A DNA stretch of 64,000 bases. Source: Desulfolutivibrio sulfodismutans DSM 3696. Lineage in GTDB: Bacteria; Desulfobacterota; Desulfovibrionia; Desulfovibrionales; Desulfovibrionaceae. Of the stretch, positions 1 to 64,000 are shown in pieces (positions within the stretch are counted from its first letter, which is position 1; each line of letters starts with the position of its first letter). The notes under the pieces were generated by a model. The model was given only the letters and a program-made list of their open reading frames with translations. It was not told where the DNA came from and did not search any database. The stretch is from NCBI RefSeq assembly GCF_013376455.1, contig NZ_CP045504.1:1653501-1717500 (forward strand), given 5' to 3'. The position numbers were made by a program, and so were the translations under genes.

Positions 1-1
1 C

Positions 2-880
2 TTCGAACTGGTCCGGAAGGACGTCTTCGAGGAATCCTGGGAATACCGGACCCTCAAGCGCGTGCTCAAGCACATCACCCCGCTGACCCTGCTCGATCCC
101 AAGGCCGATTCGTTTAGCCCCGAATTCTGCACGACCTTTCACGACATCGCCCGCTACGTGCACCAGCGCGCCGTGAACAAGCTCATCTCCCTGTCCGAGA
201 CCCATCCGGAGCTTAAGGGAAATGCCTCCCGCCGTCTGGTCACCAGGCTGCCCCTGGGACTCGCGGTCATCGACGTGGACGGCGGCATAAGCCCGGACGC
301 CTCGGCCGAGGCCGCGGAGGAGGATCTTCTGTGCCATCCCTTGAAGGCCCTGTTGGAGGGGCTCAACGCCTCGGGCATGTGGGAGACCCGGCCGGTGGCT
401 GTGGGCATGGGCAGCTTTCTTTCGAGCCTGACGCGGACCCTGTCCGCCGAACAGGCCCACCCCAGGCGCATGGGGCGCAATCTGGCCGTCATCTCCAAGG
501 AATATCTGAACCTGCACCTGCGCCTGGGATACCATTTCACCGTGGTGGACGCCTTTGTGGGCGGCCCGGTCAACGACAACGTGATCTATTTCCGGTTCAT
601 GGGCGGTGTGACCGACCTGGCGCGGCGTTCCCGCCGGGCGGGGCTGGTGGCGACTATCCTCGAACATTTCGACTTCATGGTCGAGCTCAAGGGGGATATG
701 GTCACGGGGCGGCTCAAACAGCATCCCACCCAGGCCATGCTGGACGCCATGTTCATGCTGGGCGGGCTGATCGGCTACACCAGACAGCTCGACGCCATGC
801 TCGACTCCGACGGGGCCGGGAAGCGGCATGTCGAGACATTTCTGCATCGCATCGCCCATGCCGGGAGGAACAAAAAATGA
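2..880 (+). CDS. PEP-synthase-like protein, C-terminal part (cut by window edge)
   Basis: The frame is open to the left edge, so the 5' end lies outside the window; about 292 residues are visible. What is seen is the C-terminal domain shared with the genes at 1318 and 3699. Shared landmarks are a PLxLxDP segment, a FHDIxRYVHQ(R/K)A segment and a LRLGYHFTVVDA segment, then a basic FRFMGG region and a helical tail ending in Lys-Lys. In the two complete paralogues this domain follows a PEP-utilising mobile domain, so this is probably the end of a third pyruvate-water-dikinase-like protein. The domain has no function I can name. The stop overlaps the ATG of the response regulator by four bases, so the two are probably co-translated. 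Confidence 0.75.
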   Translation, partial: FELVRKDVFEESWEYRTLKRVLKHITPLTLLDPKADSFSPEFCTTFHDIARYVHQRAVNKLISLSETHPELKGNASRRLVTRLPLGLAVIDVDGGISPDASAEAAEEDLLCHPLKALLEGLNASGMWETRPVAVGMGSFLSSLTRTLSAEQAHPRRMGRNLAVISKEYLNLHLRLGYHFTVVDAFVGGPVNDNVIYFRFMGGVTDLARRSRRAGLVATILEHFDFMVELKGDMVTGRLKQHPTQAMLDAMFMLGGLIGYTRQLDAMLDSDGAGKRHVETFLHRIAHAGRNKK

Positions 881-1308
881 ACCACCACATACCTGACGCG
901 GCCCCCCCGACGGGCGGCTCCCCTGCCGGACGCAGGACCAGCATCCTGATCCTGGACGACGAGCCCATTGTCTGCAAGCGTCTCAAACCCTTTTTTCAGA
1001 AGGCCGGATATGAGGTGGAGGCGTTCGGACGCCCTGCCGAGGCCTTGGACCGGGTGCGCGAACGGCGCTTCGACGTGGTCATCACCGACCTCAAAATGCC
1101 GGGAATGGACGGGCTGGCCTTCCTAGGCCAGGTCAAAACACAGCATCCGGACACGAACGTCATCGTCATCACCGGCTTCGCCACTTTAGAGACCGCGCGG
1201 GAATCCTTCCGCAACGGCGTCTTCGACTTCGTGGCCAAACCTTTCAAGTTGCCGGCCATTCTGGATGCCGTGAAGCGCATCGAGAAGGAACGCGGGCTCG
1301 TCCCGTAA
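877..1308 (+). CDS. Single-domain response regulator (CheY-like receiver)
   Basis: A 143-residue protein consisting of a short disordered N-terminus (about 20 residues) and one receiver domain with no output domain. Visible phosphorylation-site residues are the acidic pair in ILDDEP, the acceptor Asp in VVITDLKMPGMDG, Thr in VITGFA and Lys in AKPFK. A strong ribosome site (GGGAGGA) precedes the ATG, which overlaps the stop of the upstream PEP-synthase-like gene. The next paralogue begins 10 bases after the stop. No kinase is in the window. Receiver-only proteins act by phosphorylation-dependent protein contacts or as phosphate shuttles; the position suggests its partner is one of the PEP-synthase-like proteins, which is inference. 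Confidence 0.88.
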   Translation: MNHHIPDAAPPTGGSPAGRRTSILILDDEPIVCKRLKPFFQKAGYEVEAFGRPAEALDRVRERRFDVVITDLKMPGMDGLAFLGQVKTQHPDTNVIVITGFATLETARESFRNGVFDFVAKPFKLPAILDAVKRIEKERGLVP

Positions 1309-1317
1309 CCCTGGTCT

Positions 1318-3702
1318 ATGATGGCCATGAAAACGGGGAGCGATGCGGGAGGGGCCATGGGGCCGGGATCGGCCCGTTTCCTGTTTCGGGCCTTCAAGCG
1401 CATCCTGACAGGCAACACCGTCGCACTCGAGCGCATGTCCCGCATGGACCGCGCCCTGAGCGGCGAATACGTCTTCGACAGGGCCTTCCTGGAAGACTCG
1501 GTGCGTGAAGTCTGCCGCCTGGCGCATCAGTCCGCCTACCATCTCAACGGCATGGCCAAAGAAGGCTATGTGGACCTCTACGACGCCTACTTGTCGGTCA
1601 AGGACGCGCTGGAGGACGTTCTCTCCGGCGGCATGGGCCCCCTGTCCTCCCGCTGGGTGCTGGCCTTCTCCGAAATCGGCTGGGAGATGGAGCCGCTGGT
1701 GGGACTGACGAGCGCCGGGATGGCGGTGCTCGGCCGGGACATGGGCCTGCCCGCGCCGGACGGATTTGCGGTCACCACCACGGGCATGCGCGAATTGGCC
1801 GGGGACCGGGCCAACGAAGTCCGACGCCGGGTGGAGGAGGCGGTCCTGGCGCTTTTTTCCCGCCTGGGAGGCCCCTGTGCGTTGGAGGCGATCCTGGTGT
1901 CGGCCGGACTTGCCGGCGACGGAGAGATCCTGGCCGAAATCCGGACGGACGGGATCGAGGAGACGGTGCAAGCCGTGGCGGACCTCGCCGGGCCGGACAC
2001 GGCGGGAATCGTCCCCGGCCCCCTGGCCCGCGCCGTGTGCGTGCGGCCGCATCCGACCGGGACCGTAGTCGGCGCCCTGGCGACCCTGGCCTACGACAAG
2101 GGCCTGCCGCCGGCCATGCTGGCCGTGGCCGCCCCGCCGGGCTCCCCGGACCTCACGGACCGGTGCTGGATATCCCGGCTTGCCCCCCATGATCCGCTGC
2201 GCACCAGGCTTTCCGCCAAACCGGCGGATATAGCCCTCCCCGGGGGGACGCCCCTGGGATTGTCCCGGGACGGACGGCGGCGCGGGTCGGGCTGGCTGGT
2301 CCCGGAGCACGTCGCGCTTCTGGCGGAACTGGGTCTCGCGGCGGAGCGGGCCATGGGCGGGCCGTGCCTGGTGTCGTGGTCGTTGTCCGAAGACGGCGGC
2401 CTGCTCCTCACCGGGCTTCGCCCGCCGGAGGCGGCCTCTTCCGAATGGCCTGACCCGGACGCGCCGGAACCGGACATCGCGGCGGCCTCCGATCCTCCCC
2501 TGCTGTGCGGCGGGCAGATCGCCTGCGGCGGGGTGGGGGCCGGACCGGTTGTCGTGTTAAACGAGGACACCCTGCCGGAATCCGTTCCCCTGGGTTCGGT
2601 GGGGGTGGCCCGGGCCGCCGCGCCCGTCCTGTCGCGCATCGTGCCCAGGCTGGGAGCCCTGGTGGCCGAGGTGGGTAGTCCGGCCTGCCATCTGGCCACC
2701 GTGACCAGGGAATACCGGGTTCCGGCCGTGTTCGGCCTTGCGGGGGCGACGACGCTGAACTCGGGAAGTCTGGTCACCGTGGACGCCGAATCGGGATGCG
2801 TGCACGCCGGCGCGGTGGAGGCCCTGTTGCGACAGGCGACCATGCCCGGAGCGAACCTCGCCTCAGAGCCGGAATACCGTATCCTGCGGCGGCTGTTGCG
2901 CCACATCCGGCCCTTGAACCTTGTGGACCCCCAGTCCGAGGAGTTTGTGCCCGGGCGGTGCCGCACCTGCCACGACATCCTGCATTTCGCCCATGAAAAG
3001 GCCGTGGAACGCCTCCTTTCTTTTGACGCCTCGGGAAAAGGCGGTCTTGGCGCGGCGCGGCGGCTGCGGGAGGATTCCCCCTTCGAACTGGGCATCGTGG
3101 ACCTGGGAGGGGGACTGGAGGGCCAAGTCGGGGAAGTGGGCCTGTCTGACGTTTCGAGCCTGCCTTTGCGGGCCTTCCTGGAGGGACTCGTCCTGCGCGA
3201 TGTGCGCAGGTCGGAACCCGCCCGACTGCGCATCGGGGACATCCTTTCCGGGATAGCCCGAACGCCCGTGAACGTGGCCGCTGGCAACCTGGCCCTGGCC
3301 GCACGGGACTACGCCAACATCACCCTGCGCCTGGGCTACCATTTCAGTGTGGTGGACGCCATGATCTCCGACCGGCCGGAACACACCTTCGTGGCCTTCC
3401 GGTTCGCGGGCGGATTCGCCTCCGGGGACCGCCGGGCGCGCCGGGCCGGGTTGATCCGGTCCGTGCTCGAACGTCTGGGATTCCGGGCCACGCGCAAGGG
3501 GGATCTGGTCTTGGGCACACGCAAGCTTATGGAGCGGGACGAGGCCCTGGATGTGATGCGTTTTCTGGGGGCGCTGTCCGCGTATACCCGGCAACTGGAC
3601 CTGGAGATGGTCGGCGAGGACGACGTGGAGCGTTTCACGCGGCGCTTTCTCGAGACCTGCCAGGCGGCCGGTCTTTCCTTCCCGACCCGGGAGGGCGCGT
3701 GA
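1318..3702 (+). CDS. PEP-synthase-like protein with degenerate ATP-grasp region
   Basis: 794 residues. Residues ~20-110 are helical and resemble the N-terminus of the gene at 3699. The segment VLGRDMGLPAPDGFAVTTTG (~138-156) corresponds to the start of a PPDK/PEP-synthase nucleotide-binding domain, and SWSLSEDGGLLLTGLRP (~353-369) to its end. The region between is too short (~200 residues) and lacks the Arg-Ser-Ser and Gly-Leu-Gly motifs present in the next gene. A mobile PEP-utiliser domain follows, with the phosphohistidine-type site kept in GSPACHLATVTREY (His ~458). The shared C-terminal domain starts near 515. ATG at 1318 is chosen, with a second ATG at 1321; no strong ribosome site is seen. 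The stop overlaps the GTG of the next gene. Likely a pseudo-enzyme partner that kept phosphate-carrier chemistry (inference). Confidence 0.8.
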   Translation: MMAMKTGSDAGGAMGPGSARFLFRAFKRILTGNTVALERMSRMDRALSGEYVFDRAFLEDSVREVCRLAHQSAYHLNGMAKEGYVDLYDAYLSVKDALEDVLSGGMGPLSSRWVLAFSEIGWEMEPLVGLTSAGMAVLGRDMGLPAPDGFAVTTTGMRELAGDRANEVRRRVEEAVLALFSRLGGPCALEAILVSAGLAGDGEILAEIRTDGIEETVQAVADLAGPDTAGIVPGPLARAVCVRPHPTGTVVGALATLAYDKGLPPAMLAVAAPPGSPDLTDRCWISRLAPHDPLRTRLSAKPADIALPGGTPLGLSRDGRRRGSGWLVPEHVALLAELGLAAERAMGGPCLVSWSLSEDGGLLLTGLRPPEAASSEWPDPDAPEPDIAAASDPPLLCGGQIACGGVGAGPVVVLNEDTLPESVPLGSVGVARAAAPVLSRIVPRLGALVAEVGSPACHLATVTREYRVPAVFGLAGATTLNSGSLVTVDAESGCVHAGAVEALLRQATMPGANLASEPEYRILRRLLRHIRPLNLVDPQSEEFVPGRCRTCHDILHFAHEKAVERLLSFDASGKGGLGAARRLREDSPFELGIVDLGGGLEGQVGEVGLSDVSSLPLRAFLEGLVLRDVRRSEPARLRIGDILSGIARTPVNVAAGNLALAARDYANITLRLGYHFSVVDAMISDRPEHTFVAFRFAGGFASGDRRARRAGLIRSVLERLGFRATRKGDLVLGTRKLMERDEALDVMRFLGALSAYTRQLDLEMVGEDDVERFTRRFLETCQAAGLSFPTREGA

Positions 3703-6293
3703 GTCCCCATCTTTTCTCCGATCTCGCCGGACGCTGGCGCAGACGCAGGGAACGCCGGGAAGCCGCGGCCCTGGACTGGATCAAGTCCCGCTACCACATT
3801 TTTCGGGTTCTTCTGGCCAACAACGAATCCGCCCTTGCGGCCATGGCCGAGGTGGACGGGCTTGTGAACGAACATGAGACCACCCGGCTGACCGAAACCG
3901 TCCGGACCCTGCTGGAAATGGCGATGGACCTGGTGGACGGTTTGAACAGGCTCACGGAAAACGCCCACCTGGGCCTGTATCCCCGGATCGAAAATCTGGG
4001 CCGCCGACTGGAAAAGGCCCTTGAAAGTTACGGCCGTGCGCCGCGTCGCGTCTGGTTGCCCTTGGAGGACGTCACGGCGGACATGCGCGAACAGGCCGGA
4101 GGCAAGGCCCAGCCCCTGGGCGGACTTCTGCGGGCCGGACTGCCCGTGCCCGCAGGGGTATGCATCACCCGCCGGGCCTGTCGGGAATACCTGCGCCAAG
4201 CCCGTCTGGAGGATCGGCTCAAGGCCCTATTGCGCCAGGCCGCCCTGCCCGGGGCGGATATCGGGGAGGTGTCCTCCCGGGCAAAGGCCATGGTGCTGGC
4301 CTCGGAGCCAACCCCGGAATTCGCCGCCCAGCTTCACGCCGCCTGGGAACATCTGTGTCGGGACTGGCCGCACGGCATGTCCGCGCGCAGCAGCGCCTCG
4401 TCCGAGGATGGCCGGGAGCATTCCTTTGCGGGGCAGTTTGCCAGCGTGCTCGGCGTATCAAGCCCCGAGGCCCTGGTCGGGGCCTTCAAGACGGTCCTGG
4501 CCAGCGCCTTCGCGGCCCGGGCACTGGCCTACCGGATTGGGGCGGGGCTGGCCTCGGAGTCCTTGGACATGGCCGTTTTGTGTCAAAGGATGATCGCGGC
4601 CAGGAGCTCCGGGGTGCTGTTCACCAGGGACCCCATGGATCCGGACGGCGGCCGGATGCTCCTGACCGCCGTGCCGGGACTGGGCACCCAGGCCGTTTCC
4701 GGCCGGGCCGTTGCCGACGTGTACCGGCCGGCCCGGGAGCTCGGCACCGAGCCGACCCGGGACACCCCGGTCGAGATTGCGGAAAAGACCGTCCGGGAGG
4801 TCCTGGCTCCACGCGGCGGCCTGCGCCTGGAGGACGTTCCTGAGGACATGCGCCACGCGGCGCTCCTGGCCCCCGGGCAAATCGAGGCCCTGCGCGGTCA
4901 TGGTCTGCGCATCGAGGCCCTGGCCGGATGTCCTCAGGATATCGAATGGTCCGTGGATGAGGATGGCCGGGTATGGATTCTTCAGGCCCGTCCCGCCCGG
5001 CTGGTTCCGACGGCATCCGGACGGGCCGCCGGGCCCAGTTCCGGCGATGCCGAGCGGGTTCTTCTTGCGGGCGGCGTCGGCGCGTCGCCCGGCCGGGCGG
5101 CGGGATGCCTGTTCACGGCCCGATCCAGGAGCGATCTCGATGCGGCGGCCAGGGCCCAAAGGCCCATCGTGCTGGCCCTGCACCAGAGCCTGGTGGATGC
5201 GGCATCGCTTGTGCCCGAGGTCGCGGCGGTGCTGGTGGACATGGGCAACCCCCTGGACCACCTGGCCGCCCTGTCCCGGGAGCTTGGCATCCCCATGATC
5301 ACCGGCCTTGGGACGGCCACCACGGCGCTTCAACACGGCGAATGGGTGCTGGCCGATGCCGATCGGGGCCTGGTCCTGGCCGCCGATCCGCGCCTGTGGC
5401 GGGACATTTCCCGGCCCGCGTCGCGAACGCCGTCACGGCCAGTCGACGCGGCCGCGAACCTGCGCCGGATGATCCTGCCCCTGAATCTCACCGATGCCTA
5501 TGGCCCCACCTTTTCCATCCAGGAAATCAAAAGCCTGCACGACGTCGTGCGCTACGTCCACGAAAAGGCGGTCATCGCCCTCTTCGAGACCGGGGACGCC
5601 GTGGCCGAACAGACCTTTTCCCTGGTACGACGCCTGCGCGACGGCGCGGGCCTGTCCTTCCTGATCATCGACCTGGGCGGCGGCCTGGTCCCCGGCCGGT
5701 CGGCCACGGTCGGTTCCGAGGACATCCTGTGCGAGCCCCTGGCGGCCCTGTGCCGGGGCATGGCCACGCCGGGATTGCGATGGGGCAAGCCGCCGCCCAT
5801 CCCCGGCGTATCCGGGCTCATATCGCGTTCCATGCTGGATGGGCGCAGCGAACGGCCCGTGGGCAACCCCAACTACGCCCTGGCGGCCAGGGACTACCTG
5901 AACGTCAACGCCCGGGTGGACTATCATTTCGCCATGATCGACGCGGTGTGCGGGGCCAATCCCCGGGAGAACTCCATTCGCTTCCGTTTCAAAGGCGGCG
6001 GCACGGCCAGGGTCCAACGGGAACGACGGGCCCGGTTCGTGGAGGAGGTTCTGCGCGAGGAGGAGTTCTATACCACCCGCCAGGGCGACATGGTCACGGC
6101 CGCGCTCGTGGAGGGGTCACGGGAGACCGTTCAGGACAAGATGGAGATGCTCGGGCGGTTTTTGGGTTTCAGCAGGCTTCTGGATGCGGTCATGATCGAC
6201 GACGACATGCCGGGCCGTGTGGCCCGGGCGTTTCGAGCCGGAGACTATTCCCTGGACGGCCTGGCCGGGATCGCCCCGGGCAACGGGCCGTAA
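3699..6293 (+). CDS. PEP-synthase-like protein with complete ATP-grasp and phosphohistidine domains
   Basis: 864 residues starting with GTG inside the previous stop. Order: helical N-terminus (~25-115); PEP/pyruvate-binding ATP-grasp domain (~120-435) with KAQPLGGLLRAGLPVPAGV, SARSSASSEDG, GVLFTRDPMDPDGG and the closing IEWSVDEDG/LQARP segments; mobile domain (~455-570) with candidate phosphohistidine in NPLDHLAALSRELGIP (His ~521); then the ~290-residue C-terminal domain shared with the two preceding genes (HDVVRYVHEKA, DYHFAMIDA). Genuine PEP synthase and PPDK end in a TIM-barrel that binds PEP/pyruvate. That barrel is not recognisable here, so the acceptor is probably not pyruvate bound in the usual way. 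Family membership is firm; physiological reaction is unknown. Confidence 0.82.
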   Translation: MSPHLFSDLAGRWRRRRERREAAALDWIKSRYHIFRVLLANNESALAAMAEVDGLVNEHETTRLTETVRTLLEMAMDLVDGLNRLTENAHLGLYPRIENLGRRLEKALESYGRAPRRVWLPLEDVTADMREQAGGKAQPLGGLLRAGLPVPAGVCITRRACREYLRQARLEDRLKALLRQAALPGADIGEVSSRAKAMVLASEPTPEFAAQLHAAWEHLCRDWPHGMSARSSASSEDGREHSFAGQFASVLGVSSPEALVGAFKTVLASAFAARALAYRIGAGLASESLDMAVLCQRMIAARSSGVLFTRDPMDPDGGRMLLTAVPGLGTQAVSGRAVADVYRPARELGTEPTRDTPVEIAEKTVREVLAPRGGLRLEDVPEDMRHAALLAPGQIEALRGHGLRIEALAGCPQDIEWSVDEDGRVWILQARPARLVPTASGRAAGPSSGDAERVLLAGGVGASPGRAAGCLFTARSRSDLDAAARAQRPIVLALHQSLVDAASLVPEVAAVLVDMGNPLDHLAALSRELGIPMITGLGTATTALQHGEWVLADADRGLVLAADPRLWRDISRPASRTPSRPVDAAANLRRMILPLNLTDAYGPTFSIQEIKSLHDVVRYVHEKAVIALFETGDAVAEQTFSLVRRLRDGAGLSFLIIDLGGGLVPGRSATVGSEDILCEPLAALCRGMATPGLRWGKPPPIPGVSGLISRSMLDGRSERPVGNPNYALAARDYLNVNARVDYHFAMIDAVCGANPRENSIRFRFKGGGTARVQRERRARFVEEVLREEEFYTTRQGDMVTAALVEGSRETVQDKMEMLGRFLGFSRLLDAVMIDDDMPGRVARAFRAGDYSLDGLAGIAPGNGP

Positions 6294-6315
6294 GCGCCGA
6301 CCTCCTGCTGCGGCC

Positions 6316-7074
6316 TCAGGCATGGTGAAACCGGACGGCAGGCAGTTCCACCGCCGTGAGCAGGCCCTCTCTCCCGGCGCCGGTGTCCACGCCGATCAGC
6401 CCCGGGGCCACGAGCGGCGTGGTCAGGGGGACGTGTCCGAACACCAGGGTCTGCCCGCTGGCCCGCCAGCCGGCGCAGTCCGGAGTCCGGTTGGCGAGCA
6501 GCATCTCCAGTCCCGTGTCCGTGGCCAGATCCGGGTCGACGCCCCAGGGCAGCGGGGAGTGAAAAAAGACATACGACCCGATGCGCAGCCAGCGGCCCAG
6601 GCCATGCAGGAACTCCAGGTGCTCACGGGGCATGAAGTCCAGGCCGGAAAAGCCGGGGGGGCTGCCGTAACTGTCCAGGGTGGCCTGGAACCCCACGCCG
6701 CGCAGAAAACGCAGGTCGTCGCTGCTGCGTGTGGCGTCGTAGCGCAACAGGGCCGCCTCGTGGTTGCCCATGAGAAACACTGTGTCCGGCCGCTCCCGGC
6801 GCAACGAAAGCAGCCTGTCCAGCACCAGCCGGGACTGCGGCCCACGGTTGACGTAGTCCCCCAGAAAGACCAGCCGAGCCCCGGGGGCCATCCCCGCAAG
6901 CCGCCCGAGAAGGGCCTCCAGTCTGTCGGCATGGCCATGGATGTCGCCCACGGCAAAAATGGCCTGCGCGGCCGTCCCCGAAGCGGAAGACGATCCGCCA
7001 GTTTCCAGGCGCCGTGACGGCAATGGGCCCCTGTCGCCCGGCAACGGATGCAGCCCAAAGACGGGAGCGTCCAT
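6316..7074 (-). CDS. Metallophosphoesterase, PPP-type serine/threonine phosphatase family
   Basis: 252 residues with the three PPP signature blocks in order: GDIHGHADRL (~42), GDYVNRGP (~76, normally GDxVDRG; Asn replaces Asp) and GNHEAALL (~105), then a late FGHVPL histidine (~215). These residues bind the dinuclear metal centre. The closest families are PrpA/PrpB-like protein phosphatases and symmetric Ap4A hydrolases; sequence alone does not separate them. ATG at 7074 is preferred over GTG at 7083 because AAGGGA lies about ten bases upstream of it. It converges on the PEP-synthase-like gene with only 22 bases between stops. Confidence 0.82.
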   Translation of the reverse strand: MDAPVFGLHPLPGDRGPLPSRRLETGGSSSASGTAAQAIFAVGDIHGHADRLEALLGRLAGMAPGARLVFLGDYVNRGPQSRLVLDRLLSLRRERPDTVFLMGNHEAALLRYDATRSSDDLRFLRGVGFQATLDSYGSPPGFSGLDFMPREHLEFLHGLGRWLRIGSYVFFHSPLPWGVDPDLATDTGLEMLLANRTPDCAGWRASGQTLVFGHVPLTTPLVAPGLIGVDTGAGREGLLTAVELPAVRFHHA

Positions 7075-7083
7075 GTCTTTCAC

Positions 7084-7778
7084 GTCCCTTGCGGCCTCCA
7101 GGTGGTCAAGGATGCTCCCCGGCCTGGCGCATGTTTGGCCTGGATCCCCCAGGTGGCCCCGTCCAGGTGAACCGCCTCAAAACCTTTGCGCACGAAAGTG
7201 TCTCTCACGGCTTGTAATCATCCAGGTTACAAGCGTCCAGGCTGGCCACCTTGCCTTTCGTCCTGGCGGCCTTGCCGTTGCCGGGGATCCCAAACAGATC
7301 CCCGGCCAGGCCCGCCGCCCGCCCGACCGGGGAAGCGGTTCCAGAAGCTGCCGCGCCGGGTCGCTCATGGGGATTTTTTCATCCCGGCCGCTTGCGGCCT
7401 CGGGGATGCGAGCAAAGCCGTTGAGGTCAATCCGCCCGGGCTTTCCCGAGACGCTGGTCCCTTCGATGAAAATAACGCCTGGATATTGCGTCCTGAACCG
7501 TTTTTGAGCAGGCGTGCCCCGGCCTCCCCGCCTGTGGGGCACGCCTCCACACCCCGCACCATGCCCCGCACGTCAACACAGGATGCGTGCGCTCCACGGG
7601 GCTTCCCATCGCTCGCCATCTGAATTGCACCAAAATGACGCTTCGACATGTTTCCATTTTATTCCGAAGAGATAGCCGACTCCCTGCTATTGAAACACTC
7701 GCCTCCCTCTGCCGCAGATCATAAAAGCACAATCCGCAGATGCGCAAAGTCCTGAAAGTCGCGCTGGCGTCACCCGGT
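7084..7778. other. Gene-poor stretch between phosphatase and rmuC
   Basis: About 700 bases with no convincing intact gene. It holds a probable integrase remnant (7345-7503, separate entry) and a 7-base inverted repeat, CTTGTAA/TTACAAG at 7211-7233 with a 9-base loop. A more AT-rich segment around 7625-7740 lies downstream of rmuC. A 42-codon frame on the minus strand near 7090-7215 is not recognised. Confidence 0.5.
7345..7503 (-). pseudogene. Probable remnant of a tyrosine-recombinase (phage integrase) N-terminus
   Basis: Reading leftward, the frame gives KRFRTQYPGVIFIEGTSVSG then GKPGRI, followed after a divergent stretch by SGRDEKIPMSDPARQLL. This resembles the start of integrases with an arm-type DNA-binding domain (basic-Tyr-Pro-Gly-Val, Gly-Lys-Pro-x-Arg-Ile, and an Arg-x-Asp-x-Met-x-Pro-Ala-Arg segment). 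There is no start methionine nearby, no catalytic core, and the middle part reads poorly, so it would be a decayed 5' fragment. The match is from memory of the family pattern and needs a search. It would explain why this stretch is gene-poor. Confidence 0.33.
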
Positions 7779-9317
7779 TCATGCCGGTTCTTCGGCGGCC
7801 ATGTCCCCCATGATGTCCTTGATGTCCATGAGCATCTGCCGCGACTCCGACTCCGGCAGTTCCGTGACGCTGCGCAGCTTGCGCTCAATCGCCCGGGACC
7901 GGGTGGACACCGAGTCCAGTTGGTTGCTCGCCGAGGTCAGCGATTTCTTGACCTTGTCCAGCACGTCCCCGTACTTGCGAAACTCCAGCTTCACCGCACC
8001 CAGGGTCTTCCAGACTTCTTCCGAGCGTTTGGAGATGGCCGCCACGGCAAGCCCCATCTGCACCGAGGACAGGATGGCGGTCAGCGTGGTCGGCCCGGCG
8101 ATCACGACCCGGAAATCCCGCTGCAGGGCCTCCACCAGCCCGGGCCTTCGCAGCACCTCGGCATAAAGCCCCTCCACCGGAAGAAACAGCACGGCGAAGA
8201 TCGTGGTGATCGGCGGGCAGATATATTTCTCCCGAATGTCCTTGGCGCAGGCCTTGATCCGCATCTCAATCTGCCTGGACGCCGCGTCGGCGGCCTCGGG
8301 ACTACCCGCCTCCACCGCCGCCAGGAGCCGCTCGTAATCCTCGACGGGATATTTGGCGTCAATAGGCAGCATGCATTCCACTTCCCCCTCCCGGCCAGCC
8401 ATGCGGACGGCGAATTCCACGGTCTCGCGACCATTCGGGCTGAAATTCTTCACGAACTGGCCTGGAGCGAAAATCTGCTCCAAAAGCCGCTCCAACTGCA
8501 CCTCGCCCCAGGTTCCCCGGGTTTTGACGTTGGTCAGCACCTTTTTCAGATCGCCCACCCCGGCGGCCAGGGTCTGCATCTCCCCCAGCCCCTTGTGGAC
8601 AAGCTCCAGTCGCTCGCTGACAAGCTGGAAGCTCTGGCCCAGACGTTTCTCCAGGGTTCCTTGGAGCTTTTCGTCTACGGTCTTTCGCATTTCTTCAAGC
8701 CTGGCCGCGTTGTCCGTCTGGATCTGGGACAGTTTTGTCTCGACCGAGGCGCGCAATTCCCCAAGGCGCTGCTCGTTCGTCCCGGTCAATATCGACATCC
8801 GGTTTTCCATGGATTCGCCAAACTGCTTCAGGCTGTTGGCGCTTTCCTCTCGCGTGGTTCTGGACGCCTCCACCTCCGCCTGCAAAATCTCGCTTAGCCT
8901 TTTTTCCATGGCGTCGCGGATGCGCGTCAGGTTCGCCTCCGTGGACTGCGAAAACTTCTCGACGATCCGGCCGACCCCCTCCAGATTGTCCTTTTGCTGC
9001 GCGGCCATGATGCTCACCCGGCCCGAAACCGTATCGCCCAGGGCATGGACCATGGCCAACAGTTCCCCGCGCAGCGCCTGGGCGGCCTGGGCGTGTTCCG
9101 CCCGCCCCCGCGCCGACTCCTCATGCATCACGCCCTCAAGGCGCTCCTGTTCATGGATGAGTCCTTCCAGGACGGTCACGATGGCGGTCGGATTGAAGGG
9201 CTTGTAGCGCAGGTGCAAGGCGACAAGCAGGATCAGGCACAGGGCCGCCAGGATGGTGGTCACCAAAGGAGCGGGCTCGACGAGGATGCCGGACATGTCC
9301 ATGGCGATCGGCTCCAT
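7779..9317 (-). CDS. rmuC: RmuC-family DNA recombination protein
   Basis: About 512 residues. One N-terminal membrane segment (LVTTILAALCLILLVALHL) is followed by a long coiled-coil region (~60-250) rich in Glu, Lys, Arg and Gln. The RmuC domain begins with GTWGEVQLERLLEQI and contains the nuclease-like VECMLPIDAKYPVEDY segment, PITTIFAVLFLPVEGLYAEV and the closing GPTTLTAIL region. RmuC limits inversions at short inverted repeats and resembles PD-(D/E)xK nucleases; it is probably held at the inner membrane. The start is uncertain: ATG at 9317 is chosen over GTG at 9326, and neither has a strong ribosome site. Confidence 0.9.
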   Translation of the reverse strand: MEPIAMDMSGILVEPAPLVTTILAALCLILLVALHLRYKPFNPTAIVTVLEGLIHEQERLEGVMHEESARGRAEHAQAAQALRGELLAMVHALGDTVSGRVSIMAAQQKDNLEGVGRIVEKFSQSTEANLTRIRDAMEKRLSEILQAEVEASRTTREESANSLKQFGESMENRMSILTGTNEQRLGELRASVETKLSQIQTDNAARLEEMRKTVDEKLQGTLEKRLGQSFQLVSERLELVHKGLGEMQTLAAGVGDLKKVLTNVKTRGTWGEVQLERLLEQIFAPGQFVKNFSPNGRETVEFAVRMAGREGEVECMLPIDAKYPVEDYERLLAAVEAGSPEAADAASRQIEMRIKACAKDIREKYICPPITTIFAVLFLPVEGLYAEVLRRPGLVEALQRDFRVVIAGPTTLTAILSSVQMGLAVAAISKRSEEVWKTLGAVKLEFRKYGDVLDKVKKSLTSASNQLDSVSTRSRAIERKLRSVTELPESESRQMLMDIKDIMGDMAAEEPA

Positions 9318-9491
9318 ATGTCGCACGGTTTTTCAGATGTCGGAGGGCCTGAGGGCAGGCGGCGGCCCCAGTCCTTTTGTCGCCCAAAATAGCTGCAAAA
9401 GGACAACGGCACCACCCGCCCCGCTCATTTTCCATGAACGTGCGGGTGGCGCCCTCTCCCCTGCGGGCTGTGAAAAAGACGTGGGAGGCTG

Positions 9492-9989
9492 CTACTTGGC
9501 GGACTTGTCCAGTTCCTTGACCACGGCGTCCGTGATGTCCGCTTCCGGGGCCACATAGCCGACCACGGCCGGATTGGTGATGACTAGGTCGAGTTTCTTG
9601 TCCTTGGCGATCTTGGCCAGGGCCGGGCCGGCCTTTTTGAGCAGGGCGTCGGTCAATTCCTTGTCGCGCATCTTCAGATCGAGGTCGGCGTCCTCGGCCT
9701 GGCGCTTGAGCTCCTTCTCCTTTTCGGCATAGTCCTTGACCAGGGCGGTGATGTCCTTTTTCTCGGCGCTGGCCTTGGCGATGGCCTCTTTGAGCGCATC
9801 CAGCTCGGCCTTTTTCGCCAGAACCTCTTTTTCCTTTTTCTGCCGTTCTTCCTGAATGAGCTGGGTGGCTTTTTTCCCTTCCTTGGACTCCAGAATCAGC
9901 TTCTGGACATTGACAAAACCCGTCTGGGCCCACGCCGACGCCGAAACGCCGAGCAGCACGGCCAGCACCATGGCGGCAATACCTTTCAT
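9492..9989 (-). CDS. OmpH/Skp-family periplasmic chaperone
   Basis: 165 residues with a clear signal peptide (MKGIAAMVLAVLLGVSASAWA). The mature protein starts with TGFVNVQKLILESKEGK, typical of the Skp/OmpH beta core, followed by long charged coiled-coil arms (~45-115) and a C-terminal return to the core (LDLVITNPAVVGYVAPEADIT). Skp trimers hold unfolded outer-membrane proteins in the periplasm. Ribosome site GGGAG lies eight bases from the ATG. It sits alone, not in the usual bamA-skp-lpxD context, so it may be a second paralogue. Confidence 0.88.
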   Translation of the reverse strand: MKGIAAMVLAVLLGVSASAWAQTGFVNVQKLILESKEGKKATQLIQEERQKKEKEVLAKKAELDALKEAIAKASAEKKDITALVKDYAEKEKELKRQAEDADLDLKMRDKELTDALLKKAGPALAKIAKDKKLDLVITNPAVVGYVAPEADITDAVVKELDKSAK

Positions 9990-10317
9990 GCAAAACTCCC
10001 TTTGAGCGGTTTGCGAAAACCTCGCACCACGACCACGGCCGTCATGCGGACCTCAAACGCATGCCCCACCCCGATGGCCCGGCCTGAGGCTGGATTCCCC
10101 GCCACAGAAAGCCTCTGGAATAACGCACGCAAAACTTCGTGGAATCGAATATCCCAAGCGTCGCCCCGGTGTCCACCAAAAGGCTGTCCCGGGCCGGATC
10201 GCCAGTCCTTCCCGTGAGGCGTGGCGGGCGCTCGGCGTTCCCCGCGCACACGGCAAGGGGGCGGCCCGGATGGACCGCCCCCTGCCTCGCAAGCCCCGAA
10301 GGGAGCCGCGATACCCC
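9990..10317. other. Intergenic region between ompH and the hdr operon end
   Basis: 328 bases without a supported gene. The only structure seen is the hairpin at 10256-10283. The promoter of the ompH-like gene should lie near 10000-10060 on the minus strand, but no clear element stands out. Confidence 0.4.
10256..10283 (-). terminator. Hairpin after the flx/hdr operon
   Basis: Perfect 9-base arms AGGGGGCGG / CCGCCCCCT with a 10-base loop, 35 bases beyond the last stop of the operon. There is no T-run after it on the minus strand, so it may stabilise the mRNA end rather than terminate by itself. Confidence 0.4.
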
Positions 10318-11619
10318 TTACGGCAAAGCCACCTCGGCCAGTTCCGGCCCGAGATACGTCCGTTCGTTTTCACCAAGCACGCCCAGGCTCAAACACAGGA
10401 TGGTCCACAAATGTGTCGTATGCCAGCCGCCATGGTAATGTTCCGACAACTCCTCGATCTGGGCGTGGCAGTTGTGGCAGGGCGTGATCACGTAATCCGC
10501 CTTGGTGGCGATGATCTGTTCGGCCTTGAGTTTGCCGTAGGCCAGCCGGGCATCCTTGTAGCCCGACTGCAGAAACCCCCCGCCGCCGCCGCAGCAGTAG
10601 TTGTTGGAGCGGTTCGGGTGCATGTCCACGAAGTTCTCCTCGCCCACGCAGGCCTTGACCACGAACCGCAGATCCTCCGCAAACGGGTTGCCCATGGACT
10701 TCCGGACGGCCATGCACGGATCCTGCACCGTGAAACGCAGCTTGAGATCCTTGTTCCAGTCCGCGCTTGGGCGAAGCTTCCCCTCGCGAATCCACCGGGC
10801 GTACCAGTTCACGACATGGTCGAACTCGACCCCGGGATCGATGCCAAACTTCTTGAACCCGGCCCAAATGGAATAGAAGGAATGGCCGCATTCGATGTTG
10901 ATCCACGAGGAGCAGCCCAGTTTCTTCATCCCCGCCGCCTGCTTGGCGAGCACCTCCCGCCAGTGGTCGTCCTCGGCCGCGAACATGCAATAGTTCTCCG
11001 CGCCCCAGCCTGCCGTGCCGTACGTCCAGTCCGCCCCGGCCAGATGCAAGATCTTCCACAACGGAACCATCTCGTCGGGCTCCTGCTGCGGCTCCCGGGA
11101 GTTCTGGTTGACGAAAAAATAAGCGCCTTTCTTGTCCACCGGGGCCTGCATGTCCTGGAACCGGGGCTGGGTCTCATGGACCTCCTCCAGAACGTCCCCG
11201 ACCACGAACCGGAAGTCCTCGCTGGAGATACCCACGGCGCTGGCGCCCTCGGTGCGCAAGGCCTGGTTGCAGGAGCCGATGATCCCCTTGGGCTTTTTCT
11301 CGCGCGGCCAACTGGCCCGCAACTGGTAGACCAGGCTCGGGATGTCCACCTGCATGGGGCACGCCGCGACGCACCGGAAGCACATGGTGCACATCCACAC
11401 CCAAGGCGTGGATGTGAGCTCCTCGTCCATGCCCATGACCGCCATGCGCAACAGCTTTCTCGGGTCCATGCCCGCAAGCCCCGTCGCCGGGCAGCCGCTC
11501 GCGCACAGGCCGCAGGTGAGGCACAGGCTCAGGTTGCCGCCCTGGGGCAAAAGCCCGGCCACGGTATCCATGAAGGTCGCCCGGTGGCCACCGTCAAAAC
11601 AAATCTCCGGTCCATTCAT
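10318..11619 (-). CDS. Fused HdrC/HdrB-like iron-sulfur subunit (HdrD-like)
   Basis: 433 residues. The N-terminus is HdrC-like, with two 4Fe-4S motifs: CLTCGLCASGCPA (~34-46) and CTMCFRCVAACP (~78-89). The C-terminal half is HdrB-like. Its last CCG domain is complete (DPC, NYCCGGGGG, ITPCHNC), whereas the earlier one is degenerate (NYCMF, GCSSW, ECGHS) and lacks the Cys-Cys pair. In heterodisulfide reductases, CCG domains bind the unusual cluster that cleaves a disulfide. The start at 11619 has GGGGAG six bases upstream and is preferred to a start 60 bases earlier. It is the last gene of the adh-hdrA-flxDCBA operon, 105 bases after flxA. In described Flx-Hdr clusters HdrB and HdrC are separate. 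Confidence 0.8.
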   Translation of the reverse strand: MNGPEICFDGGHRATFMDTVAGLLPQGGNLSLCLTCGLCASGCPATGLAGMDPRKLLRMAVMGMDEELTSTPWVWMCTMCFRCVAACPMQVDIPSLVYQLRASWPREKKPKGIIGSCNQALRTEGASAVGISSEDFRFVVGDVLEEVHETQPRFQDMQAPVDKKGAYFFVNQNSREPQQEPDEMVPLWKILHLAGADWTYGTAGWGAENYCMFAAEDDHWREVLAKQAAGMKKLGCSSWINIECGHSFYSIWAGFKKFGIDPGVEFDHVVNWYARWIREGKLRPSADWNKDLKLRFTVQDPCMAVRKSMGNPFAEDLRFVVKACVGEENFVDMHPNRSNNYCCGGGGGFLQSGYKDARLAYGKLKAEQIIATKADYVITPCHNCHAQIEELSEHYHGGWHTTHLWTILCLSLGVLGENERTYLGPELAEVALP

Positions 11620-11724
11620 GATCAACTCCCCAGACGTGGCCCTTCCCCCCCAAGGATATCCGACCACGGCTCTTTTCACATGTTGCGTTGGAGACCCTGC
11701 CGACCATTGCCTTCCGAAACGACG

Positions 11725-12564
11725 TCAATACTCCTTCGGCAAGTGGTCCAGCTCCGCCTTGGTGAACACCGGGCCGTCCTTGCAGACCATGTACGGGCCG
11801 ACGTTGCAGCGGCCGCAGATGCCGATGCCGCATTTCATGCGGTTTTCCAGGGACAAAAGGATCTGGTCCGCCTGCCAGCCCAGCTTGTCCAGCACCGGCT
11901 GGGTATACTTGATCATGATCGGCGGGCCGCAGACCAGGGCCACGGCGTTGTCCGGGCTGGGCGCGGCCTGTTCGGTCACCGTGGGCACGAAGCCCACGAT
12001 ACCGTCCCAGCCCTCGGCCGGACGATCCACGGTGATGTGGCAGCGCACGTCATCGCGCCCTTGCCACGCCGTAAGCTCATCCTTGTAGAGCAGCATGCCC
12101 GGGGCGCGCGCCCCGTAGATGAAGGTGATGTCGCCGTACTTCGGGCGGTTTTCCGGGTTGAGCAGCCAGACCATGGTGGCCCGAAGCGTGGTCACGGCGA
12201 AGCCGCCGGCGATGATCACGATGTTTTTGCCCTCGGAGGCGGCCAGGGGATAGCTCTTGCCCAGGGGGCCGCGCACGCCCATGACGTCGCCCGGCTGCAT
12301 GTTGTGGAGTTTCGTGGTCACCACGCCGGTCTTGTTCACCGTGAAGAGCAGCGTGTCGCCCTCGGTGGGGCTGGAGGCGATGCCGATGGGGATCTCGCCG
12401 AGCCCCGCGATGGACAGTTCGGCGAACTGCCCGGGCTCGTAGCGAAACGCAGCGGCGTCTTCCTTGTTTTCGAACGAGAGCCAGTAGGAACGCAAATTCT
12501 TGTCTTCGGTCTCCACGCGCACATCGGCGATGCGCACGGGATACGGCAGATAGGGATTGTTCAT
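11725..12564 (-). CDS. flxA: FlxA-like FAD/NAD(H)-binding oxidoreductase subunit
   Basis: 279 residues of the ferredoxin-NADP reductase/PyrK fold. An FAD-binding beta-barrel domain (~1-100; GQFAELSIAG, GIASSPTEGD) is followed by a nucleotide-binding domain (~110-230; IVIIAGGFAVTTLRA, VCGPPIMI). A C-terminal cysteine cluster (CGIGICGRC...VC, ~245-260) is the 2Fe-2S site as in PyrK and NfnA. In the described Flx-Hdr complex this subunit takes electrons from NADH. The ATG overlaps the TGA of flxB (ATGA), so the subunits are made together. Confidence 0.87.
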   Translation of the reverse strand: MNNPYLPYPVRIADVRVETEDKNLRSYWLSFENKEDAAAFRYEPGQFAELSIAGLGEIPIGIASSPTEGDTLLFTVNKTGVVTTKLHNMQPGDVMGVRGPLGKSYPLAASEGKNIVIIAGGFAVTTLRATMVWLLNPENRPKYGDITFIYGARAPGMLLYKDELTAWQGRDDVRCHITVDRPAEGWDGIVGFVPTVTEQAAPSPDNAVALVCGPPIMIKYTQPVLDKLGWQADQILLSLENRMKCGIGICGRCNVGPYMVCKDGPVFTKAELDHLPKEY

Positions 12565-13619
12565 TTGCTTTTTGCCTCCACATCCTCGCCCATGCGCCGC
12601 ACCACCTCGCGCACGTCTATGTTTGTCGGACAGAAGCGGACGCACCGGCCGCAGCCCACGCAGCCCAGCTCACCGTCCCGCCGCATGGGAATGTACGTGA
12701 ACTTGTGCATGAAACGCTGGCGCACCCGGTCGCGCTTTTCGCCGCGCGGGTTGTGCCCCGAGGCGTGCTCGGTGAAAAGCTTCTGCATGCAGGAGTCCCA
12801 GTTGCGGACCCGTCGTCCCGCCTCGCCCCTGACCTCATCCTGGATGTCGAAACAGTGGCAGGTGGGGCACACGAAGGTGCATGTGCCGCAGTTGAGGCAG
12901 GTCTCGTAAAGGCTCGACCACAGCGGCAGGTCGTAGATGTCGAGCACCGTGCGTCCGGCCAGTTTCTTCGGCTCGAAGCCAGGATACGTCTTCACGGCGG
13001 CCTCGGAGGCGGCCATGATCTTCCCGGCCAGGTCGATGTCCCCGGGCGCGGCCTCGGGCAGATCCTTGACCATGGCCAGCCCCTTGCCGCTTATGGGCTT
13101 GACCAGAAGCCGGTCGCCCAGGTCCGTCAGCAGGATGTCCAGCCCATCCTCGTGGAAGGGACCGCACCCGACGGAGGTGCAAAAGCACTCCGGGCAGGGA
13201 TTGACGCAGCCCTGGCCGATCAGGATGGTTTTTTCCCGCTTGTCGCGCCAGTAGGGGTCGTTGGTCATGTCGTCCTGCACGAAGATGCGGTCCAGGAGCC
13301 GGAAGGCCTTGGCGTCGCAGGGCCGGATGTTCAGGAGCACCCGTTGCGTGGCCAGGGGCGCGACCGGAACCATGACCCGGCCGCCCTCCCCTTCGGCGTT
13401 CTTGAAGCGCATCAGGCATTCGCTCTGGGGAAAAAAGAACTCCTTGGGCGACATGTCCGTGTTGTCCAGACGCCAGTCCACGTCTGCGGCGCTATGCATC
13501 GGGGCCCAGACGATCTTCCCGGATTTTTGGGCCGGGGCATAGACCTCCCGCCCTTGCGCGAGGCTGCCAAAGAAGCCCTCAAAGGCGTTTTTGCCGAGTA
13601 TTTTGTATGCCGTGATCAT
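12561..13619 (-). CDS. flxB: FlxB-like 4Fe-4S dicluster subunit
   Basis: 352 residues. It resembles the beta subunit of sulfhydrogenase and AsrA of anaerobic sulfite reductase. A long N-terminal region contains a Cys-rich segment (GCVNPCPECFCTSVGCGPF, ~136-154); two C-terminal ferredoxin motifs follow, CLNCGTCTFVCP (~242) and CVGCGRCVRFCP (~322). It would carry electrons between FlxA and the rest of the complex in the cytoplasm. It overlaps both neighbours by four bases (ATGA junctions). Confidence 0.85.
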   Translation of the reverse strand: MITAYKILGKNAFEGFFGSLAQGREVYAPAQKSGKIVWAPMHSAADVDWRLDNTDMSPKEFFFPQSECLMRFKNAEGEGGRVMVPVAPLATQRVLLNIRPCDAKAFRLLDRIFVQDDMTNDPYWRDKREKTILIGQGCVNPCPECFCTSVGCGPFHEDGLDILLTDLGDRLLVKPISGKGLAMVKDLPEAAPGDIDLAGKIMAASEAAVKTYPGFEPKKLAGRTVLDIYDLPLWSSLYETCLNCGTCTFVCPTCHCFDIQDEVRGEAGRRVRNWDSCMQKLFTEHASGHNPRGEKRDRVRQRFMHKFTYIPMRRDGELGCVGCGRCVRFCPTNIDVREVVRRMGEDVEAKSK

Positions 13620-14599
13620 TGCTCACCGCCCTGCTTGATGAAGTCGTCGGAATCGTCCGGCCGGAAGGAGGCCATGGGCGGGACGGCCTGCACATCCATG
13701 CCCGCCGAGTAGCCATAGAGCTCCCGGATGTCCTTCTCGATCTTGGAGGTCAGCCGCCGCATCTTGAGGCCCTGGGGACAGGCCGACTCGCAGGCCCCGC
13801 AGTCCGTGCAGCGCCCGGCGCAGTGAAAGGCCCGCATCAGGTGGAACGAGGTGATGTCCGTCATATCCTGGGTCTTTCCCAGCCACTGCGGCCTGGCGTC
13901 GTCCACGAAGCAGGTCTTGCAGTAGCACAGGGGGCAGGCGTCGCGGCAGGCGTAGCAGCGGATGCAGTCCTGGAAGGTTTCGCGGAAGCGGGCCCACCGA
14001 TCCGCCGCCGGGAATTTTTCCCAGGGTGCGGCGACCTTGTCGATGTCGCCGCCGCCGGTCTCCGCCGTGGGCTCGGCCGCCAGTTCGTCGGCCAGAACGG
14101 GGTTGCGGTGCTGGCAGGTGAAACAGTTGTCGCGCAACAGTTCCTTGCGTTTCAGGCGTTTTTCAAAGCCCCGGCCGCGCACCACCAGTTCCTCGCCGTC
14201 CTCCTCCACGGTCTCCACCCGCCGCCCCTCGGAGCGGGCGACCTGGGCCTCAACCTTGCGGAAGTCGACCATGCCCAGGCAGGGCACGCCGATGACCACG
14301 ACCTTGTCGCGCTGCACCTGCTTCTCCACGATGAGCCCGACCACATTGCGGCTGGCGCACCCCTGGGCGACCACCCCGGCCCGTTCTCCCGCCCGGGCGA
14401 CCTGGACCAGGGATTTCGCCGTGTTCCCCACGCAGAAGCTCGACCAGGTCAACTGGTCGGCCTGCTCGGGGGTTCGGGCGAAAAAGGGCTGTTCACGCAT
14501 GGGGGAAGTGCCCCTGGCGTAGCCGATGACCACATCCACCTTGCCCTCGTGGAGCAGGCGTTTGGCAATTTCCCGTATTTTTTCGGTTCGCGCTTTCAT
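13616..14599 (-). CDS. flxC: FlxC-like iron-sulfur subunit
   Basis: 327 residues. The N-terminal part resembles FrhB/FdhB-type subunits (IGYARGTSPMREQPFF; QGCASRNVVGLI; VIGVPCLGMVDFRKV; NCFTCQHRNP). Two ferredoxin-type motifs follow: CIRCYACRDACPLCYC (~213-228) and CTDCGACESACP (~266-277). It starts inside the flxD stop (TGATG) and its stop overlaps flxB, giving continuous coupling through D-C-B-A. Role by family: electron transfer between the NADH-oxidising module and Hdr. Confidence 0.85.
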   Translation of the reverse strand: MKARTEKIREIAKRLLHEGKVDVVIGYARGTSPMREQPFFARTPEQADQLTWSSFCVGNTAKSLVQVARAGERAGVVAQGCASRNVVGLIVEKQVQRDKVVVIGVPCLGMVDFRKVEAQVARSEGRRVETVEEDGEELVVRGRGFEKRLKRKELLRDNCFTCQHRNPVLADELAAEPTAETGGGDIDKVAAPWEKFPAADRWARFRETFQDCIRCYACRDACPLCYCKTCFVDDARPQWLGKTQDMTDITSFHLMRAFHCAGRCTDCGACESACPQGLKMRRLTSKIEKDIRELYGYSAGMDVQAVPPMASFRPDDSDDFIKQGGEQ

Positions 14600-15069
14600 C
14601 AGATCACCTTCCGCAATTCCATGACCATGGTCTTGGTGGCGGCAGTCGCCGCATCGACAGGCCCAAGCGCCCGCACCGCCTCAATGACGTCCTTGGCCGT
14701 GCGCTGGAATTTTTCCGCCTCGGCCGAGGATATCCAGGAAAAGTGCAGCCTCCCCGGATCCAGCCCGGCGTATTCCAGAAGCTCCCTGAGCATGGTGAAG
14801 CGACGCCGGGCATACATGTTTCCTGCGATGTAGTGGCAGTCGCCGGGATGGCAGCCCGACACCCAGACGCCGTCGGCCCCTTGCCGGAAGGCATGCAGGA
14901 CGAATTCGGGGTTCATCCGGCCCGTGCAGGGCAGGCGCACCACCCGGAAATCGGCCGGGTACTGGAGCCGGTTCACGCCGGCCAGATCCGCGCCGCCGTA
15001 GGTGCACCAGTTGCAGAAAAACGCTGCAATGCGCGGCCTGAAGCCAGTATTTTCAATGCACTCGTTCAT
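14599..15069 (-). CDS. flxD: FlxD, MvhD/HdrA-linking iron-sulfur protein
   Basis: 156 residues. It carries the diagnostic MvhD pattern: FFCNWCTYGGADLAGVNR (~18-35), VRLPCTGRM (~44-52) and GCHPGDCHYIAGN (~72-84). The cysteines bind a 2Fe-2S cluster. In methanogens MvhD passes electrons from hydrogenase to HdrA; here it would link FlxABC to the double HdrA encoded 69 bases upstream. Confidence 0.92.
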   Translation of the reverse strand: MNECIENTGFRPRIAAFFCNWCTYGGADLAGVNRLQYPADFRVVRLPCTGRMNPEFVLHAFRQGADGVWVSGCHPGDCHYIAGNMYARRRFTMLRELLEYAGLDPGRLHFSWISSAEAEKFQRTAKDVIEAVRALGPVDAATAATKTMVMELRKVI

Positions 15070-15138
15070 GTTTCCTTCTCTCCTGGGAAGGCGGAAGTCC
15101 CGTGCCTGGGCAAAAGATCCTCCCGCGCCGGGCGCTCT

Positions 15139-18100
15139 CTAGAAGAGCGCCGTTATCTGGGCCATGACCTCCGTCTTGGCGAAGCCGCGCAGATTGGGCG
15201 CGCCGGAGCGGCACGACCCAACGCAGGTGCCGCAGCCCTTGCACAAAACCTCGTTGACCTTGGCCATCCCCTTTTCGTCCGGGCTGATGGCCCCGTACGG
15301 GCAGATCTCCCAGCACAGGCCGCAGCCGGTGCAGCGGGCAGTGTCGATGGAGGCCACCGTGCCCGGTGTGGTGATCTCTTTCTTGGACAGGACCGTGACT
15401 GCCCTGGCTGCGGCAGCCTGGGCCTGGGCGATGGATTCCTCCACCGGCTTGGGATAGTGGGCCATGCCGGCCATGAACACGCCGTCTGTTGCGAAGTCCA
15501 CGGGCCGAAGCTTCTGATGGGCCTCAAAAAGCCAGCCGTCGGAATCCAGCGGGATCTTGAACATCTTGGCCAGGGCCTCGTTGTCGGTGGGCTCGATGGC
15601 CGCCGCCAGGCTGACCACGTCGGCGGCGAAGACAAGGTCGATATCCAGGATATGATCCCTGACCGTGACCTCGACCACGGGCCCCTTGGGCTTGACCTTG
15701 GGCTTGTTGTCCAGGCTGTAGCGGACAAAGATCACGCCGAGTTTCCGGGCCTTGGCATAGAGCTCCTCCCGGTCGCCGTAGGTGCGCATGTCCCGATAGA
15801 GGATGGCCACCCGGCAGTGGGGGTTTTTCTCCTTGAGGGCGATGGCGGACATGACCGCGTGGGTGCAGCACACCCGGGAGCAATACGGTCTGTCCGGCTC
15901 CCGGGAGCCCACGCACTGGATGAACACCACGCAGTGCGGCTCGGCGCCCGAGGCCAGGGCCCGTTCAAATTCCAGATGCGTCATGACCCCGGGGTGCTTG
16001 CCGTAGGCGTACTCGGTCGGTCTGCTTTCCCGGGCCCCGGTGGCGATGACCGCCGCGCCGTGCTCGATCACCTTCTCGCCTTCGGGCGTGCTCAGGGTGG
16101 TCTTGAAGTTGCCGACAAAGCCCTCGGCGACCTTGACCTCGGCCGGGGCATGCACCGTGATCCGGGGATCGGCCGCGATCTTGAACCGAAGCTCGGCCAA
16201 GAACGCGGCGATGTCGCCGCCCTTGGCCGTATGGCTTAAGAAGCGGGCGTTGCCGCCCAGTTCGGCCTGCCGCTCCACGATGTGCGTGGGGAAGCCCTGG
16301 CGCGCCAGTTCCAGGGCCGCAATCATGCCCGCCACGCCGCCGCCGATGACCAGGGCCACGGGGTTGATGGACAGTTTGGGTTCGGACAGGGGCGCAAGCA
16401 GCATGGCCTTGGCCACGGCCATGCGCACCAGATCCTTGGACTTCTCGGTGGCCTTGTCGGGTTCGTGGCCATGCACCCAGGAGGCCTGGTTGCGGATGTT
16501 GGCCATCTCGAACAGGTATTTGTTGAGTCCCGCCGCCTCCATGGTCTCCTGGAACAAAGGCTCATGGGTGCGCGGGGTGCAGGCCGCCACCACGATGCGG
16601 TTTAAGCCCTTTTCCCGGATGACCTCGGCCATCTTGTCCTGCACGTCCTGGGAACAGGTGAACATGTTGTTGGCCGTAAAGACCACGCCGGGCAGGGTCG
16701 CGGCGTATTCGGTCACCGCCTTCACATCCACCACCCCGGCGATGTTCGAGCCGCAGGAGCAGATGAACACGCCCACACGGGGGGGTTCGCCGGCCACGTC
16801 CACGGCCGCGACGGACTCGGGCGTTCGCGTCAGGGCGCCGCGCGCCGCAGCCAGATCGCCGCCAGCGCAGCAGGCCGCCGCGCTGGCGGCCACCACCGAC
16901 TGGGGAATGTCTTTGGGGCCGTCAAAGGCGCCGCAGACGTAGATGCCCTTGCGGCTGGCGGCCACTGGGGTGAAGTCGGAACATATGGCGAAGCGGTGTT
17001 TGTCCAGTTCGATGCCCGCGCCCCCGGCCAGAGCCTGGGCGTCCTTGGGAGCCGTCAGTCCCACGGACAGGATCACCATGTCGAAGAGTTCCACGATCTC
17101 CTGCCCGGATTCGTCCACATAGCGCACGCTCACGCCCTTGCCTTCGGGGCCAGGCACGAAGGAATGCGGCCTGGCGCGCAAAAAGCGCACTCCCTTGGCC
17201 TTGGCGTCCTCGTAGCCGCGCTCGAAGTTCTTGCCGTGGGTGCGCATGTCCATGAAAAAGATCGACTGTTCCAACTTGCCCGAGGAGTGCTCTGCGGACA
17301 TGACCGCCTGCTTGATGGCGTACATGCAGCAGACGCTGGAGCAATAGCCGTTGTCGCAGGCGTTTTGGGAGCGCGATCCCACGCACTGAAGCCAGGCGAT
17401 CTTTTTGGGCTCGGCATGGTCCGACGGCCGCGCCAGATGGCCCAGGAAGGGGCCGGAGGCGGAGAGGATGCGTTCGTATTCCAGGCTGGTGACCACGTCC
17501 GGGATGGCGGTGTAGGCGAAAGACGCCAGACCGGAGGGATCAAAGGCCGCAAACCCCGGGGCCAGGATGATCGCGCCGACATGGACGTCGATCATCTCTT
17601 CCCTGTCATTGAAATTGATGGCCCCGGCCGGACAGTACTTTTCGCAGGCCCGGCATTTGCCCTTCTGGATGTAGATGCAGTTGTCGCCGTCAATGGCGTA
17701 TTTCAGGGGAACGGTCTGGCCGTAGATGATGTAGGCCGCTTTGCGCATGTCGAGTCCGGCGTTGAACTCGTTTTTCACCTTCTTGGGACACTTCTCCGCG
17801 CACAGGCCGCAGGCGATGCACTTCGTGACGTCCACGTAGCGCGGCTTCCGGCGCAGATGCGCGGTAAAGTTCCCCACCTCGCCCGTGACATCCACCAATT
17901 CGGTCAGCGTCATGAGCTCGATGTTCATGTGACGCCCGCATTCGACCAGTTTCGGCGAGAGAATGCACATGGCGCAGTCGTTGGTTGGAAAGGTTTTGTC
18001 CAACTGGGCCATGGTCCCGCCGATACCCGGGCTTTTCTCCACGAGGTAGACGAGGTAGCCGGAGTTGGCGAGATCAAGCGCCGACTGGATGCCAGCGATG

Positions 18101-18171
18101 CCTCCTCCGACGACCATCACCGCGCCAACGATGTCCTTGGCTCGATTTAACTCTTTGTTTTCGCTAATCAT
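15139..18171 (-). CDS. hdrA: HdrA-type flavin/iron-sulfur subunit, tandem double HdrA
   Basis: 1010 residues from the ATG at 18171, preferred to a start 117 bases earlier because AGGAA precedes it and homology begins there. It contains two HdrA-like halves. Half 1: FAD motif GGGIAG (~22), ferredoxin motifs CIACGLCAEKCP (~118) and CRACEKYC (~173), and QCVGSR...CCM. Half 2: the CSCGSNI domain (~471), FAD motif GGGVAG (~610), QCVGSREPDRPYCSRVCC, and C-terminal motifs CTGCGLCWEICP (~947) and CKGCGTCVGSC (~977). Half 1 lacks its own CSCG domain. HdrA carries the flavin that bifurcates or confurcates electrons. It lies between the alcohol dehydrogenase gene and flxD. Confidence 0.88.
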   Translation of the reverse strand: MISENKELNRAKDIVGAVMVVGGGIAGIQSALDLANSGYLVYLVEKSPGIGGTMAQLDKTFPTNDCAMCILSPKLVECGRHMNIELMTLTELVDVTGEVGNFTAHLRRKPRYVDVTKCIACGLCAEKCPKKVKNEFNAGLDMRKAAYIIYGQTVPLKYAIDGDNCIYIQKGKCRACEKYCPAGAINFNDREEMIDVHVGAIILAPGFAAFDPSGLASFAYTAIPDVVTSLEYERILSASGPFLGHLARPSDHAEPKKIAWLQCVGSRSQNACDNGYCSSVCCMYAIKQAVMSAEHSSGKLEQSIFFMDMRTHGKNFERGYEDAKAKGVRFLRARPHSFVPGPEGKGVSVRYVDESGQEIVELFDMVILSVGLTAPKDAQALAGGAGIELDKHRFAICSDFTPVAASRKGIYVCGAFDGPKDIPQSVVAASAAACCAGGDLAAARGALTRTPESVAAVDVAGEPPRVGVFICSCGSNIAGVVDVKAVTEYAATLPGVVFTANNMFTCSQDVQDKMAEVIREKGLNRIVVAACTPRTHEPLFQETMEAAGLNKYLFEMANIRNQASWVHGHEPDKATEKSKDLVRMAVAKAMLLAPLSEPKLSINPVALVIGGGVAGMIAALELARQGFPTHIVERQAELGGNARFLSHTAKGGDIAAFLAELRFKIAADPRITVHAPAEVKVAEGFVGNFKTTLSTPEGEKVIEHGAAVIATGARESRPTEYAYGKHPGVMTHLEFERALASGAEPHCVVFIQCVGSREPDRPYCSRVCCTHAVMSAIALKEKNPHCRVAILYRDMRTYGDREELYAKARKLGVIFVRYSLDNKPKVKPKGPVVEVTVRDHILDIDLVFAADVVSLAAAIEPTDNEALAKMFKIPLDSDGWLFEAHQKLRPVDFATDGVFMAGMAHYPKPVEESIAQAQAAAARAVTVLSKKEITTPGTVASIDTARCTGCGLCWEICPYGAISPDEKGMAKVNEVLCKGCGTCVGSCRSGAPNLRGFAKTEVMAQITALF

Positions 18172-18340
18172 CAGTCTCAATTCCTCCCCGCGGATTGGTC
18201 CGTGTCCGAAGAAAAAACATCCGCATCCGCACAGGCCGCCAAAGGGTGCTTTTTCGTGTGGGCGGCATGTATCGCAAGAATCCGTCATGCGTGGCCGGTT
18301 CCTGCGCCAGGGCGCAGGAACCGGCCGTATCCGGCGTGTG

Positions 18341-19393
18341 TTAGGAGAAGATGATCATCGGCTTGATCACGTTGTCTTCCTTGTTGGCCATGATGCGGAA
18401 GCCCTTTTCGATGTCGGCGAAGGGCAGGCGATGCGTGGTCAACTTCGTGGGATCAATGCGTCCGGTCTGGATGAGCCGCAGCAGACGGCCCATGCGCTCG
18501 CTGCCGCCGGGGCAAAGCCCGGTGCGGATGGTCTTGTCGGCCATGCCGTAGCCCCATTCGACGCGGGGAATCTTCACGTACTCGCCCTTGCCATGGTAGC
18601 CGCAGTTGGAAATCACGCCGCCGGGCCGGGTGGCCTTGACGCAGTTCTCGAAGGTGGCCTGCATGCCCAGACATTCGATGGCGGTGTCCACGCCCTGGCC
18701 GCCGGTCAGGCGCTTGATCTCGGCCACGGCGTCGACCTTGCTGAAGTCCACGATCACGTCCGCGCCGTAGTACTTGGCCAACTCCTGCCGCTGGGGCACG
18801 CTTTCCACGGCGATGATCAGTCCCGCGCCCAAAAGCCGCGCCCCGGCGGTGGCCATAAGCCCCACCGGGCCCTGGCCGAAGACGGCCACGCTGCCGCCCA
18901 GGGGGGTGTTGCCGTGTTCCGCGCCCATAAATCCCGTGGCCATCATGTCCGTGGTGTACAGGGCCGCCTCGTCGGTGACGTCGTCGGGCACCTTGACCAG
19001 GTTGGCGATGGCGTCATTGACATGGAAATATTCCGCGAAGGAACCGTCCTTGATGTTGGCGTATTTCCAGCCGCCGCAGGCCTCACCGCACTGGGACGTA
19101 AAGCCGCGCAGGCAGTTCTCGCATTTGTAGCACGGGGTGATGGCGTTGACCACACAACGGTCGCCAACCTTGAACCCGGTCACCGCACTGCCGATCTTGT
19201 ACACGACGCCACCGGCTTCATGTCCCAAGGTGAGATTTTTTCTGTCGCCGATGGCTCCCCCGACGGTGTGTACATCGGAGGTGCAAATGAGCGCGCTTGT
19301 CGTCTTGAGAATGACATCATTTGGACCTGGCTCAGGAATGGGCTTGTCGATGATGCCAACCTTTCCAATGCCTAGCATGACGAATGCCTTCAT
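18341..19393 (-). CDS. Zinc-type secondary alcohol dehydrogenase, TbADH-like
   Basis: 350 residues, similar throughout to the Thermoanaerobacter brockii secondary alcohol dehydrogenase (GLCPGGSERM, WKYANIKDGSFAEYFHVND). Catalytic zinc ligands are visible as Cys37 (CTSD), His58 (GHE) and Asp149 (TTDMM). Rossmann motif is GQGPVGLM. At the end of the second strand it reads AVESV where TbADH has GSR for the NADP phosphate; an acidic Glu there predicts NAD(H) preference. ATG at 19393 follows GGAGG. First gene of the minus-strand adh-hdr-flx operon, so NADH made here could feed FlxA. Confidence 0.88.
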   Translation of the reverse strand: MKAFVMLGIGKVGIIDKPIPEPGPNDVILKTTSALICTSDVHTVGGAIGDRKNLTLGHEAGGVVYKIGSAVTGFKVGDRCVVNAITPCYKCENCLRGFTSQCGEACGGWKYANIKDGSFAEYFHVNDAIANLVKVPDDVTDEAALYTTDMMATGFMGAEHGNTPLGGSVAVFGQGPVGLMATAGARLLGAGLIIAVESVPQRQELAKYYGADVIVDFSKVDAVAEIKRLTGGQGVDTAIECLGMQATFENCVKATRPGGVISNCGYHGKGEYVKIPRVEWGYGMADKTIRTGLCPGGSERMGRLLRLIQTGRIDPTKLTTHRLPFADIEKGFRIMANKEDNVIKPMIIFS

Positions 19394-19417
19394 GGATTCC
19401 TCCAATGTATTAAAACG

Positions 19418-19500
19418 GTTAATTAACACCAACGTAAAATAGCAAAACAATATTATACAAAAATCATTATAAACCTTCACTCAATGAAAAATTCTTCATT
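19418..19500 (-). other. AT-rich leader of the adh-hdr-flx operon with two short palindromes
   Basis: A markedly AT-rich segment in GC-rich DNA. It contains GTTAATTAAC (19418-19427), two TATAAT hexamers on the minus strand (19452-19457, 19466-19471) and the inverted repeat AATGAA/TTCATT (19483-19500). It lies between the sigma-54 promoter and the start codon, so it may be leader RNA, a second promoter or an additional operator. Confidence 0.35.
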
Positions 19501-19554
19501 GTGATGACCATTTCAGACACACTTCATCTTTCTCATCCCATTGCGCGGACACAG

Positions 19555-19570
19555 TGCAAATTGAAGGCCA
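19555..19570 (-). promoter_or_regulatory. Sigma-54 promoter for the adh-hdr-flx operon
   Basis: The minus strand reads TGGCCTTCAATTTGCA, with GG and GC exactly ten bases apart and a good TTGCA -12 element (consensus TGGCAYRNNNNTTGCW). A transcript would start near 19543, about 150 bases before the alcohol dehydrogenase ATG. Confidence 0.6.
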
Positions 19571-19715
19571 TCGCCCGGCAAATTCCTCGCCGCCTGGCGA
19601 ACGAGACCGCCCTCGGCACGAATAACCCTGAAAAATCAAGCTGATAATCGGAAGTAATTCTCCACGTCCCGCCCCGGGGCGGACCCGTCCCCTCCGCAAT
19701 CCGGCTCGGAGGCGA

Positions 19716-19758
19716 GTCATAATGACCCCATCGCGCGTCCCGCCTGGGTCATAATGAT
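19716..19758. promoter_or_regulatory. Paired activator-site palindromes shared by two divergent sigma-54 promoters
   Basis: GTCATAATGAC (19716-19726) and GTCATAATGAT (19748-19758) are two copies of one palindrome with centres 32 bases apart, about three helical turns. They lie roughly 150-190 bases from each of the sigma-54 promoters at 19555 and 19892, the usual distance for NtrC-family enhancer sites. The obvious candidate to bind them is the regulator at 22522. Confidence 0.6.
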
Positions 19759-19891
19759 ATGCCCCGCCGGAAACGGGCGGGGACCGGCCTCCGGGCCGAT
19801 TCGAGGCGGCCGCGCCAAAAGGCCCGGCATCCCTGGAAAGACTCTGGCCTGAGGCCGCCACGCCGGGGTCCGCAGGCCCGGGAAGGCCGGA

Positions 19892-19907
19892 TGGCATCTA
19901 TCATGCA
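19892..19907 (+). promoter_or_regulatory. Sigma-54 promoter for the iron-ADH/kinase/regulator operon
   Basis: TGGCATCTATCATGCA has GG and GC ten bases apart, matching TGGCAYRNNNNTTGCW at all but a few positions. The expected transcript start is near 19919, giving a leader of about 240 bases before the ATG at 20162. Confidence 0.6.
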
Positions 19908-20161
19908 GAAAAAGGATTGCTCATGAGACGGGGAACGGGGCCGGAGAACGCGGAAAGACGCGGACACGGCTGATTCGGGACGGCCCGCCAGCCATCTGGT
20001 CATGGCACATGGCGACGGGCCGTCTTGACTCACTCCACAGCCGGGGGGTATTTGGAAATCCTGGAGTTTTCCCCTTCCGCCTGGCGACGCGTCCGACACT
20101 TTCGCCTTTCTCCTTGGAGCAACATGCGTTTTGCAGCAGCGAACCAAACGAAAAGAGGCGT

Positions 20162-21304
20162 ATGGACATTTTCAAATTTGCCGTTCCAGAGCTCATTTTC
20201 GGCCGAGGCAGCCTGAAATACACGGGGATATGCGCCAAACGCCTCGGGGCCGCCAAGATATTCGTCGTCTCCGACCCCGGCGTCGAGGCGGCCGGATGGA
20301 CGCAACAGCTTTTCGAGCTGCTTGGCGAGGAACACCTGGACTACGTCTATTTCAACGATGTGGTCGCCAACCCGCGCGACTATCAGGTGCAGCGGGGGGC
20401 CGAGCTGTACAGGAGGGAGGGTGCCGACGTGGTCCTGGCCTTGGGCGGGGGCAGCCCCATGGACGCGGCCAAGGGCATCGCCCTGGTGGTCTCAAACGGC
20501 GGAAAGATCCGGGACTACGAAGGGGCCAACCAGGTCAAGCGGCCCCTGCCGCCCATGGTCTTCGTGCCCACGACCATGGGCAGCGAGTCCAACATCTCGC
20601 AATTCACGGTCATCTCCGACGTGGAGCGCCGCCTCAAGATGACCCTGATCAGCCGGACCCTGGTTCCGAACATCTCCATCACCGATCCGCTGCTCCTTAC
20701 GACCATGACCCGCGACTTGGTCATCCCGCCCCTGTTCGATTCCCTGGCCCACGCCGTGGAATCCTACGTGTCGCCCATCGCCAGCCCGTTCACCGAGGTC
20801 ATGAGCCTGCGCGGCCTGGATCTGCTCATCCGGCATATCCGCAACGCCATAAACACGCTGCACATCGACGACCTGGAGCAGTTGGCCGTGGCCGGTTCCT
20901 GGTCGGGCATGGCCTTCACCAACGCCAGCGTGGGTCTGGGGCACGCCCTGGCCCACGCCCTGGGCGGCATGTACGACATTGTGCACGGCATGGCCCACGC
21001 CCTGCTCCTGCCCCACGTCATGCGCTACAACCTCGGGGTGAGCCTGAAAAAGATGGCCAAGATCGGGACCATCCTCACCGGCCGGACCCTGGCCGACGAC
21101 GAAGAGACGGCGCTTTTCGGCATTGAGATGGTGGAGCAGCTGCGCGAGGAGTTCGGCCTGCCGTCACGGCTGCGCGAGATCCTCCCGGACAAGACCAAGC
21201 TGCCCCAGGTCAGCCGCAACGCCGTCAACGACATCTGTCTCCTGACGAATCCGCGTCCGGCGACATGGAAGGATATTCTCAACATCTACTACGAGGCATG
21301 GTAA
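20162..21304 (+). CDS. Iron-containing alcohol dehydrogenase
   Basis: 380 residues, a standard length for group III alcohol dehydrogenases. It has the nucleotide-binding GGGSPMDAAKGIAL segment (~96-109), PTTMGSESNISQF, and metal-ligand histidines in LAHAVESYVSP and GLGHALAHALGGMYDIVHG. The family oxidises primary alcohols or reduces aldehydes with NAD(P)H and Fe(II). ATG at 20162 (AGAGG upstream) matches the usual N-terminus (FKFAVPELIFGRGSL). Its stop overlaps the start of the kinase gene (TAATG). Divergent from the adh-hdr-flx operon. Confidence 0.92.
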   Translation: MDIFKFAVPELIFGRGSLKYTGICAKRLGAAKIFVVSDPGVEAAGWTQQLFELLGEEHLDYVYFNDVVANPRDYQVQRGAELYRREGADVVLALGGGSPMDAAKGIALVVSNGGKIRDYEGANQVKRPLPPMVFVPTTMGSESNISQFTVISDVERRLKMTLISRTLVPNISITDPLLLTTMTRDLVIPPLFDSLAHAVESYVSPIASPFTEVMSLRGLDLLIRHIRNAINTLHIDDLEQLAVAGSWSGMAFTNASVGLGHALAHALGGMYDIVHGMAHALLLPHVMRYNLGVSLKKMAKIGTILTGRTLADDEETALFGIEMVEQLREEFGLPSRLREILPDKTKLPQVSRNAVNDICLLTNPRPATWKDILNIYYEAW

Positions 21305-22512
21305 TGCCGCATCCCACGAGCCTTGACGAAATCATCGGCATCGAATCGATCAAGCTCGGTTTTTTCAAGGAAGTACAACAGACCATCAGCGAGCTCCGGG
21401 CTTCCAACATCGAACTCGAGCAGAAGCGCCAGGACATCCAGGCCATCTTAAACGGCATCCCCGACGTGATGGCCGTGCTTACGCTTGACTATGAAATCCT
21501 CTCGGTCAACAACGCCTTTCACGAACGCTACCCCGGCGTGAAACCCTGCGGCAAGACCTGCCATCAGATCTTCAAGGGCCAGGGCACGCCCTGCCCGCAC
21601 TGCTCCCTGACCCAGGCCATGGAGGGCGCGGGCCGGGTCTGCCGCCACCTGGAGCTCATGGTCTTTCATGGCGAAAAAAGGCAGATCGAGTGTACGGCCT
21701 CGCTCATGCGCGACGCCCACGGCAACCCCAACCGGGTCATCCTCCTGCAACGCGACGTGACCCTGGAAAAGCAGTACCAGGCGCAATATCTCCAGGCCGA
21801 GCGCATGGCCACCATCGGCGTTCTGGCCGAGGGCGTGGCCCATGAGATCAACAACCCCCTCACCAGCATCAGCGGTTTCGCCGAGGCCATGGCCCACCGC
21901 ATGGAAAAGCTGGCCATGTGTCCGGATCAGGACAGCATTGCCCCGGAATTCATGGAACTCTTCGGGGAATATCTGGAAATCATCCTCAAGGAATGCAACC
22001 GGTGCTCGGAGATCGTGCGCAACCTGTTGACCTTCGGGCATCGCGATGTCCGCGCCTATTCCATCGTGGACCTCAACGACGTGGTCCACAACTGTCTGCA
22101 ACTGCTGCATCCGCGTCTGTCCCGCCTGCCCCGGGGGGTGATCAAGCTGCATCTCTCGGAAAAACAGCCCTACGTCCTGGGGCACCCGGGCGAACTCATG
22201 CAGGTCATCCTCAACCTCGTGCTCAACGCCCTGTACGCCGTCATGGAATCCGGGGAGATCGCCATCCACACCGCCGTGGAGGGCCGTCTGGTCCTGCTTC
22301 GGGTCATCGACACCGGACACGGCATCCCAAAGGAGATCCTGGACAAACTCTTCGATCCTTTTTTCACGACCAAACCGGCGGGCCAAGGCATAGGCATCGG
22401 GCTGTCCACATGCTACAACATCATAAAAAACCATGGCGGCGAGATCTCCGTCGACAGCACCTATACCGAAGGCGCCTGTTTTGAAACCGTCTTGCCGTAT
22501 TGCGTGGAATGA
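21304..22512 (+). CDS. PAS-domain sensor histidine kinase (cytoplasmic, NtrB-like)
   Basis: 402 residues with no membrane segment. An N-terminal coiled coil (~15-45) is followed by a PAS domain (~50-165) carrying a cysteine set CGKTCHQIF...CPHC, then HisKA with phospho-acceptor His in GVAHEINNPLTSISG (~180). The HATPase domain has N-box NLVLNALYAV, DTGHGIP and GIGIGLST. Cysteines arranged this way could sense redox state or hold a metal or haem; this is inference. ATG at 21304 overlaps the ADH stop and GAGGC precedes it. Ten bases separate it from its partner regulator. Confidence 0.88.
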   Translation: MPHPTSLDEIIGIESIKLGFFKEVQQTISELRASNIELEQKRQDIQAILNGIPDVMAVLTLDYEILSVNNAFHERYPGVKPCGKTCHQIFKGQGTPCPHCSLTQAMEGAGRVCRHLELMVFHGEKRQIECTASLMRDAHGNPNRVILLQRDVTLEKQYQAQYLQAERMATIGVLAEGVAHEINNPLTSISGFAEAMAHRMEKLAMCPDQDSIAPEFMELFGEYLEIILKECNRCSEIVRNLLTFGHRDVRAYSIVDLNDVVHNCLQLLHPRLSRLPRGVIKLHLSEKQPYVLGHPGELMQVILNLVLNALYAVMESGEIAIHTAVEGRLVLLRVIDTGHGIPKEILDKLFDPFFTTKPAGQGIGIGLSTCYNIIKNHGGEISVDSTYTEGACFETVLPYCVE

Positions 22513-22521
22513 GGTCGGCCT

Positions 22522-23964
22522 ATGCACGCCCCCGACATCATCAACATCCTTGTGGTGGACGACGAATCCTCCATTTGCAAGCTCATCCAAAAGGAGCTGT
22601 CCTCACCGGGCCGCGCCATCACGACCGCCACATCCGCCAGCCAGGCCCTGAAGCTGGCGGCGCAGCACCCCTTCGACGTCATCGTGCTGGATGTCCGCCT
22701 GCCGGACGGCAACGGCGTGGATTTGCTGGAATACTTCAGGGAGACCCTGCCCCATGTGGAAGTGATCATGATCACCGGCTATTCCGAGGTCTCAAGCGCC
22801 GTGGAGGCTATGAAGATCGGGGCCTACGACTACATCACCAAGCCCTTTTCCCTGGACCGGCTGACCCTGGTCATCGAGCGCGCCTACCAGCGCTCCATGC
22901 TGCACAAGGAACTGCACCTTCTGCGGCAAAACAAGGGCAGCGAGCCCTTCTCCCATCTCATCGGCCACTCCACGGCCATTTCGGAGATCCGCTACCTCAT
23001 CGACAAGGTCGCCCCCACCCTCACCCCGGTGCTCATCACCGGGGAAAGCGGCGTGGGCAAAAACGTGGTGGTCAACGCCCTGCACCGCAGGAGCAACCGG
23101 GCCGACAAGCACTTAATCGTCAAGAACTGCGGGGCGTTTAACAAGGAACTGTTGCGCAGCGAACTGTTCGGCTACTGCAAGGGGGCCTTCACCGGCGCGG
23201 TCGACTCCCAGGACGGCCTGTTGTCCCTGGCCAACAACGCCTCCCTGTTCTTCGACGAGGTGGGGGAGCTCTCCCTGGAGGTGCAGTCCATGCTCCTGCG
23301 CGTCCTGGAGTCCCAGAAGTACCGCCGGGTGGGCGACAAGGAGGAGCGTAGCGCCAATATCCGCTTTTTCTTCGCCACCAACCGCGACCTGCACAAGGAG
23401 GTCGAGGCGGGACGCTTCCATGAGGCCTTGTACCACCGCCTCAACGTCTTCCGCATCGAGATTCCGCCCCTGCGCGAGCGCCGGGAGGACATTCCCGTGC
23501 TGATGGAGCTTTTTCTCGGGCAGCTCTATCCGGATCGCCCGCCCTACCGGGTGTCCAGCCAGGCCTTGCAGTGCCTGATGTCCTACCATTGGCCGGGCAA
23601 CGTCCGCGAGCTGCGCAACGTCATCGAACGCGGCATCATCCTGGCCGAGAACGATCTGATCACCCTGAAATGCCTGCCCAACGACATCGCCAAATGCCTG
23701 GACGACACGGCCAACGGCCTGCCCTTCCCCACCCTGGAGCAGCACGAGCGGGAGTTCATCGTGCGGGTGCTCGAATACGTGTCCAACAACCGGACCCAGG
23801 CGGCCAGCATGCTCGGCATCGGGCGCAAGACCCTGTACCGCAAGATCAAGGAATACGGCCTGGACATGGTCTGCCAGAACGGTCGCCCTGAGGGCGGCGC
23901 CGTGGCCGCCGAGAACCGCCCGTCGCGGAAAACAGGTTGCGGCGACGGACCCGGCGTGCCGTGA
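22522..23964 (+). CDS. NtrC-family sigma-54-dependent response regulator
   Basis: 480 residues: receiver (1-125; acceptor Asp in VIVLDVRLPDGNG), AAA+ domain with Walker A GESGVGKN, the sigma-54 contact loop GAFTGA, Walker B FFDEVGEL and the RxDLYHR-type sensor (HEALYHRLNVF), and a C-terminal Fis-type helix-turn-helix (NNRTQAASMLGIGRKTLYRKI, split here as a ~20-residue segment) near 435-460. It is the partner of the kinase at 21304. It probably activates the two divergent sigma-54 promoters at 19555 and 19892 through the central palindromes, which would also make it autoregulatory. Confidence 0.93.
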   Translation: MHAPDIINILVVDDESSICKLIQKELSSPGRAITTATSASQALKLAAQHPFDVIVLDVRLPDGNGVDLLEYFRETLPHVEVIMITGYSEVSSAVEAMKIGAYDYITKPFSLDRLTLVIERAYQRSMLHKELHLLRQNKGSEPFSHLIGHSTAISEIRYLIDKVAPTLTPVLITGESGVGKNVVVNALHRRSNRADKHLIVKNCGAFNKELLRSELFGYCKGAFTGAVDSQDGLLSLANNASLFFDEVGELSLEVQSMLLRVLESQKYRRVGDKEERSANIRFFFATNRDLHKEVEAGRFHEALYHRLNVFRIEIPPLRERREDIPVLMELFLGQLYPDRPPYRVSSQALQCLMSYHWPGNVRELRNVIERGIILAENDLITLKCLPNDIAKCLDDTANGLPFPTLEQHEREFIVRVLEYVSNNRTQAASMLGIGRKTLYRKIKEYGLDMVCQNGRPEGGAVAAENRPSRKTGCGDGPGVP

Positions 23965-23969
23965 CGATT

Positions 23970-24012
23970 CCAGGCCCCGGCGGTGCGGTTCTCCCGGCCT
24001 GCCCGGGCCTGG
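23970..24012 (+). terminator. Hairpin after the alcohol-sensing operon
   Basis: Arms CCAGGCCC (23970-23977) and GGGCCTGG (24005-24012) enclose a 27-base loop directly after the regulator stop. It lacks a T-run, so assignment as a terminator is weak. Confidence 0.3.
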
Positions 24013-24120
24013 CCCCGCCTGTCGTATCCTTGTGACCCGGCCCCCTCGGATCCCAGGGAAATGGCCGGGACGCAGGCCCAGGTCGGCTTGCAGGCGAAAA
24101 CGCCATGCCGCATGGAAAAT

Positions 24121-24155
24121 CACGCGCAGAACGCCCCCTTGGCATCCTGCGCGTG
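24121..24155 (-). terminator. Hairpin terminator after the BCCT gene
   Basis: Perfect 9-base arms CACGCGCAG / CTGCGCGTG with a 17-base loop, 50 bases past the BCCT stop. On the minus strand it is followed by GATTTTCC, a short T-run. Confidence 0.5.
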
Positions 24156-24204
24156 ACGGACGGCGCTTTGCCCGCAGACGGCAACCCGGGCGATGGCCCT
24201 GCCC

Positions 24205-25767
24205 CTACGGCGCGTCGCCCACCCAGCCGGTACGACGATACTCCCGAAGAAACGAGGCCACGCCGAGCCACAGGACGCACAGCACCGGCAGCCCCACCAC
24301 GATGGAGGCGGTCTGGAGCACGGACAGCGGGCCGTTGATGAACAAAATGCCCGTGGGCAAAAGCCCCAGGGAGATGGCCCAGAACAGCCTGTTCCAGCGG
24401 GCGGGCTCCTCATCGGGGGAAAGCGTGCGGGTGGTGGTGGCGGCCAGGGCGAAGGACACCGCATCGAAGGTGGTGGCCATGCATATGGCGGTGACGGCGG
24501 CGAACACCAGCTTGTACAGCGCAGGAAACGGGATGAAGTCCGCGATGGCCATGATGGCCGCAGCCCCGCTCCCGGTCGCGACCATATTCACCACGTCGAG
24601 TTGTCCCGTGAGCTGCAAATGGAGACCGAAGTCGCCAAATATCATGTAAAAGCAGCCACAGCCCAGGGAGGCCATGAACACCGGCCCCAGGACGACCTGT
24701 CGTACCGTCCGCCCCCGGGAAATCTTGGCGATGAAAATGCTCATAAACGGGGCATAGGCGACGAACCAGGCATAATAGAACACGGTCCAGGCCTGGGTGA
24801 ATCCCTTTTCACCCGCCGGATCGATCCAGGTGGCCATACTGATGAACCGGGAGGCCAGAAGCCCCAGGCAGGATATGCCCATGTCCGTGAGAAACAGCGT
24901 CGGCCCGACAAGAAAGACAAAGGCCAAAAGACTCAACGCCAGATAGACGTTTATGTCGGAGAGCCTGCACATGCCCTTTTTCAGGCCCAGGTAGGAGGTG
25001 ACCGAGAAAATGAGCGTCACCCCGGCCAGGGTGAGGCATTGCAGCGGAAAGGACACGTCCAGCCCGGCCACCGAGGCGATCGCCTCCGCCACAATGGGCA
25101 CGCCCAGGCCCAGGGCCGTCGCCGACCCAGCCACCAGCCCGGCCATAAACAGGATGTCCACGACCTGGCCGGGCCAGCCGTGCGCCCTCACGCCCAAAAG
25201 CTCGGCGCAGACCTGGGAGAGGTTCAGAACCGGCGCCTTTTTCACATAATAGCTGTAGCCGATGGGCACGGCCAGGGTGGCGTAGATGGCCCAGCATATC
25301 GGCCCCCAGTGAAACATGCCGTAGGCGCACCCCATCCGGGCGTTCTCCAGCGAACCCACGGCGGCCCCCAGCAGGGAATATTTCATGTAGTACGCCCAGT
25401 CGATGGACCCGCCGAACATGATGCCCGCCCCCACCCCGGCGCAAAACAGCATGCCCAGCCAGGAGAACGTGGAGTATTCGATCTTCTCGCCCAGGCGCTT
25501 GCGACCAAGCGGCCCAAACGCGAACCACAGAAGGAGCGACAGGGAACCCAGCCCCGAAAGAAGGTAGAGCCAGCCCAGTTGGACCGTCACAAAGCTGAAA
25601 AGGCTGTTGATGACCCGCTCCCCGGCCTCGGGGAAGGCCAAAAGCGGGAAACCGCTGGCCAGGACGAGGCCCAGCGTCGCAAAAAAGCACATTTTGCGGA
25701 TCGGGCTTTTCGCGGCCGGGGAGGCCGCGCCTGGGACGACAACCTGGCTATGTTCAGACTGCGACAT
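24205..25767 (-). CDS. BCCT-family transporter with altered substrate-box residues
   Basis: 520 residues and about 12 membrane segments. Family landmarks are FGPLGRKRLGE, CAGVGAGIMFGGSIDWAYY, FHWGPICWAIYATL and IAKISRGRTVR. BCCT proteins import quaternary-ammonium or related zwitterionic compounds using ion gradients. The TM4 aromatic residues are kept (HWG..CWAIY). The TM8 segment, usually like FYWAWWISWSPFVG, reads FYYAWFVAYAPFM, so three of four Trp positions are changed and a classical betaine substrate is doubtful. GGAGG precedes the ATG. It follows the MocA-like gene by 152 bases and may belong to the molybdenum hydroxylase operon. Confidence 0.88.
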   Translation of the reverse strand: MSQSEHSQVVVPGAASPAAKSPIRKMCFFATLGLVLASGFPLLAFPEAGERVINSLFSFVTVQLGWLYLLSGLGSLSLLLWFAFGPLGRKRLGEKIEYSTFSWLGMLFCAGVGAGIMFGGSIDWAYYMKYSLLGAAVGSLENARMGCAYGMFHWGPICWAIYATLAVPIGYSYYVKKAPVLNLSQVCAELLGVRAHGWPGQVVDILFMAGLVAGSATALGLGVPIVAEAIASVAGLDVSFPLQCLTLAGVTLIFSVTSYLGLKKGMCRLSDINVYLALSLLAFVFLVGPTLFLTDMGISCLGLLASRFISMATWIDPAGEKGFTQAWTVFYYAWFVAYAPFMSIFIAKISRGRTVRQVVLGPVFMASLGCGCFYMIFGDFGLHLQLTGQLDVVNMVATGSGAAAIMAIADFIPFPALYKLVFAAVTAICMATTFDAVSFALAATTTRTLSPDEEPARWNRLFWAISLGLLPTGILFINGPLSVLQTASIVVGLPVLCVLWLGVASFLREYRRTGWVGDAP

Positions 25768-25919
25768 GATGCCTCCTCGTCCGCATCCCCGTCATGGCTG
25801 CGGACGACCTGTTGCAACGGGGGGGATATGCCCTCGCAGGCCAGGACCGCGGATTCGCCGCCGCGTCGCCCGGCCCCGGCCTCCCGGGACCGGGCGCACC
25901 GGTCTGGCCGACGACGGGT

Positions 25920-26546
25920 TCAGGCCGCGCTTCCCGCCGTGGGGCGGACCTCGTGGCGCGCCAGCAACCGCCGATATTCAAGTTCCGTGTCGATGCCCAT
26001 AAACGGCCCCACCTCATGGATCTTCACCAGGCGCAACGTCAACCCGGGCATGGCCACCAACGTGCGGACCACGGCGTCTCCGGCGACCTCCAGGGCCTTG
26101 GGGAACCAGGCCCGGGGAACGATGACCGGGGCGCCGCGCAGATCCTCCTGGACCGGTGCGATCATGTAGTCGGGCTGCTGGGAGAACGCCCACAGCAGAT
26201 GGTCGATGGTCCGTCCGGCGAGCAAGGGTTGATCGCCGTGCAGGACCATGCAGCCAGCCGCGTCGTCCATGACGGCCCGCAGCCCGGCCCGAAACGACGC
26301 CGCCTGGTCCGCCGACGGCGGCGCAAGGACCGTCTCGCATCCGTCGAGGTCCACAAGGTCCACCAGACCGGAGTCCCGTTGCAGGACCACGGACACCCGG
26401 GCAAGGCCCGAGCCGCGCGCGGCGTTGACGACATGCTGGAGCAGGGGAAGGCCCCGGAAGGGCAGGCTGAGTTTGTCCCTGCCCATCCGGGCGGATCGCC
26501 CTGCCGCGAGGATGATGCCATGAACGGGGATCATGCGCTGGTTCAT
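25920..26546 (-). CDS. MocA-like molybdenum cofactor cytidylyltransferase
   Basis: 208 residues of the MobA/MocA nucleotidyltransferase fold. It has the signature GIILAAGRSARMGRDKLSLP (~8-27), the acidic LHGDQPLL motif that binds metal and nucleotide, and RGAPVIVPRAWF. MocA attaches CMP to molybdopterin to give the dinucleotide form used by xanthine-oxidase-family enzymes. The hydroxylase subunits lie immediately upstream, so it probably matures that enzyme. ATG at 26546 is chosen over frames extending upstream because homology starts there; AGGA lies nine bases before it. Confidence 0.82.
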   Translation of the reverse strand: MNQRMIPVHGIILAAGRSARMGRDKLSLPFRGLPLLQHVVNAARGSGLARVSVVLQRDSGLVDLVDLDGCETVLAPPSADQAASFRAGLRAVMDDAAGCMVLHGDQPLLAGRTIDHLLWAFSQQPDYMIAPVQEDLRGAPVIVPRAWFPKALEVAGDAVVRTLVAMPGLTLRLVKIHEVGPFMGIDTELEYRRLLARHEVRPTAGSAA

Positions 26547-26671
26547 AGGGATACGGTCCTTGGCGCTGCCGTGCGGCGTGCTTACGCCCGTCATGGCGTC
26601 GCCTGCTTTGCGCGTTCCTGCGGCCATGGCCCGCCCGGCGCTCCGGTTACGGGCCATGGCCGCCTCCATGG

Positions 26672-27652
26672 TCAGATACAGGCCAGCAGGGTGTCGGCCA
26701 CAATGGTCCTGGCCATGGGCACCTTGAAGGCGTTCATCAATAGCGGTTTGGCCTGGGCCACGGCCAACTCCCCGGCCTCGCCAGCCGTTTCGGCGTTCAA
26801 GGCGCGCCCCAGCAGGGCGGCCTCGGAGGCGTCGCAACGGCGCGGGTTGTTGTGTACGCCGTTGAGGCAGATGCGCGCGGCGGTCACCACGCCATCCAGG
26901 CAGGTCACGGCTGCGGCGCAATTGACCAGGGCGAAGTCGATGGACTTGCGGACGGCGATTTTTTGAAACGCGCTTTTCCCTCCCGGCCCCTGGGTCGGTA
27001 CGAACACCCCGGTGACGATCTCGTCGCCCTCAAGCACCGTGGACGGCGCCCCACGCTCCGCAGAAAAGAACCCGTCGATGGGGATGGCCCTTTTGTTGGT
27101 CTGAACCACGGCGTCCAGGGCCACCAGGGCCGGGGCCGTGTCGCTGGGGTTGACGGCCACGCATTTTTTCACCGCGCCGAAGATGGAATGGTAGCGGTGG
27201 TCGCCGGTCACGGCCAGACAGCGCGTGCCGCCCTTGCGCACGCAGTCGATGCGCCCGCCGAGCTTGTGCGGATACCGGTAGTACCAGCAGCGGTTCTCCT
27301 GGCAGATGTTCCCGGCGATGGTGCCGATGTTGCGCAGAAGGGGCGAGGCGGTCCGTCTGGCCGCCTCGGCCAGTCCCGGCCATCCCTCCCGGACGACGGC
27401 GGACTCGGCCACCTCGGTCAGGGTGGCCAGGGCGCCGATGTGCAGCCCGTCGGCATCGGCTCGGATTTCCCTGAGTCCCGGGATGGTCTTGAGGTTGATC
27501 ACGGCCTTGGGGTAGCGCATCCACAGGTTGTCCTTCAGGCCGCCCACAAGGTCGCTGCCTCCGGCGATGACCCGGGCCGCGCCCTGGTATTCCTTCAGCA
27601 GGAACACGGCCTCCTCGATGGTGGCCGGGTCGATGTGCGTGAACCGTTTCAT
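26672..27652 (-). CDS. Molybdenum hydroxylase FAD-binding subunit with extra cysteine loop
   Basis: 326 residues of the CoxM/HcrB type. FAD-binding motifs are AGGSDLVGG (~32-40) and TIAGNICQENRCW (~115-127). An inserted loop carries four cysteines (CQENRC, DCVRKGGTRC, ~120-150), spaced as in 4-hydroxybenzoyl-CoA reductase beta subunits that bind an extra 4Fe-4S cluster. Such a cluster is expected in low-potential members of the family. The ATG overlaps the stop of the large subunit (ATGA). Confidence 0.87.
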   Translation of the reverse strand: MKRFTHIDPATIEEAVFLLKEYQGAARVIAGGSDLVGGLKDNLWMRYPKAVINLKTIPGLREIRADADGLHIGALATLTEVAESAVVREGWPGLAEAARRTASPLLRNIGTIAGNICQENRCWYYRYPHKLGGRIDCVRKGGTRCLAVTGDHRYHSIFGAVKKCVAVNPSDTAPALVALDAVVQTNKRAIPIDGFFSAERGAPSTVLEGDEIVTGVFVPTQGPGGKSAFQKIAVRKSIDFALVNCAAAVTCLDGVVTAARICLNGVHNNPRRCDASEAALLGRALNAETAGEAGELAVAQAKPLLMNAFKVPMARTIVADTLLACI

Positions 27653-30021
27653 GCGTTTTTCCTCCCTTTGGCCTGGATCTTGCCCAGTCCGGCGAGGATT
27701 CTGGCCGGGGTGAAGGGCGTCTCGATGAGCCGGACGCCGGTGGCGTTGTAGATGGCGTTGGAGAACGCGGCCAGGGTCGGGCAGGCGGCGCCCTCGCCGC
27801 AGGCGGTGGCCCCGAACGGGTGCGACCGGTCCCCGGGAATTTCGAGGACGAACGGCTCCACGACGCAGTCCATGCTGGTGGCGTGCTTGTAATCGATGAA
27901 GTTGGGATTGAGCAGCCAGCCGTGGCGCGGGTCCACGATGCACTCGTCGCCCAACACCGCGTGCTCCACCCCATGGCGGGCGGTCAGCAGCTGGCCCTCC
28001 ACGATCTTGGGATGCAGGGCCCGGCCCACGTTTTGGACCATGGTCACCCGGACGTTGCTCACCATGCCGGTCTCGGTGTCCACGTCCAGGGAGATGAACT
28101 GGGCGCCCTTTTCCTTGGGGATGTAGAGTTCGTCCTTGCGGCCGTCCCGCAGGCAGTTGGGATGGGGCGAGTCGTTGACGTAGGCCCCGATGATCTCGTG
28201 CCGCCCGCCGTAATGCCCGATGGGGCCGAAGGCCTCCTTGAAGGTGAGGCCCTTGTCCGGGGCGGCGATGCAACGGATGCCGCCTTCCCCGATCTCCAAT
28301 TCCTCCGGCGTGGTTCCCAGCTTGTCCGCCGCCAGGCGCAGGAGCTGGCGCTTGGCGTCCATGGCCGCCTCGAAGGTGGCCCAGCCCTGAATCCAGGTGC
28401 CGCAGCTGTTGGACACCAGGGTGGCGAAGGGGGTGGAATCCGTGTCGTGGCACACCAGCCCGACCTTGGAGTACGGCAGGCCCAAAACCTCGGCCACGAT
28501 CTGGCATTGCACGGTGTGCTGCCCCTGGCCGATGTCGGCGATGGCGCAGACCAGGGCGGCCGTGCCGTCGGGGAAGATCTTCACCATGGCCTCGCTGGAG
28601 TTGCCCGGGCCGGGACGCCCGGCCCCCATGGCGAAGATGGCCACGCCCATGCCGTGGCGGATGCGTCCGGTCTTGTGGCGGGGATGCCGCCAGTTGTTTT
28701 TCCAGTCCAGATGCCTGGCCCCCACATCAAGGCACTCCTCGATGCCCGAGGAAGAGATGTAGGCGGACTTGTAGGTCAGGGGATCCCAGCCCGCGTCGAT
28801 GTCGCCGGTGCGCATGCAGTTCATCTTGCGCAGCGTCAGCGGGTCGATGCCGAGCCTCTCCGCCGCGATGTCCATGGTGGTCTCCACGGCGAAGATGCCC
28901 TCGGGTGCGCCGTAGCCCTGCCAGCCCACCGAGGCGAACCGGTTGGTGTACACGTAGCGGATCTTCCCGCGCAGATGCTCGCAGTTACGGGAGTACAGCA
29001 CCGCGCCCGTGGCCAGCATGGCGTTTTTCGGGGGATATTTGTCGCCGCTGGCCCCGACCTCCTGCCAGTGGGAGAAGTCCATGGCGGTCAGGACGCCTTC
29101 CTTGGTGAACCCGATCTTCACGTCGGTGATGGTGCCGCGCGACCAGCCGCACAGCATCTCCTCCTCGCGGGAGTAGCCGCAGTGCACGGGCAGGTGCAGG
29201 GCCAGGCTGGCCATGCCGGCGATGGCCAGATAATGGGACGGCATGTTGGGGTTGAGCACGTCGGCGTTTTTTCCGCCGAAGCTGGACCCGGTGAAGGGCG
29301 ACACGAGGTTGACCTTGTCCGAACCGACGCCAAGGGCCTGGGCCAGGCAGTACTTTTCGTCGTGCAGCCCCTGGGAATGGGTGTACATCTGGAGTTTGAC
29401 GCCGTCGAAATGGGCGGTGCAGCCCCTGGGCTCCATGGCTGGGGACTTGCAGTAGGCGTAGCGAAAGCCGGTCTGCTCCACCACGACCTCGGCCTCGGCG
29501 AATCCCTTTTCGATGTCGCCGAACCCGTTGTAGTCGGAAGGGGTCTTGGTCTTGAAAAGCCGCGTATGGGGATCGCGGTCGCTCAAAAAGGCGTGGAACT
29601 CCCAGTCATGGCAATTGTCCTCGCCCTCGAAGGCCTGGGGCGCGCCCGGCGCGATGGCCTCCTTCAGGTCCAGGACAAAGGGCTTTTTGACGTACTCCAC
29701 GCGGATCAGCTCCAGGGCCTCCTCGGCGATCTCCTCGTCGTCGGCCACGACCGCCGCCACCAGATCGCCCACGTAATGCAGGGCCGTGCGGAAGATCCCG
29801 GGATAGTTTTTGTGGGTCATGACCAGCCGGACGCCCGGCAGGGCCTCGGCCTGGGAAACGTCCATGTTCGCGATCCCGGCGGCCGGGTAGGGGCAGCGCA
29901 GGATCCGGGTCTGCAGCAGGTTTTTGAAGGCAAAGTCCGCGTAGTACCGGGCCTGGCCCGTGACCCGGGGGCGGCCGTCCTTTTGGCGCACGGATTTTCC
30001 CACCGTCGTGGTGTCAGCCAT
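27649..30021 (-). CDS. Molybdenum hydroxylase large (molybdopterin-binding) subunit
   Basis: 790 residues, the usual length for the xanthine oxidase/aldehyde oxidoreductase large subunit. Landmarks in order: RVTGQARYYADF (~19), EPRGCTAHF (~195), FTGSSFGGKN (molybdopterin loop, ~245), GQGQHTVQCQ (~505) and the catalytic glutamate in ACGEGAACPTLAA (~743-755). The family hydroxylates or reductively dehydroxylates heteroaromatics, aldehydes or acyl-CoA aromatics. The substrate cannot be read from the sequence. It overlaps the 2Fe-2S subunit by eight bases and the FAD subunit by four, so the three are made as one complex. Confidence 0.9.
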   Translation of the reverse strand: MADTTTVGKSVRQKDGRPRVTGQARYYADFAFKNLLQTRILRCPYPAAGIANMDVSQAEALPGVRLVMTHKNYPGIFRTALHYVGDLVAAVVADDEEIAEEALELIRVEYVKKPFVLDLKEAIAPGAPQAFEGEDNCHDWEFHAFLSDRDPHTRLFKTKTPSDYNGFGDIEKGFAEAEVVVEQTGFRYAYCKSPAMEPRGCTAHFDGVKLQMYTHSQGLHDEKYCLAQALGVGSDKVNLVSPFTGSSFGGKNADVLNPNMPSHYLAIAGMASLALHLPVHCGYSREEEMLCGWSRGTITDVKIGFTKEGVLTAMDFSHWQEVGASGDKYPPKNAMLATGAVLYSRNCEHLRGKIRYVYTNRFASVGWQGYGAPEGIFAVETTMDIAAERLGIDPLTLRKMNCMRTGDIDAGWDPLTYKSAYISSSGIEECLDVGARHLDWKNNWRHPRHKTGRIRHGMGVAIFAMGAGRPGPGNSSEAMVKIFPDGTAALVCAIADIGQGQHTVQCQIVAEVLGLPYSKVGLVCHDTDSTPFATLVSNSCGTWIQGWATFEAAMDAKRQLLRLAADKLGTTPEELEIGEGGIRCIAAPDKGLTFKEAFGPIGHYGGRHEIIGAYVNDSPHPNCLRDGRKDELYIPKEKGAQFISLDVDTETGMVSNVRVTMVQNVGRALHPKIVEGQLLTARHGVEHAVLGDECIVDPRHGWLLNPNFIDYKHATSMDCVVEPFVLEIPGDRSHPFGATACGEGAACPTLAAFSNAIYNATGVRLIETPFTPARILAGLGKIQAKGRKNA

Positions 30022-30517
30022 GGCTGGCCTCCTTCGCCATCTTCCTGGCCGCGCTTTTGACGGCGGCGATGATGTGCTCGTAGTTGCTGCAGATGCACAG
30101 ATTCCCGCCCAGGGCCTCCTTGATCTGCTCCTCGTCGGGATCGGGGTTCTTTGCCAGCAGGCCGAGGGCGGACATGATCATGCCCGGGGAACAGAAGCCG
30201 CACTGGGCGCCGTATTCCTCAAGCCAGGCCTCCTGGATGGGATGCAGCACCCCGTTTTTGGACAATCCTTCGATGGTGACGATGCTTTTGCCCTCCTGTT
30301 CCACGGCCAGGATCATGCAGGAGGGGGTGGCCACGCCGTCGACCAGCACGGTGCAGGCCCCGCAGGCCCCCTCGCCGCAGGCCTCCTTGGCCCCGGTCAG
30401 GCCGAATTCCCGACGCAGAACCCTGGAAAGGGTCCAGTGGGGTTGCACCCGCAGCGCGCGGGTCTCCCCGTTCACCGTCAGGCGGATGTTCGGGGTCGCA
30501 GGTTCTTCGCTTTTCAT
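30014..30517 (-). CDS. Molybdenum hydroxylase 2Fe-2S subunit
   Basis: 167 residues. The plant-type ferredoxin cluster is ACGEGACGACTVLVDG plus a further Cys (~47-73). The second cluster domain has QCGFCSPGMIM (~109-119) and NLCICSNYEHI (~141-151). In most relatives the last motif is CRC followed by Thr/Ser-Gly/Ala-Tyr; here Ile replaces Arg between the two cysteines. It carries electrons from the molybdenum site towards the FAD subunit. It lies 50 bases after the DMT transporter. Confidence 0.92.
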   Translation of the reverse strand: MKSEEPATPNIRLTVNGETRALRVQPHWTLSRVLRREFGLTGAKEACGEGACGACTVLVDGVATPSCMILAVEQEGKSIVTIEGLSKNGVLHPIQEAWLEEYGAQCGFCSPGMIMSALGLLAKNPDPDEEQIKEALGGNLCICSNYEHIIAAVKSAARKMAKEASHG

Positions 30518-30567
30518 GTCTCATTCCTTGATGTGTCGTTTATGCCGACAGGCGGCGGGAAAAAACG

Positions 30568-31488
30568 TCAATTGGCCTCGGCGGCCGCAAGCCGTTTTTT
30601 CTCGGGACGGCTGGACCAGATGATGCCGCCGACGATCAGGATGCCGCTTATGAGCTGCACCACGCCGATGGCCTCGCCGAGGAAGAAATATCCAAAGACG
30701 CCGCTCAAAAGGGGCATGCTGTAATAGATCATGCCGGCGCGGGTGGGCCCGGCCTTTTCCAGGGACAGGTTCCACAGCCACCAGGCGATGAGCGAATTGC
30801 CCACGCCGGTGTAGATGATGCTGAAGATCACCACGCCGCTGAACTCGATATGGACGTCGGGCTTGGACCACTCCCATCCCAGAAAGGGCAGGAGCATGAG
30901 CAACCCGAAAAACACCATCAGGGTCAGGATGGTGCTTTGCGACAGCCCGTCCGGGATCTTGCGCAACACCATGCTGTACACGGCGAAGCCGATGGCGGCG
31001 GCCAGCATGAGGATGTCGCCCACCGCAAACTGCATGCCCAGGACACGGCTCAATTGCCCTTCGGCCACCAGATAGATCGAGCCGATCAGGGCGATGGTGC
31101 AGCCGATCCAGGTGTTCACCGGCTGCTTTTCACCCAGCATGGCGGAGATGATGACGATGAAAATGGGAGTGGTGACGGATATGAGCGACAGATTGAGGGC
31201 CGAGGTGCTGGCCGCCGCAAGGTAGCACAAGGGGTTGAACAGGGTGACCGCAGTGAGTCCCGCCACCAGAATCGGGATCATGAATTTCTTGGCGACGGGC
31301 CATTCCTTTTTCAGCTTGGGCAACGCGAAACAGCACAGGATCAGCAACGCGACGAGCCATCGAAGCGCACCAAGGGTCATGGGCGGAATCTTTCCAACGG
31401 CCAGCCGCGCCACAACGTAGTTTCCAGACCAGAGCATGGTGGTCATCAAGGCGTAGAAGCTGCCCATGAAAATTGGATCCTTGAACAT
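30568..31488 (-). CDS. EamA/DMT-family transporter
   Basis: 306 residues with ten predicted membrane segments in two EamA repeats (WSGNYVVARLAVGKIPP near 20; second repeat from about 155, ILMLAAAIGFAVYSMVLRK). DMT permeases move metabolites such as amino acids, purines or amines, often as exporters. ATG at 31488 follows AAGGGGGG and matches the family N-terminus. First gene after the sigma-54 promoter at 31706, so it heads the molybdenum hydroxylase operon and probably moves the substrate or product of that enzyme (inference). Confidence 0.87.
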   Translation of the reverse strand: MFKDPIFMGSFYALMTTMLWSGNYVVARLAVGKIPPMTLGALRWLVALLILCCFALPKLKKEWPVAKKFMIPILVAGLTAVTLFNPLCYLAAASTSALNLSLISVTTPIFIVIISAMLGEKQPVNTWIGCTIALIGSIYLVAEGQLSRVLGMQFAVGDILMLAAAIGFAVYSMVLRKIPDGLSQSTILTLMVFFGLLMLLPFLGWEWSKPDVHIEFSGVVIFSIIYTGVGNSLIAWWLWNLSLEKAGPTRAGMIYYSMPLLSGVFGYFFLGEAIGVVQLISGILIVGGIIWSSRPEKKRLAAAEAN

Positions 31489-31705
31489 ACGCCCCCCTTG
31501 AAACAAAGATGTTTGTCCTTATGTTTTCCTTACAACGCACCGCATGACGGATGTCCCTGCACAAAGCGTATTCTGGCGAGGCAACGCCATTTCCCGTCCA
31601 CTTTGTCTTCGACAAAGTTTTGTTGCATCCAGATTTCTGTCTCCTCCTCCTTTTATACGGCGTATGCCGCATCATCTCCGCTTGACATGGGGATATCCTG
31701 TTATG

Positions 31706-31721
31706 AGCAACAGATGTGCCA
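31706..31721 (-). promoter_or_regulatory. Sigma-54 promoter of the molybdenum hydroxylase operon
   Basis: The minus strand reads TGGCACATCTGTTGCT, a full match to TGGCAYRNNNNTTGCW. Transcription would begin near 31694, about 205 bases before the DMT transporter ATG. Confidence 0.78.
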
Positions 31722-31816
31722 ACACCCATAGGCACCTGAAAAATGAAATTTCTCTTTCTATGTCGGGCTGTTACAAAAATATGGCGGAGGCCGTGCCGGA
31801 TTCCGGAAAAGGCGTG

Positions 31817-31891
31817 TGAGTCGTTTTCGACTCATCCTCGTGGAATTCCGTCAGCGGTCTGCTCTTGAGGGTATGAGTCGTTTTCGACTCA
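31817..31891. promoter_or_regulatory. Two identical 18-base palindromes (activator sites)
   Basis: TGAGTCGTTTTCGACTCA occurs at 31817-31834 and again at 31874-31891, centres 57 bases apart. They lie about 110 and 170 bases upstream of the sigma-54 promoter and just after the stop of the PAS/AAA+ regulator, which is the likely binding protein. Each could also fold as a TTTT-loop hairpin in RNA. Confidence 0.7.
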
Positions 31892-31902
31892 TTGAGTTGG
31901 TT

Positions 31903-33279
31903 TCACTTCAAACGGGAGGCGTATTTCTTGATCAGGCGGGAGGCGCGGGTCTGGCTGATGCCCAGGGAGGCGGCCACCTTGCGCGTGCTGCCGTGGATGG
32001 CGTGGGCGTCCAGCACCAGCTTGCGTTCCATGGCGGCCAGGGACTCGTCCAGCGCCCCCCCGCCCATGACCGACGACACGGCCTGGGCCGAGGTGGCGTA
32101 GATCGATGCGGGGAGGTGGTCGACGGTGATTACCTCGGCGTCCACGGTGACCACCAGGCGTTCCACCAGATGGGCCAGTTCCCGGATGTTTCCGGGCCAG
32201 GAATACTGGCACAAAAGGGTCTGGGCGTCGCTGGACAGACGGCAGCTTCTGCCATGCTGCTTGCCGAAGCGGTTCAGGAAGTGGGACAGAAGCGGCACGA
32301 TATCGCGCCGCCGTTCCCGCAGGGGCGGAATGAGGATGTCGAAGACATTGAGCCGGAAGAAGAGATCCTGGCGGAACGCCCCGCTATGGACCATGTGTTC
32401 CAGATTCTTGTTGGACGCGGCCAGGATGCGCACGTTCGCCGTGACCGTCTGGGAGCTGCCCACGGGACGGTATTCGCGCTCCTGGACCGCGTGCAGGATC
32501 TTGGGCTGCATGGAGAGGGGCAATTCGGATATTTCGTCCAAAAACAGCGTGCCGCCCTCGGCCTTGGCGAAAAGCCCCCCCCGTTTTTGCACCGCCCCGG
32601 AAAACGCCCCGCGCACATGCCCGAAAAGCTCGGATTCGAACAAATGCTGGGGGATGGCGGCGCAGTTGACCACCACAAAGGGCTTCTCGGCCCGCTTGCC
32701 CGTGGAGTGGATGTATTTCGCCAAAAGGCTCTTGCCGCAACCGGATTCGCCCAGGAGCAGACAGGGGGAGCTGATGTCGGCCACCTTGCGGGCCGACTCG
32801 ACGGCGATCTCCATGAGCCGACTGTGATACACAAGGTCGCTCGGCGGGGCGTTCTCAATGACGTCCTGCTCTGTCGTCAGCTCATCGCGACAGGGGATTT
32901 TCCCTTCATGGTAGTTGTCGCGAATGCTGAACAGGACGTATTCCACATTTCCATTCGGGTCCAAAACCGGCGTTGCGATGCTCAATATGTCAAGGCCAAG
33001 ATACGTTTTCTGCTCCTGCTTCACCGGGCACTTATACTTGTACACCGCAGGCAATACGGAACGGTCCCAGGCGCGGTGTTTCTTGACGACCTCCCAAAAC
33101 GGCAACCCGATCATCTCGGCCTGCGTAAATCCATAGTGCCGTTCACAGGCCTTGTTTACGTACAACATGCGGTAGTTGTTGTCGTAAATGATGATTTCAT
33201 CATGGAGGTTGTCGATAAGCCGCACGAAGGTGGAAAAGTCCATCCCGAAAATTTCTGTTTTGTCCATGAAACGCTCCAT
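31903..33279 (-). CDS. PAS/sigma-54-activator protein with TyrR-type helix-turn-helix
   Basis: 458 residues. A PAS domain (~18-125; IIIYDNNYRMLYVNKACERH) senses a ligand or cofactor. The AAA+ domain has Walker A GESGCGKS, GAFSGA (Ser for the usual Thr in the sigma-54 contact loop) and Walker B LFLDEISELP. The C-terminal HTH (STRKVAASLGISQTRASRLI) is of the TyrR kind. There is no receiver domain, so control is probably by a small molecule bound to PAS. Located directly upstream of the operon it most likely activates, with its putative sites in between. Confidence 0.9.
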   Translation of the reverse strand: MERFMDKTEIFGMDFSTFVRLIDNLHDEIIIYDNNYRMLYVNKACERHYGFTQAEMIGLPFWEVVKKHRAWDRSVLPAVYKYKCPVKQEQKTYLGLDILSIATPVLDPNGNVEYVLFSIRDNYHEGKIPCRDELTTEQDVIENAPPSDLVYHSRLMEIAVESARKVADISSPCLLLGESGCGKSLLAKYIHSTGKRAEKPFVVVNCAAIPQHLFESELFGHVRGAFSGAVQKRGGLFAKAEGGTLFLDEISELPLSMQPKILHAVQEREYRPVGSSQTVTANVRILAASNKNLEHMVHSGAFRQDLFFRLNVFDILIPPLRERRRDIVPLLSHFLNRFGKQHGRSCRLSSDAQTLLCQYSWPGNIRELAHLVERLVVTVDAEVITVDHLPASIYATSAQAVSSVMGGGALDESLAAMERKLVLDAHAIHGSTRKVAASLGISQTRASRLIKKYASRLK

Positions 33280-33414
33280 CCCTGCTTCGATCCTACGGCT
33301 GACGCCTCTCTCTTGTCGTGTTCCGGGGAATGATCCGGGGGTATACCCTTTACGCCACCTTGTTTCCAGCCCGCAGACGGCGCCCTTTCGGCCGGAGTCC
33401 CGGGCCGGGGAGCC

Positions 33415-34179
33415 TTACCCGCCCCCTGCGGCGGCCGTGTTCGCCGCCTGCCACAGCAGGCCGAACCCGGCCACCGTCAGAAGCGTAAACACCACCCGGC
33501 GAAAGGCGGGCTCGGAGATGCGGCCGCACAGGGTTGCGCCTGCGGCCAGTCCCAGGCCAAGCGCCGGCAGCGACAGGCCGAAAAGCCAAAGCACCCGGGG
33601 GGTCACAAGCCCCGCCACCCACTGCGACCCTACGATGCCCACCCCGGCGGCCAGGAAATAGCCCGCCAGGGTGGCCCGCAGCACGTCGCGGCCGACAAGA
33701 CGCCGCGAGGCCCAGGCCACGACGGGAGGCCCGTTCACGCCGATGGCCACCCCCAGAACCCCGGCCACGATCCCCGTGGCCACCCCGCCCGGCAGGGCCG
33801 CACCGACGATGGAGGGCGTCTCCCGCCCGGCCGTGGCGACGCCCCGTGCCCCGCACCAGACCAGATAGGCCCCAAGAAGCCCTTTGAGCAGGGCCTCGGG
33901 CGCATCCCACAGCATCCACGCCCCCAGGGCCATGCCCGGGACCGAGGCCAGAAGCAGCACCACAAGCTCGCGCCAGGCCACCCGGCCGCGAAGCCGGGCC
34001 ATGAGGCAGACGTTGATGCCAAGGGCCATGAGGCAGCCAAGCGGCGTGGCCGTCCGGGCCTCCAGGACCGCCCCGAGCACGGGCAGGGCCACCAGCGTGG
34101 ACCCGAATCCGGCCAATCCCTGGGTGAATCCGGCCAATCCGGCGGCCGCCCCCACACATCCCGCCAGTAGAACTTCCAT
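33415..34179 (-). CDS. TauE/SafE-family permease
   Basis: 254 residues, seven or eight hydrophobic segments, with the family start AGLAGFTQGLAGFGSTLVALP (about residues 12-32) and its inverted repeat in the second half (GVLGVAIGVNGPPVV). Members move sulfite, sulfoacetate, taurine-related anions or other organic anions. GGAGAGGGG precedes the ATG at 34179. Divergent from the LysR regulator at 34337 with 157 bases between, so it is probably that regulator's target. Confidence 0.85.
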   Translation of the reverse strand: MEVLLAGCVGAAAGLAGFTQGLAGFGSTLVALPVLGAVLEARTATPLGCLMALGINVCLMARLRGRVAWRELVVLLLASVPGMALGAWMLWDAPEALLKGLLGAYLVWCGARGVATAGRETPSIVGAALPGGVATGIVAGVLGVAIGVNGPPVVAWASRRLVGRDVLRATLAGYFLAAGVGIVGSQWVAGLVTPRVLWLFGLSLPALGLGLAAGATLCGRISEPAFRRVVFTLLTVAGFGLLWQAANTAAAGGG

Positions 34180-34312
34180 GGCCCCTCTCCACGCGACGTC
34201 CGACGCGTCATCCGTCGGCTGTCTTTTTAAATTTCACTTGCTCGAATTGACGATTTTCCTTGAAGGGAAGGATATCCAGGGTTACAGGCAGTCACAAACG
34301 GATTGATTTGCA

Positions 34313-34326
34313 TTTTGAATTCAAAA
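34313..34326. promoter_or_regulatory. 14-base palindrome between tauE-like and lysR-type genes
   Basis: TTTTGAATTCAAAA is a perfect palindrome ten bases before the LysR-type ATG, in an AT-rich stretch. Its place in a divergent LysR intergenic region suggests an autoregulatory site. Confidence 0.4.
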
Positions 34327-34336
34327 AAATCGAACT

Positions 34337-35281
34337 ATGCCTGAAACCCTTCTCCTGCGCACCTTTCTGGCCGTGGCCGCCGAGTTGTCCTTCCGTCAGG
34401 CGGCCCAGGCCCTCCACGTTGCGCCCTCCACCGTGACCAGCCGCATCAAGGCCCTGGAAGAGGAACTGGGGGTGAAGCTCTTTGCCCGCCGCTGCCGCCG
34501 GGTGGTGTTGACGCCGGAGGGGGACCGGCTTTTCTGGCATGCCGCGCGCCTGACGGAACTTGCGGCCCGAACCCGCCAGGTGGTGTGCGGCGAGGAGGAA
34601 GGCCCCGAGGTGCGCCTGCGGGTGTCCGAAACCCTCGGCGCGTACTGCCTGCCCACGGTGCTGCGCCAATTCAAGGCCGCGTTTCCTGCGGCCAGGGTCC
34701 ATCTGGCCACCACCTCCCGCCAGGGCACGGCGCACGACCTGCGCCGGGGGACCGTGGACGCGGCGCTGCTGCTTGGCGAGCCGTTCGCCGCCCCGGGCCT
34801 TGCGGTGGAGAGCCTTTGGCGGGAACCCCTGGTGGTCTTCACGGCCCCGAACGGCCCCCTGGCGGACAGGGAATGCGTGGGGCCCGACGACCTGGAGGGC
34901 GTCCCCCTGGTGCTGACGCGCCATGTCTGGAGCGCCCGGGCGGCGATGGAGCGGGCCTTGGCCGGAGAGGGCGCGGGCACGGCGGGGCTTGTGGAATGCG
35001 CCAGCGCCGGGATCGTCAAACGCTGCGTCCTGGCCGGGCTCGGGGTGTCGGTCGCCCCGCATTTTTTTGTGGCCGGGGAGGCGCGCCGGGGCCGTATCAG
35101 GATCCTGGCCTGGAGCGGCGAGCCCCTGGCGGCCACGGTTCTTCTGGCCCGGGACCGGACCAGGACGCCGCCAACGGCGGTGGCCTTGCTTTTGCGCTTG
35201 CTGCGGAACTTTTTTGCCGATATGCGGGAAACGCGTCACGGCCTGGACACCCCTCTTGCCATCAGCCCAAATATCGACTAA
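34337..35281 (+). CDS. LysR-family transcriptional regulator
   Basis: 314 residues. The N-terminal winged helix-turn-helix ([20 protein letters not shown], ~7-26; [19 protein letters not shown]) is followed by a substrate-binding-protein-like effector domain (~90-300). It probably controls the divergent TauE/SafE permease gene, with an anionic effector. The start at 34337 gives the canonical LysR N-terminus. Its last codons overlap the region where the rpsB promoter should lie. Confidence 0.9.
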
Positions 35282-35400
35282 GCATCCCTGTTCCCCATCT
35301 CACACATCCCGGAGCGGCCCCGGGTGCCCCGGGCGCGAATGCGCCGGAGGTTGACGGGCTTGGACCGGGGTGGAGGAAAAAAACCAAGGAGATCGACACC

Positions 35401-36192
35401 ATGGCCTATGTCAGCATGAAGCAGCTCCTGGAGACCGGCGTCCATTTCGGTCACCAGACCCGGCGTTGGAACCCCAAGATGCGCCCCTACATCTTCGGCG
35501 CCAGAAACGGCATCCATATCATCGACCTGCAGCAGACCGTCAAAATGTACCAGAAGGCCCACGATTTCATCGTGGACATCATCGCCCAGGGCGGCAAGCT
35601 CATCTTCGTGGGCACCAAGCGGCAGGCCCAGGAGTCGGTCAAGAAGGAAGCCGAGCGCGCCGGGCAGTATTTCGTCACCAACCGTTGGATGGGCGGCATG
35701 CTCACCAACTTCCAGACCATCAAAAAGAGCATCGAGCGCTTAAAGACCCTGGAACGCATGTTCGAGGACGGTTCCATCAGCCGCTTTCCCAAAAAGGAAA
35801 TCGTGATGATGAACCGTGAGGTCACCAAGCTCAACCTGACCCTTGGCGGCATCAAGGACATGGACGGCCTGCCCCAGGCCGCCTTCGTCATCGACCCCAA
35901 GCGCGAGGAGATCGCCGTGCAGGAATGCCGCAAGCTCGGCATCCCGGTCATCGGCGTGGTGGACACCAACTGCGACCCGGACCTGATCGACTACATCATT
36001 CCGGGCAACGACGACGCCATCCGGGCCATCAAGCTTTTTGCCGCTTCCATCGCCGAGGCCTGCATGGAAGGCGATGCCATGCACAAGGAGCGCGGCCTGG
36101 CCGAGAAGGCCGCCAAGGCCGCCCCCAAGGCCGCTGAAAAGCCCGAGGAAGAGGCCCCTGCCACGACAGCAACCAGCGAGGAGGACGCGTAA
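35401..36192 (+). CDS. rpsB: 30S ribosomal protein S2
   Basis: 263 residues; begins [20 protein letters not shown], the conserved S2 N-terminus, with AAGGAG just upstream. Further family segments are [33 protein letters not shown] and [20 protein letters not shown]. The tail (~235-263) is an Ala/Lys/Glu-rich extension. S2 binds the 30S head. It is separated from tsf by one base. A weak TTGCCA-17-TAAGCA promoter lies at 35256-35284, overlapping the end of the LysR gene. Confidence 0.97.
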
Positions 36193-36193
36193 C

Positions 36194-36799
36194 ATGGCTG
36201 AGATATCCGCCCAGGCGGTCAAAACCCTGCGCGACAAGACCGGCGCGGGCATGATGGATTGCAAAAAGGCCCTGCAGGAATGCGGCGGCGTCGAGGACAA
36301 GGCCATTTCCTGGCTGCGCGAAAAGGGTCTGTCCAAGGCCCAGAAGCGCGCCGGACGGGCCACCACCGAAGGCGTCGTGGGTTCCTACATCCACTCCACC
36401 GGAAAGATCGGCGTCATGGTCGAGGTCAAGTGCGAGACCGACTTCGTGGCCCGCTCCGAGCGTTTCCAGGAATTCGCCAAGAACGTGGCCATGCAGATCG
36501 CCGCCGCCAACCCCGTGTGCCTGGGCCCGGACGAAGTCCCGGCCGACCTGTTGGCCAAGGAGCGCGAGATCTACAAGAACCAGGCCATGGCCGAGGGCAA
36601 GCCCGAACAAATCGCGGAGAAGATCGTCGATGGCCGGGTGAAAAAGTACTACAAGGAAGTCTGCCTGCTGGAGCAGCCGTTCATCAAGGACGACAAGGTC
36701 TCCATCCAGGATCTTTTGAACGAGCTGGTGGGCGTGTTGGGCGAAAACGTCCAGATCGGCCGCTTCTGCCGTTTCGCCCTGGGCGAAAACGCCCAGTAG
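36194..36799 (+). CDS. tsf: Elongation factor Ts (short form)
   Basis: 201 residues, the short variant found in some bacteria and organelles (E. coli has 283). The N-terminal UBA-like domain has [19 protein letters not shown] (~8-26). The core has [19 protein letters not shown], and the tail has [16 protein letters not shown]. It exchanges GDP on EF-Tu. Start at 36194 immediately after the rpsB stop; a strong terminator follows. Confidence 0.96.
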
Positions 36800-36815
36800 T
36801 CGCATATGTGACACG

Positions 36816-36845
36816 AAAAAACGGGCCGCAAGGCCCGTTTTTTTT
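36816..36845 (+). terminator. Rho-independent terminator after rpsB-tsf
   Basis: Stem ACGGGCC / GGCCCGT with a GCAA tetraloop (36821-36838), preceded by AAAAA and followed by eight Ts. Textbook form. Confidence 0.92.
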
Positions 36846-37034
36846 GGCGGGAGCGCCTCGCCCCCACGCTCGAACGCCTTTTCGGGCCAATCCCTGCTTT
36901 TTCACGGGCGCGCCCACGAAACGCCGTCCCCTGCGCTTGGCTGTTGCCGGAACGTCCGCCGGGGTTTACATTCCCCGGCGGACCCGGGAAGTGCGGGCCA
37001 CGGATCAACCCACCCATTCCCCTTGGAGGAATTC

Positions 37035-37757
37035 ATGGCGAAATTGCGATTTTCCCGGGTTTTGCTTAAAATCAGCGGCGAGGCCTTGGCCGGAACGAGG
37101 GCGTTCGGCCTGGACACCGCCACCATCAGCGCGTTTTGCCAGGACATCGCCCAGGCTGCGGCGGCCGGGGCCCAGGTTTCCCTGGTCATCGGCGGGGGCA
37201 ACATCTTTCGCGGCATGTCCGAACAGGCCGCAGGCATGGACCGGGCCTCGGCCGATTACATGGGCATGCTGGCCACGGTCTTAAACGCCCTGGCCGTGCA
37301 GGACGCCCTGGAAAAGCTCGGGCTGACCACCCGGGTCATGTCCGCCATCGCCATGCGGGAGGTCTGTGAGCCGTACATCCGCCGCCGGGCCATGCATCAC
37401 CTGGAAAAGGGCCGGGTGGTCATCTGCGCCGCCGGCACCGGGAACCCCTATTTCACCACGGACACCGCCGCCGCCCTGCGGGCCATGGAACTGCACGCCC
37501 AGGCCATCCTCAAGGGCACCAAGGTGGACGGCGTCTACGACAAAGACCCGGTCAAGCATGCGGACGCGGTCAAGTTTTCACGGCTGACGTACATGGACGT
37601 CATAAAAAAACAGCTCCGGGTCATGGACACCACGGCCATCTCCCTGGCCATGGACAACGGCCTGCCCATCGTGGTCTTCAACATGTTCACGGCGGGCAAC
37701 CTCACCCGGGTGCTCACCGGGGAACAGGTGGGCACCATCGTCGAAGGAGACGACTGA
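37035..37757 (+). CDS. pyrH: UMP kinase
   Basis: 240 residues of the amino-acid-kinase fold. Conserved segments are [13 protein letters not shown] (~8-20), [10 protein letters not shown] (~50-59), [15 protein letters not shown] and [14 protein letters not shown] (~136-149), with [10 protein letters not shown] near 162. It phosphorylates UMP with ATP. GGAGGA lies upstream of the ATG at 37035. Separated from tsf by a terminator, it starts a pyrH-frr-uppS run. Confidence 0.96.
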
Positions 37758-37758
37758 T

Positions 37759-38313
37759 ATGCGCGAAGCCATCAAGGAAGCCGAAGACAAAATGAAAAAG
37801 GCCCTGGTCAGCCTGGACAAGGAATTCGCCCGCCTGCGCACCGGGCGGGCCACGACCTCCCTGCTCGACGGCGTGCGTGTGGACTACTACGGCACGCTCA
37901 CGCCCATCGACCAGATCGCCTCAGTGTCCACCCCCGATTCCCGGACCATCACCATCCAGCCCTGGGACCGCAAGGCGTTTTCCGTCGTGGAGAAGGCCAT
38001 CCTCAAATCCGACCTGGGGCTTACCCCGGTCAACGACGGCAAGATCATCCGCATCGGCATCCCTCCCCTGACCGAGGACCGGCGCAAGGATCTGGCCAAG
38101 GTGGCCAAGAAATACACCGAGGAGGCCAAGGTGGCCGTGCGCAACGTGCGCCGCGACGCCAACGAGGTTCTCAAAAAGCTCAAAAGCGACAAAAAGATCT
38201 CCGAGGACGAGCAGCACAAGGGCCAGGAGGAGATCCAAAAGCTCACCGACGCCTATGTGGCCAAGACCGACGCCGCCCTGGCGAAAAAAGAAAAAGAGAT
38301 CATGGAGATTTGA
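37759..38313 (+). CDS. frr: Ribosome recycling factor
   Basis: 184 residues, the standard RRF length. Family segments are [35 protein letters not shown], and [18 protein letters not shown]. With EF-G it splits ribosomes after termination. It starts one base after the pyrH stop, and its own stop overlaps the TTG of uppS. Confidence 0.97.
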
Positions 38314-39032
38314 CCCTGAGAGGCGACGACCTGCCCCGCCACGTGGCCATCATCATGGACGGCAACGGCCGGTGGGCGCAAAAACGCGGGCTGCCTCGCA
38401 GCGAGGGCCACAAGGCCGGGACCGACGCGGCCAAGGCCGTGGTCACCCGCTGCCGGGAGCGTGGCATCGGGCATCTCACCCTGTACACCTTCTCCAAGGA
38501 AAACTGGGGACGGCCCAAGGAGGAGATCAGCTTCCTGTTTGACCTCCTGACCCGGTTCGTCACCCGCGAGGTCGGCACCCTGCTTGAGCGCGACATCCGG
38601 CTTTCGGTGTTCGGGGAGTTGTCCGGACTGCCCCTGGCCCCGCGCCAGGCCCTGTCCCATGTCATCAAAAAAACCGCCGCCTGCCGGTCCATGCGCCTCA
38701 ACCTGGCCCTCAACTATTCCGGTCGCGAAGAGATCCTGCGCGCCTGCCGGGCGCTTGCGGCCAAGGGCCTGCCCCCGGAGGAGATCACGGCGGAGCGGTT
38801 CGCCGCCGAACTGTACACCGCCGGGCAACCCGATCCGGACCTCGTCGTCCGCACCAGCGGCGAATTGCGCCTGAGCAACTACCTTTTGTGGCAGTCGGCC
38901 TACAGCGAATTCAGCTTTCCGGATGTCCTGTGGCCGGACTTCACGGCGTTGGAATTGGACAAGGCCATTGAGGACTACCGGTCGCGCCGCCGACGCTTCG
39001 GCCTGACCGACGACCAGCTCACGGACGAGTGA
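38310..39032 (+). CDS. uppS: Isoprenyl (undecaprenyl) diphosphate synthase
   Basis: 240 residues. Catalytic Asp and the diphosphate loop are in [20 protein letters not shown] (~10-29). Later motifs are [20 protein letters not shown] and the dimer/IPP-binding [15 protein letters not shown]. It makes the lipid carrier for cell-wall synthesis. TTG start overlaps the frr stop (TTGA) with GGAG seven bases upstream. cdsA, dxr and rseP, which usually follow in related genomes, are absent here. Confidence 0.95.
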
Positions 39033-39066
39033 CGCCCGTGCCGCACGAAAGAAAAACGGCGCGACA

Positions 39067-39110
39067 GCCCGCTTTAGCCAGCGGGCCGCCGGGTGCAAAC
39101 GCGCCCGGCG
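39067..39110 (+). terminator. Two adjacent hairpins after uppS
   Basis: GCCCGCT/AGCGGGC (39067-39086) and CGCCGGG/CCCGGCG (39087-39110) lie back to back shortly after the uppS stop. No T-run follows, so they are termination or mRNA-end candidates only. Confidence 0.4.
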
Positions 39111-39200
39111 TGCCGCCCGATCCCCCCGATCTCAGGGACACGCGGCGGGCGGCTCCAGTATTCTTAAAAAATGTGGTCGGATGTGTTCCGGGTCGCCATG

Positions 39201-39491
39201 CTAGCGGTCGATGAAGTGGGTCATGACCCGGATGAACTTTTCCAGGGATTCGCGGCTGTCGCCGCCCGTATCATCCAAGGCCTCGCCGTGGCAGCGCACC
39301 AGGTACCGTTTGAGGATCAATCCGCTGGCCGCCGTGAGCGCTGAGCGCACGGCCCGCACCTGCACCAGGATGTCCTCGCACTCCTTGCCGCCCTCGATCA
39401 TCTTCTGGATGCCCCGGATCTGTCCCTCGATCCGCTTCATGCGGGCCAGAACGTTTTTTCGCAGGGCATCTTGCTCTTCCATGTTTTGCAT
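39201..39491 (-). CDS. CsoR/RcnR-family repressor lacking the copper histidine
   Basis: 96 residues, all-helical DUF156 fold. Conserved LARMKRIEGQIRGIQKMIE (~15-33) binds DNA. Cys38 and Cys67 correspond by spacing (29 residues) to the two CsoR cysteines. The copper-binding His four residues before the second Cys is Tyr63 (KRYLVRC). Two cysteines without the His is the arrangement of CstR, which senses persulfides. A sulfur-species sensor would suit a sulfate reducer; this is inference. Divergent from 39586 across a GGGGGTA/TACCCCC inverted repeat. Confidence 0.85.
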   Translation of the reverse strand: MQNMEEQDALRKNVLARMKRIEGQIRGIQKMIEGGKECEDILVQVRAVRSALTAASGLILKRYLVRCHGEALDDTGGDSRESLEKFIRVMTHFIDR

Positions 39492-39514
39492 CGCGTTTTC
39501 ACCTTATGCCTGAA

Positions 39515-39552
39515 GGGGGTAGGGGTAGTCTTTCTCCCCTGTTTGTACCCCC
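39515..39552. promoter_or_regulatory. Probable CsoR-family operator
   Basis: GGGGGTA (39515-39521) and TACCCCC (39546-39552) are inverted, with inner GGGGTA and CTCCCC segments between. G/C-run half-sites flanked by TA are typical of this repressor family, and the site lies between the repressor gene and its divergent neighbour. Confidence 0.5.
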
Positions 39553-39585
39553 GACGCCACCCCATCCGCAACAGGAGATGTGCCA

Positions 39586-40167
39586 ATGATACCCCTCGAA
39601 CCGATATCCCTTGAAACCAAGCTCTTTTTCCTGAGTGCCGTGGAGTTCGGCAGCCGCCTCTTTCGCGGGCCTGTAGCCCCAGACAGGCAGGGCATGGCGG
39701 AGTGGCTGGAACTGGTCACCCTGGCCCCGGCCGAACTGGTGAACATGCTCCCCGACGACCGTCCCGTCCTCCCCGGCATGGAACCGGACTTCGCCCTGCC
39801 CGCGCTCCTGGCCCGGTTGACGGAGATGGACGACGCCACCCAGGCGAGCCAACTGCCCGAGGCCTTCGCCCGCCTGTTCGGCCCGGGCGCGGCCCCGGGC
39901 GCGGTTCCGGGCGCTGACGGGGCCATGCCGCTCATGGCCCATCAACTCGCCCTGGACCTCGAATATCTGATCGCCCTCCTGGCCAAGGGATTCTTGGGCG
40001 GGGCCCCGGACATGGCCGCCCAGGCCGGAGCCATGTGCCGTGACGTGCTGGCCCCCCGGCTTGCCGATCTGGAAGGGCGGCTCGCCGCAGGGGATCACAC
40101 CGGCGTGTTCGCGACGGCCGCCGCCGTCATGCTGCATGTCGTGCGCGACCTGGGGCAAAAACTCTAA
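39586..40167 (+). CDS. Hypothetical helical cytoplasmic protein
   Basis: 193 residues, not recognised. Predicted mostly alpha-helical, rich in Ala, Leu and Pro, with no signal peptide or membrane segment. A flexible Gly/Ala/Pro stretch near residues 105-117 separates two helical parts. The length and helical make-up recall TorD-type chaperones, but no motif supports that. ATG at 39586 has AGGAG eight bases upstream. Divergent from the CsoR-like repressor, so it may be repressed by it. A terminator follows. Confidence 0.65.
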   Translation: MIPLEPISLETKLFFLSAVEFGSRLFRGPVAPDRQGMAEWLELVTLAPAELVNMLPDDRPVLPGMEPDFALPALLARLTEMDDATQASQLPEAFARLFGPGAAPGAVPGADGAMPLMAHQLALDLEYLIALLAKGFLGGAPDMAAQAGAMCRDVLAPRLADLEGRLAAGDHTGVFATAAAVMLHVVRDLGQKL

Positions 40168-40191
40168 CCCGCCAACGCGCATCCCTCTTCC

Positions 40192-40229
40192 GGCCCGTGT
40201 CCGCCCAAACCGGCGACGCGGGCCTTTTT
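40192..40229 (+). terminator. Rho-independent terminator after the 39586 gene
   Basis: An imperfect stem of about 13 base pairs (GGCCCGTGTCCGCC pairing with GGCGACGCGGGCC) is followed by TTTTTC. Confidence 0.75.
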
Positions 40230-40264
40230 CTGTCTGCTCCCCCGGCAAAAGACGGAGATACCCG

Positions 40265-40313
40265 TTTTACAATGTAAAATTACTGTTGCACGATAATTTT
40301 TTATTGTTTACAT
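40265..40313 (+). promoter_or_regulatory. Promoter and palindrome for the lipoprotein operon
   Basis: TTTTACAATGTAAAA (40265-40279) is a 7-base-arm palindrome in AT-rich DNA. It is followed by TTGCAC (40286) and TTACAT (40308) 16 bases apart, a reasonable sigma-70 pair. The palindrome lies just upstream of the -35 element, the position of an activator or repressor site. Confidence 0.5.
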
Positions 40314-40405
40314 CCTCCTTGCCGCCGGTTTCCGGCCCGCACGATCCGGACGCGTCGGGCCGGTCACACCCCGTCGGCAAAAAGCGCCAACATCCTGGAG
40401 GAGAC

Positions 40406-41008
40406 ATGAAAACCCTTCTGCTTCTTTTTCTGGCGGGTCTTTTGGCCCTGTATTCGTCGGGCTGCGCCACCGTGAAAAAAGGCTCCGACGTGACCGGCCT
40501 GGCCCGAACCTCGCCCCTGTCCGGTCGCGATCTGGGGCGCCTGATCATCCTGGCCCGGGTGGTCAAAGGGGAAAACGCCCCCAACGCGGCGGAAAAGGAG
40601 GTCACGGTCCAGGCCGCCGCCACCGCCGTCCTGACCTCCCTGGCCACGGCCGTGCCGGTTTCCCGGGATGGCCTGCTGGCCGCCCTCGGCGAGCGTTCCT
40701 GGCCCGACGCCGGAGACATGGAGCTTGCGGCCGCCGCACGGGCCAGCGGCGCGGACACCGTGGCCGTGTTGACCGTCACGGAATATGTGGGGAAACTGCA
40801 GATCGGCCTGCCGACCCTGTGGGGGACCGAGACGGCCTTTCGCTACCAGTTGCGGGTGCTCGACGCCGCAACCGGTACGCTTTTGCTCGACGCCAACCGC
40901 TTCCGGCTGCGCGGCGGTCCCTTTTTGTGCCGGGGACTTGACGATTTGAACGCCGACTTTCAAAACGACCTGATCGAACTCGTGCGCGGCGACGCCGCCG
41001 CCTCGTGA
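40406..41008 (+). CDS. Small lipoprotein
   Basis: 200 residues. A signal peptide ends in a lipobox, LYSSGC (Cys ~20), so the protein is lipid-anchored. The mature part alternates helices and strands (DTVAVLTVTEYVGKLQIGLP; FRYQLRVLDAATGTLLLDAN), a pattern seen in outer-membrane-associated lipoproteins of unknown function. GGAGGAGA precedes the ATG at 40406. It is followed closely by a DUF2975 membrane protein and an Xre regulator. Confidence 0.75.
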   Translation: MKTLLLLFLAGLLALYSSGCATVKKGSDVTGLARTSPLSGRDLGRLIILARVVKGENAPNAAEKEVTVQAAATAVLTSLATAVPVSRDGLLAALGERSWPDAGDMELAAAARASGADTVAVLTVTEYVGKLQIGLPTLWGTETAFRYQLRVLDAATGTLLLDANRFRLRGGPFLCRGLDDLNADFQNDLIELVRGDAAAS

Positions 41009-41022
41009 CGCTGGAGGACAGC

Positions 41023-41556
41023 ATGGACAACCTTGTTCGCATCCGCAGCGCAAGCCGGGCCTTCAACGCCCTGTGTCTGGCGCTCATGGGCCTTGTGCCC
41101 CTTTGTCTTGCGGCCTACTGGTTCTTTCTCAACGAGCTGCCCCACTCCATGTACGCCCCGTTGCCCGTGGCCCCGTCTGCGGAACTGGGACACGGCCTGC
41201 GCCTGCTGGGCTTTTTGGTCACCATGATCCCCTGCGGCGTTTTGCTCTACGCCCTGTCGCGGCTGCGGCGGCTTTTCGCCTTGTATCGGGAGGGCGTCAT
41301 CTTCGACATCCGCAACGTGGCCTGCTACCGCGACCTGGGCAAGTCCCTCCTGTGCTGGGCCGGGGCGGCCTTTCTCCAGACGCCCCTTCTGTCCATGATC
41401 ATCACCCTGCCCAACCCGCAGGGCACGAGGCTTCTCATGCTCGGCATCGGTTCCGGCGAACTCGAATGCCTGTTTCTGGGCGGACTGGTTCTGCTCATCT
41501 CCTGGGTCATGGACGAAGGCCGCAGGCTCGACGAGGAACAGGCCCTCACCGTCTGA
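41023..41556 (+). CDS. DUF2975-type membrane protein
   Basis: 177 residues with four hydrophobic segments (~15-38, 58-80, 105-125, 145-165). The segment LRRLFALYREGVIFDIRNVACYRDLG is typical of DUF2975 proteins, here running about residues 78-103. These are commonly encoded next to a small Xre regulator, as here, and their role is unknown. ATG at 41023 with GGAGGA upstream. Confidence 0.78.
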   Translation: MDNLVRIRSASRAFNALCLALMGLVPLCLAAYWFFLNELPHSMYAPLPVAPSAELGHGLRLLGFLVTMIPCGVLLYALSRLRRLFALYREGVIFDIRNVACYRDLGKSLLCWAGAAFLQTPLLSMIITLPNPQGTRLLMLGIGSGELECLFLGGLVLLISWVMDEGRRLDEEQALTV

Positions 41557-41639
41557 AGCGGCGCGCCCATCACCCGCAACGCATCCGCGTTCCCCGGCGC
41601 AAACCGACATCCCCGGGGAACGCGGCACGAGCCCACGCC

Positions 41640-41861
41640 ATGTCCATCATCGTCAATCTGGATGTCATGCTGGCCCGCCGCAAAATCTCCTCCAAGGAGC
41701 TGGCCGAGGCCGTAGGCATCACCGCCCAGAACCTGTCCATCCTCAAGACCGGCAAGGCCAAGGCCATCCGCTTTTCCACGCTTTCGGCCATCTGCCGCAC
41801 CCTCGACTGCACCCCGGGGGACATCCTGGAGTTTCAAAAAGACGACGCCGAACCGGATTGA
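41640..41861 (+). CDS. Small Xre-family helix-turn-helix regulator (YozG-like)
   Basis: 73 residues, one Cro/C1-type HTH. LARRKISSKELAEAVGITAQ (~11-30), NLSILKTGKAKAIRFSTL and CRTLDCTPGDILEF (~53-66) are typical of the short regulators paired with DUF2975 proteins. It probably regulates its own operon, perhaps through the palindrome at 40265. Confidence 0.88.
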   Translation: MSIIVNLDVMLARRKISSKELAEAVGITAQNLSILKTGKAKAIRFSTLSAICRTLDCTPGDILEFQKDDAEPD

Positions 41862-41917
41862 CCGCCACCGGGGGCTGCGGCTTCCCTTTTTTTGGGGAAA
41901 GGCATACGAATCCAATC

Positions 41918-42916
41918 ATGTCGGTCGTCTTCCCCCTCCGTGCGGCCCGGCTTGCAGGCCTTTTTTTCGCCCTTTTCGGGCTTGTGGCCGCCTGTCCCCT
42001 GGCGACCGCCCAGGAGCTCAAAAAGGCCGTGCTCATCCCCCAATGGGAGCCCCAGGCCCAGTTCGCGGGCTATTACGTGGCCCTGGCCAAGGGCTTCTAC
42101 CGGCAGCGCGGCGTGGACATGACCATCCTGCGCGGCGGCCCCAAAAGCCCGCCATCCAGGCTTTTGGCCGACGGCCGGGCCACCTTCGGCACCTTTTTCC
42201 TGGCCACGGCCCTGAGGCTGCGCGCCGAGGGCCTGCCCCTGGTCAACATCTGCCAGATCGTACGCCGCTCGTCGCTTTTGCTCATCGCCAGAAAAGACAG
42301 CGGCATCCGCGAACCCAAAGACCTGGACGGCCGCAAGGTGAGCATGTGGGGGCCGGAGTTTCGGCTCCAGCAGGAGACGTTTTTCCGGGACTGCGGCGTG
42401 CACGTCATCCCCAAGCCCCAGGGGTTCACCGTGGACCTGTTTTTGCGCGGCGGCGTGGAGGTGGTCTCGGGCATGCTCTACAACGAATACCACACCATCC
42501 TGAACACCGGCCTCGACCCGGACGAACTCACGGTCTTCCCCATGGACGAGCACGGCCTGAGCTTTCCCGAGGACGGCATCTACTGTCTGGAAAACGTCTG
42601 GCGAAAAGACCCGGATCTGTGCCGGGCCGTGGCCGCAGCCTCCCTGGAAGGCTGGAAATGGGCCTTTGAAAACCCGGACAAGGCCCTGGACATCGTCATG
42701 AGCCACGTCAACGCCGCCAACCTGCCCACCAACCGCATGCACCAGAAATGGATGCTGGCCCGCATGCAGGACATCATCATGCCCCCGGGCGTGACCGCCG
42801 CGCCGGGCTCCCTGTCGCGGGCCGAATTCGACGCCGTGACCCAGGCCATGCACCGGGCCAGGCTCCTCACCGACATCCCATCCTACGAGGCGTTTTATGC
42901 CGACCCCGCAAAGTAG
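41918..42916 (+). CDS. Orphan NMT1/THI5-like solute-binding protein
   Basis: 332 residues with a signal peptide (to ~31, cut near ATAQE). The mature protein begins VLIPQWEPQAQFAGYYVALA, the N-terminus of NMT1/THI5/SsuA-type binding proteins, and has GRATFGTFFLATALRLRAEG. These bind pyrimidine precursors, sulfonates or similar ligands for ABC import. No permease or ATPase gene is near. The gene overlaps by 20 bases the start of a Cache-domain phosphatase, so it may deliver ligand information to that sensor. No ribosome site is obvious before the ATG at 41918. Confidence 0.82.
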   Translation: MSVVFPLRAARLAGLFFALFGLVAACPLATAQELKKAVLIPQWEPQAQFAGYYVALAKGFYRQRGVDMTILRGGPKSPPSRLLADGRATFGTFFLATALRLRAEGLPLVNICQIVRRSSLLLIARKDSGIREPKDLDGRKVSMWGPEFRLQQETFFRDCGVHVIPKPQGFTVDLFLRGGVEVVSGMLYNEYHTILNTGLDPDELTVFPMDEHGLSFPEDGIYCLENVWRKDPDLCRAVAAASLEGWKWAFENPDKALDIVMSHVNAANLPTNRMHQKWMLARMQDIIMPPGVTAAPGSLSRAEFDAVTQAMHRARLLTDIPSYEAFYADPAK

Positions 42917-44834
42917 CGCCCGACACTTCGGACTCGGGTTCAAGCTGGCCCTTTTCATCCTCACCAGCACCACGCTCATCTTCGCGGCGGCCTTCAGCTA
43001 CAATTACTACTGCTCCCGCCAGCTCATTCTCAAAAACGTGGCCGAGAGCGCCAAGAACCTGGCCCACGACTCCGTCCAGCGCATGGAGACGGTCTTTGCC
43101 GGGGTGGCCCGCATCCCCACGTTTTTGGCCCTCAACCTGGACGAGTCCTTTCCGCCCATCGGGGAGCTCACGGAATTTTTGCGCGATTTCCTGCACGCCG
43201 TGCCCGAGGTCTATGGGGCCACGGTGGCCTTCGAGCCCTATGCCTTCGAACCCCGCACCCGGTACTTCGCCCCCTACACGTTCAAGGACAAAAACGACCT
43301 GTCCTTCACCATGCTTGGCGGCGACGGCTACGATTATTTTCTCCTGGACTGGTACCTGATCCCCAAGGAACTGGGGAAACCCATGTGGAGCGAGCCCTAC
43401 TTCGACGAGGGCGGCGGCGACATCCTCATGACCACGCTGAGCATCCCCTTCTACCGCGACGGCGGCAAGACCTTCTCCGGCGTGGTCACGGCGGACATCT
43501 CCCTGGACTGGCTCAAGTCCCTGGTGGCCAAAATCTCGGTCTTCAATTCGGGCTATGCCTTCCTTTTGAGCAAAAACGGCGTGTTTGTGGCCCACCCGGA
43601 AAACCGCTATCTCATGCGCGAAAGCATCTTCAGCCTGGCCGAGGACATGGGCAGCGTGGAGCTGCGCGACATCGGCAAGGCCATGGTCCGGGGCACGGAG
43701 GGCTATGCCCGGCTGCCCGAGGCGTTTCTCGGCAAACCCGCCTGGGTCTATTACGCCCCGGTGCCCGCAACCGGCTGGTCCATGGGCATCATCGTTCCCG
43801 AAAACGAACTGCTGGCCGACCTGCACACCTTAAGCCGGGAGATCCTGACCCTGGGCGCCCTCGGCTTCGCCCTGCTTTTCGCGGTCATCGCGGCCATCTC
43901 CATCCGCATCACCCGGCCCCTGCGCACCCTGGCCGAAAAAAGCTCCGAGATCGCCAAGGGCAACCTGGACGTGGACCTGCCCACGGTCAAGGGCAGCGAC
44001 GAGGTCGGAGAGCTGTCGCGCTCCTTCCATGACATGCGCAACGCCCTCAAAGACTACATCGCCAACCTGACCGAGACCACCAAGGCCAAGGAGCGCATGG
44101 AGTCGGAATTAAAGATCGCCAAAAACATCCAGATGAGCTTTCTGCCCAAGCGTTTCCCGCCCTTCCCGGACATCAGCCGCTTCGACCTGCATGCCGCCCT
44201 GGAACCGGCCCGGGAGGTGGGCGGCGACCTCTACGACTTCTTTTTGCTCGACGAGACCCACCTCTTTTTCTCCGTGGGCGACGTCTCGGGCAAGGGCGTT
44301 CCGGCGGCGCTGTTCATGGCCGTGACCAAGACCCTCGTCAAAGGCAACGCCGAGCCGGGCATGGACCCGGCGGCCATCCTGTCCAGGGTCAACACGGAGC
44401 TGTGCGTGGACAACGAGCAATTGCTCTTCGTGACCATGTTCTGCGGCATCCTCGACTTCACCACCGGGGAGCTGGCCTTCTCCAACGCCGGGCACAACCC
44501 GCCGGTGCTCCTGCGCGCGGACGGGGCCACGGACTTCCTCGAACTGCCGCGTGGACTGTTTCTGGGCATCATGGAGGATGCGGCCTACCGCACCGGCCGC
44601 ATCGTCCTGGGCCCGGGGGACGCCCTGGTGGTCTACACCGACGGCGTCACCGAGGCCATGAACGAGGCCGAGGAGCTGTATTCCAGCCTGCGGCTGCTTG
44701 AGCTTTTGCGGGCGGCCACGGACAAAAGCGCCGTCGCCCTGACCGATACGGTCATGGAGTCGGTCATCACCTACGAGGGCGACGCGCCCCAGGCCGACGA
44801 TATCACCGTCCTGGCCCTGACCTACACGGGATGA
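42897..44834 (+). CDS. Cache-HAMP-SpoIIE sensor protein phosphatase
   Basis: 645 residues. TM1 (~13-35), a periplasmic double-Cache domain (~40-305), TM2 (~312-333), HAMP (~335-390), a coiled-coil linker with ELKIAKNIQMSFLP (~405-418) and a PP2C/SpoIIE phosphatase domain with metal-binding REVGGDLYDFF, FSVGDVSGKGVPAALFM, FSNAGHNPPVLL and VVYTDGVTEAMN. Such proteins dephosphorylate anti-sigma-factor antagonists. No antagonist or anti-sigma gene is adjacent. It overlaps the solute-binding protein gene upstream and yraN downstream (ATGA). Confidence 0.9.
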   Translation: MPTPQSSARHFGLGFKLALFILTSTTLIFAAAFSYNYYCSRQLILKNVAESAKNLAHDSVQRMETVFAGVARIPTFLALNLDESFPPIGELTEFLRDFLHAVPEVYGATVAFEPYAFEPRTRYFAPYTFKDKNDLSFTMLGGDGYDYFLLDWYLIPKELGKPMWSEPYFDEGGGDILMTTLSIPFYRDGGKTFSGVVTADISLDWLKSLVAKISVFNSGYAFLLSKNGVFVAHPENRYLMRESIFSLAEDMGSVELRDIGKAMVRGTEGYARLPEAFLGKPAWVYYAPVPATGWSMGIIVPENELLADLHTLSREILTLGALGFALLFAVIAAISIRITRPLRTLAEKSSEIAKGNLDVDLPTVKGSDEVGELSRSFHDMRNALKDYIANLTETTKAKERMESELKIAKNIQMSFLPKRFPPFPDISRFDLHAALEPAREVGGDLYDFFLLDETHLFFSVGDVSGKGVPAALFMAVTKTLVKGNAEPGMDPAAILSRVNTELCVDNEQLLFVTMFCGILDFTTGELAFSNAGHNPPVLLRADGATDFLELPRGLFLGIMEDAAYRTGRIVLGPGDALVVYTDGVTEAMNEAEELYSSLRLLELLRAATDKSAVALTDTVMESVITYEGDAPQADDITVLALTYTG

Positions 44835-45241
44835 CCACGGACGCCGCCCACCTGGCCACGGGCCGACGCGGCGAAGACCTGGCCGCCGACCATCTGGCCG
44901 CCGCCGGATATCGCGTCCTGACCCGCAACTGGCGCTGCCGGGCGGGCGAGGTGGATTTCATCTGCGTTCATGGCGACACCCTGGTCTTCGTGGAGGTCAA
45001 GACCCGGGCCGTCTCCCCCCAGGCCGACCCGGCCGGGGCGGTCACCGCCTCCAAACGCTCCCGCATCATCAAGGCCGCCAGCGCCTACCTCACGGCCAAA
45101 GACCTGTGGGACACGCCCTGCCGCTTCGATGTGGTGGCCATCGTCGAGTCCCCTCGCGGGACAGACATCCGGCACTTCGAAAACGCCTTCGACGCCTCCG
45201 AGGTCTCGGGGACGTCGGGGCGGCTCTATCAGCCGTTTTGA
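44831..45241 (+). CDS. UPF0102/YraN family protein
   Basis: 136 residues. It has the family GRRGEDLAADHL start and the nuclease-like core GEVDFICVHGDTLVFVEVKT with Asp, Glu and Lys of a PD-(D/E)xK fold, then VTASKRSRIIKAASAYL. Function in vivo is unclear; relatives have been linked to natural transformation or Holliday-junction work. It overlaps the phosphatase stop by four bases. Confidence 0.9.
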   Translation: MTTDAAHLATGRRGEDLAADHLAAAGYRVLTRNWRCRAGEVDFICVHGDTLVFVEVKTRAVSPQADPAGAVTASKRSRIIKAASAYLTAKDLWDTPCRFDVVAIVESPRGTDIRHFENAFDASEVSGTSGRLYQPF

Positions 45242-45320
45242 CGCCTCCCCGCCGTCAGGCCTCCCTGCGCCCGGGGAAAAGCGGCGTCAGCGCCATCACG
45301 GTTTGCCCCACCGTCTTCAT

Positions 45321-46538
45321 TTATGACGCAGCGCCGCACGACGACGGCCGGGACAGCACCTTGTCCAGGCAGGCGGCCAGCCGCCGCATGCCAACGTCGA
45401 TGCGCTCCTCGTCGGAATTGGAAAAATTGAGCCGCATGGTGTTGGCGCCCGTGCCGTCCACGAAAAACGGCCCGCCCGGCACGAACGCCACCTTCTCCTT
45501 GATGGCCGCGTCAAAGACATCGTAGGCCGAGACCCCATCCGGCAGGGTGATCCATAAAAACATGCCGCCTTCGGGCCTGGTGCACCGCGCCTCGGGGGGG
45601 AACAGCTCCTCGATGCGGGCCACCATCAGGTCGCGCTGCCGCCGGTAGGCGGACTTGATGCTCTCCACATGGGCGCTTAGGTCATTTTCGGCCAGATAGC
45701 GCACGAGGATGCGCTGGGCCAGGGTGGAGGTGTGCAGATCCGAGGCCTGCTTGGCCGTGACCAGCTTGACGCGCGACTCGGGGTCGGCCACCAGCCAGCC
45801 CACCCGCAGCCCCGGGGAAACGACCTTGGAAAACGACCCCAGAAGGAAGGTGCGCTCCGGGCGCAGGGCGTACAGGGGAGTCTGGTGTTCGCCCAGAAAC
45901 CGCAGTTCGCCGTACGGGTCGTCCTCGATGAGGATGGTCGGGGAATCGGCCAGAAGCCCGGCGGCCAGCTCCCGGCGCGCCTTCGACCAGGTGATGCCCG
46001 AGGGGTTCTGGAAATTGGGCACGCTGTAAAAGAGCTTCGGCGCAGGCCCGGAAAGCGCCGCGCCCAGGGCCTCGGGGTCCGGGCCGTCGTCGTCCAGGGG
46101 GACGGAGGCGAATTCGGCCTGAAACAGGGAAAAAAGCTGGATGGCCCCGATATATCCCGGCCGCTCCACGAGCACCCCGTCGCCCGGGTCCAAAAACGCC
46201 TTGGCCAACAGATCCAGGGCCTGCTGGGAGCCCGTGGTGATGATGATCCAGTCCGGGTCCACGTCCAGGCCGAAGCGCAGCTTGTAGCGTCCGGCGATGA
46301 ATCGGCGCAGCTCGGGGTCACCCTCGGTGGTGGAATATTGCAGGCTTTCCGAGCCCGACCCGGCGATGACCGATTCGGCCGCCTTGGCCAGGGCGGCCGC
46401 CGGAAACAGGCCAGGTTGGGGAAGCCCGCCGGCGAAGGAGATGATGGAGGGGTCGGCGGTGACCTTGAGAATCTCCCGAATAAACGAACGGCGCACGTTG
46501 TCCATGCGCGAAGCGAAAACCCACGGCGTCTGCGGCAT
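45321..46538 (-). CDS. PLP-dependent aminotransferase (2-aminoadipate/aromatic type)
   Basis: 405 residues of fold type I, class I/II. Signature segments are ISFAGGLPQPGLFP (~33-46), TTGSQQALDLLAKAFLDPGD, SVPNFQNPSGITW and the PLP lysine in LLGSFSKVVSPGLRVGWL (~235-252), with a C-terminal MRLNFSNSDEE. It resembles LysN/Aro8-type enzymes that transaminate 2-oxoadipate, leucine or aromatic acids. There is no N-terminal GntR domain, so it is not a MocR regulator. The start could be 46538 or 46544; AAGG is better spaced for 46538. Confidence 0.88.
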   Translation of the reverse strand: MPQTPWVFASRMDNVRRSFIREILKVTADPSIISFAGGLPQPGLFPAAALAKAAESVIAGSGSESLQYSTTEGDPELRRFIAGRYKLRFGLDVDPDWIIITTGSQQALDLLAKAFLDPGDGVLVERPGYIGAIQLFSLFQAEFASVPLDDDGPDPEALGAALSGPAPKLFYSVPNFQNPSGITWSKARRELAAGLLADSPTILIEDDPYGELRFLGEHQTPLYALRPERTFLLGSFSKVVSPGLRVGWLVADPESRVKLVTAKQASDLHTSTLAQRILVRYLAENDLSAHVESIKSAYRRQRDLMVARIEELFPPEARCTRPEGGMFLWITLPDGVSAYDVFDAAIKEKVAFVPGGPFFVDGTGANTMRLNFSNSDEERIDVGMRRLAACLDKVLSRPSSCGAAS

Positions 46539-46671
46539 AGTCATGACCTTTTTTCCGGCCCCGGCGAACGGCTGGATTTTTTCCGCCACCGGGTCTACAA
46601 GCACCAATTGAAGGCGCGGGCGACGTAATGCCCACCACGCCCAAAATACACACCGACAAAGGGGCTTTTTA

Positions 46672-46878
46672 GTGGAAAACCTGTCCGACCCTCAAGAACT
46701 TTTACTGGACAACGCCTTCAAACTGGCGGCCCGGGCCAGCGAGCTGCTGGACAACCCCTCGCGATTAACCGCTTCGGACCTCAATCATCTGTCCAGCGCC
46801 CTGCTGAACGTCATGGAACTTTTGGCCGCCCTGGAACCCCAGGAGGACATGGGCGAGATGCAGGGCGATTACTATTGA
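46672..46878 (+). CDS. Small hypothetical acidic protein
   Basis: 68 residues from a GTG with AGGGG eight bases upstream. It is predicted to be helical (LLLDNAFKLAARASELL; HLSSALLNVMELLAAL) with an acidic tail ending in Asp-Tyr-Tyr. No family is recognised. Divergent from the aminotransferase gene and 138 bases before plsC. Confidence 0.6.
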   Translation: MENLSDPQELLLDNAFKLAARASELLDNPSRLTASDLNHLSSALLNVMELLAALEPQEDMGEMQGDYY

Positions 46879-47016
46879 CCCTGCCGCGACGCCCCCCTGT
46901 GGGCGCGGGACCGGGACCGGCCTGCGCCCGCAGCAGGGAACACGCGCCGAGCAGCCGCTTTATGCCCCGACGCCGCCAGCGCAGCGTCCCGTGGAGCGGG
47001 AAGGCTTAACGACGTG

Positions 47017-47727
47017 ATGCAAAACATTCTTTTCCGGCTGTGCCTTTTCCCCCTGACCCTGCTTTTCAGCACCCTGTGCTGGCTGGCCGTGGGGATTGGG
47101 AAAAACAACAGCTTCTCCCACCGCATGGAATGCCTGTGGGGCAAGGCCTTGATGGCCTGCGGCGGCGTGCGCGTCGAGGCCGACCTGCGGGCCCTGACCC
47201 CGGGAACCACCTATGTCTTTTTGGCCAACCACCAAAGCCATCTGGACATCCCGGCCCTTTTTTCGGTGCTCTCCGACTACAATTTCCGCTTTCTGGCCAA
47301 GGACAGCCTGTTTCGCATTCCGTTTTTCGGCCCGGCCATGGCCCGGATGGGGCATGTGGCCATCGAGCGGGAGAACCGGCGCAAGGCCATGCAGAGCATC
47401 GAGCGCGCCGTGTCCCTGGTGGCTGGCGGCGTGGGGCTGCTCATCTTCCCTGAAGGCACCCGCAGCACGGACCACTCCACCCTCGGCGAATTCAAGACCG
47501 GCGGCATGATCGTGGCCCTCAAATGCCGCTGCCCCGTGGCCCCGCTGATCGTCACCGGCAGCGGATCGGTGCTGCCCAAAGGCGTCACCCGCCTGCGCCC
47601 CGGGACCATCCGCATCACGGCCCTGCCCCCCGTGGACACCCAAGCCTATACCTTGAAGGACCGCGACGCCTTCAAGACGCATATGGAAAACCTCATGAAA
47701 AACGCCTACCTGGAGCATAGCCAATGA
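47017..47727 (+). CDS. plsC: 1-acyl-glycerol-3-phosphate acyltransferase
   Basis: 236 residues. A hydrophobic N-terminal segment (~5-27) anchors it in the inner membrane. Acyltransferase motifs are NHQSHLD (catalytic His-x4-Asp, ~71-77), the IPFFGPAMARMG region and FPEGTRS (~146-152). It acylates lysophosphatidic acid. ATG at 47017 and GTG at 47014 are both possible. Its stop overlaps the ATG of the RNase J gene. Confidence 0.9.
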   Translation: MQNILFRLCLFPLTLLFSTLCWLAVGIGKNNSFSHRMECLWGKALMACGGVRVEADLRALTPGTTYVFLANHQSHLDIPALFSVLSDYNFRFLAKDSLFRIPFFGPAMARMGHVAIERENRRKAMQSIERAVSLVAGGVGLLIFPEGTRSTDHSTLGEFKTGGMIVALKCRCPVAPLIVTGSGSVLPKGVTRLRPGTIRITALPPVDTQAYTLKDRDAFKTHMENLMKNAYLEHSQ

Positions 47728-49382
47728 GCCAGAGCCCCTCCGTCACCCTCTATCCCCTGGGCGGCCTGGGGGAAATCGGGCTCAACTGCATGGTCATGGT
47801 CAGCGGTGACGACATGGTCATCATCGACTGCGGCCTCATGTTCCCCGACGATTCCCTGTTCGGCATCGACGTGGTCATCCCCCGTTTCGACTTCATCCTG
47901 GCCAACAAACACAAACTCAGGGGCATCGTGGTCACCCACGGCCACGAGGACCACATCGGGGCCCTGCCCTGGCTTCTGCCCTACGTGGACGTCCCGGTCT
48001 ACGGCTCGCCCCTGACCCTGGCCCTGGTGGGCAAGAAGCTGGAAGAGCACAACCTCAAGGACTTCGTGACGCTGACCCCGGTGGCGAAAAACCAGCGCCT
48101 TGAGCTTGGGGTCTTCGCCTTCACCTTCATCGAGGTCTGTCACTCCATCGTGCACGGCTACGGCCTGGGCATCGAGACCCCGGCCGGGAAGATCGTGCAT
48201 TCCGGGGATTTCAAGATCGACCGCAACCCCATGGACGGCCACATCACGGACCTGGACGCCTTCGCCCGGTTCAGCGCCGACGGCGTCCGGCTGCTTATGT
48301 CCGATTCCACCAACGTGGAGCGCGACGGCTTCTCCCTCAACGAACGCGAGATCAAGGGCGCCCTGTCCGACCTCTTCCACAAGGCCACGGGCCGCATCCT
48401 GGTGACGCTTTTTTCCAGCCACATCCAGCGCATGCAGGAGGTCTTCGAGCTGGCCCACGACACCGGGCGCAAGGTGGCGATAAGCGGCAAGAGCCTTTTT
48501 TCCAATACCGAGATCGCCAAGGAGCTCGGCTATCTGCGCATCCCCCCGGACTCCACCTGCACCCTCGACGATCTGCCCGGCATGCCCGACGACAAGGTGG
48601 TGCTCTTGGTCACCGGCTCCCAGGGCGAGCCCCTGTCGGCTTTAAGCCGCCTGGCCACGGGCGAGCATCGCCAGCTTCGGGTGCACCCCGGGGACACGGT
48701 GCTTTTGTCCTCGCGCTTTATTCCCGGCAACGTGCGGGCCATAACGAGGCTCATCAACCGCCTCTACAAGCTCGGGGCCGAGGTGCTCTACGAAAACGTC
48801 CAGGCCATCCACGCCTCGGGCCACGCCTACCGCGAGGAACTGGGCATCATGCTGGACACGGTGAAACCCAAGTTCTTCATCCCGGTGCACGGCGAATACC
48901 GGCATCTGGTCAAGCACTGCCGCCTGGCCGTGTCGCGCGGGGTGGCCCCGGAGCGGGCCCTGGTGATCGAGGACGGCAACCCCGTGACCCTTTTCGCCGA
49001 CGGCGGCATCCGCCTGGAGGACGCCATCTCCGTGGAGCACATCTACGTGGACGGCAAGGGCGTGGGCGACGTGGGCCAGAGCGTGCTCAAGGAGCGGGCG
49101 CTCCTGGCGGGCGAGGGGCTGGTCATCGTGGTCATGGTGGTGGACGAAAAGACCGGCGAGGTCACGCTTGGGCCCAACATCATGTCCAAGGGATTCGTCT
49201 TCGAGCAGCAGTACAGCCACGTTCTGGAAGACGCCAAATGCATCGTCTGGGACATCTTCGAGAACATCCCGCCGGGCAACCCGGAACTGCTCAAGGAGCG
49301 CATCCGGTCGTCGCTGAGGCGTTTTTTCCGCAAGATCCTGGAACGCGATCCGGTGGTCGTGCCCCTGGTCATCACCCTTTGA
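47724..49382 (+). CDS. rnj: Ribonuclease J
   Basis: 552 residues of the metallo-beta-lactamase/beta-CASP family. Landmarks: LYPLGGLGEIGLNCMV (~9-24), VIIDCGLMFPDD, zinc motif THGHEDHIGALPW (~71-83), HSGDFKID, and beta-CASP motifs LMSDSTNVERDG, SSHIQRMQEV, GSQGEPLSAL and HASGHAYREELG. It has 5'-to-3' exonuclease and endonuclease activity in RNA turnover and maturation. The C-terminal region (~450-552) is the usual RNase J domain. It overlaps plsC by four bases. Confidence 0.93.
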   Translation: MSQSPSVTLYPLGGLGEIGLNCMVMVSGDDMVIIDCGLMFPDDSLFGIDVVIPRFDFILANKHKLRGIVVTHGHEDHIGALPWLLPYVDVPVYGSPLTLALVGKKLEEHNLKDFVTLTPVAKNQRLELGVFAFTFIEVCHSIVHGYGLGIETPAGKIVHSGDFKIDRNPMDGHITDLDAFARFSADGVRLLMSDSTNVERDGFSLNEREIKGALSDLFHKATGRILVTLFSSHIQRMQEVFELAHDTGRKVAISGKSLFSNTEIAKELGYLRIPPDSTCTLDDLPGMPDDKVVLLVTGSQGEPLSALSRLATGEHRQLRVHPGDTVLLSSRFIPGNVRAITRLINRLYKLGAEVLYENVQAIHASGHAYREELGIMLDTVKPKFFIPVHGEYRHLVKHCRLAVSRGVAPERALVIEDGNPVTLFADGGIRLEDAISVEHIYVDGKGVGDVGQSVLKERALLAGEGLVIVVMVVDEKTGEVTLGPNIMSKGFVFEQQYSHVLEDAKCIVWDIFENIPPGNPELLKERIRSSLRRFFRKILERDPVVVPLVITL

Positions 49383-49413
49383 TCGGGGCCGCCGGGCCCC
49401 GCCGGGAGACGCC

Positions 49414-50190
49414 ATGAGAGTGCTTCGCGTGCGCCACCAGGATAAAAGCTTCTATGCCTCGCTTCTTGAGGACCAGGTGGTCTGCCTGGATCGCAGCCTG
49501 TCCTACGACAGGCCCATCCCCTTGAGCGAAATCCAGCTTCTGCCGCCCGTGGCCCCGACCAAGGTGGTGTGCGCGGCGGTCAACTACCGCTCCCACGCCG
49601 CCGAGGTGGGACGGGAGGTTCCGGACGAGCCGGTGATTTTTTTCAAGCCGCCCTCGGCGGTGATCCCGGCCGGACAGCCCATTGTGCTGCCCCGGGCCTC
49701 GGCGCGGGTGGATTACGAGGCGGAGTTGGCCGTAGTCATGGGGCGGCCGTGCCGCAACGCAGCCCCGGACAAGGTGGCGGCGCACATCTTCGGCTACTCG
49801 TGCGCCAACGACGTGACCGCGCGCGACCTGCAGAAAAAAGACGGCCTGTTCGGCCGGGCCAAGGGGTTCGATTCGTTCGCGCCCATCGGGCCGTGGATCG
49901 AGACCGAGGTGGCGGACCCGGGAAACCTGGCCATCCGGACGTTGGTCAACGGCGAGGTGCGCCAGGAGGGCGACACGTCGGATATGATCTTTTCGGTGGC
50001 GGAACTGGTGAGTTTCATTTCCCGGGTGATGACGCTGTACCCCGGGGATGTGGTGCTGACGGGTACGCCGCCGGGCATCGGGCCGCTTGCCGCAGGCGAC
50101 GAAGTGCGTATTGAGATCGCCGGGGTCGGGGTGCTGATCAATCCGGTTGTGGCGGAAGAAGAGACGGGGGCGGGGGAGTTGATTCAGTAG
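49414..50190 (+). CDS. Fumarylacetoacetate hydrolase-family protein
   Basis: 258 residues. The metal-binding core has VDYEAELAVVMGR (Glu ligands) and YSCANDVTARDLQKKDG, with GFDSFAPIGPW, NGEVRQEGDTSDMIF and GDVVLTGTPPGIGP. Family members hydrolyse or decarboxylate beta-keto acids, for example oxaloacetate decarboxylase/tautomerase or acylpyruvase. The substrate is not evident. It follows the RNase J gene by 31 bases, with GGGAG before the ATG. Confidence 0.88.
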   Translation: MRVLRVRHQDKSFYASLLEDQVVCLDRSLSYDRPIPLSEIQLLPPVAPTKVVCAAVNYRSHAAEVGREVPDEPVIFFKPPSAVIPAGQPIVLPRASARVDYEAELAVVMGRPCRNAAPDKVAAHIFGYSCANDVTARDLQKKDGLFGRAKGFDSFAPIGPWIETEVADPGNLAIRTLVNGEVRQEGDTSDMIFSVAELVSFISRVMTLYPGDVVLTGTPPGIGPLAAGDEVRIEIAGVGVLINPVVAEEETGAGELIQ

Positions 50191-50200
50191 CCGGTTCGGC

Positions 50201-53101
<2,901 letters not shown>

Positions 53102-53703
53102 ATGGGAGACCTTGGCTCACCGCAGTCCGCGCTGTTTTGGGCAACGCCATCCCGTCCGGGGCCAAGGCTACGCCCCGCACGTCGCGCCGTTCGTCATCCT
53201 ATTGGAAAGTATTGCACCATTTTTTCATGATACGTCCCTGCGACTTTTTCCTCTCTGGCAAAAGCTCAAGGCACGGCGTGCCCCCACGATGGCGAACATC
53301 CCTCCGCGAAAACCCCTTCTCTATGAAAAAACTGCAACCCGCACAAAAGATGCACTTTTTTCGATCTTTATCGGCACGCTCCATTTACAACACAAATAGC
53401 GTGAAGCATCTGGGGGCGCAAGAGGATACCGGGCATTGTTTGTACATGACACGGCCGCTCGGCGTTTTCAGACGGCATGGCCGTTTTACCCGTCTCCCGA
53501 CCACCGGGCGCGCGGAATGTCCGGCATCTTTGCCTGCTGCGACTTGGCTGGAATGCGGGGAGGATCGTTCGAGGCGGCGAATCCTTGGCAGGCAAGGGGC
53601 GGCGCATGAGGCAGCGGCGTCCCGGGCCGGGACGGGCCGGGGCCTCGCTGCAGCGGCTTACAACGTCGCAGCGAGGCCCAACCCGGCGGCTCCGACGGCA
53701 CGG
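53102..53703. other. Intergenic region upstream of the hybrid kinase
   Basis: About 600 bases with no supported gene. AT-rich patches around 53200-53400 should hold the kinase promoter, but no clear -35/-10 pair stands out. The one clear structure is the hairpin at 53641-53678. Confidence 0.4.
53641..53678 (-). terminator. Long GC hairpin after the 53704 gene
   Basis: Perfect 11-base arms GGCCTCGCTGC / GCAGCGAGGCC with a 16-base loop, 25 bases past the stop. No T-run follows. Confidence 0.5.
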
Positions 53704-54120
53704 TCAGCGATAGACGATGGAGCCTAAAATCCCGGCCACCTGGGGGTGGTCTCCGGTCACCGTGACCATGACGAAGGCGTCGCCCGCCACGGAAATCCTG
53801 GAAATACTGTCCACGCCCTGGTCGTTTTGAAAGGTGAAGACATACCCGTTGGGTATCGGCCTGGGCGTCGTCCCCTGCAACTGCCCGGACATGGCGTCAG
53901 CGATGCTCCGGGCCGTCATTTTATCGGCCGTATCCATGACGATGGAGATGGCCGCGACGTTGTGCGGGCCGAATATCGCGACCACGTTGCCGTCTTCATG
54001 GGCTGTCCATCCCACGGGGATGTCCAGGGTGTACTTCGAAAAAACCTGCGGCGCGGCGCATGCCGCACCAGCTGCGGCCATCATCGCCACCGCCGCCAAA
54101 AACGCCATCAGCCTACCCAT
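53704..54120 (-). CDS. Secreted protein of unknown function
   Basis: 138 residues. A signal peptide (MGRLMAFLAAVAMMAAAGAACA) precedes a ~115-residue mature domain of alternating strands (YTLDIPVGWTAHEDGNVVAI; AISIVMDT; ISRISVAGDAFVMVTVTG). The pattern resembles small beta-sheet periplasmic domains of the PsbP/DUF1795-like sort, but no diagnostic motif is present. A GC hairpin follows the stop. Confidence 0.65.
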   Translation of the reverse strand: MGRLMAFLAAVAMMAAAGAACAAPQVFSKYTLDIPVGWTAHEDGNVVAIFGPHNVAAISIVMDTADKMTARSIADAMSGQLQGTTPRPIPNGYVFTFQNDQGVDSISRISVAGDAFVMVTVTGDHPQVAGILGSIVYR

Positions 54121-54213
54121 AGGGGGTTATCCTCCCGTACGGCGCGGATGCGGCCAAAGCGCGGCTCTCGGCCCCGGCCGACTCCACTGCGGATTTGACA
54201 TAGGTGCGGCGAA

Positions 54214-54582
54214 TCAGGCCACGGCCAGCGAATAGGCGTTCTCGCCGTCCGCCCCCTTTTTGACGAACCAATACAGCAACAGGAGAAAACCGACCCCGGT
54301 CAAGGCGATCAAATACCACCACCCGGAACGGTTCACATCGTGCAGCCTCCGGACGGAAACGGACAACACAGGCAAGAACACCACGACTTGAAAGACGGAG
54401 GTCAGGGGCATGATCGAATTTTCTGTGGAACCGCTCCCAAACAGGGCCTGATCCAGCACCATGGCGAGAATGGACAGCAGCCAGACCGCCAGGGTGAAGT
54501 ACCAGAACTCGGCCCGTGAGGCCCTCCCGGAGAATGTTGCATATTTTCGCAGGCAGGTGGAAAGCGAGGTCATAAAATCCAT
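54214..54582 (-). CDS. DUF805 membrane protein
   Basis: 122 residues with three to four hydrophobic segments. Family features are the start YATFSGRASRAEFWYFTL (~13-30), VRRLHDVNRSGWWYL (~78-92) and a short charged tail. DUF805 proteins are inner-membrane proteins of unknown function, and the RLHDxNRSGWW motif is diagnostic. ATG at 54582 is chosen, with GAAGGA about ten bases upstream. Confidence 0.88.
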   Translation of the reverse strand: MDFMTSLSTCLRKYATFSGRASRAEFWYFTLAVWLLSILAMVLDQALFGSGSTENSIMPLTSVFQVVVFLPVLSVSVRRLHDVNRSGWWYLIALTGVGFLLLLYWFVKKGADGENAYSLAVA

Positions 54583-54867
54583 GGGCAGCCATCCTTCTTT
54601 TGAGGGTGAAAAGGAAAGCACGCATCTTCACCACCCAGGGACAAAACACAATCGCCCGAAAGGAGGATTTTCAGGTGCCTCCACACCCCCCTCAAAAGGA
54701 TGACTCCGCAAAAAGACTTTATAAAATTAAAGAGATACGCCTGAACGCGCGGTGACTCCCGCCGGAGGCAGGAGAGCATGGGACATCGGTCTGGAAAAAA
54801 ACGGCGGCCCGGAAGGGGACAGGGAGTTGGAGAGCGGAAGGGGAGGATGGCCGGGCGTCGGCCGGGC

Positions 54868-55413
54868 TTATTCCCAGGAGATGGTGATGGTGCGGTTGCC
54901 CCACAGGCGGGCGGCCTGGCGGTCGTCGCCGAAATAGATGTCGATGGTCTTGCGCCAGCGCCCGTGCATCAGGTCCAGCACCTCGTATTCGCCGGGCAGG
55001 CCCTCGATGGTCAGCCGGGTTTTGTACCCCAGCCCCGCGTTCACCAAATCCGGCGAAACGGCGATGGCCTTGACCTCCGGCCCCAGGGTGTCGCCCCAGG
55101 CCCCGCGCGGATAGCCCGTCTTTTTCTTGCGGCCGTGGGAGACGTACGCCTTGGCCTTGACCGCAAGCGTCTGGCGCGGCGGGCAGGCGGCGCGAAAAAG
55201 CCGGTCGGGATCGTCCATGGCCCCCAGGTCGAAGCAGTCGGACGAACCTTCGCCCGCCCCGGCAGGACGGGAGACGACATGGGCCGTGATCGATTGTGCG
55301 CCCTCCCCGCCCGTGTGTACGCAGCCCGACACAAAACCTGCACACACCAGCACAAACAGCAACAGCCGCGAGGCCGCAGAGTTAACGCTGCGCCACGGGC
55401 CTGCGGACGGCAT
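54868..55413 (-). CDS. 3D-domain lipoprotein
   Basis: 181 residues from the ATG at 55413; an ATG 45 bases earlier is also possible. The hydrophobic segment LLLFVLVCAGFVSGC ends in a lipobox Cys. The C-terminal ~95 residues match the 3D (Asp-Asp-Asp) domain: VKAKAYVSH, GAWGDTLGPEVKAIAVSPDL, then the acidic IDIYFGDDRQAARLWG. The 3D fold is a small double-psi barrel found in MltA lytic transglycosylases and Rpf/Sps-type wall hydrolases, so peptidoglycan binding or cleavage is plausible. Confidence 0.78.
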   Translation of the reverse strand: MPSAGPWRSVNSAASRLLLFVLVCAGFVSGCVHTGGEGAQSITAHVVSRPAGAGEGSSDCFDLGAMDDPDRLFRAACPPRQTLAVKAKAYVSHGRKKKTGYPRGAWGDTLGPEVKAIAVSPDLVNAGLGYKTRLTIEGLPGEYEVLDLMHGRWRKTIDIYFGDDRQAARLWGNRTITISWE

Positions 55414-55761
55414 TCTGCCGCCCGGGGGAACAGTGCGAGGGGTTATCGGCATGGACATAGCGGGCCGGGAGCGCGCCGGACGCGTTCCCGTGACGTTCCT
55501 CCTGGCGGCGTTAAATGCAAGTCGGATGCCATGGGATGTATGAGCAAACCGTTTCGGGAAAAGCCATAAAGCAGAATCGGCGGGAAGATGTCAATGTCGT
55601 CCGGACGTGCCCCGGGCGGGACGACTGCGGCCTCACCCCTCCCTGTTCCGACAGGGCGACGCATGACGCCCCTGGAAAACCGCGCGCCAAAGGCGGCTCC
55701 GCCCTGTGGACGGAACCGCCCTGCGCCGGAACGCGCCCGCCTTGGGGCGTCGATCGTCCGA

Positions 55762-56151
55762 TTACCAACCCCGGCCGTACCTGGGGGGAGGCGGCGGTCC
55801 GTAGTATCCGCCGTAGCCATGCCTGGGGGGAGGCGGCGGGCCGTAGTGTCCGCCGTAACCGCCACGGGGACCGTAGTATCCCGGAGGCGGGCCGCCGTAG
55901 CCCCGGCGTCCCGGATAGGGGCCGTAGCCGTAGGGGCCCCAAAATCCCGGAGGCGGTGGTGGCGGCGGCGGGCCGTAACCGGGGCCGCGCACCGGGACGT
56001 ACAAGGAAGGGCCGTCGCAGCCCGGAGAGCCTCCGATCACGAGGGGAACATCCACCCACAGCCCCGGGGCGGCGATCTGGATGGCCCGGGCCTCGGACGC
56101 CGCGACGCACAGGGCCAGAAGACAGGCGGCGAAAATGGTGATGCGCTTCAT
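55762..56151 (-). CDS. Secreted Pro/Gly/Tyr-rich repeat protein
   Basis: 129 residues. A signal peptide (MKRITIFAACLLALCVAASEARA) is followed by a short ordered part with one Cys. A low-complexity tail (~55-129) consists of polyproline runs alternating with GYGG/YYG segments. Two near-identical 14-residue units of GGxYGPPPPPRxGY type stand at the C-terminus. Similar tails occur in surface or cell-envelope proteins of uncertain role. No function assigned. Confidence 0.7.
   Translation of the reverse strand: MKRITIFAACLLALCVAASEARAIQIAAPGLWVDVPLVIGGSPGCDGPSLYVPVRGPGYGPPPPPPPPGFWGPYGYGPYPGRRGYGGPPPGYYGPRGGYGGHYGPPPPPRHGYGGYYGPPPPPRYGRGW
55780..55860 (-). repeat. 42-base tandem repeat inside the Pro/Gly/Tyr-rich gene
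   Basis: Two 39-base blocks (55780-55818 and 55822-55860) match at 36 of 39 positions with a 42-base period. They encode the C-terminal GPPPPPR/GYGG units in frame. Confidence 0.85.
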
Positions 56152-56531
56152 AAAACGCTCCTTGCGGTTTGCACGATCGCGCGTCTACCGGACGCGCTTG
56201 CCAGGAGGATTGCCAGGAGCGTGCCACAACCCTTACCCGGCGCAGGCCAGAGAATACAGGCCTGCATCCTTGCCCGCCTTCCCCGCCAAGCCGCATCCTT
56301 GGCCGCCTTTTCGCAGGGATGACGAAATGCCGTCGTTTCCATGCATTGCCGCGTCCGCCTTCAGGCATCGAAAGGATCACGAAATTTGCCTCCACGAGTA
56401 CGAAAACAGCGTCTTTGGCGACGCCAACCCCGGGCGAGAGCTATCCGGCCTTCCCCCTTGCCCGTCAGACACGTCTGGCGTATGGACGGATCGTGCGGGG
56501 TGCCAACGCCATCCGCACCGGGAGTACCGGC
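56152..56531. other. Intergenic region upstream of the Pro/Gly/Tyr-rich gene
   Basis: 380 bases; an open plus-strand frame crosses it but has no plausible start or protein-like composition before 56532. No promoter or repeat is recognised. Confidence 0.35.
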
Positions 56532-56753
56532 ATGCTCTCCGAAGACACCAAGTGGAGCGTGGTGGAGCAAAACGCCCGTGGCGACGACTCCAGCCTCGCC
56601 GAGCTGCAAACCATCCTGGCGGAAAAGCATTTCGCCATGCAGCGGGCCATGGTCCGTATTCCCGATCCTGTGCCCGCCGATCCCGACGAGGCCGTCACCA
56701 TCGCCACCTACCTGCACTCGGGCTGCGGCGCCCTGGCCGAGAGCGTCGCCTGA
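56532..56753 (+). CDS. Possible small hypothetical protein
   Basis: 73 residues starting at an ATG with GGGAG seven bases upstream. The sequence looks protein-like: MLSEDTKWSVVEQNARGDDS then a helical segment LAELQTILAEKHFAMQRAM, and a C-terminal SGCGALAE. No family is recognised. The same frame is open further upstream, but that part has poor composition. It is the only plus-strand gene proposed between 50190 and 61992, which lowers confidence. Confidence 0.42.
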   Translation: MLSEDTKWSVVEQNARGDDSSLAELQTILAEKHFAMQRAMVRIPDPVPADPDEAVTIATYLHSGCGALAESVA

Positions 56754-56929
56754 CGGCTCCAGGCCGCAACGCCAGCCCGTCCTCCCTCCCACAGCGCATC
56801 CTTTCCGGCCCCATCCCACCCTGCGCCCCTTTGCACCCGGCCATGAACGCAGGGCTTGGCCCTGGCCCGGCTCTCGCCGGAACTGCGGGCGACATCTCCC
56901 AAAAAAGTCTGACAAACGGCTGCCGCACC

Positions 56930-57000
56930 CCGGGCCCGCAACCCAGGCCGCCGAGTTTGGCGTCGGCCTCAGTCGGCCCGCGAGGCGGCGCATTCTTTGA
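56930..57000 (-). repeat. Decayed copy of the LysM gene 3' end
   Basis: This stretch matches the last ~70 bases of the LysM gene (about 57051-57120) at roughly 38 of the first 50 positions, ungapped. Read on the minus strand it gives LGGLGCGPGVRQPF against IGGLGYGLGLRHSF in the gene. It lies just past the intact gene's stop, so it looks like the leftover of a tandem duplication or paralogue. Confidence 0.55.
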
Positions 57001-57038
57001 TCACGGCATCCACGGCGTCGCCCATGGCGGGGGCCGGT

Positions 57039-57767
57039 TCAGAACGAATGCCGCAGCCCGAGGCCGTAGCCCAGGCCACCGATGCTGGTGTCGGTTTCGT
57101 AGCCCACGCGCGAGGCCTCGTTTTCCTTTACCGAGACGTTCACGCCATAGCCCAGGGTGGTCACCAACTGCGTGTCCTTCCCGGCGGGCAGGGTGGTGCG
57201 CACCCCCAGGGCGTGGCCCTGGAAATCCTCGTCTTTGTTCGCCGCTCCGGACATGATCACCGCCCCGGCGTCGCGGTGTTCCGGGGACAGGGTACCGCCG
57301 CCTTTCAAGGGAACATCCAGGAGCGATCCGCTGCGCGGGGGATCGGGCTTGGGCGGCTCGCCCATGATGGCGGATGTCTGGTCGTGGACGTTCCACTTGG
57401 CCGCCAGGTTCTTCGGAGCGGCGGCTTTTTTCGCCGGATCTCGCCCCGCTGCCCCGGCCAGCGCACCTTTGCCGCCCATCCCGGGGCCGGGGTCGGCCGC
57501 CGTGGCGGCGGGAAGGCGCAGGCACGCACCGGCCCGGATCTGATCCGCAGCGGCGATGCCGTTTTCGGCCTGAAGCGCCGCCAGGGACACTCCGTAGCGT
57601 TTGGCCAGGGAAAAAAGGGTCTCGCCGGGTTGCACCACATGCGTTCTGGGGTTTGCCTGGGCCTGGGCCGCCGACGCAAAAATAACGGCCAGGAGACAGA
57701 GCAGAAAAACGGCGGCCAGAGCCGGGGCCAAATCGCCGGGGAAAGGTATGCGTGCCGTGCCGGTCAT
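57039..57767 (-). CDS. LysM-domain secreted protein
   Basis: 242 residues. A hydrophobic signal (~12-36, LAAVFLLCLLAVIFASAAQA) is followed by one LysM domain (HVVQPGETLFSLAKRYGVSL, then IRAGACLRLP, ~43-85), a Lys/Ala/Pro linker and a C-terminal ~80 residues ending in SIGGLGYGLGLRHSF. LysM binds peptidoglycan. The final Gly-rich, aromatic-ended strand resembles the last strand of outer-membrane beta-barrels, so the C-terminus might insert in or contact the outer membrane. ATG at 57767 is chosen over an upstream start as the signal peptide is then at the N-terminus. Confidence 0.75.
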   Translation of the reverse strand: MTGTARIPFPGDLAPALAAVFLLCLLAVIFASAAQAQANPRTHVVQPGETLFSLAKRYGVSLAALQAENGIAAADQIRAGACLRLPAATAADPGPGMGGKGALAGAAGRDPAKKAAAPKNLAAKWNVHDQTSAIMGEPPKPDPPRSGSLLDVPLKGGGTLSPEHRDAGAVIMSGAANKDEDFQGHALGVRTTLPAGKDTQLVTTLGYGVNVSVKENEASRVGYETDTSIGGLGYGLGLRHSF

Positions 57768-58068
57768 GCGGTGCGCCCGTGGTTGCAGTGGTTGTCGGGG
57801 CGGGCGAGACTGGTCCCAGGGAGCCCGATTCACGATTCATGCCGCCGCGCCCCGCACCCTGCTGCAGGGCCATGCAGAGGCATGCATCCCCTTGTCCTCA
57901 TGGTGTTTTCCCAAACGGACAGACCGCCGGACTGCGTTTTGCTCGGGCTCGCGCCGGGGAAGAAACACCGTCGGGGAACCAGCAGCGGCCATATTCCGCT
58001 TCACTGTGTAAGAAAATGAAAAAACCGCCCCGCAGGCTGGGCGCGCGCCAGGCCGGGGCTGCAACGGA
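57768..58068. other. Intergenic region upstream of the LysM gene
   Basis: About 300 bases with no gene. It must contain the LysM gene promoter on the minus strand, but none is clear. Confidence 0.35.
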
Positions 58069-58108
58069 AAAATGTCCATCCGGGAGGCGGCCCCCGGATG
58101 GACATTTT
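58069..58108 (-). terminator. Strong hairpin terminator after the Ser-rich gene
   Basis: A perfect 16-base stem (AAAATGTCCATCCGGG / CCCGGATGGACATTTT) with an 8-base loop, 30 bases past the stop. On the minus strand the stem ends in a run of five Ts. Confidence 0.85.
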
Positions 58109-58138
58109 GCAAGATCCCTGACGGGATGACTGGACGCG

Positions 58139-58618
58139 TTAGGCGGCTGCGGCCTTGAGCTGGGCGATCTGCTGTTGCAGGCTGGCGACCTGGGCCTGCA
58201 GGGCGGCCACGATGGGCTTTTTGGTGCCATCGGGGATTTCCTGCTGCTCCACCTGGAGGATCTTGCCCTGCAGCTCCTCCATCTGGGCCTGGAGATCCTC
58301 GATGCTGCTGGACGAATCGCTGCTGCTGGAACCGCCGCTGCCGCTGGCGCCTTCGGCGGATTCGGACGATTCGCTGTCGCTGTCTTCGCTGTCGCTTTCC
58401 GTCTCGCTGCTGGTTTCGCTGCTGCTGCTGTCGGACTGGCCCCGGGCGCTGGCCAAAAGTTCCGCCAGCTTCCTGGCTGCGTCGGAGATGGTCACGGTGT
58501 CGGTCCCGGAGCTGACCGTCGTGCTCGAGGTGTCCTCATCATCCACCTTCTGCGTGGAGGCCACGGATTCGATGGCCGACGTGTAGCTGCTCCCGGACAA
58601 AATGCTTGAGATATCCAT
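58139..58618 (-). CDS. Ser/Glu-rich linker protein with flanking helical segments
   Basis: 159 residues. An N-terminal stretch (MDISSILSGSSYTSAIESVA) and DTVTISDAARKLAELLASA recall short conserved segments near the ends of flagellar or secreted helical proteins. Residues ~60-105 are almost entirely Ser, Glu, Asp and Gly. A C-terminal coiled coil (EDLQAQMEELQGKILQVEQQ; ALQAQVASLQQQIAQLKAA) follows. No signal peptide or known domain. A strong terminator follows, supporting it as a real monocistronic gene. Confidence 0.72.
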   Translation of the reverse strand: MDISSILSGSSYTSAIESVASTQKVDDEDTSSTTVSSGTDTVTISDAARKLAELLASARGQSDSSSSETSSETESDSEDSDSESSESAEGASGSGGSSSSDSSSSIEDLQAQMEELQGKILQVEQQEIPDGTKKPIVAALQAQVASLQQQIAQLKAAAA

Positions 58619-58979
58619 GATGCGACTCCAATGTTGTGTCGTGTCCCCCTCTCCCTGGGATGGAAAAATTTACCGCCAGAAAGCGCATGGTCGTATTCCA
58701 TGACCACAAAGCATAATCCGGTCCAAGGCGGTCGCCCGGGTCCGTGACCACGGCGAACGCCGCAAAACATGTGCAAGGACAGGCGGTTGACCTCTCCCTG
58801 AATACACGGCGGGGCTGCCACCGCCGCGAACGGTGGGAAAAAACTGCCTGCCGGGGAGTGCGGCGTGGGGCGTCCCGCAACAAAACACCGGCATCTCTTC
58901 AAGAAAACAGGACCATGCGCGCAGGGTTCATCCCGAAATCCGTAAAAGCCGGATTTCACGGTCGCGGCGCAAGGGGGGG
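58619..58979. other. Intergenic region between the Ser-rich gene and the algJ-like gene
   Basis: 361 bases without a gene. A hairpin, GAAATCCG/CGGATTTC with a 7-base loop, lies at 58935-58957 shortly after the algJ-like stop; it has no T-run. No promoter was recognised for the Ser-rich gene, and a search for a flagellar sigma-28 pattern found none. Confidence 0.4.
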
Positions 58980-60134
58980 CTAGTCTTTGGGCGGCTCGGG
59001 GGGATTTTCAAGGCAAAAGGCGTACTGGTAGCGCTCCACCACCTCAAGGACCACGGCGTCGGGCCTTTCAGCGGCCACGATGTCCGGGGCGTAGGCGTGG
59101 CTCCACAAAAAGACCGCGCTTTGGAAGCGTCCGGCCAGAAAGGGGATCATGGCCGACGAAAAGGAGTCGCGAAAAAAAAGAACCCGGGGCAGCCGCGTGT
59201 CCCCGGTCTCGGCCACCACCATGGCCCGATCCGGGTGGTTGGCCGGGTCGGCATAGGGACGGGGCGCGCCGAAGCTGGCCAGGACGCCGGGGGCCTGGGG
59301 ATTTTTGGGCGTCAGGCGGATGTCCGTTTCCCGCCAGATATCCGGCAAAAGGAGCATCCCGGCCAGATCGCCGCCCGGGATCACGGATTCGGTCACGGCA
59401 TAGTCGGCCTCATCCAGGGGGGGAATGGCCGGGAAACGCTGCCGCAGAGCGGCCACGATCCGCTTGGCCCCCGTAAACGCCCCCCAGTCGTTCCAGTGGG
59501 TGTCGGTTTTCCAGTAGGCCCGGCGCACGGCCTTGGCCCGGGCCATGTCCGGCCGCAGGTCCACGAAATCCACGCCTGCCGCCGTCAGGCGCTCCCCGAG
59601 GATGTCCAGCCGGGACCGGGGCCGCAGGGGATGGACGTATCCGGGAAGATATTCGGGATAGACCGTGTGCTTGTCCGGGCACACCACCACGTAGAAGGCG
59701 ATGCCCCGGGCCGCCAGCCGGTCCCGGCGCTCCACCAGGATGCGCGTCATGTCCTCTTGCAGGGCGTCGGACATGTTCATGACGTTGATATGGTCGTCCA
59801 GGGCATGCTCCAGGGAATAAAACAGCCAGCCGTCGCGCCCCAGCATCACCCCGGGCACGGGGGATTCCTCGAAGACGGCCAGCCGCAGCCGGTTCCCGGC
59901 CCGGATGAGGGTCTCACGCAGGGGGAAATGGTCCGCGAAGGCCACCCGCAGGCCCTTGGCGTAGGCCGCCGGGTTGGAAAAAAGCAGGGTGACGGGCGGA
60001 ACCTCGGCCAAGGGGCGGTTTTCGTGGGCCAGCACCCCCACGGGCTCAAGGCCCAGGGCGGCCACGGCCAGGGGGGTGGCGAGCACGGCCAGAAAAATGA
60101 GGGTCCGCAGGAGGTCTGTGGCGCGCGCGTTCAT
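58980..60134 (-). CDS. AlgJ/AlgX-like periplasmic O-acetyltransferase component
   Basis: 384 residues. An N-terminal membrane/signal segment (~8-30) is followed by an SGNH-hydrolase-like domain of the AlgJ/AlgX type. Visible landmarks are DHFPLRETLIRAGN, LGRDGWLFYS, VVVCPDKHTVYPEYLP, the catalytic Asp-x-His in YWKTDTHWNDWGAF (~205-218) and the nucleophile Ser in FFRDSFSSAM. Such proteins move acetyl groups to an extracellular polysaccharide using the MBOAT partner encoded just upstream. ATG at 60134, two bases after the MBOAT stop. Confidence 0.82.
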   Translation of the reverse strand: MNARATDLLRTLIFLAVLATPLAVAALGLEPVGVLAHENRPLAEVPPVTLLFSNPAAYAKGLRVAFADHFPLRETLIRAGNRLRLAVFEESPVPGVMLGRDGWLFYSLEHALDDHINVMNMSDALQEDMTRILVERRDRLAARGIAFYVVVCPDKHTVYPEYLPGYVHPLRPRSRLDILGERLTAAGVDFVDLRPDMARAKAVRRAYWKTDTHWNDWGAFTGAKRIVAALRQRFPAIPPLDEADYAVTESVIPGGDLAGMLLLPDIWRETDIRLTPKNPQAPGVLASFGAPRPYADPANHPDRAMVVAETGDTRLPRVLFFRDSFSSAMIPFLAGRFQSAVFLWSHAYAPDIVAAERPDAVVLEVVERYQYAFCLENPPEPPKD

Positions 60135-60136
60135 GG

Positions 60137-61579
60137 TCAAAACCTAGCGTAAATGAAGGGGGAATAGGTTCCGGCCGCAAGCTGCATGGCCGACAGGACC
60201 AAAAGTGCCGCCGGGGCCAGGATCGCCGCCGCGGCGGCCGCGCCCCGGCCAAGCGTGCCGCAGCGCCCGGCCAGCCCCGACACGGTGCGGGCCGCCCCGC
60301 CAAGGGGCAGGGAAAAGACCACGGCCAGGACCAGGGCGCACAAGGCCTGACGGCTGGCGGCGGTCATCCAGGTATAGGCGAAGCCCTCGAAGCGAAACGA
60401 GAAAAGCGCCCCGAGATAGTTCACGGCCTGGGGCAGGTCGGCGGCCCGGAAAAAGACCCAGCCCAGCATGACCGCCAAAAGGGCATAGGCATGGCCCAGA
60501 GCGGCCGGGGCGGCGTCCATGGCCCGGCCGAAACGGGTGCGTTCCAAGACCAGAAAGACGCCGTGGAAAAGCCCCCAGACCACGAAGGTCCAGCTTGCCC
60601 CGTGCCACAGCCCGCACAAGACGAAGACCGTCAAGAGGTTGCCCTGCACCCGGACCGGGCTGACCCGGCCGCCGCCCAGGGGGATGTACAGGTAGTCGCG
60701 AAACCAGGTGGACAGGGAGATGTGCCAGCGCCGCCAGAATTCGCGCACGGAACGGGACACGTAGGGGTGGTCGAAGTTCTCCGGCAGGGCGATGCCGAAC
60801 ATGCGCCCAAGTCCCACGGCCATGTCCGTATAGCCCGAAAAATCGAAATAGATCTGGCCGGTGTAGGCCAAAAGGCCGAGCCAGGCCGTGCCCATGTCCA
60901 GGGCCCCGCCCAGGGGCCGGGCGGAGAAGGCGGCGTCGGCCACGGGCCCCAGCGTCCCGGCCAGAAGCGTCTTTTTGGCCAGCCCCAGGCAGAACCGCAC
61001 GGACCCGGCGGCCACGTCCGAAAGGGCGGGGCGCGGCAGGCGCATTCCCGGGAGCATGGCGGCGTAGCGGGCGATGGGCCCGGCGATCATCTTGGGGAAA
61101 AAAGACAGGTACAGGGCCGTGCGCAAAAGATTTTTCTCGGCGGCCACCTGCCCCCGGGAGACATCCACGAGATAGGACACGGCCTGGAAGGTGAAAAAGG
61201 AGATGCCAAGCGGCGGCAGGCCGTGGATGTTTGCCGGGTCGATGCCGCTTGATTCCAGAAACGGCAGGGCCGAGACTACAAAGGCCAGGTACTTGGCCTT
61301 GGCGAGATACCCGATGTTGGCCGCCACCCCCAGGGCCGTCAGCCTTTTCCGTCTGACCGTGCGTCCGGCGTCCCGGGCGTTGCCGATGGCCAGGGCCAGG
61401 GCATGGTTGCCGAGGATGGAGACGGCCAGCACCGGCAGGGCCGAGACGTCGCCCATGGCCGTAAAGATCAGGCTGGCCGCAAGCAGGACATGCGGCCGAA
61501 ACCGGGTGGGCGCGACGAAAAATCCGGCCAGGACGGCCGGGAGAAAAACAAAGAGGAACAGCGGGGAATCGAGGCTCAT
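60137..61579 (-). CDS. MBOAT-family acyltransferase (AlgI-like)
   Basis: 480 residues, about 11 membrane segments. Diagnostic AlgI segments: KYLAFVVSALPFL, GISFFTFQAVSYLVDV, FPKMIAGPIARY, YFDFSGYTDMAVGLGRMFGI, EFWRRWHISLSTWFRDYLYI and the catalytic His in LCGLWHGASWTFVVWG. It passes acetyl groups across the inner membrane to a periplasmic transferase, here the following gene. No polysaccharide polymerase or glycosyltransferase gene is in the window, so the acetylated polymer is unknown. Confidence 0.92.
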   Translation of the reverse strand: MSLDSPLFLFVFLPAVLAGFFVAPTRFRPHVLLAASLIFTAMGDVSALPVLAVSILGNHALALAIGNARDAGRTVRRKRLTALGVAANIGYLAKAKYLAFVVSALPFLESSGIDPANIHGLPPLGISFFTFQAVSYLVDVSRGQVAAEKNLLRTALYLSFFPKMIAGPIARYAAMLPGMRLPRPALSDVAAGSVRFCLGLAKKTLLAGTLGPVADAAFSARPLGGALDMGTAWLGLLAYTGQIYFDFSGYTDMAVGLGRMFGIALPENFDHPYVSRSVREFWRRWHISLSTWFRDYLYIPLGGGRVSPVRVQGNLLTVFVLCGLWHGASWTFVVWGLFHGVFLVLERTRFGRAMDAAPAALGHAYALLAVMLGWVFFRAADLPQAVNYLGALFSFRFEGFAYTWMTAASRQALCALVLAVVFSLPLGGAARTVSGLAGRCGTLGRGAAAAAAILAPAALLVLSAMQLAAGTYSPFIYARF

Positions 61580-61991
61580 AGGGTCATGTCCATGGGAGTG
61601 GCTGCCGGGGGATGCCTGCCAGGCCGAAACCTGCCGCCCGCCCGACAGGTCTCATTATCCCCTCGCCCGCCCCGATACAAGCGCGGACATGTCAGTCCCG
61701 TCTGCCCGCAGGCCCATCCCCGGCGGCCGCGTCGGCCCGGAACCCATGCTGCGCCGCGTCATCCGCAACGCGAGATTCTGAGGCAAAACGCGAGCCCAGC
61801 GCGGCATGCGCCTGTCCGGCCGCCCCGCTCGCCCAGTTCGCCCAGTTCGCCCAGTTCGCCCCGCTCGTTCGCCGCCGTTTTCGACCTGCCCCGCCAGGGA
61901 GGCAACGCCCGGGGCGGGGTGACAGTCCCCCCGGGCTTTGCTACCACAGCGGCCGTCCGGCGTATGCCGGAGGCCCTGGAGGTTCTTTTCC
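61580..61991. other. Divergent intergenic region with a 9-base tandem repeat
   Basis: 412 bases between the divergent MBOAT and tatD genes. CGCCCAGTT is repeated three times perfectly at 61830-61856. No promoter was recognised with confidence. Confidence 0.5.
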
Positions 61992-62827
61992 GTGTCCAAG
62001 AAAAAACATCGCGACCGCCCGTCCCCCGAGACCCTGGGCCTTGCCCCCGTGGGCGTCGACACCCACGCCCACCTGGACATGCGCGGCTTCGAGCCCGCCG
62101 AAATACCGGACATCCTGGCCCGGGCCAGGGCCGCCGGGGTGGCCCGCATCGGCAACGTGTTCCTGGGACCGGACGCCTATGCCCGAAACGCCGCGCTTTT
62201 CGACGATGCGCCCCAGGTCTTTTTCATCCTGGGCATGCATCCCACGGAATGCTCCGGCTACGCCGAACCGCTGACCGCAGCCATGGAGGCGGCCTTCCGG
62301 GCCAATCCGAGGCTACGGGCCGTGGGCGAGATCGGCTTGGACTTCTACTGGGACGACGCCCCCCCGAGGACCAGAAACGGGCCTTGCGGGAACAGTTGGA
62401 GATGGCCCGGGGGCTGGACCTACCCGTGGTCATCCACAGCCGCTCGGCCGAGGAGGAGACCCTGGCGATCCTTGCAGACATGGGATTTTCCGGCAGGCCC
62501 CTGGTGTGGCACTGCTTCGGAGGCGATGCGGAGCTGGCCCGTCGCATCCTGGCCATGGGCTTTTTCATCTCCGTGCCGGGCCCGGTGACCTATGCCAAAA
62601 ACACGGCCCTGGCCGCCGCCGTGGCCGAAATCCCCCTGTCGCGGCTTCTGCTTGAGACCGACGCCCCGTTTCTGACCGCCGAGCCCTGGCGGGGCAAACG
62701 CAACGAACCGGCCCTGCTGGGTTTTACCGCCGTCCGCGTGGCGGACATCAAGGGGCTTTCCCCGCACGAGGTGTGGCGGGCCACGGCGGACAACGCCGTC
62801 TCGTTTTTCGAGCTTGAGGTTCTGTGA
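61992..62827 (+). pseudogene. tatD: TatD-family metal-dependent hydrolase, frameshifted
   Basis: The first part starts at GTG 61992 (GGAGG nine bases upstream) and has metal motif GVDTHAHLDM, NVFLGPDAYARN, GMHPTECSG and the EIGLDFYWDDAPP segment. The frame then runs into unrelated sequence. The rest of TatD continues one frame over: RALREQLEMARGLDLPVVIH, VWHCFGGDAELA, LLLETDAPFLTAEPWRGKRNEP and the ending. The break is at a run of seven Cs (62359-62365); eight would restore one frame of about 278 residues. TatD proteins are magnesium-dependent nucleases/D-aminoacyl-tRNA deacylase-like hydrolases. A sequencing error or real slippage are both possible. Confidence 0.85.
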
Positions 62828-62879
62828 CGCGCAGTCTCGCCCGGATTCGCGTCTCTTCCCTTGCATCTTTCCCACGTCA

Positions 62880-62893
62880 CCCTGTTGACTTCC
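62880..62893 (+). promoter_or_regulatory. Repeated TTGAC-containing element before the FecR gene
   Basis: CCCTGTTGACTTCC occurs here and again at 63982-63995, after the FecR gene. Each copy includes TTGACT, a -35-like hexamer. No convincing -10 box is seen at the right spacing. Confidence 0.35.
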
Positions 62894-63009
62894 GCGCCGG
62901 ACACTGTACCACGGAAGAGACATACCTGCCGTTCGGTTGTTCGATGGTCTTTCCGCCTGTCCTCAAACAGGTTTTGCACATTTTCAGCAGACCATGGAGG
63001 GTGTTTCGG

Positions 63010-63930
63010 ATGAAACCAGGACTTCTTGTGCGGACGTTTGTCCTGTTGTGCCTGCTCGCCTCCCCGGCCCTGGCCGCAGACGACGCCAAGCCCGCCGGGT
63101 ACGTCCAGGAGGCCAGGGGCCAGGCCCTGGCCGTGCGCGGCGGCCAGTCCCGGGAGCTTGCGGCCAAGGGGCCGGTCTTTTCCGGCGACAGCCTGGCCAC
63201 CAAGGCCGAATCCTCGCTGCAGATCATGTTTTCCGACGGCACGATTCTGGCCATGGGCCCGGAGAGCCTTTTTTCCGTAGACGAATTCGTCAACGAATGG
63301 GGCCAGGACAAGACCTTAAGCAACAAGATGCAGTTCTCCTACGGCCCCGGCGTGTTCCGGGCCGTGACCGGGGCCATCTCGGACCGCAATCCGCACGCCT
63401 TTTCCGTGGAGACACCGCTTGGGGCCATCGGCATCCGGGGCACGGAACTGGGTTCCGTGGTCCAGGCCCCGGCCCTGGTCGGCGGCAAGCCCTATCCCGC
63501 CGCCCTGGCCGAGGCCTTCGCCCCCGGGGCCAACGCGGCCAACATCCTGGCCACCCTGCGCCAGGCCGCCACGGCAGCCGTGCCCGGCGAGATTCACGGC
63601 CACATACGCGGCGCAGCCAAGCGGCCCCTGGCCTTCACGGACAAGATGGGCAAGAGCGTGGACATGGCCGTGGGCCAGGGCGTGACCGTCAGCCGGGAAC
63701 GCGGGACTTCCGACGCCGGCCCCATTTCCGGCGTCCTGAGCACGACCATCAAGACCGCGCCGATTCGGACTTCGGCCAAGATCCCGGCGGCCTTCAAGAA
63801 CACTTTGGGCGACACCCCGGGCTCCAGCAACAGCAACACCGACAGCACCACCACCGGAAGGTCGGGCTCCAGCGGCCATACCGGCGGCAACAGCAACACC
63901 GGAGGAGGAGGCACCGGGGGCGCCCGGTAA
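63010..63930 (+). CDS. FecR-domain secreted protein
   Basis: 306 residues from the ATG at 63010 (GGAGGG nine bases upstream). A signal peptide (LLVRTFVLLCLLASPALA) precedes a FecR-type domain: GDSLATKAESSLQIMFSDGT (~58-77), ILAMGPESLFSVDEF, VFRAVTGAI and FSVETPLGAIGIRGTEL (~130-146). This pattern occurs in free-standing periplasmic FecR proteins, not the iron-dicitrate sensor. The C-terminus (~265-306) is a Ser/Asn/Thr/Gly low-complexity tail. No sigma factor or TonB receptor gene is adjacent. Function unknown. Confidence 0.85.
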   Translation: MKPGLLVRTFVLLCLLASPALAADDAKPAGYVQEARGQALAVRGGQSRELAAKGPVFSGDSLATKAESSLQIMFSDGTILAMGPESLFSVDEFVNEWGQDKTLSNKMQFSYGPGVFRAVTGAISDRNPHAFSVETPLGAIGIRGTELGSVVQAPALVGGKPYPAALAEAFAPGANAANILATLRQAATAAVPGEIHGHIRGAAKRPLAFTDKMGKSVDMAVGQGVTVSRERGTSDAGPISGVLSTTIKTAPIRTSAKIPAAFKNTLGDTPGSSNSNTDSTTTGRSGSSGHTGGNSNTGGGGTGGAR

Positions 63931-63981
63931 CGGCGCACCGCTTTCCTTCTCCAGGAGACCGGCTTCGTCTCCAGGAAACAA

Positions 63982-63995
63982 CCCTGTTGACTTCC
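63982..63995 (+). promoter_or_regulatory. Second copy of the TTGAC-containing element
   Basis: Identical to 62880-62893 over 14 bases. It sits 50 bases past the FecR stop and at the window edge, so it may head a paralogous gene just outside the window. Confidence 0.3.
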
Positions 63996-64000
63996 CGCCC

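Follow-up and report, generated by a model that had tools for sequence, protein, structure and literature searches.

A predicted tandem-dyad enhancer between divergent sigma-54-like promoters at an alcohol dehydrogenase locus of Desulfolutivibrio sulfodismutans and its recurrence in related genomes

Can one enhancer switch two operons that run away from each other, when one of them encodes the regulator proposed to bind it? The question is raised by an intergenic region of Desulfolutivibrio sulfodismutans DSM 3696, studied here within a stretch of 64,000 nucleotides (the window; all coordinates refer to it). A sequence-only reading had placed two divergent sigma-54 promoters in this region with two palindromes nearly midway between them, and all four elements are present as described.

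The leftward operon, on the minus strand, begins with a zinc-type alcohol dehydrogenase gene (Zn-ADH, 18341–19393; PF00107, PF08240), whose ATG at 19391–19393 is preceded by GGAGG. Six further minus-strand genes follow: an HdrA-like flavin/Fe-S protein (15139–18288; PF07992, Fer4; start codon uncertain), an MvhD/FlpD-like, FlxD-like subunit (14599–15069; PF02662), an FrhB N-terminal/ferredoxin-type subunit (13616–14599; PF04422, Fer4), a 4Fe-4S subunit of sulfhydrogenase beta-like type (12561–13619; PF17179; ShyB/HydB models below cut-off), a FlxA-like NAD-binding oxidoreductase (11725–12645; PF00175, PF10418; start codon uncertain), and an HdrBC/HmcF-like protein with Fer4 and cysteine-rich CCG domains (10318–11679; PF02754, PF13183; start codon uncertain), for which HmcF is the best model, below its cut-off. 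HdrA2 and HdrA are the top models for the 15139–18288 product, both below cut-off. At 1049 residues this protein is very long and several NAD/FAD-binding families match it twice; it apparently consists of two HdrA-type halves. The rightward operon, on the plus strand, contains an ErcA-like iron-containing alcohol dehydrogenase (FeADH, 20162–21304; PF00465, PF25137), a PAS histidine kinase (21265–22512; PF08448, PF00512, PF02518) whose gene overlaps that of the FeADH by 40 bp, and the proposed enhancer-binding protein (22522–23964; PF00072, PF00158, PF02954). The latter is classed as an NtrC-type response regulator from its receiver, its AAA+ sigma-54 domain with a GAFTGA loop (residue 221) and its Fis-type helix-turn-helix. 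A Pfam search of the genome found a single sigma-54, RpoN.

Each operon is preceded by a sigma-54-like −24/−12 promoter. The minus-strand site, TGGCCTTCAATTTGCA, lies before the Zn-ADH/flx-hdr operon at 19555–19570 (read from 19570 to 19555; score 5.2), and the plus-strand site, TGGCATCTATCATGCA, lies before the FeADH-kinase-regulator operon at 19892–19907 (score 4.9), both scored with a weight table based on the literature. Both contain the GG and GC elements at the correct spacing within a TGGC-N7-[TA]TGC context, the plus promoter having ATGC in place of TTGC. The window holds 18 sigma-54-like sites scoring at least 4.5, so a lone site carries little weight. When the intergenic region was simulated 2000 times with a first-order model, 26 of the sequences contained a site scoring no lower than the minus promoter, and 1 contained an outward-facing pair 200–450 bp apart. 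Two further strong sites are found elsewhere in the window, both on the minus strand: TGGCACATCTGTTGCT at 31706–31721 (score 6.1) and TGGCATCCGACTTGCA at 55516–55531 (score 5.6).

Between the promoters lie two dyads, to which no strand is assigned: dyad 1, GAGTCATAATGACCC, at 19714–19728 (21.6 bits) and dyad 2, GGGTCATAATGATAT, at 19746–19760 (18.4 bits). Their palindrome cores, GTCATAATGAC at 19716–19726 and GTCATAATGAT at 19748–19758, are 32 bp apart from start to start, and the dyad consensus is GGGTCA-N3-TGACCC. The symmetric matrix used for scoring was built from 46 sites (23 pairs) taken from other genera only, with the genus of the window left out. It ranks dyads 1 and 2 first and second of all positions in the 64-kb window, and the pair scores 40.0 bits, versus a best score of 21.2 bits in 6 Mb of simulated sequence (30 × 200 kb). 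The single 10-mer GTCATAATGA, found at 4 places in the 4.44-Mb genome versus 2 for its reversed control, was rejected as evidence.

NtrC-type upstream activating sequences are typically situated 80–200 bp from the promoter. Measured from the −24 ends, the centre of the dyad pair is 167 bp from the minus promoter and 155 bp from the plus promoter. Distances to the single dyad centres span 139–183 bp; the sequence-only reading gave about 150–190 bp. With tandem dyads in helical phase (32 bp), at 155 and 167 bp from the promoters and conserved, the elements at 19714–19728 and 19746–19760 have the sequence properties of an upstream activating sequence and are predicted to form a tandem enhancer.

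The third-best dyad of the window (24024–24038, 14.4 bits) is located 60 bp past the regulator gene, a position at which several relatives carry a dyad pair. Sites of this class are expected 0.63 times per 64 kb and no counterpart of at least 9 bits was found in L086 and L087, the loci of genomes G069 and G041; the dyad is therefore taken as a relic or a chance match. An IHF-like site, AATCAAGCTGATA, is tentatively assigned at 19634–19646 on the plus strand, between the minus promoter and the enhancer. It matches WATCARxxxxTTR with one mismatch, has one mismatch in G069 too, and sits inside a block conserved at 14 of 16 positions. A site of this kind appeared in 303 of 2000 simulations, and it is thus weak taken alone.

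The congener G069 has the same two gene rows in divergent orientation, and its intergenic DNA is 52% identical to that of the window. Within this diverged sequence the minus promoter is identical at 15 of 16 positions, dyad 1 at 13 of 15 and dyad 2 at all 15, and the spacer between the dyads at 5 of 17. The plus promoter is identical at 12 of 16 positions, and all four changes fall at spacer positions 8–11. These positions are dispensable for a sigma-54 promoter. As far as sequence comparison can judge it, the sequence-only reading is supported.

The tandem pair is not confined to this genus. It recurs in other genera at loci of the homologous FeADH, kinase and NtrC-type regulator, and also in Desulfomicrobium- and Syntrophobacteraceae-labelled contigs. 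With the spacing left free between 20 and 60 bp, all fetched sequence contained 60 distinct pairs of at least 20 bits, one further pair at a locus edge having been dropped. A spacing of 31–34 bp was found in 44 of the 60, and 41 of these 44 have an outward sigma-54 site (score at least 4.4) at 150–195 bp; the three lacking one in range are in L009, L202 (13080) and L060. Among random points in the loci, 209 of 20,000 had such a site. The matrix was trained on 23 of these 44 pairs, which makes their motif strength partly circular; the sigma-54 distances are independent of that training. Fetching by regulator homology gave 40 loci, drawn from the regulator search list, some of them also covered by shorter or other stretches. 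Fifteen of them contain a pair of at least 20 bits, in every case with the promoter (15/15). The fetched stretch holds no such pair in the other 25; for a number of these the reason is that it does not reach the adh-hdr operon. When the stretch upstream of the adh-hdr operon was identified by gene order (L194–L197), all four loci had a pair of 25.3–27.6 bits together with a sigma-54 site in range. At L197 the site in range does not face the adh gene but points the other way, and the site directed at that gene is at 282 bp. A search of 288 family genomes with a loose paired pattern was set aside: 97 of the 288 matched, and among 30 loci returned, a pair of at least 20 bits was found in 1 and a sigma-54 site in range in 2, those linked to alcohol dehydrogenase and those ended by TGACCC/GGGTCA having been chosen by eye. 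Near its FeADH triad one genome (G235) carries three dyad pairs (L207 at 3353 and 5380, L139 at 4187), and two of the three are each accompanied by a separate sigma-54 site.

The genes behind the pair differ from one genome to another. The promoters in relatives precede alcohol dehydrogenase-hdr-flx, aldehyde:ferredoxin oxidoreductase or molybdenum-type aldehyde oxidoreductase genes. The pair stands beside Fer4/aldehyde:ferredoxin oxidoreductase genes in G041, G120 and G090 (G041 and G090 also have a B12 radical SAM gene there). In G131, G021, G095 and G233 the regulator lies on one side of it and a second FeADH, with hdr-flx behind, on the other; in L006, L008, L011 and L017 it is flanked by FeADH genes that diverge; and in G272 and G280 it is found upstream of molybdopterin-type aldehyde oxidoreductase genes. 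In the window genome itself, no enhancer was found within 1.5 kb of any of the three aldehyde:ferredoxin oxidoreductase genes. A close Zn-ADH homologue (E ≤ 1e-90) is present in 2 of the 11 genomes with close regulator homologues, its own genome included; as a neighbour the Zn-ADH is unusual, which the dyad pair is not.

Which protein would bind the dyads? Coordination by the 22522 regulator, as the sequence-only reading proposed, agrees with the distribution of the pair, which occurs together with homologues of this regulator in different genera and beside differing neighbour genes and was found near only 1 of 67 distant homologues (37–45% identity), there without a promoter. The dyads could instead be bound by another regulator, for example of the CRP/FNR type. 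Short palindromes are common to many regulator families, and in the stretches fetched for G272 and G280 the pair was found and a homologue of the regulator was not. Such a binder is nevertheless improbable in view of the distribution just described and of the tandem, promoter-distal layout, which is typical of sigma-54 enhancers. The recognition helix points the same way: a pair of at least 20 bits occurs at 13 of 18 loci whose regulator has LGIG and at 2 of 22 with LGIS or LGIC, a count confounded by coverage because the adh operon is often outside the fetched stretch in the latter group. Among L222–L261, LGIG regulators go with strong GGGTCA dyads and LGIS/LGIC regulators with weak or absent ones; a specificity change between the two types is possible. 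Genus g26 has second regulator copies (L240, L244, L246 and L249) that follow hdr-flx and a kinase; the triad FeADH is absent there.

It is considered likely that the dyads are a shared upstream activating sequence, from which the 22522 regulator, bound to both, would activate both promoters, its own included. The sequence shows which elements are present, how well they are conserved, what spacing they follow and which genes adjoin them; from this we infer that the 22522 regulator is the binder, that it is phosphorylated and loops the DNA, that the FeADH has a sensing role, and what the inducer is. In the proposed mechanism, alcohol would be sensed via the FeADH-kinase pair, the FeADH probably making the signal for the kinase, and the PAS kinase (21265) would phosphorylate the regulator (22522). 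The regulator would then bind both GGGTCA-N3-TGACCC dyads on the same face of the DNA, three helical turns apart, and loop to sigma-54 RNA polymerase at the two outward-facing promoters. Leftward, the Zn-ADH and flx-hdr operon would be turned on, so that alcohol is oxidized and electrons pass to NAD-, flavin- and Fe-S-based carriers. Rightward, the FeADH-kinase-regulator operon would be raised, a positive autoregulation.

The rightward branch is the part of this mechanism on which the relatives are divided. Both promoters of the window lie at the distances seen in relatives, which fits the earlier suggestion that one pair could switch both operons; the two-sided layout itself is restricted to 2 of the 60 pairs, those of the window and G069, and the remaining 58 have one in-range sigma-54 site or none. 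It may be argued, then, that the enhancer serves the Zn-ADH/flx-hdr promoter only, that FeADH, kinase and regulator are transcribed from an ordinary sigma-70 promoter, and that the plus site is a chance match or a relic. The scarcity of two-sided pairs is in line with this. So are G041 and G120, in which the pair adjoins the FeADH without a sigma-54 site on that side; in G041, a congener, the FeADH side has a sigma-70-like TTGACA-17-TAAAAT, read by eye. The window has, moreover, a block in the FeADH leader (20023–20066, TTGACT ... TATTTGGA ... CCTGGA) that is identical to G069 at 34 of 44 positions and contains TTGACT..TATTTG; this block may be a leader element or a sigma-70 promoter of low strength. 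Against these points, the 12 positions of the plus site outside its spacer are all unchanged in G069, within surroundings of 47% identity, its distance recurs (154–157 bp) at four other pairs, and a sigma-70 scan from the dyads to the FeADH start gave no match. The FeADH triads of four g22 genomes, at 4 of 7 loci inspected, are each preceded by a separate sigma-54-like site located at −107 to −171, and dyads are found upstream of it. A sigma-70-only rightward operon is regarded as unlikely, and activation of both promoters from the shared dyads is retained as the preferred reading.

Other relatives place the pair differently with respect to the FeADH. A pair and promoter lie several kb upstream and point toward the FeADH in G090, G263, G264 and G286, and directly before it in G275. 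In Solidesulfovibrio alcoholivorans (L005), the dyads beside the FeADH have decayed to one 13.0-bit site (5431). About 5 kb upstream of the FeADH there is a 17.8-bit dyad (482–496) with a sigma-54 site (657–672) some 170 bp away, after which Fer4/aldehyde:ferredoxin oxidoreductase genes (842–3751) run toward the FeADH. This strong upstream dyad is single, and the arrangement resembles an enhancer relocation. Autoregulation through the pair is not general, since in G041 and G120 the FeADH side lacks a sigma-54 site. On present evidence, the feeding of the regulator operon from an enhancer common to a divergent enzyme operon is a lineage-specific step.

The earlier description of the rightward genes as an iron-ADH/kinase/regulator operon holds for its gene content; the role of the FeADH may be other than that of a second bulk enzyme. 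Of the 40 loci obtained through regulator homology, 36 have the FeADH gene next to kinase and regulator. Among NCBIfam models, ErcA, an ADH-like regulatory protein, ranks first for all seven triad FeADHs tested (that of the window and six others) and for none of four catabolic FeADHs, for which L-threonine dehydrogenase ranks best (4/4). On the strength of this gene order and family rank, the triad FeADH may be an alcohol-sensing partner of the kinase. The likeness to ErcA is one of rank, not of family membership, because the curated cut-off is not reached (395.9 bits for the window FeADH on NF041833, versus 550) and catabolic FeADHs score slightly higher on this model (416–420 bits, versus 381–414 for triad FeADHs). 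These scores would also fit a plain catabolic alcohol dehydrogenase that is induced along with kinase and regulator and has no sensing role, as would GGGSPMD and the Asp/His residues in the sequence, which are typical of the Fe-ADH metal site. That alternative has a substantial chance of being right, somewhat short of even, with the adjacency to kinase and regulator and the rank order speaking for a sensor. To our knowledge, the output of ErcA and its kinase ErcS does not pass through a sigma-54 enhancer.

Several known systems resemble parts of this locus. In Pseudomonas aeruginosa, ErcA is described as the presumed source of the signal that the kinase ErcS receives in ethanol signalling (PMC7427536). 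As there, an iron-type alcohol dehydrogenase here shares an operon with a sensor kinase and alcohol oxidation genes would be under control; output there is via AgmR, and the window FeADH falls below the ErcA cut-off. The closest known case is the response regulator DVU2394 of D. vulgaris Hildenborough, reported to regulate DVU2405–2397, comprising alcohol dehydrogenase and heterodisulfide reductase (Rajeev 2011, PMC3333781), a target listed elsewhere as DVU2405–2399 (Kazakov 2015, PMC4641369). Compared by published description, both regulators are of NtrC type and tied to control of a sigma-54-dependent alcohol dehydrogenase-heterodisulfide reductase operon (predicted here); like the DVU2394 adh-hdr regulon, the window locus has a regulator homologue together with a sigma-54 promoter that precedes adh and hdr/flx genes. 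The DVU2394 site is described as a direct repeat found only in the Hildenborough and Miyazaki strains (PMC3333781), whereas the site here is two tandem dyads found in many genera. The locus differs from that system also in having an alcohol dehydrogenase of zinc type, a divergent arrangement and one enhancer facing two promoters. In the g10 genomes G105 and G075, tandem near-copies of GTCATTTTGCCAC lie about 190 bp before a sigma-54 site, and the g10 gene order adh-hdr-flx-FeADH-HK-RR fits the DVU numbering; these copies could be the published direct repeat, and are plausibly a degenerate form of the dyads. A GxFTGA variant was tried as a label for D. vulgaris-like genomes and proved not to be discriminating.

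At the D. vulgaris orp locus, divergent sigma-54 operons are controlled by the enhancer-binding protein DVU2106 together with IHF, and DVU2106 itself is transcribed from a sigma-70 promoter (PMC3897727); it is a single-component regulator (PMC4641369). The window shares with orp two divergent sigma-54 operons and one enhancer-binding protein (both predicted here), and an IHF site between enhancer and promoter, functional at orp and only IHF-like in the window. Unlike orp, it has other genes, another type of regulator and the regulator gene behind one of the sigma-54 sites. The tandem-dyad motif was not named in the literature searched, a body that most subscription papers fall outside. The parts of the locus are of known kinds; what is new is the code of tandem dyads, how broadly it occurs, and a two-sided layout that would be autoregulatory.

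Taken across the Desulfobacterota, the dyads with a sigma-54 promoter about 155–190 bp away may form a portable cis-module, read by an ErcA-like dehydrogenase/kinase/regulator sensor and placed before differing enzymes, to which the lineage of the window would have added a second promoter and hence positive feedback; this wider proposal is tentative, though it comes close to an even chance. Under it, a regulator whose site was published from two strains would command a regulon that spans the family, is open to testing and is marked by a clear DNA code, and enzyme modules would be swapped behind a fixed enhancer. In the window, a single enhancer set between two sigma-54 promoters would be a compact natural example of such an arrangement, with the supply of the regulator itself depending on one of the two. 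In a laboratory evolution experiment on syntrophy, lines are reported in which selection favoured loss-of-function mutations in DVU2394 (PMC8319347), and the switch may therefore bear on the choice of electron donor.
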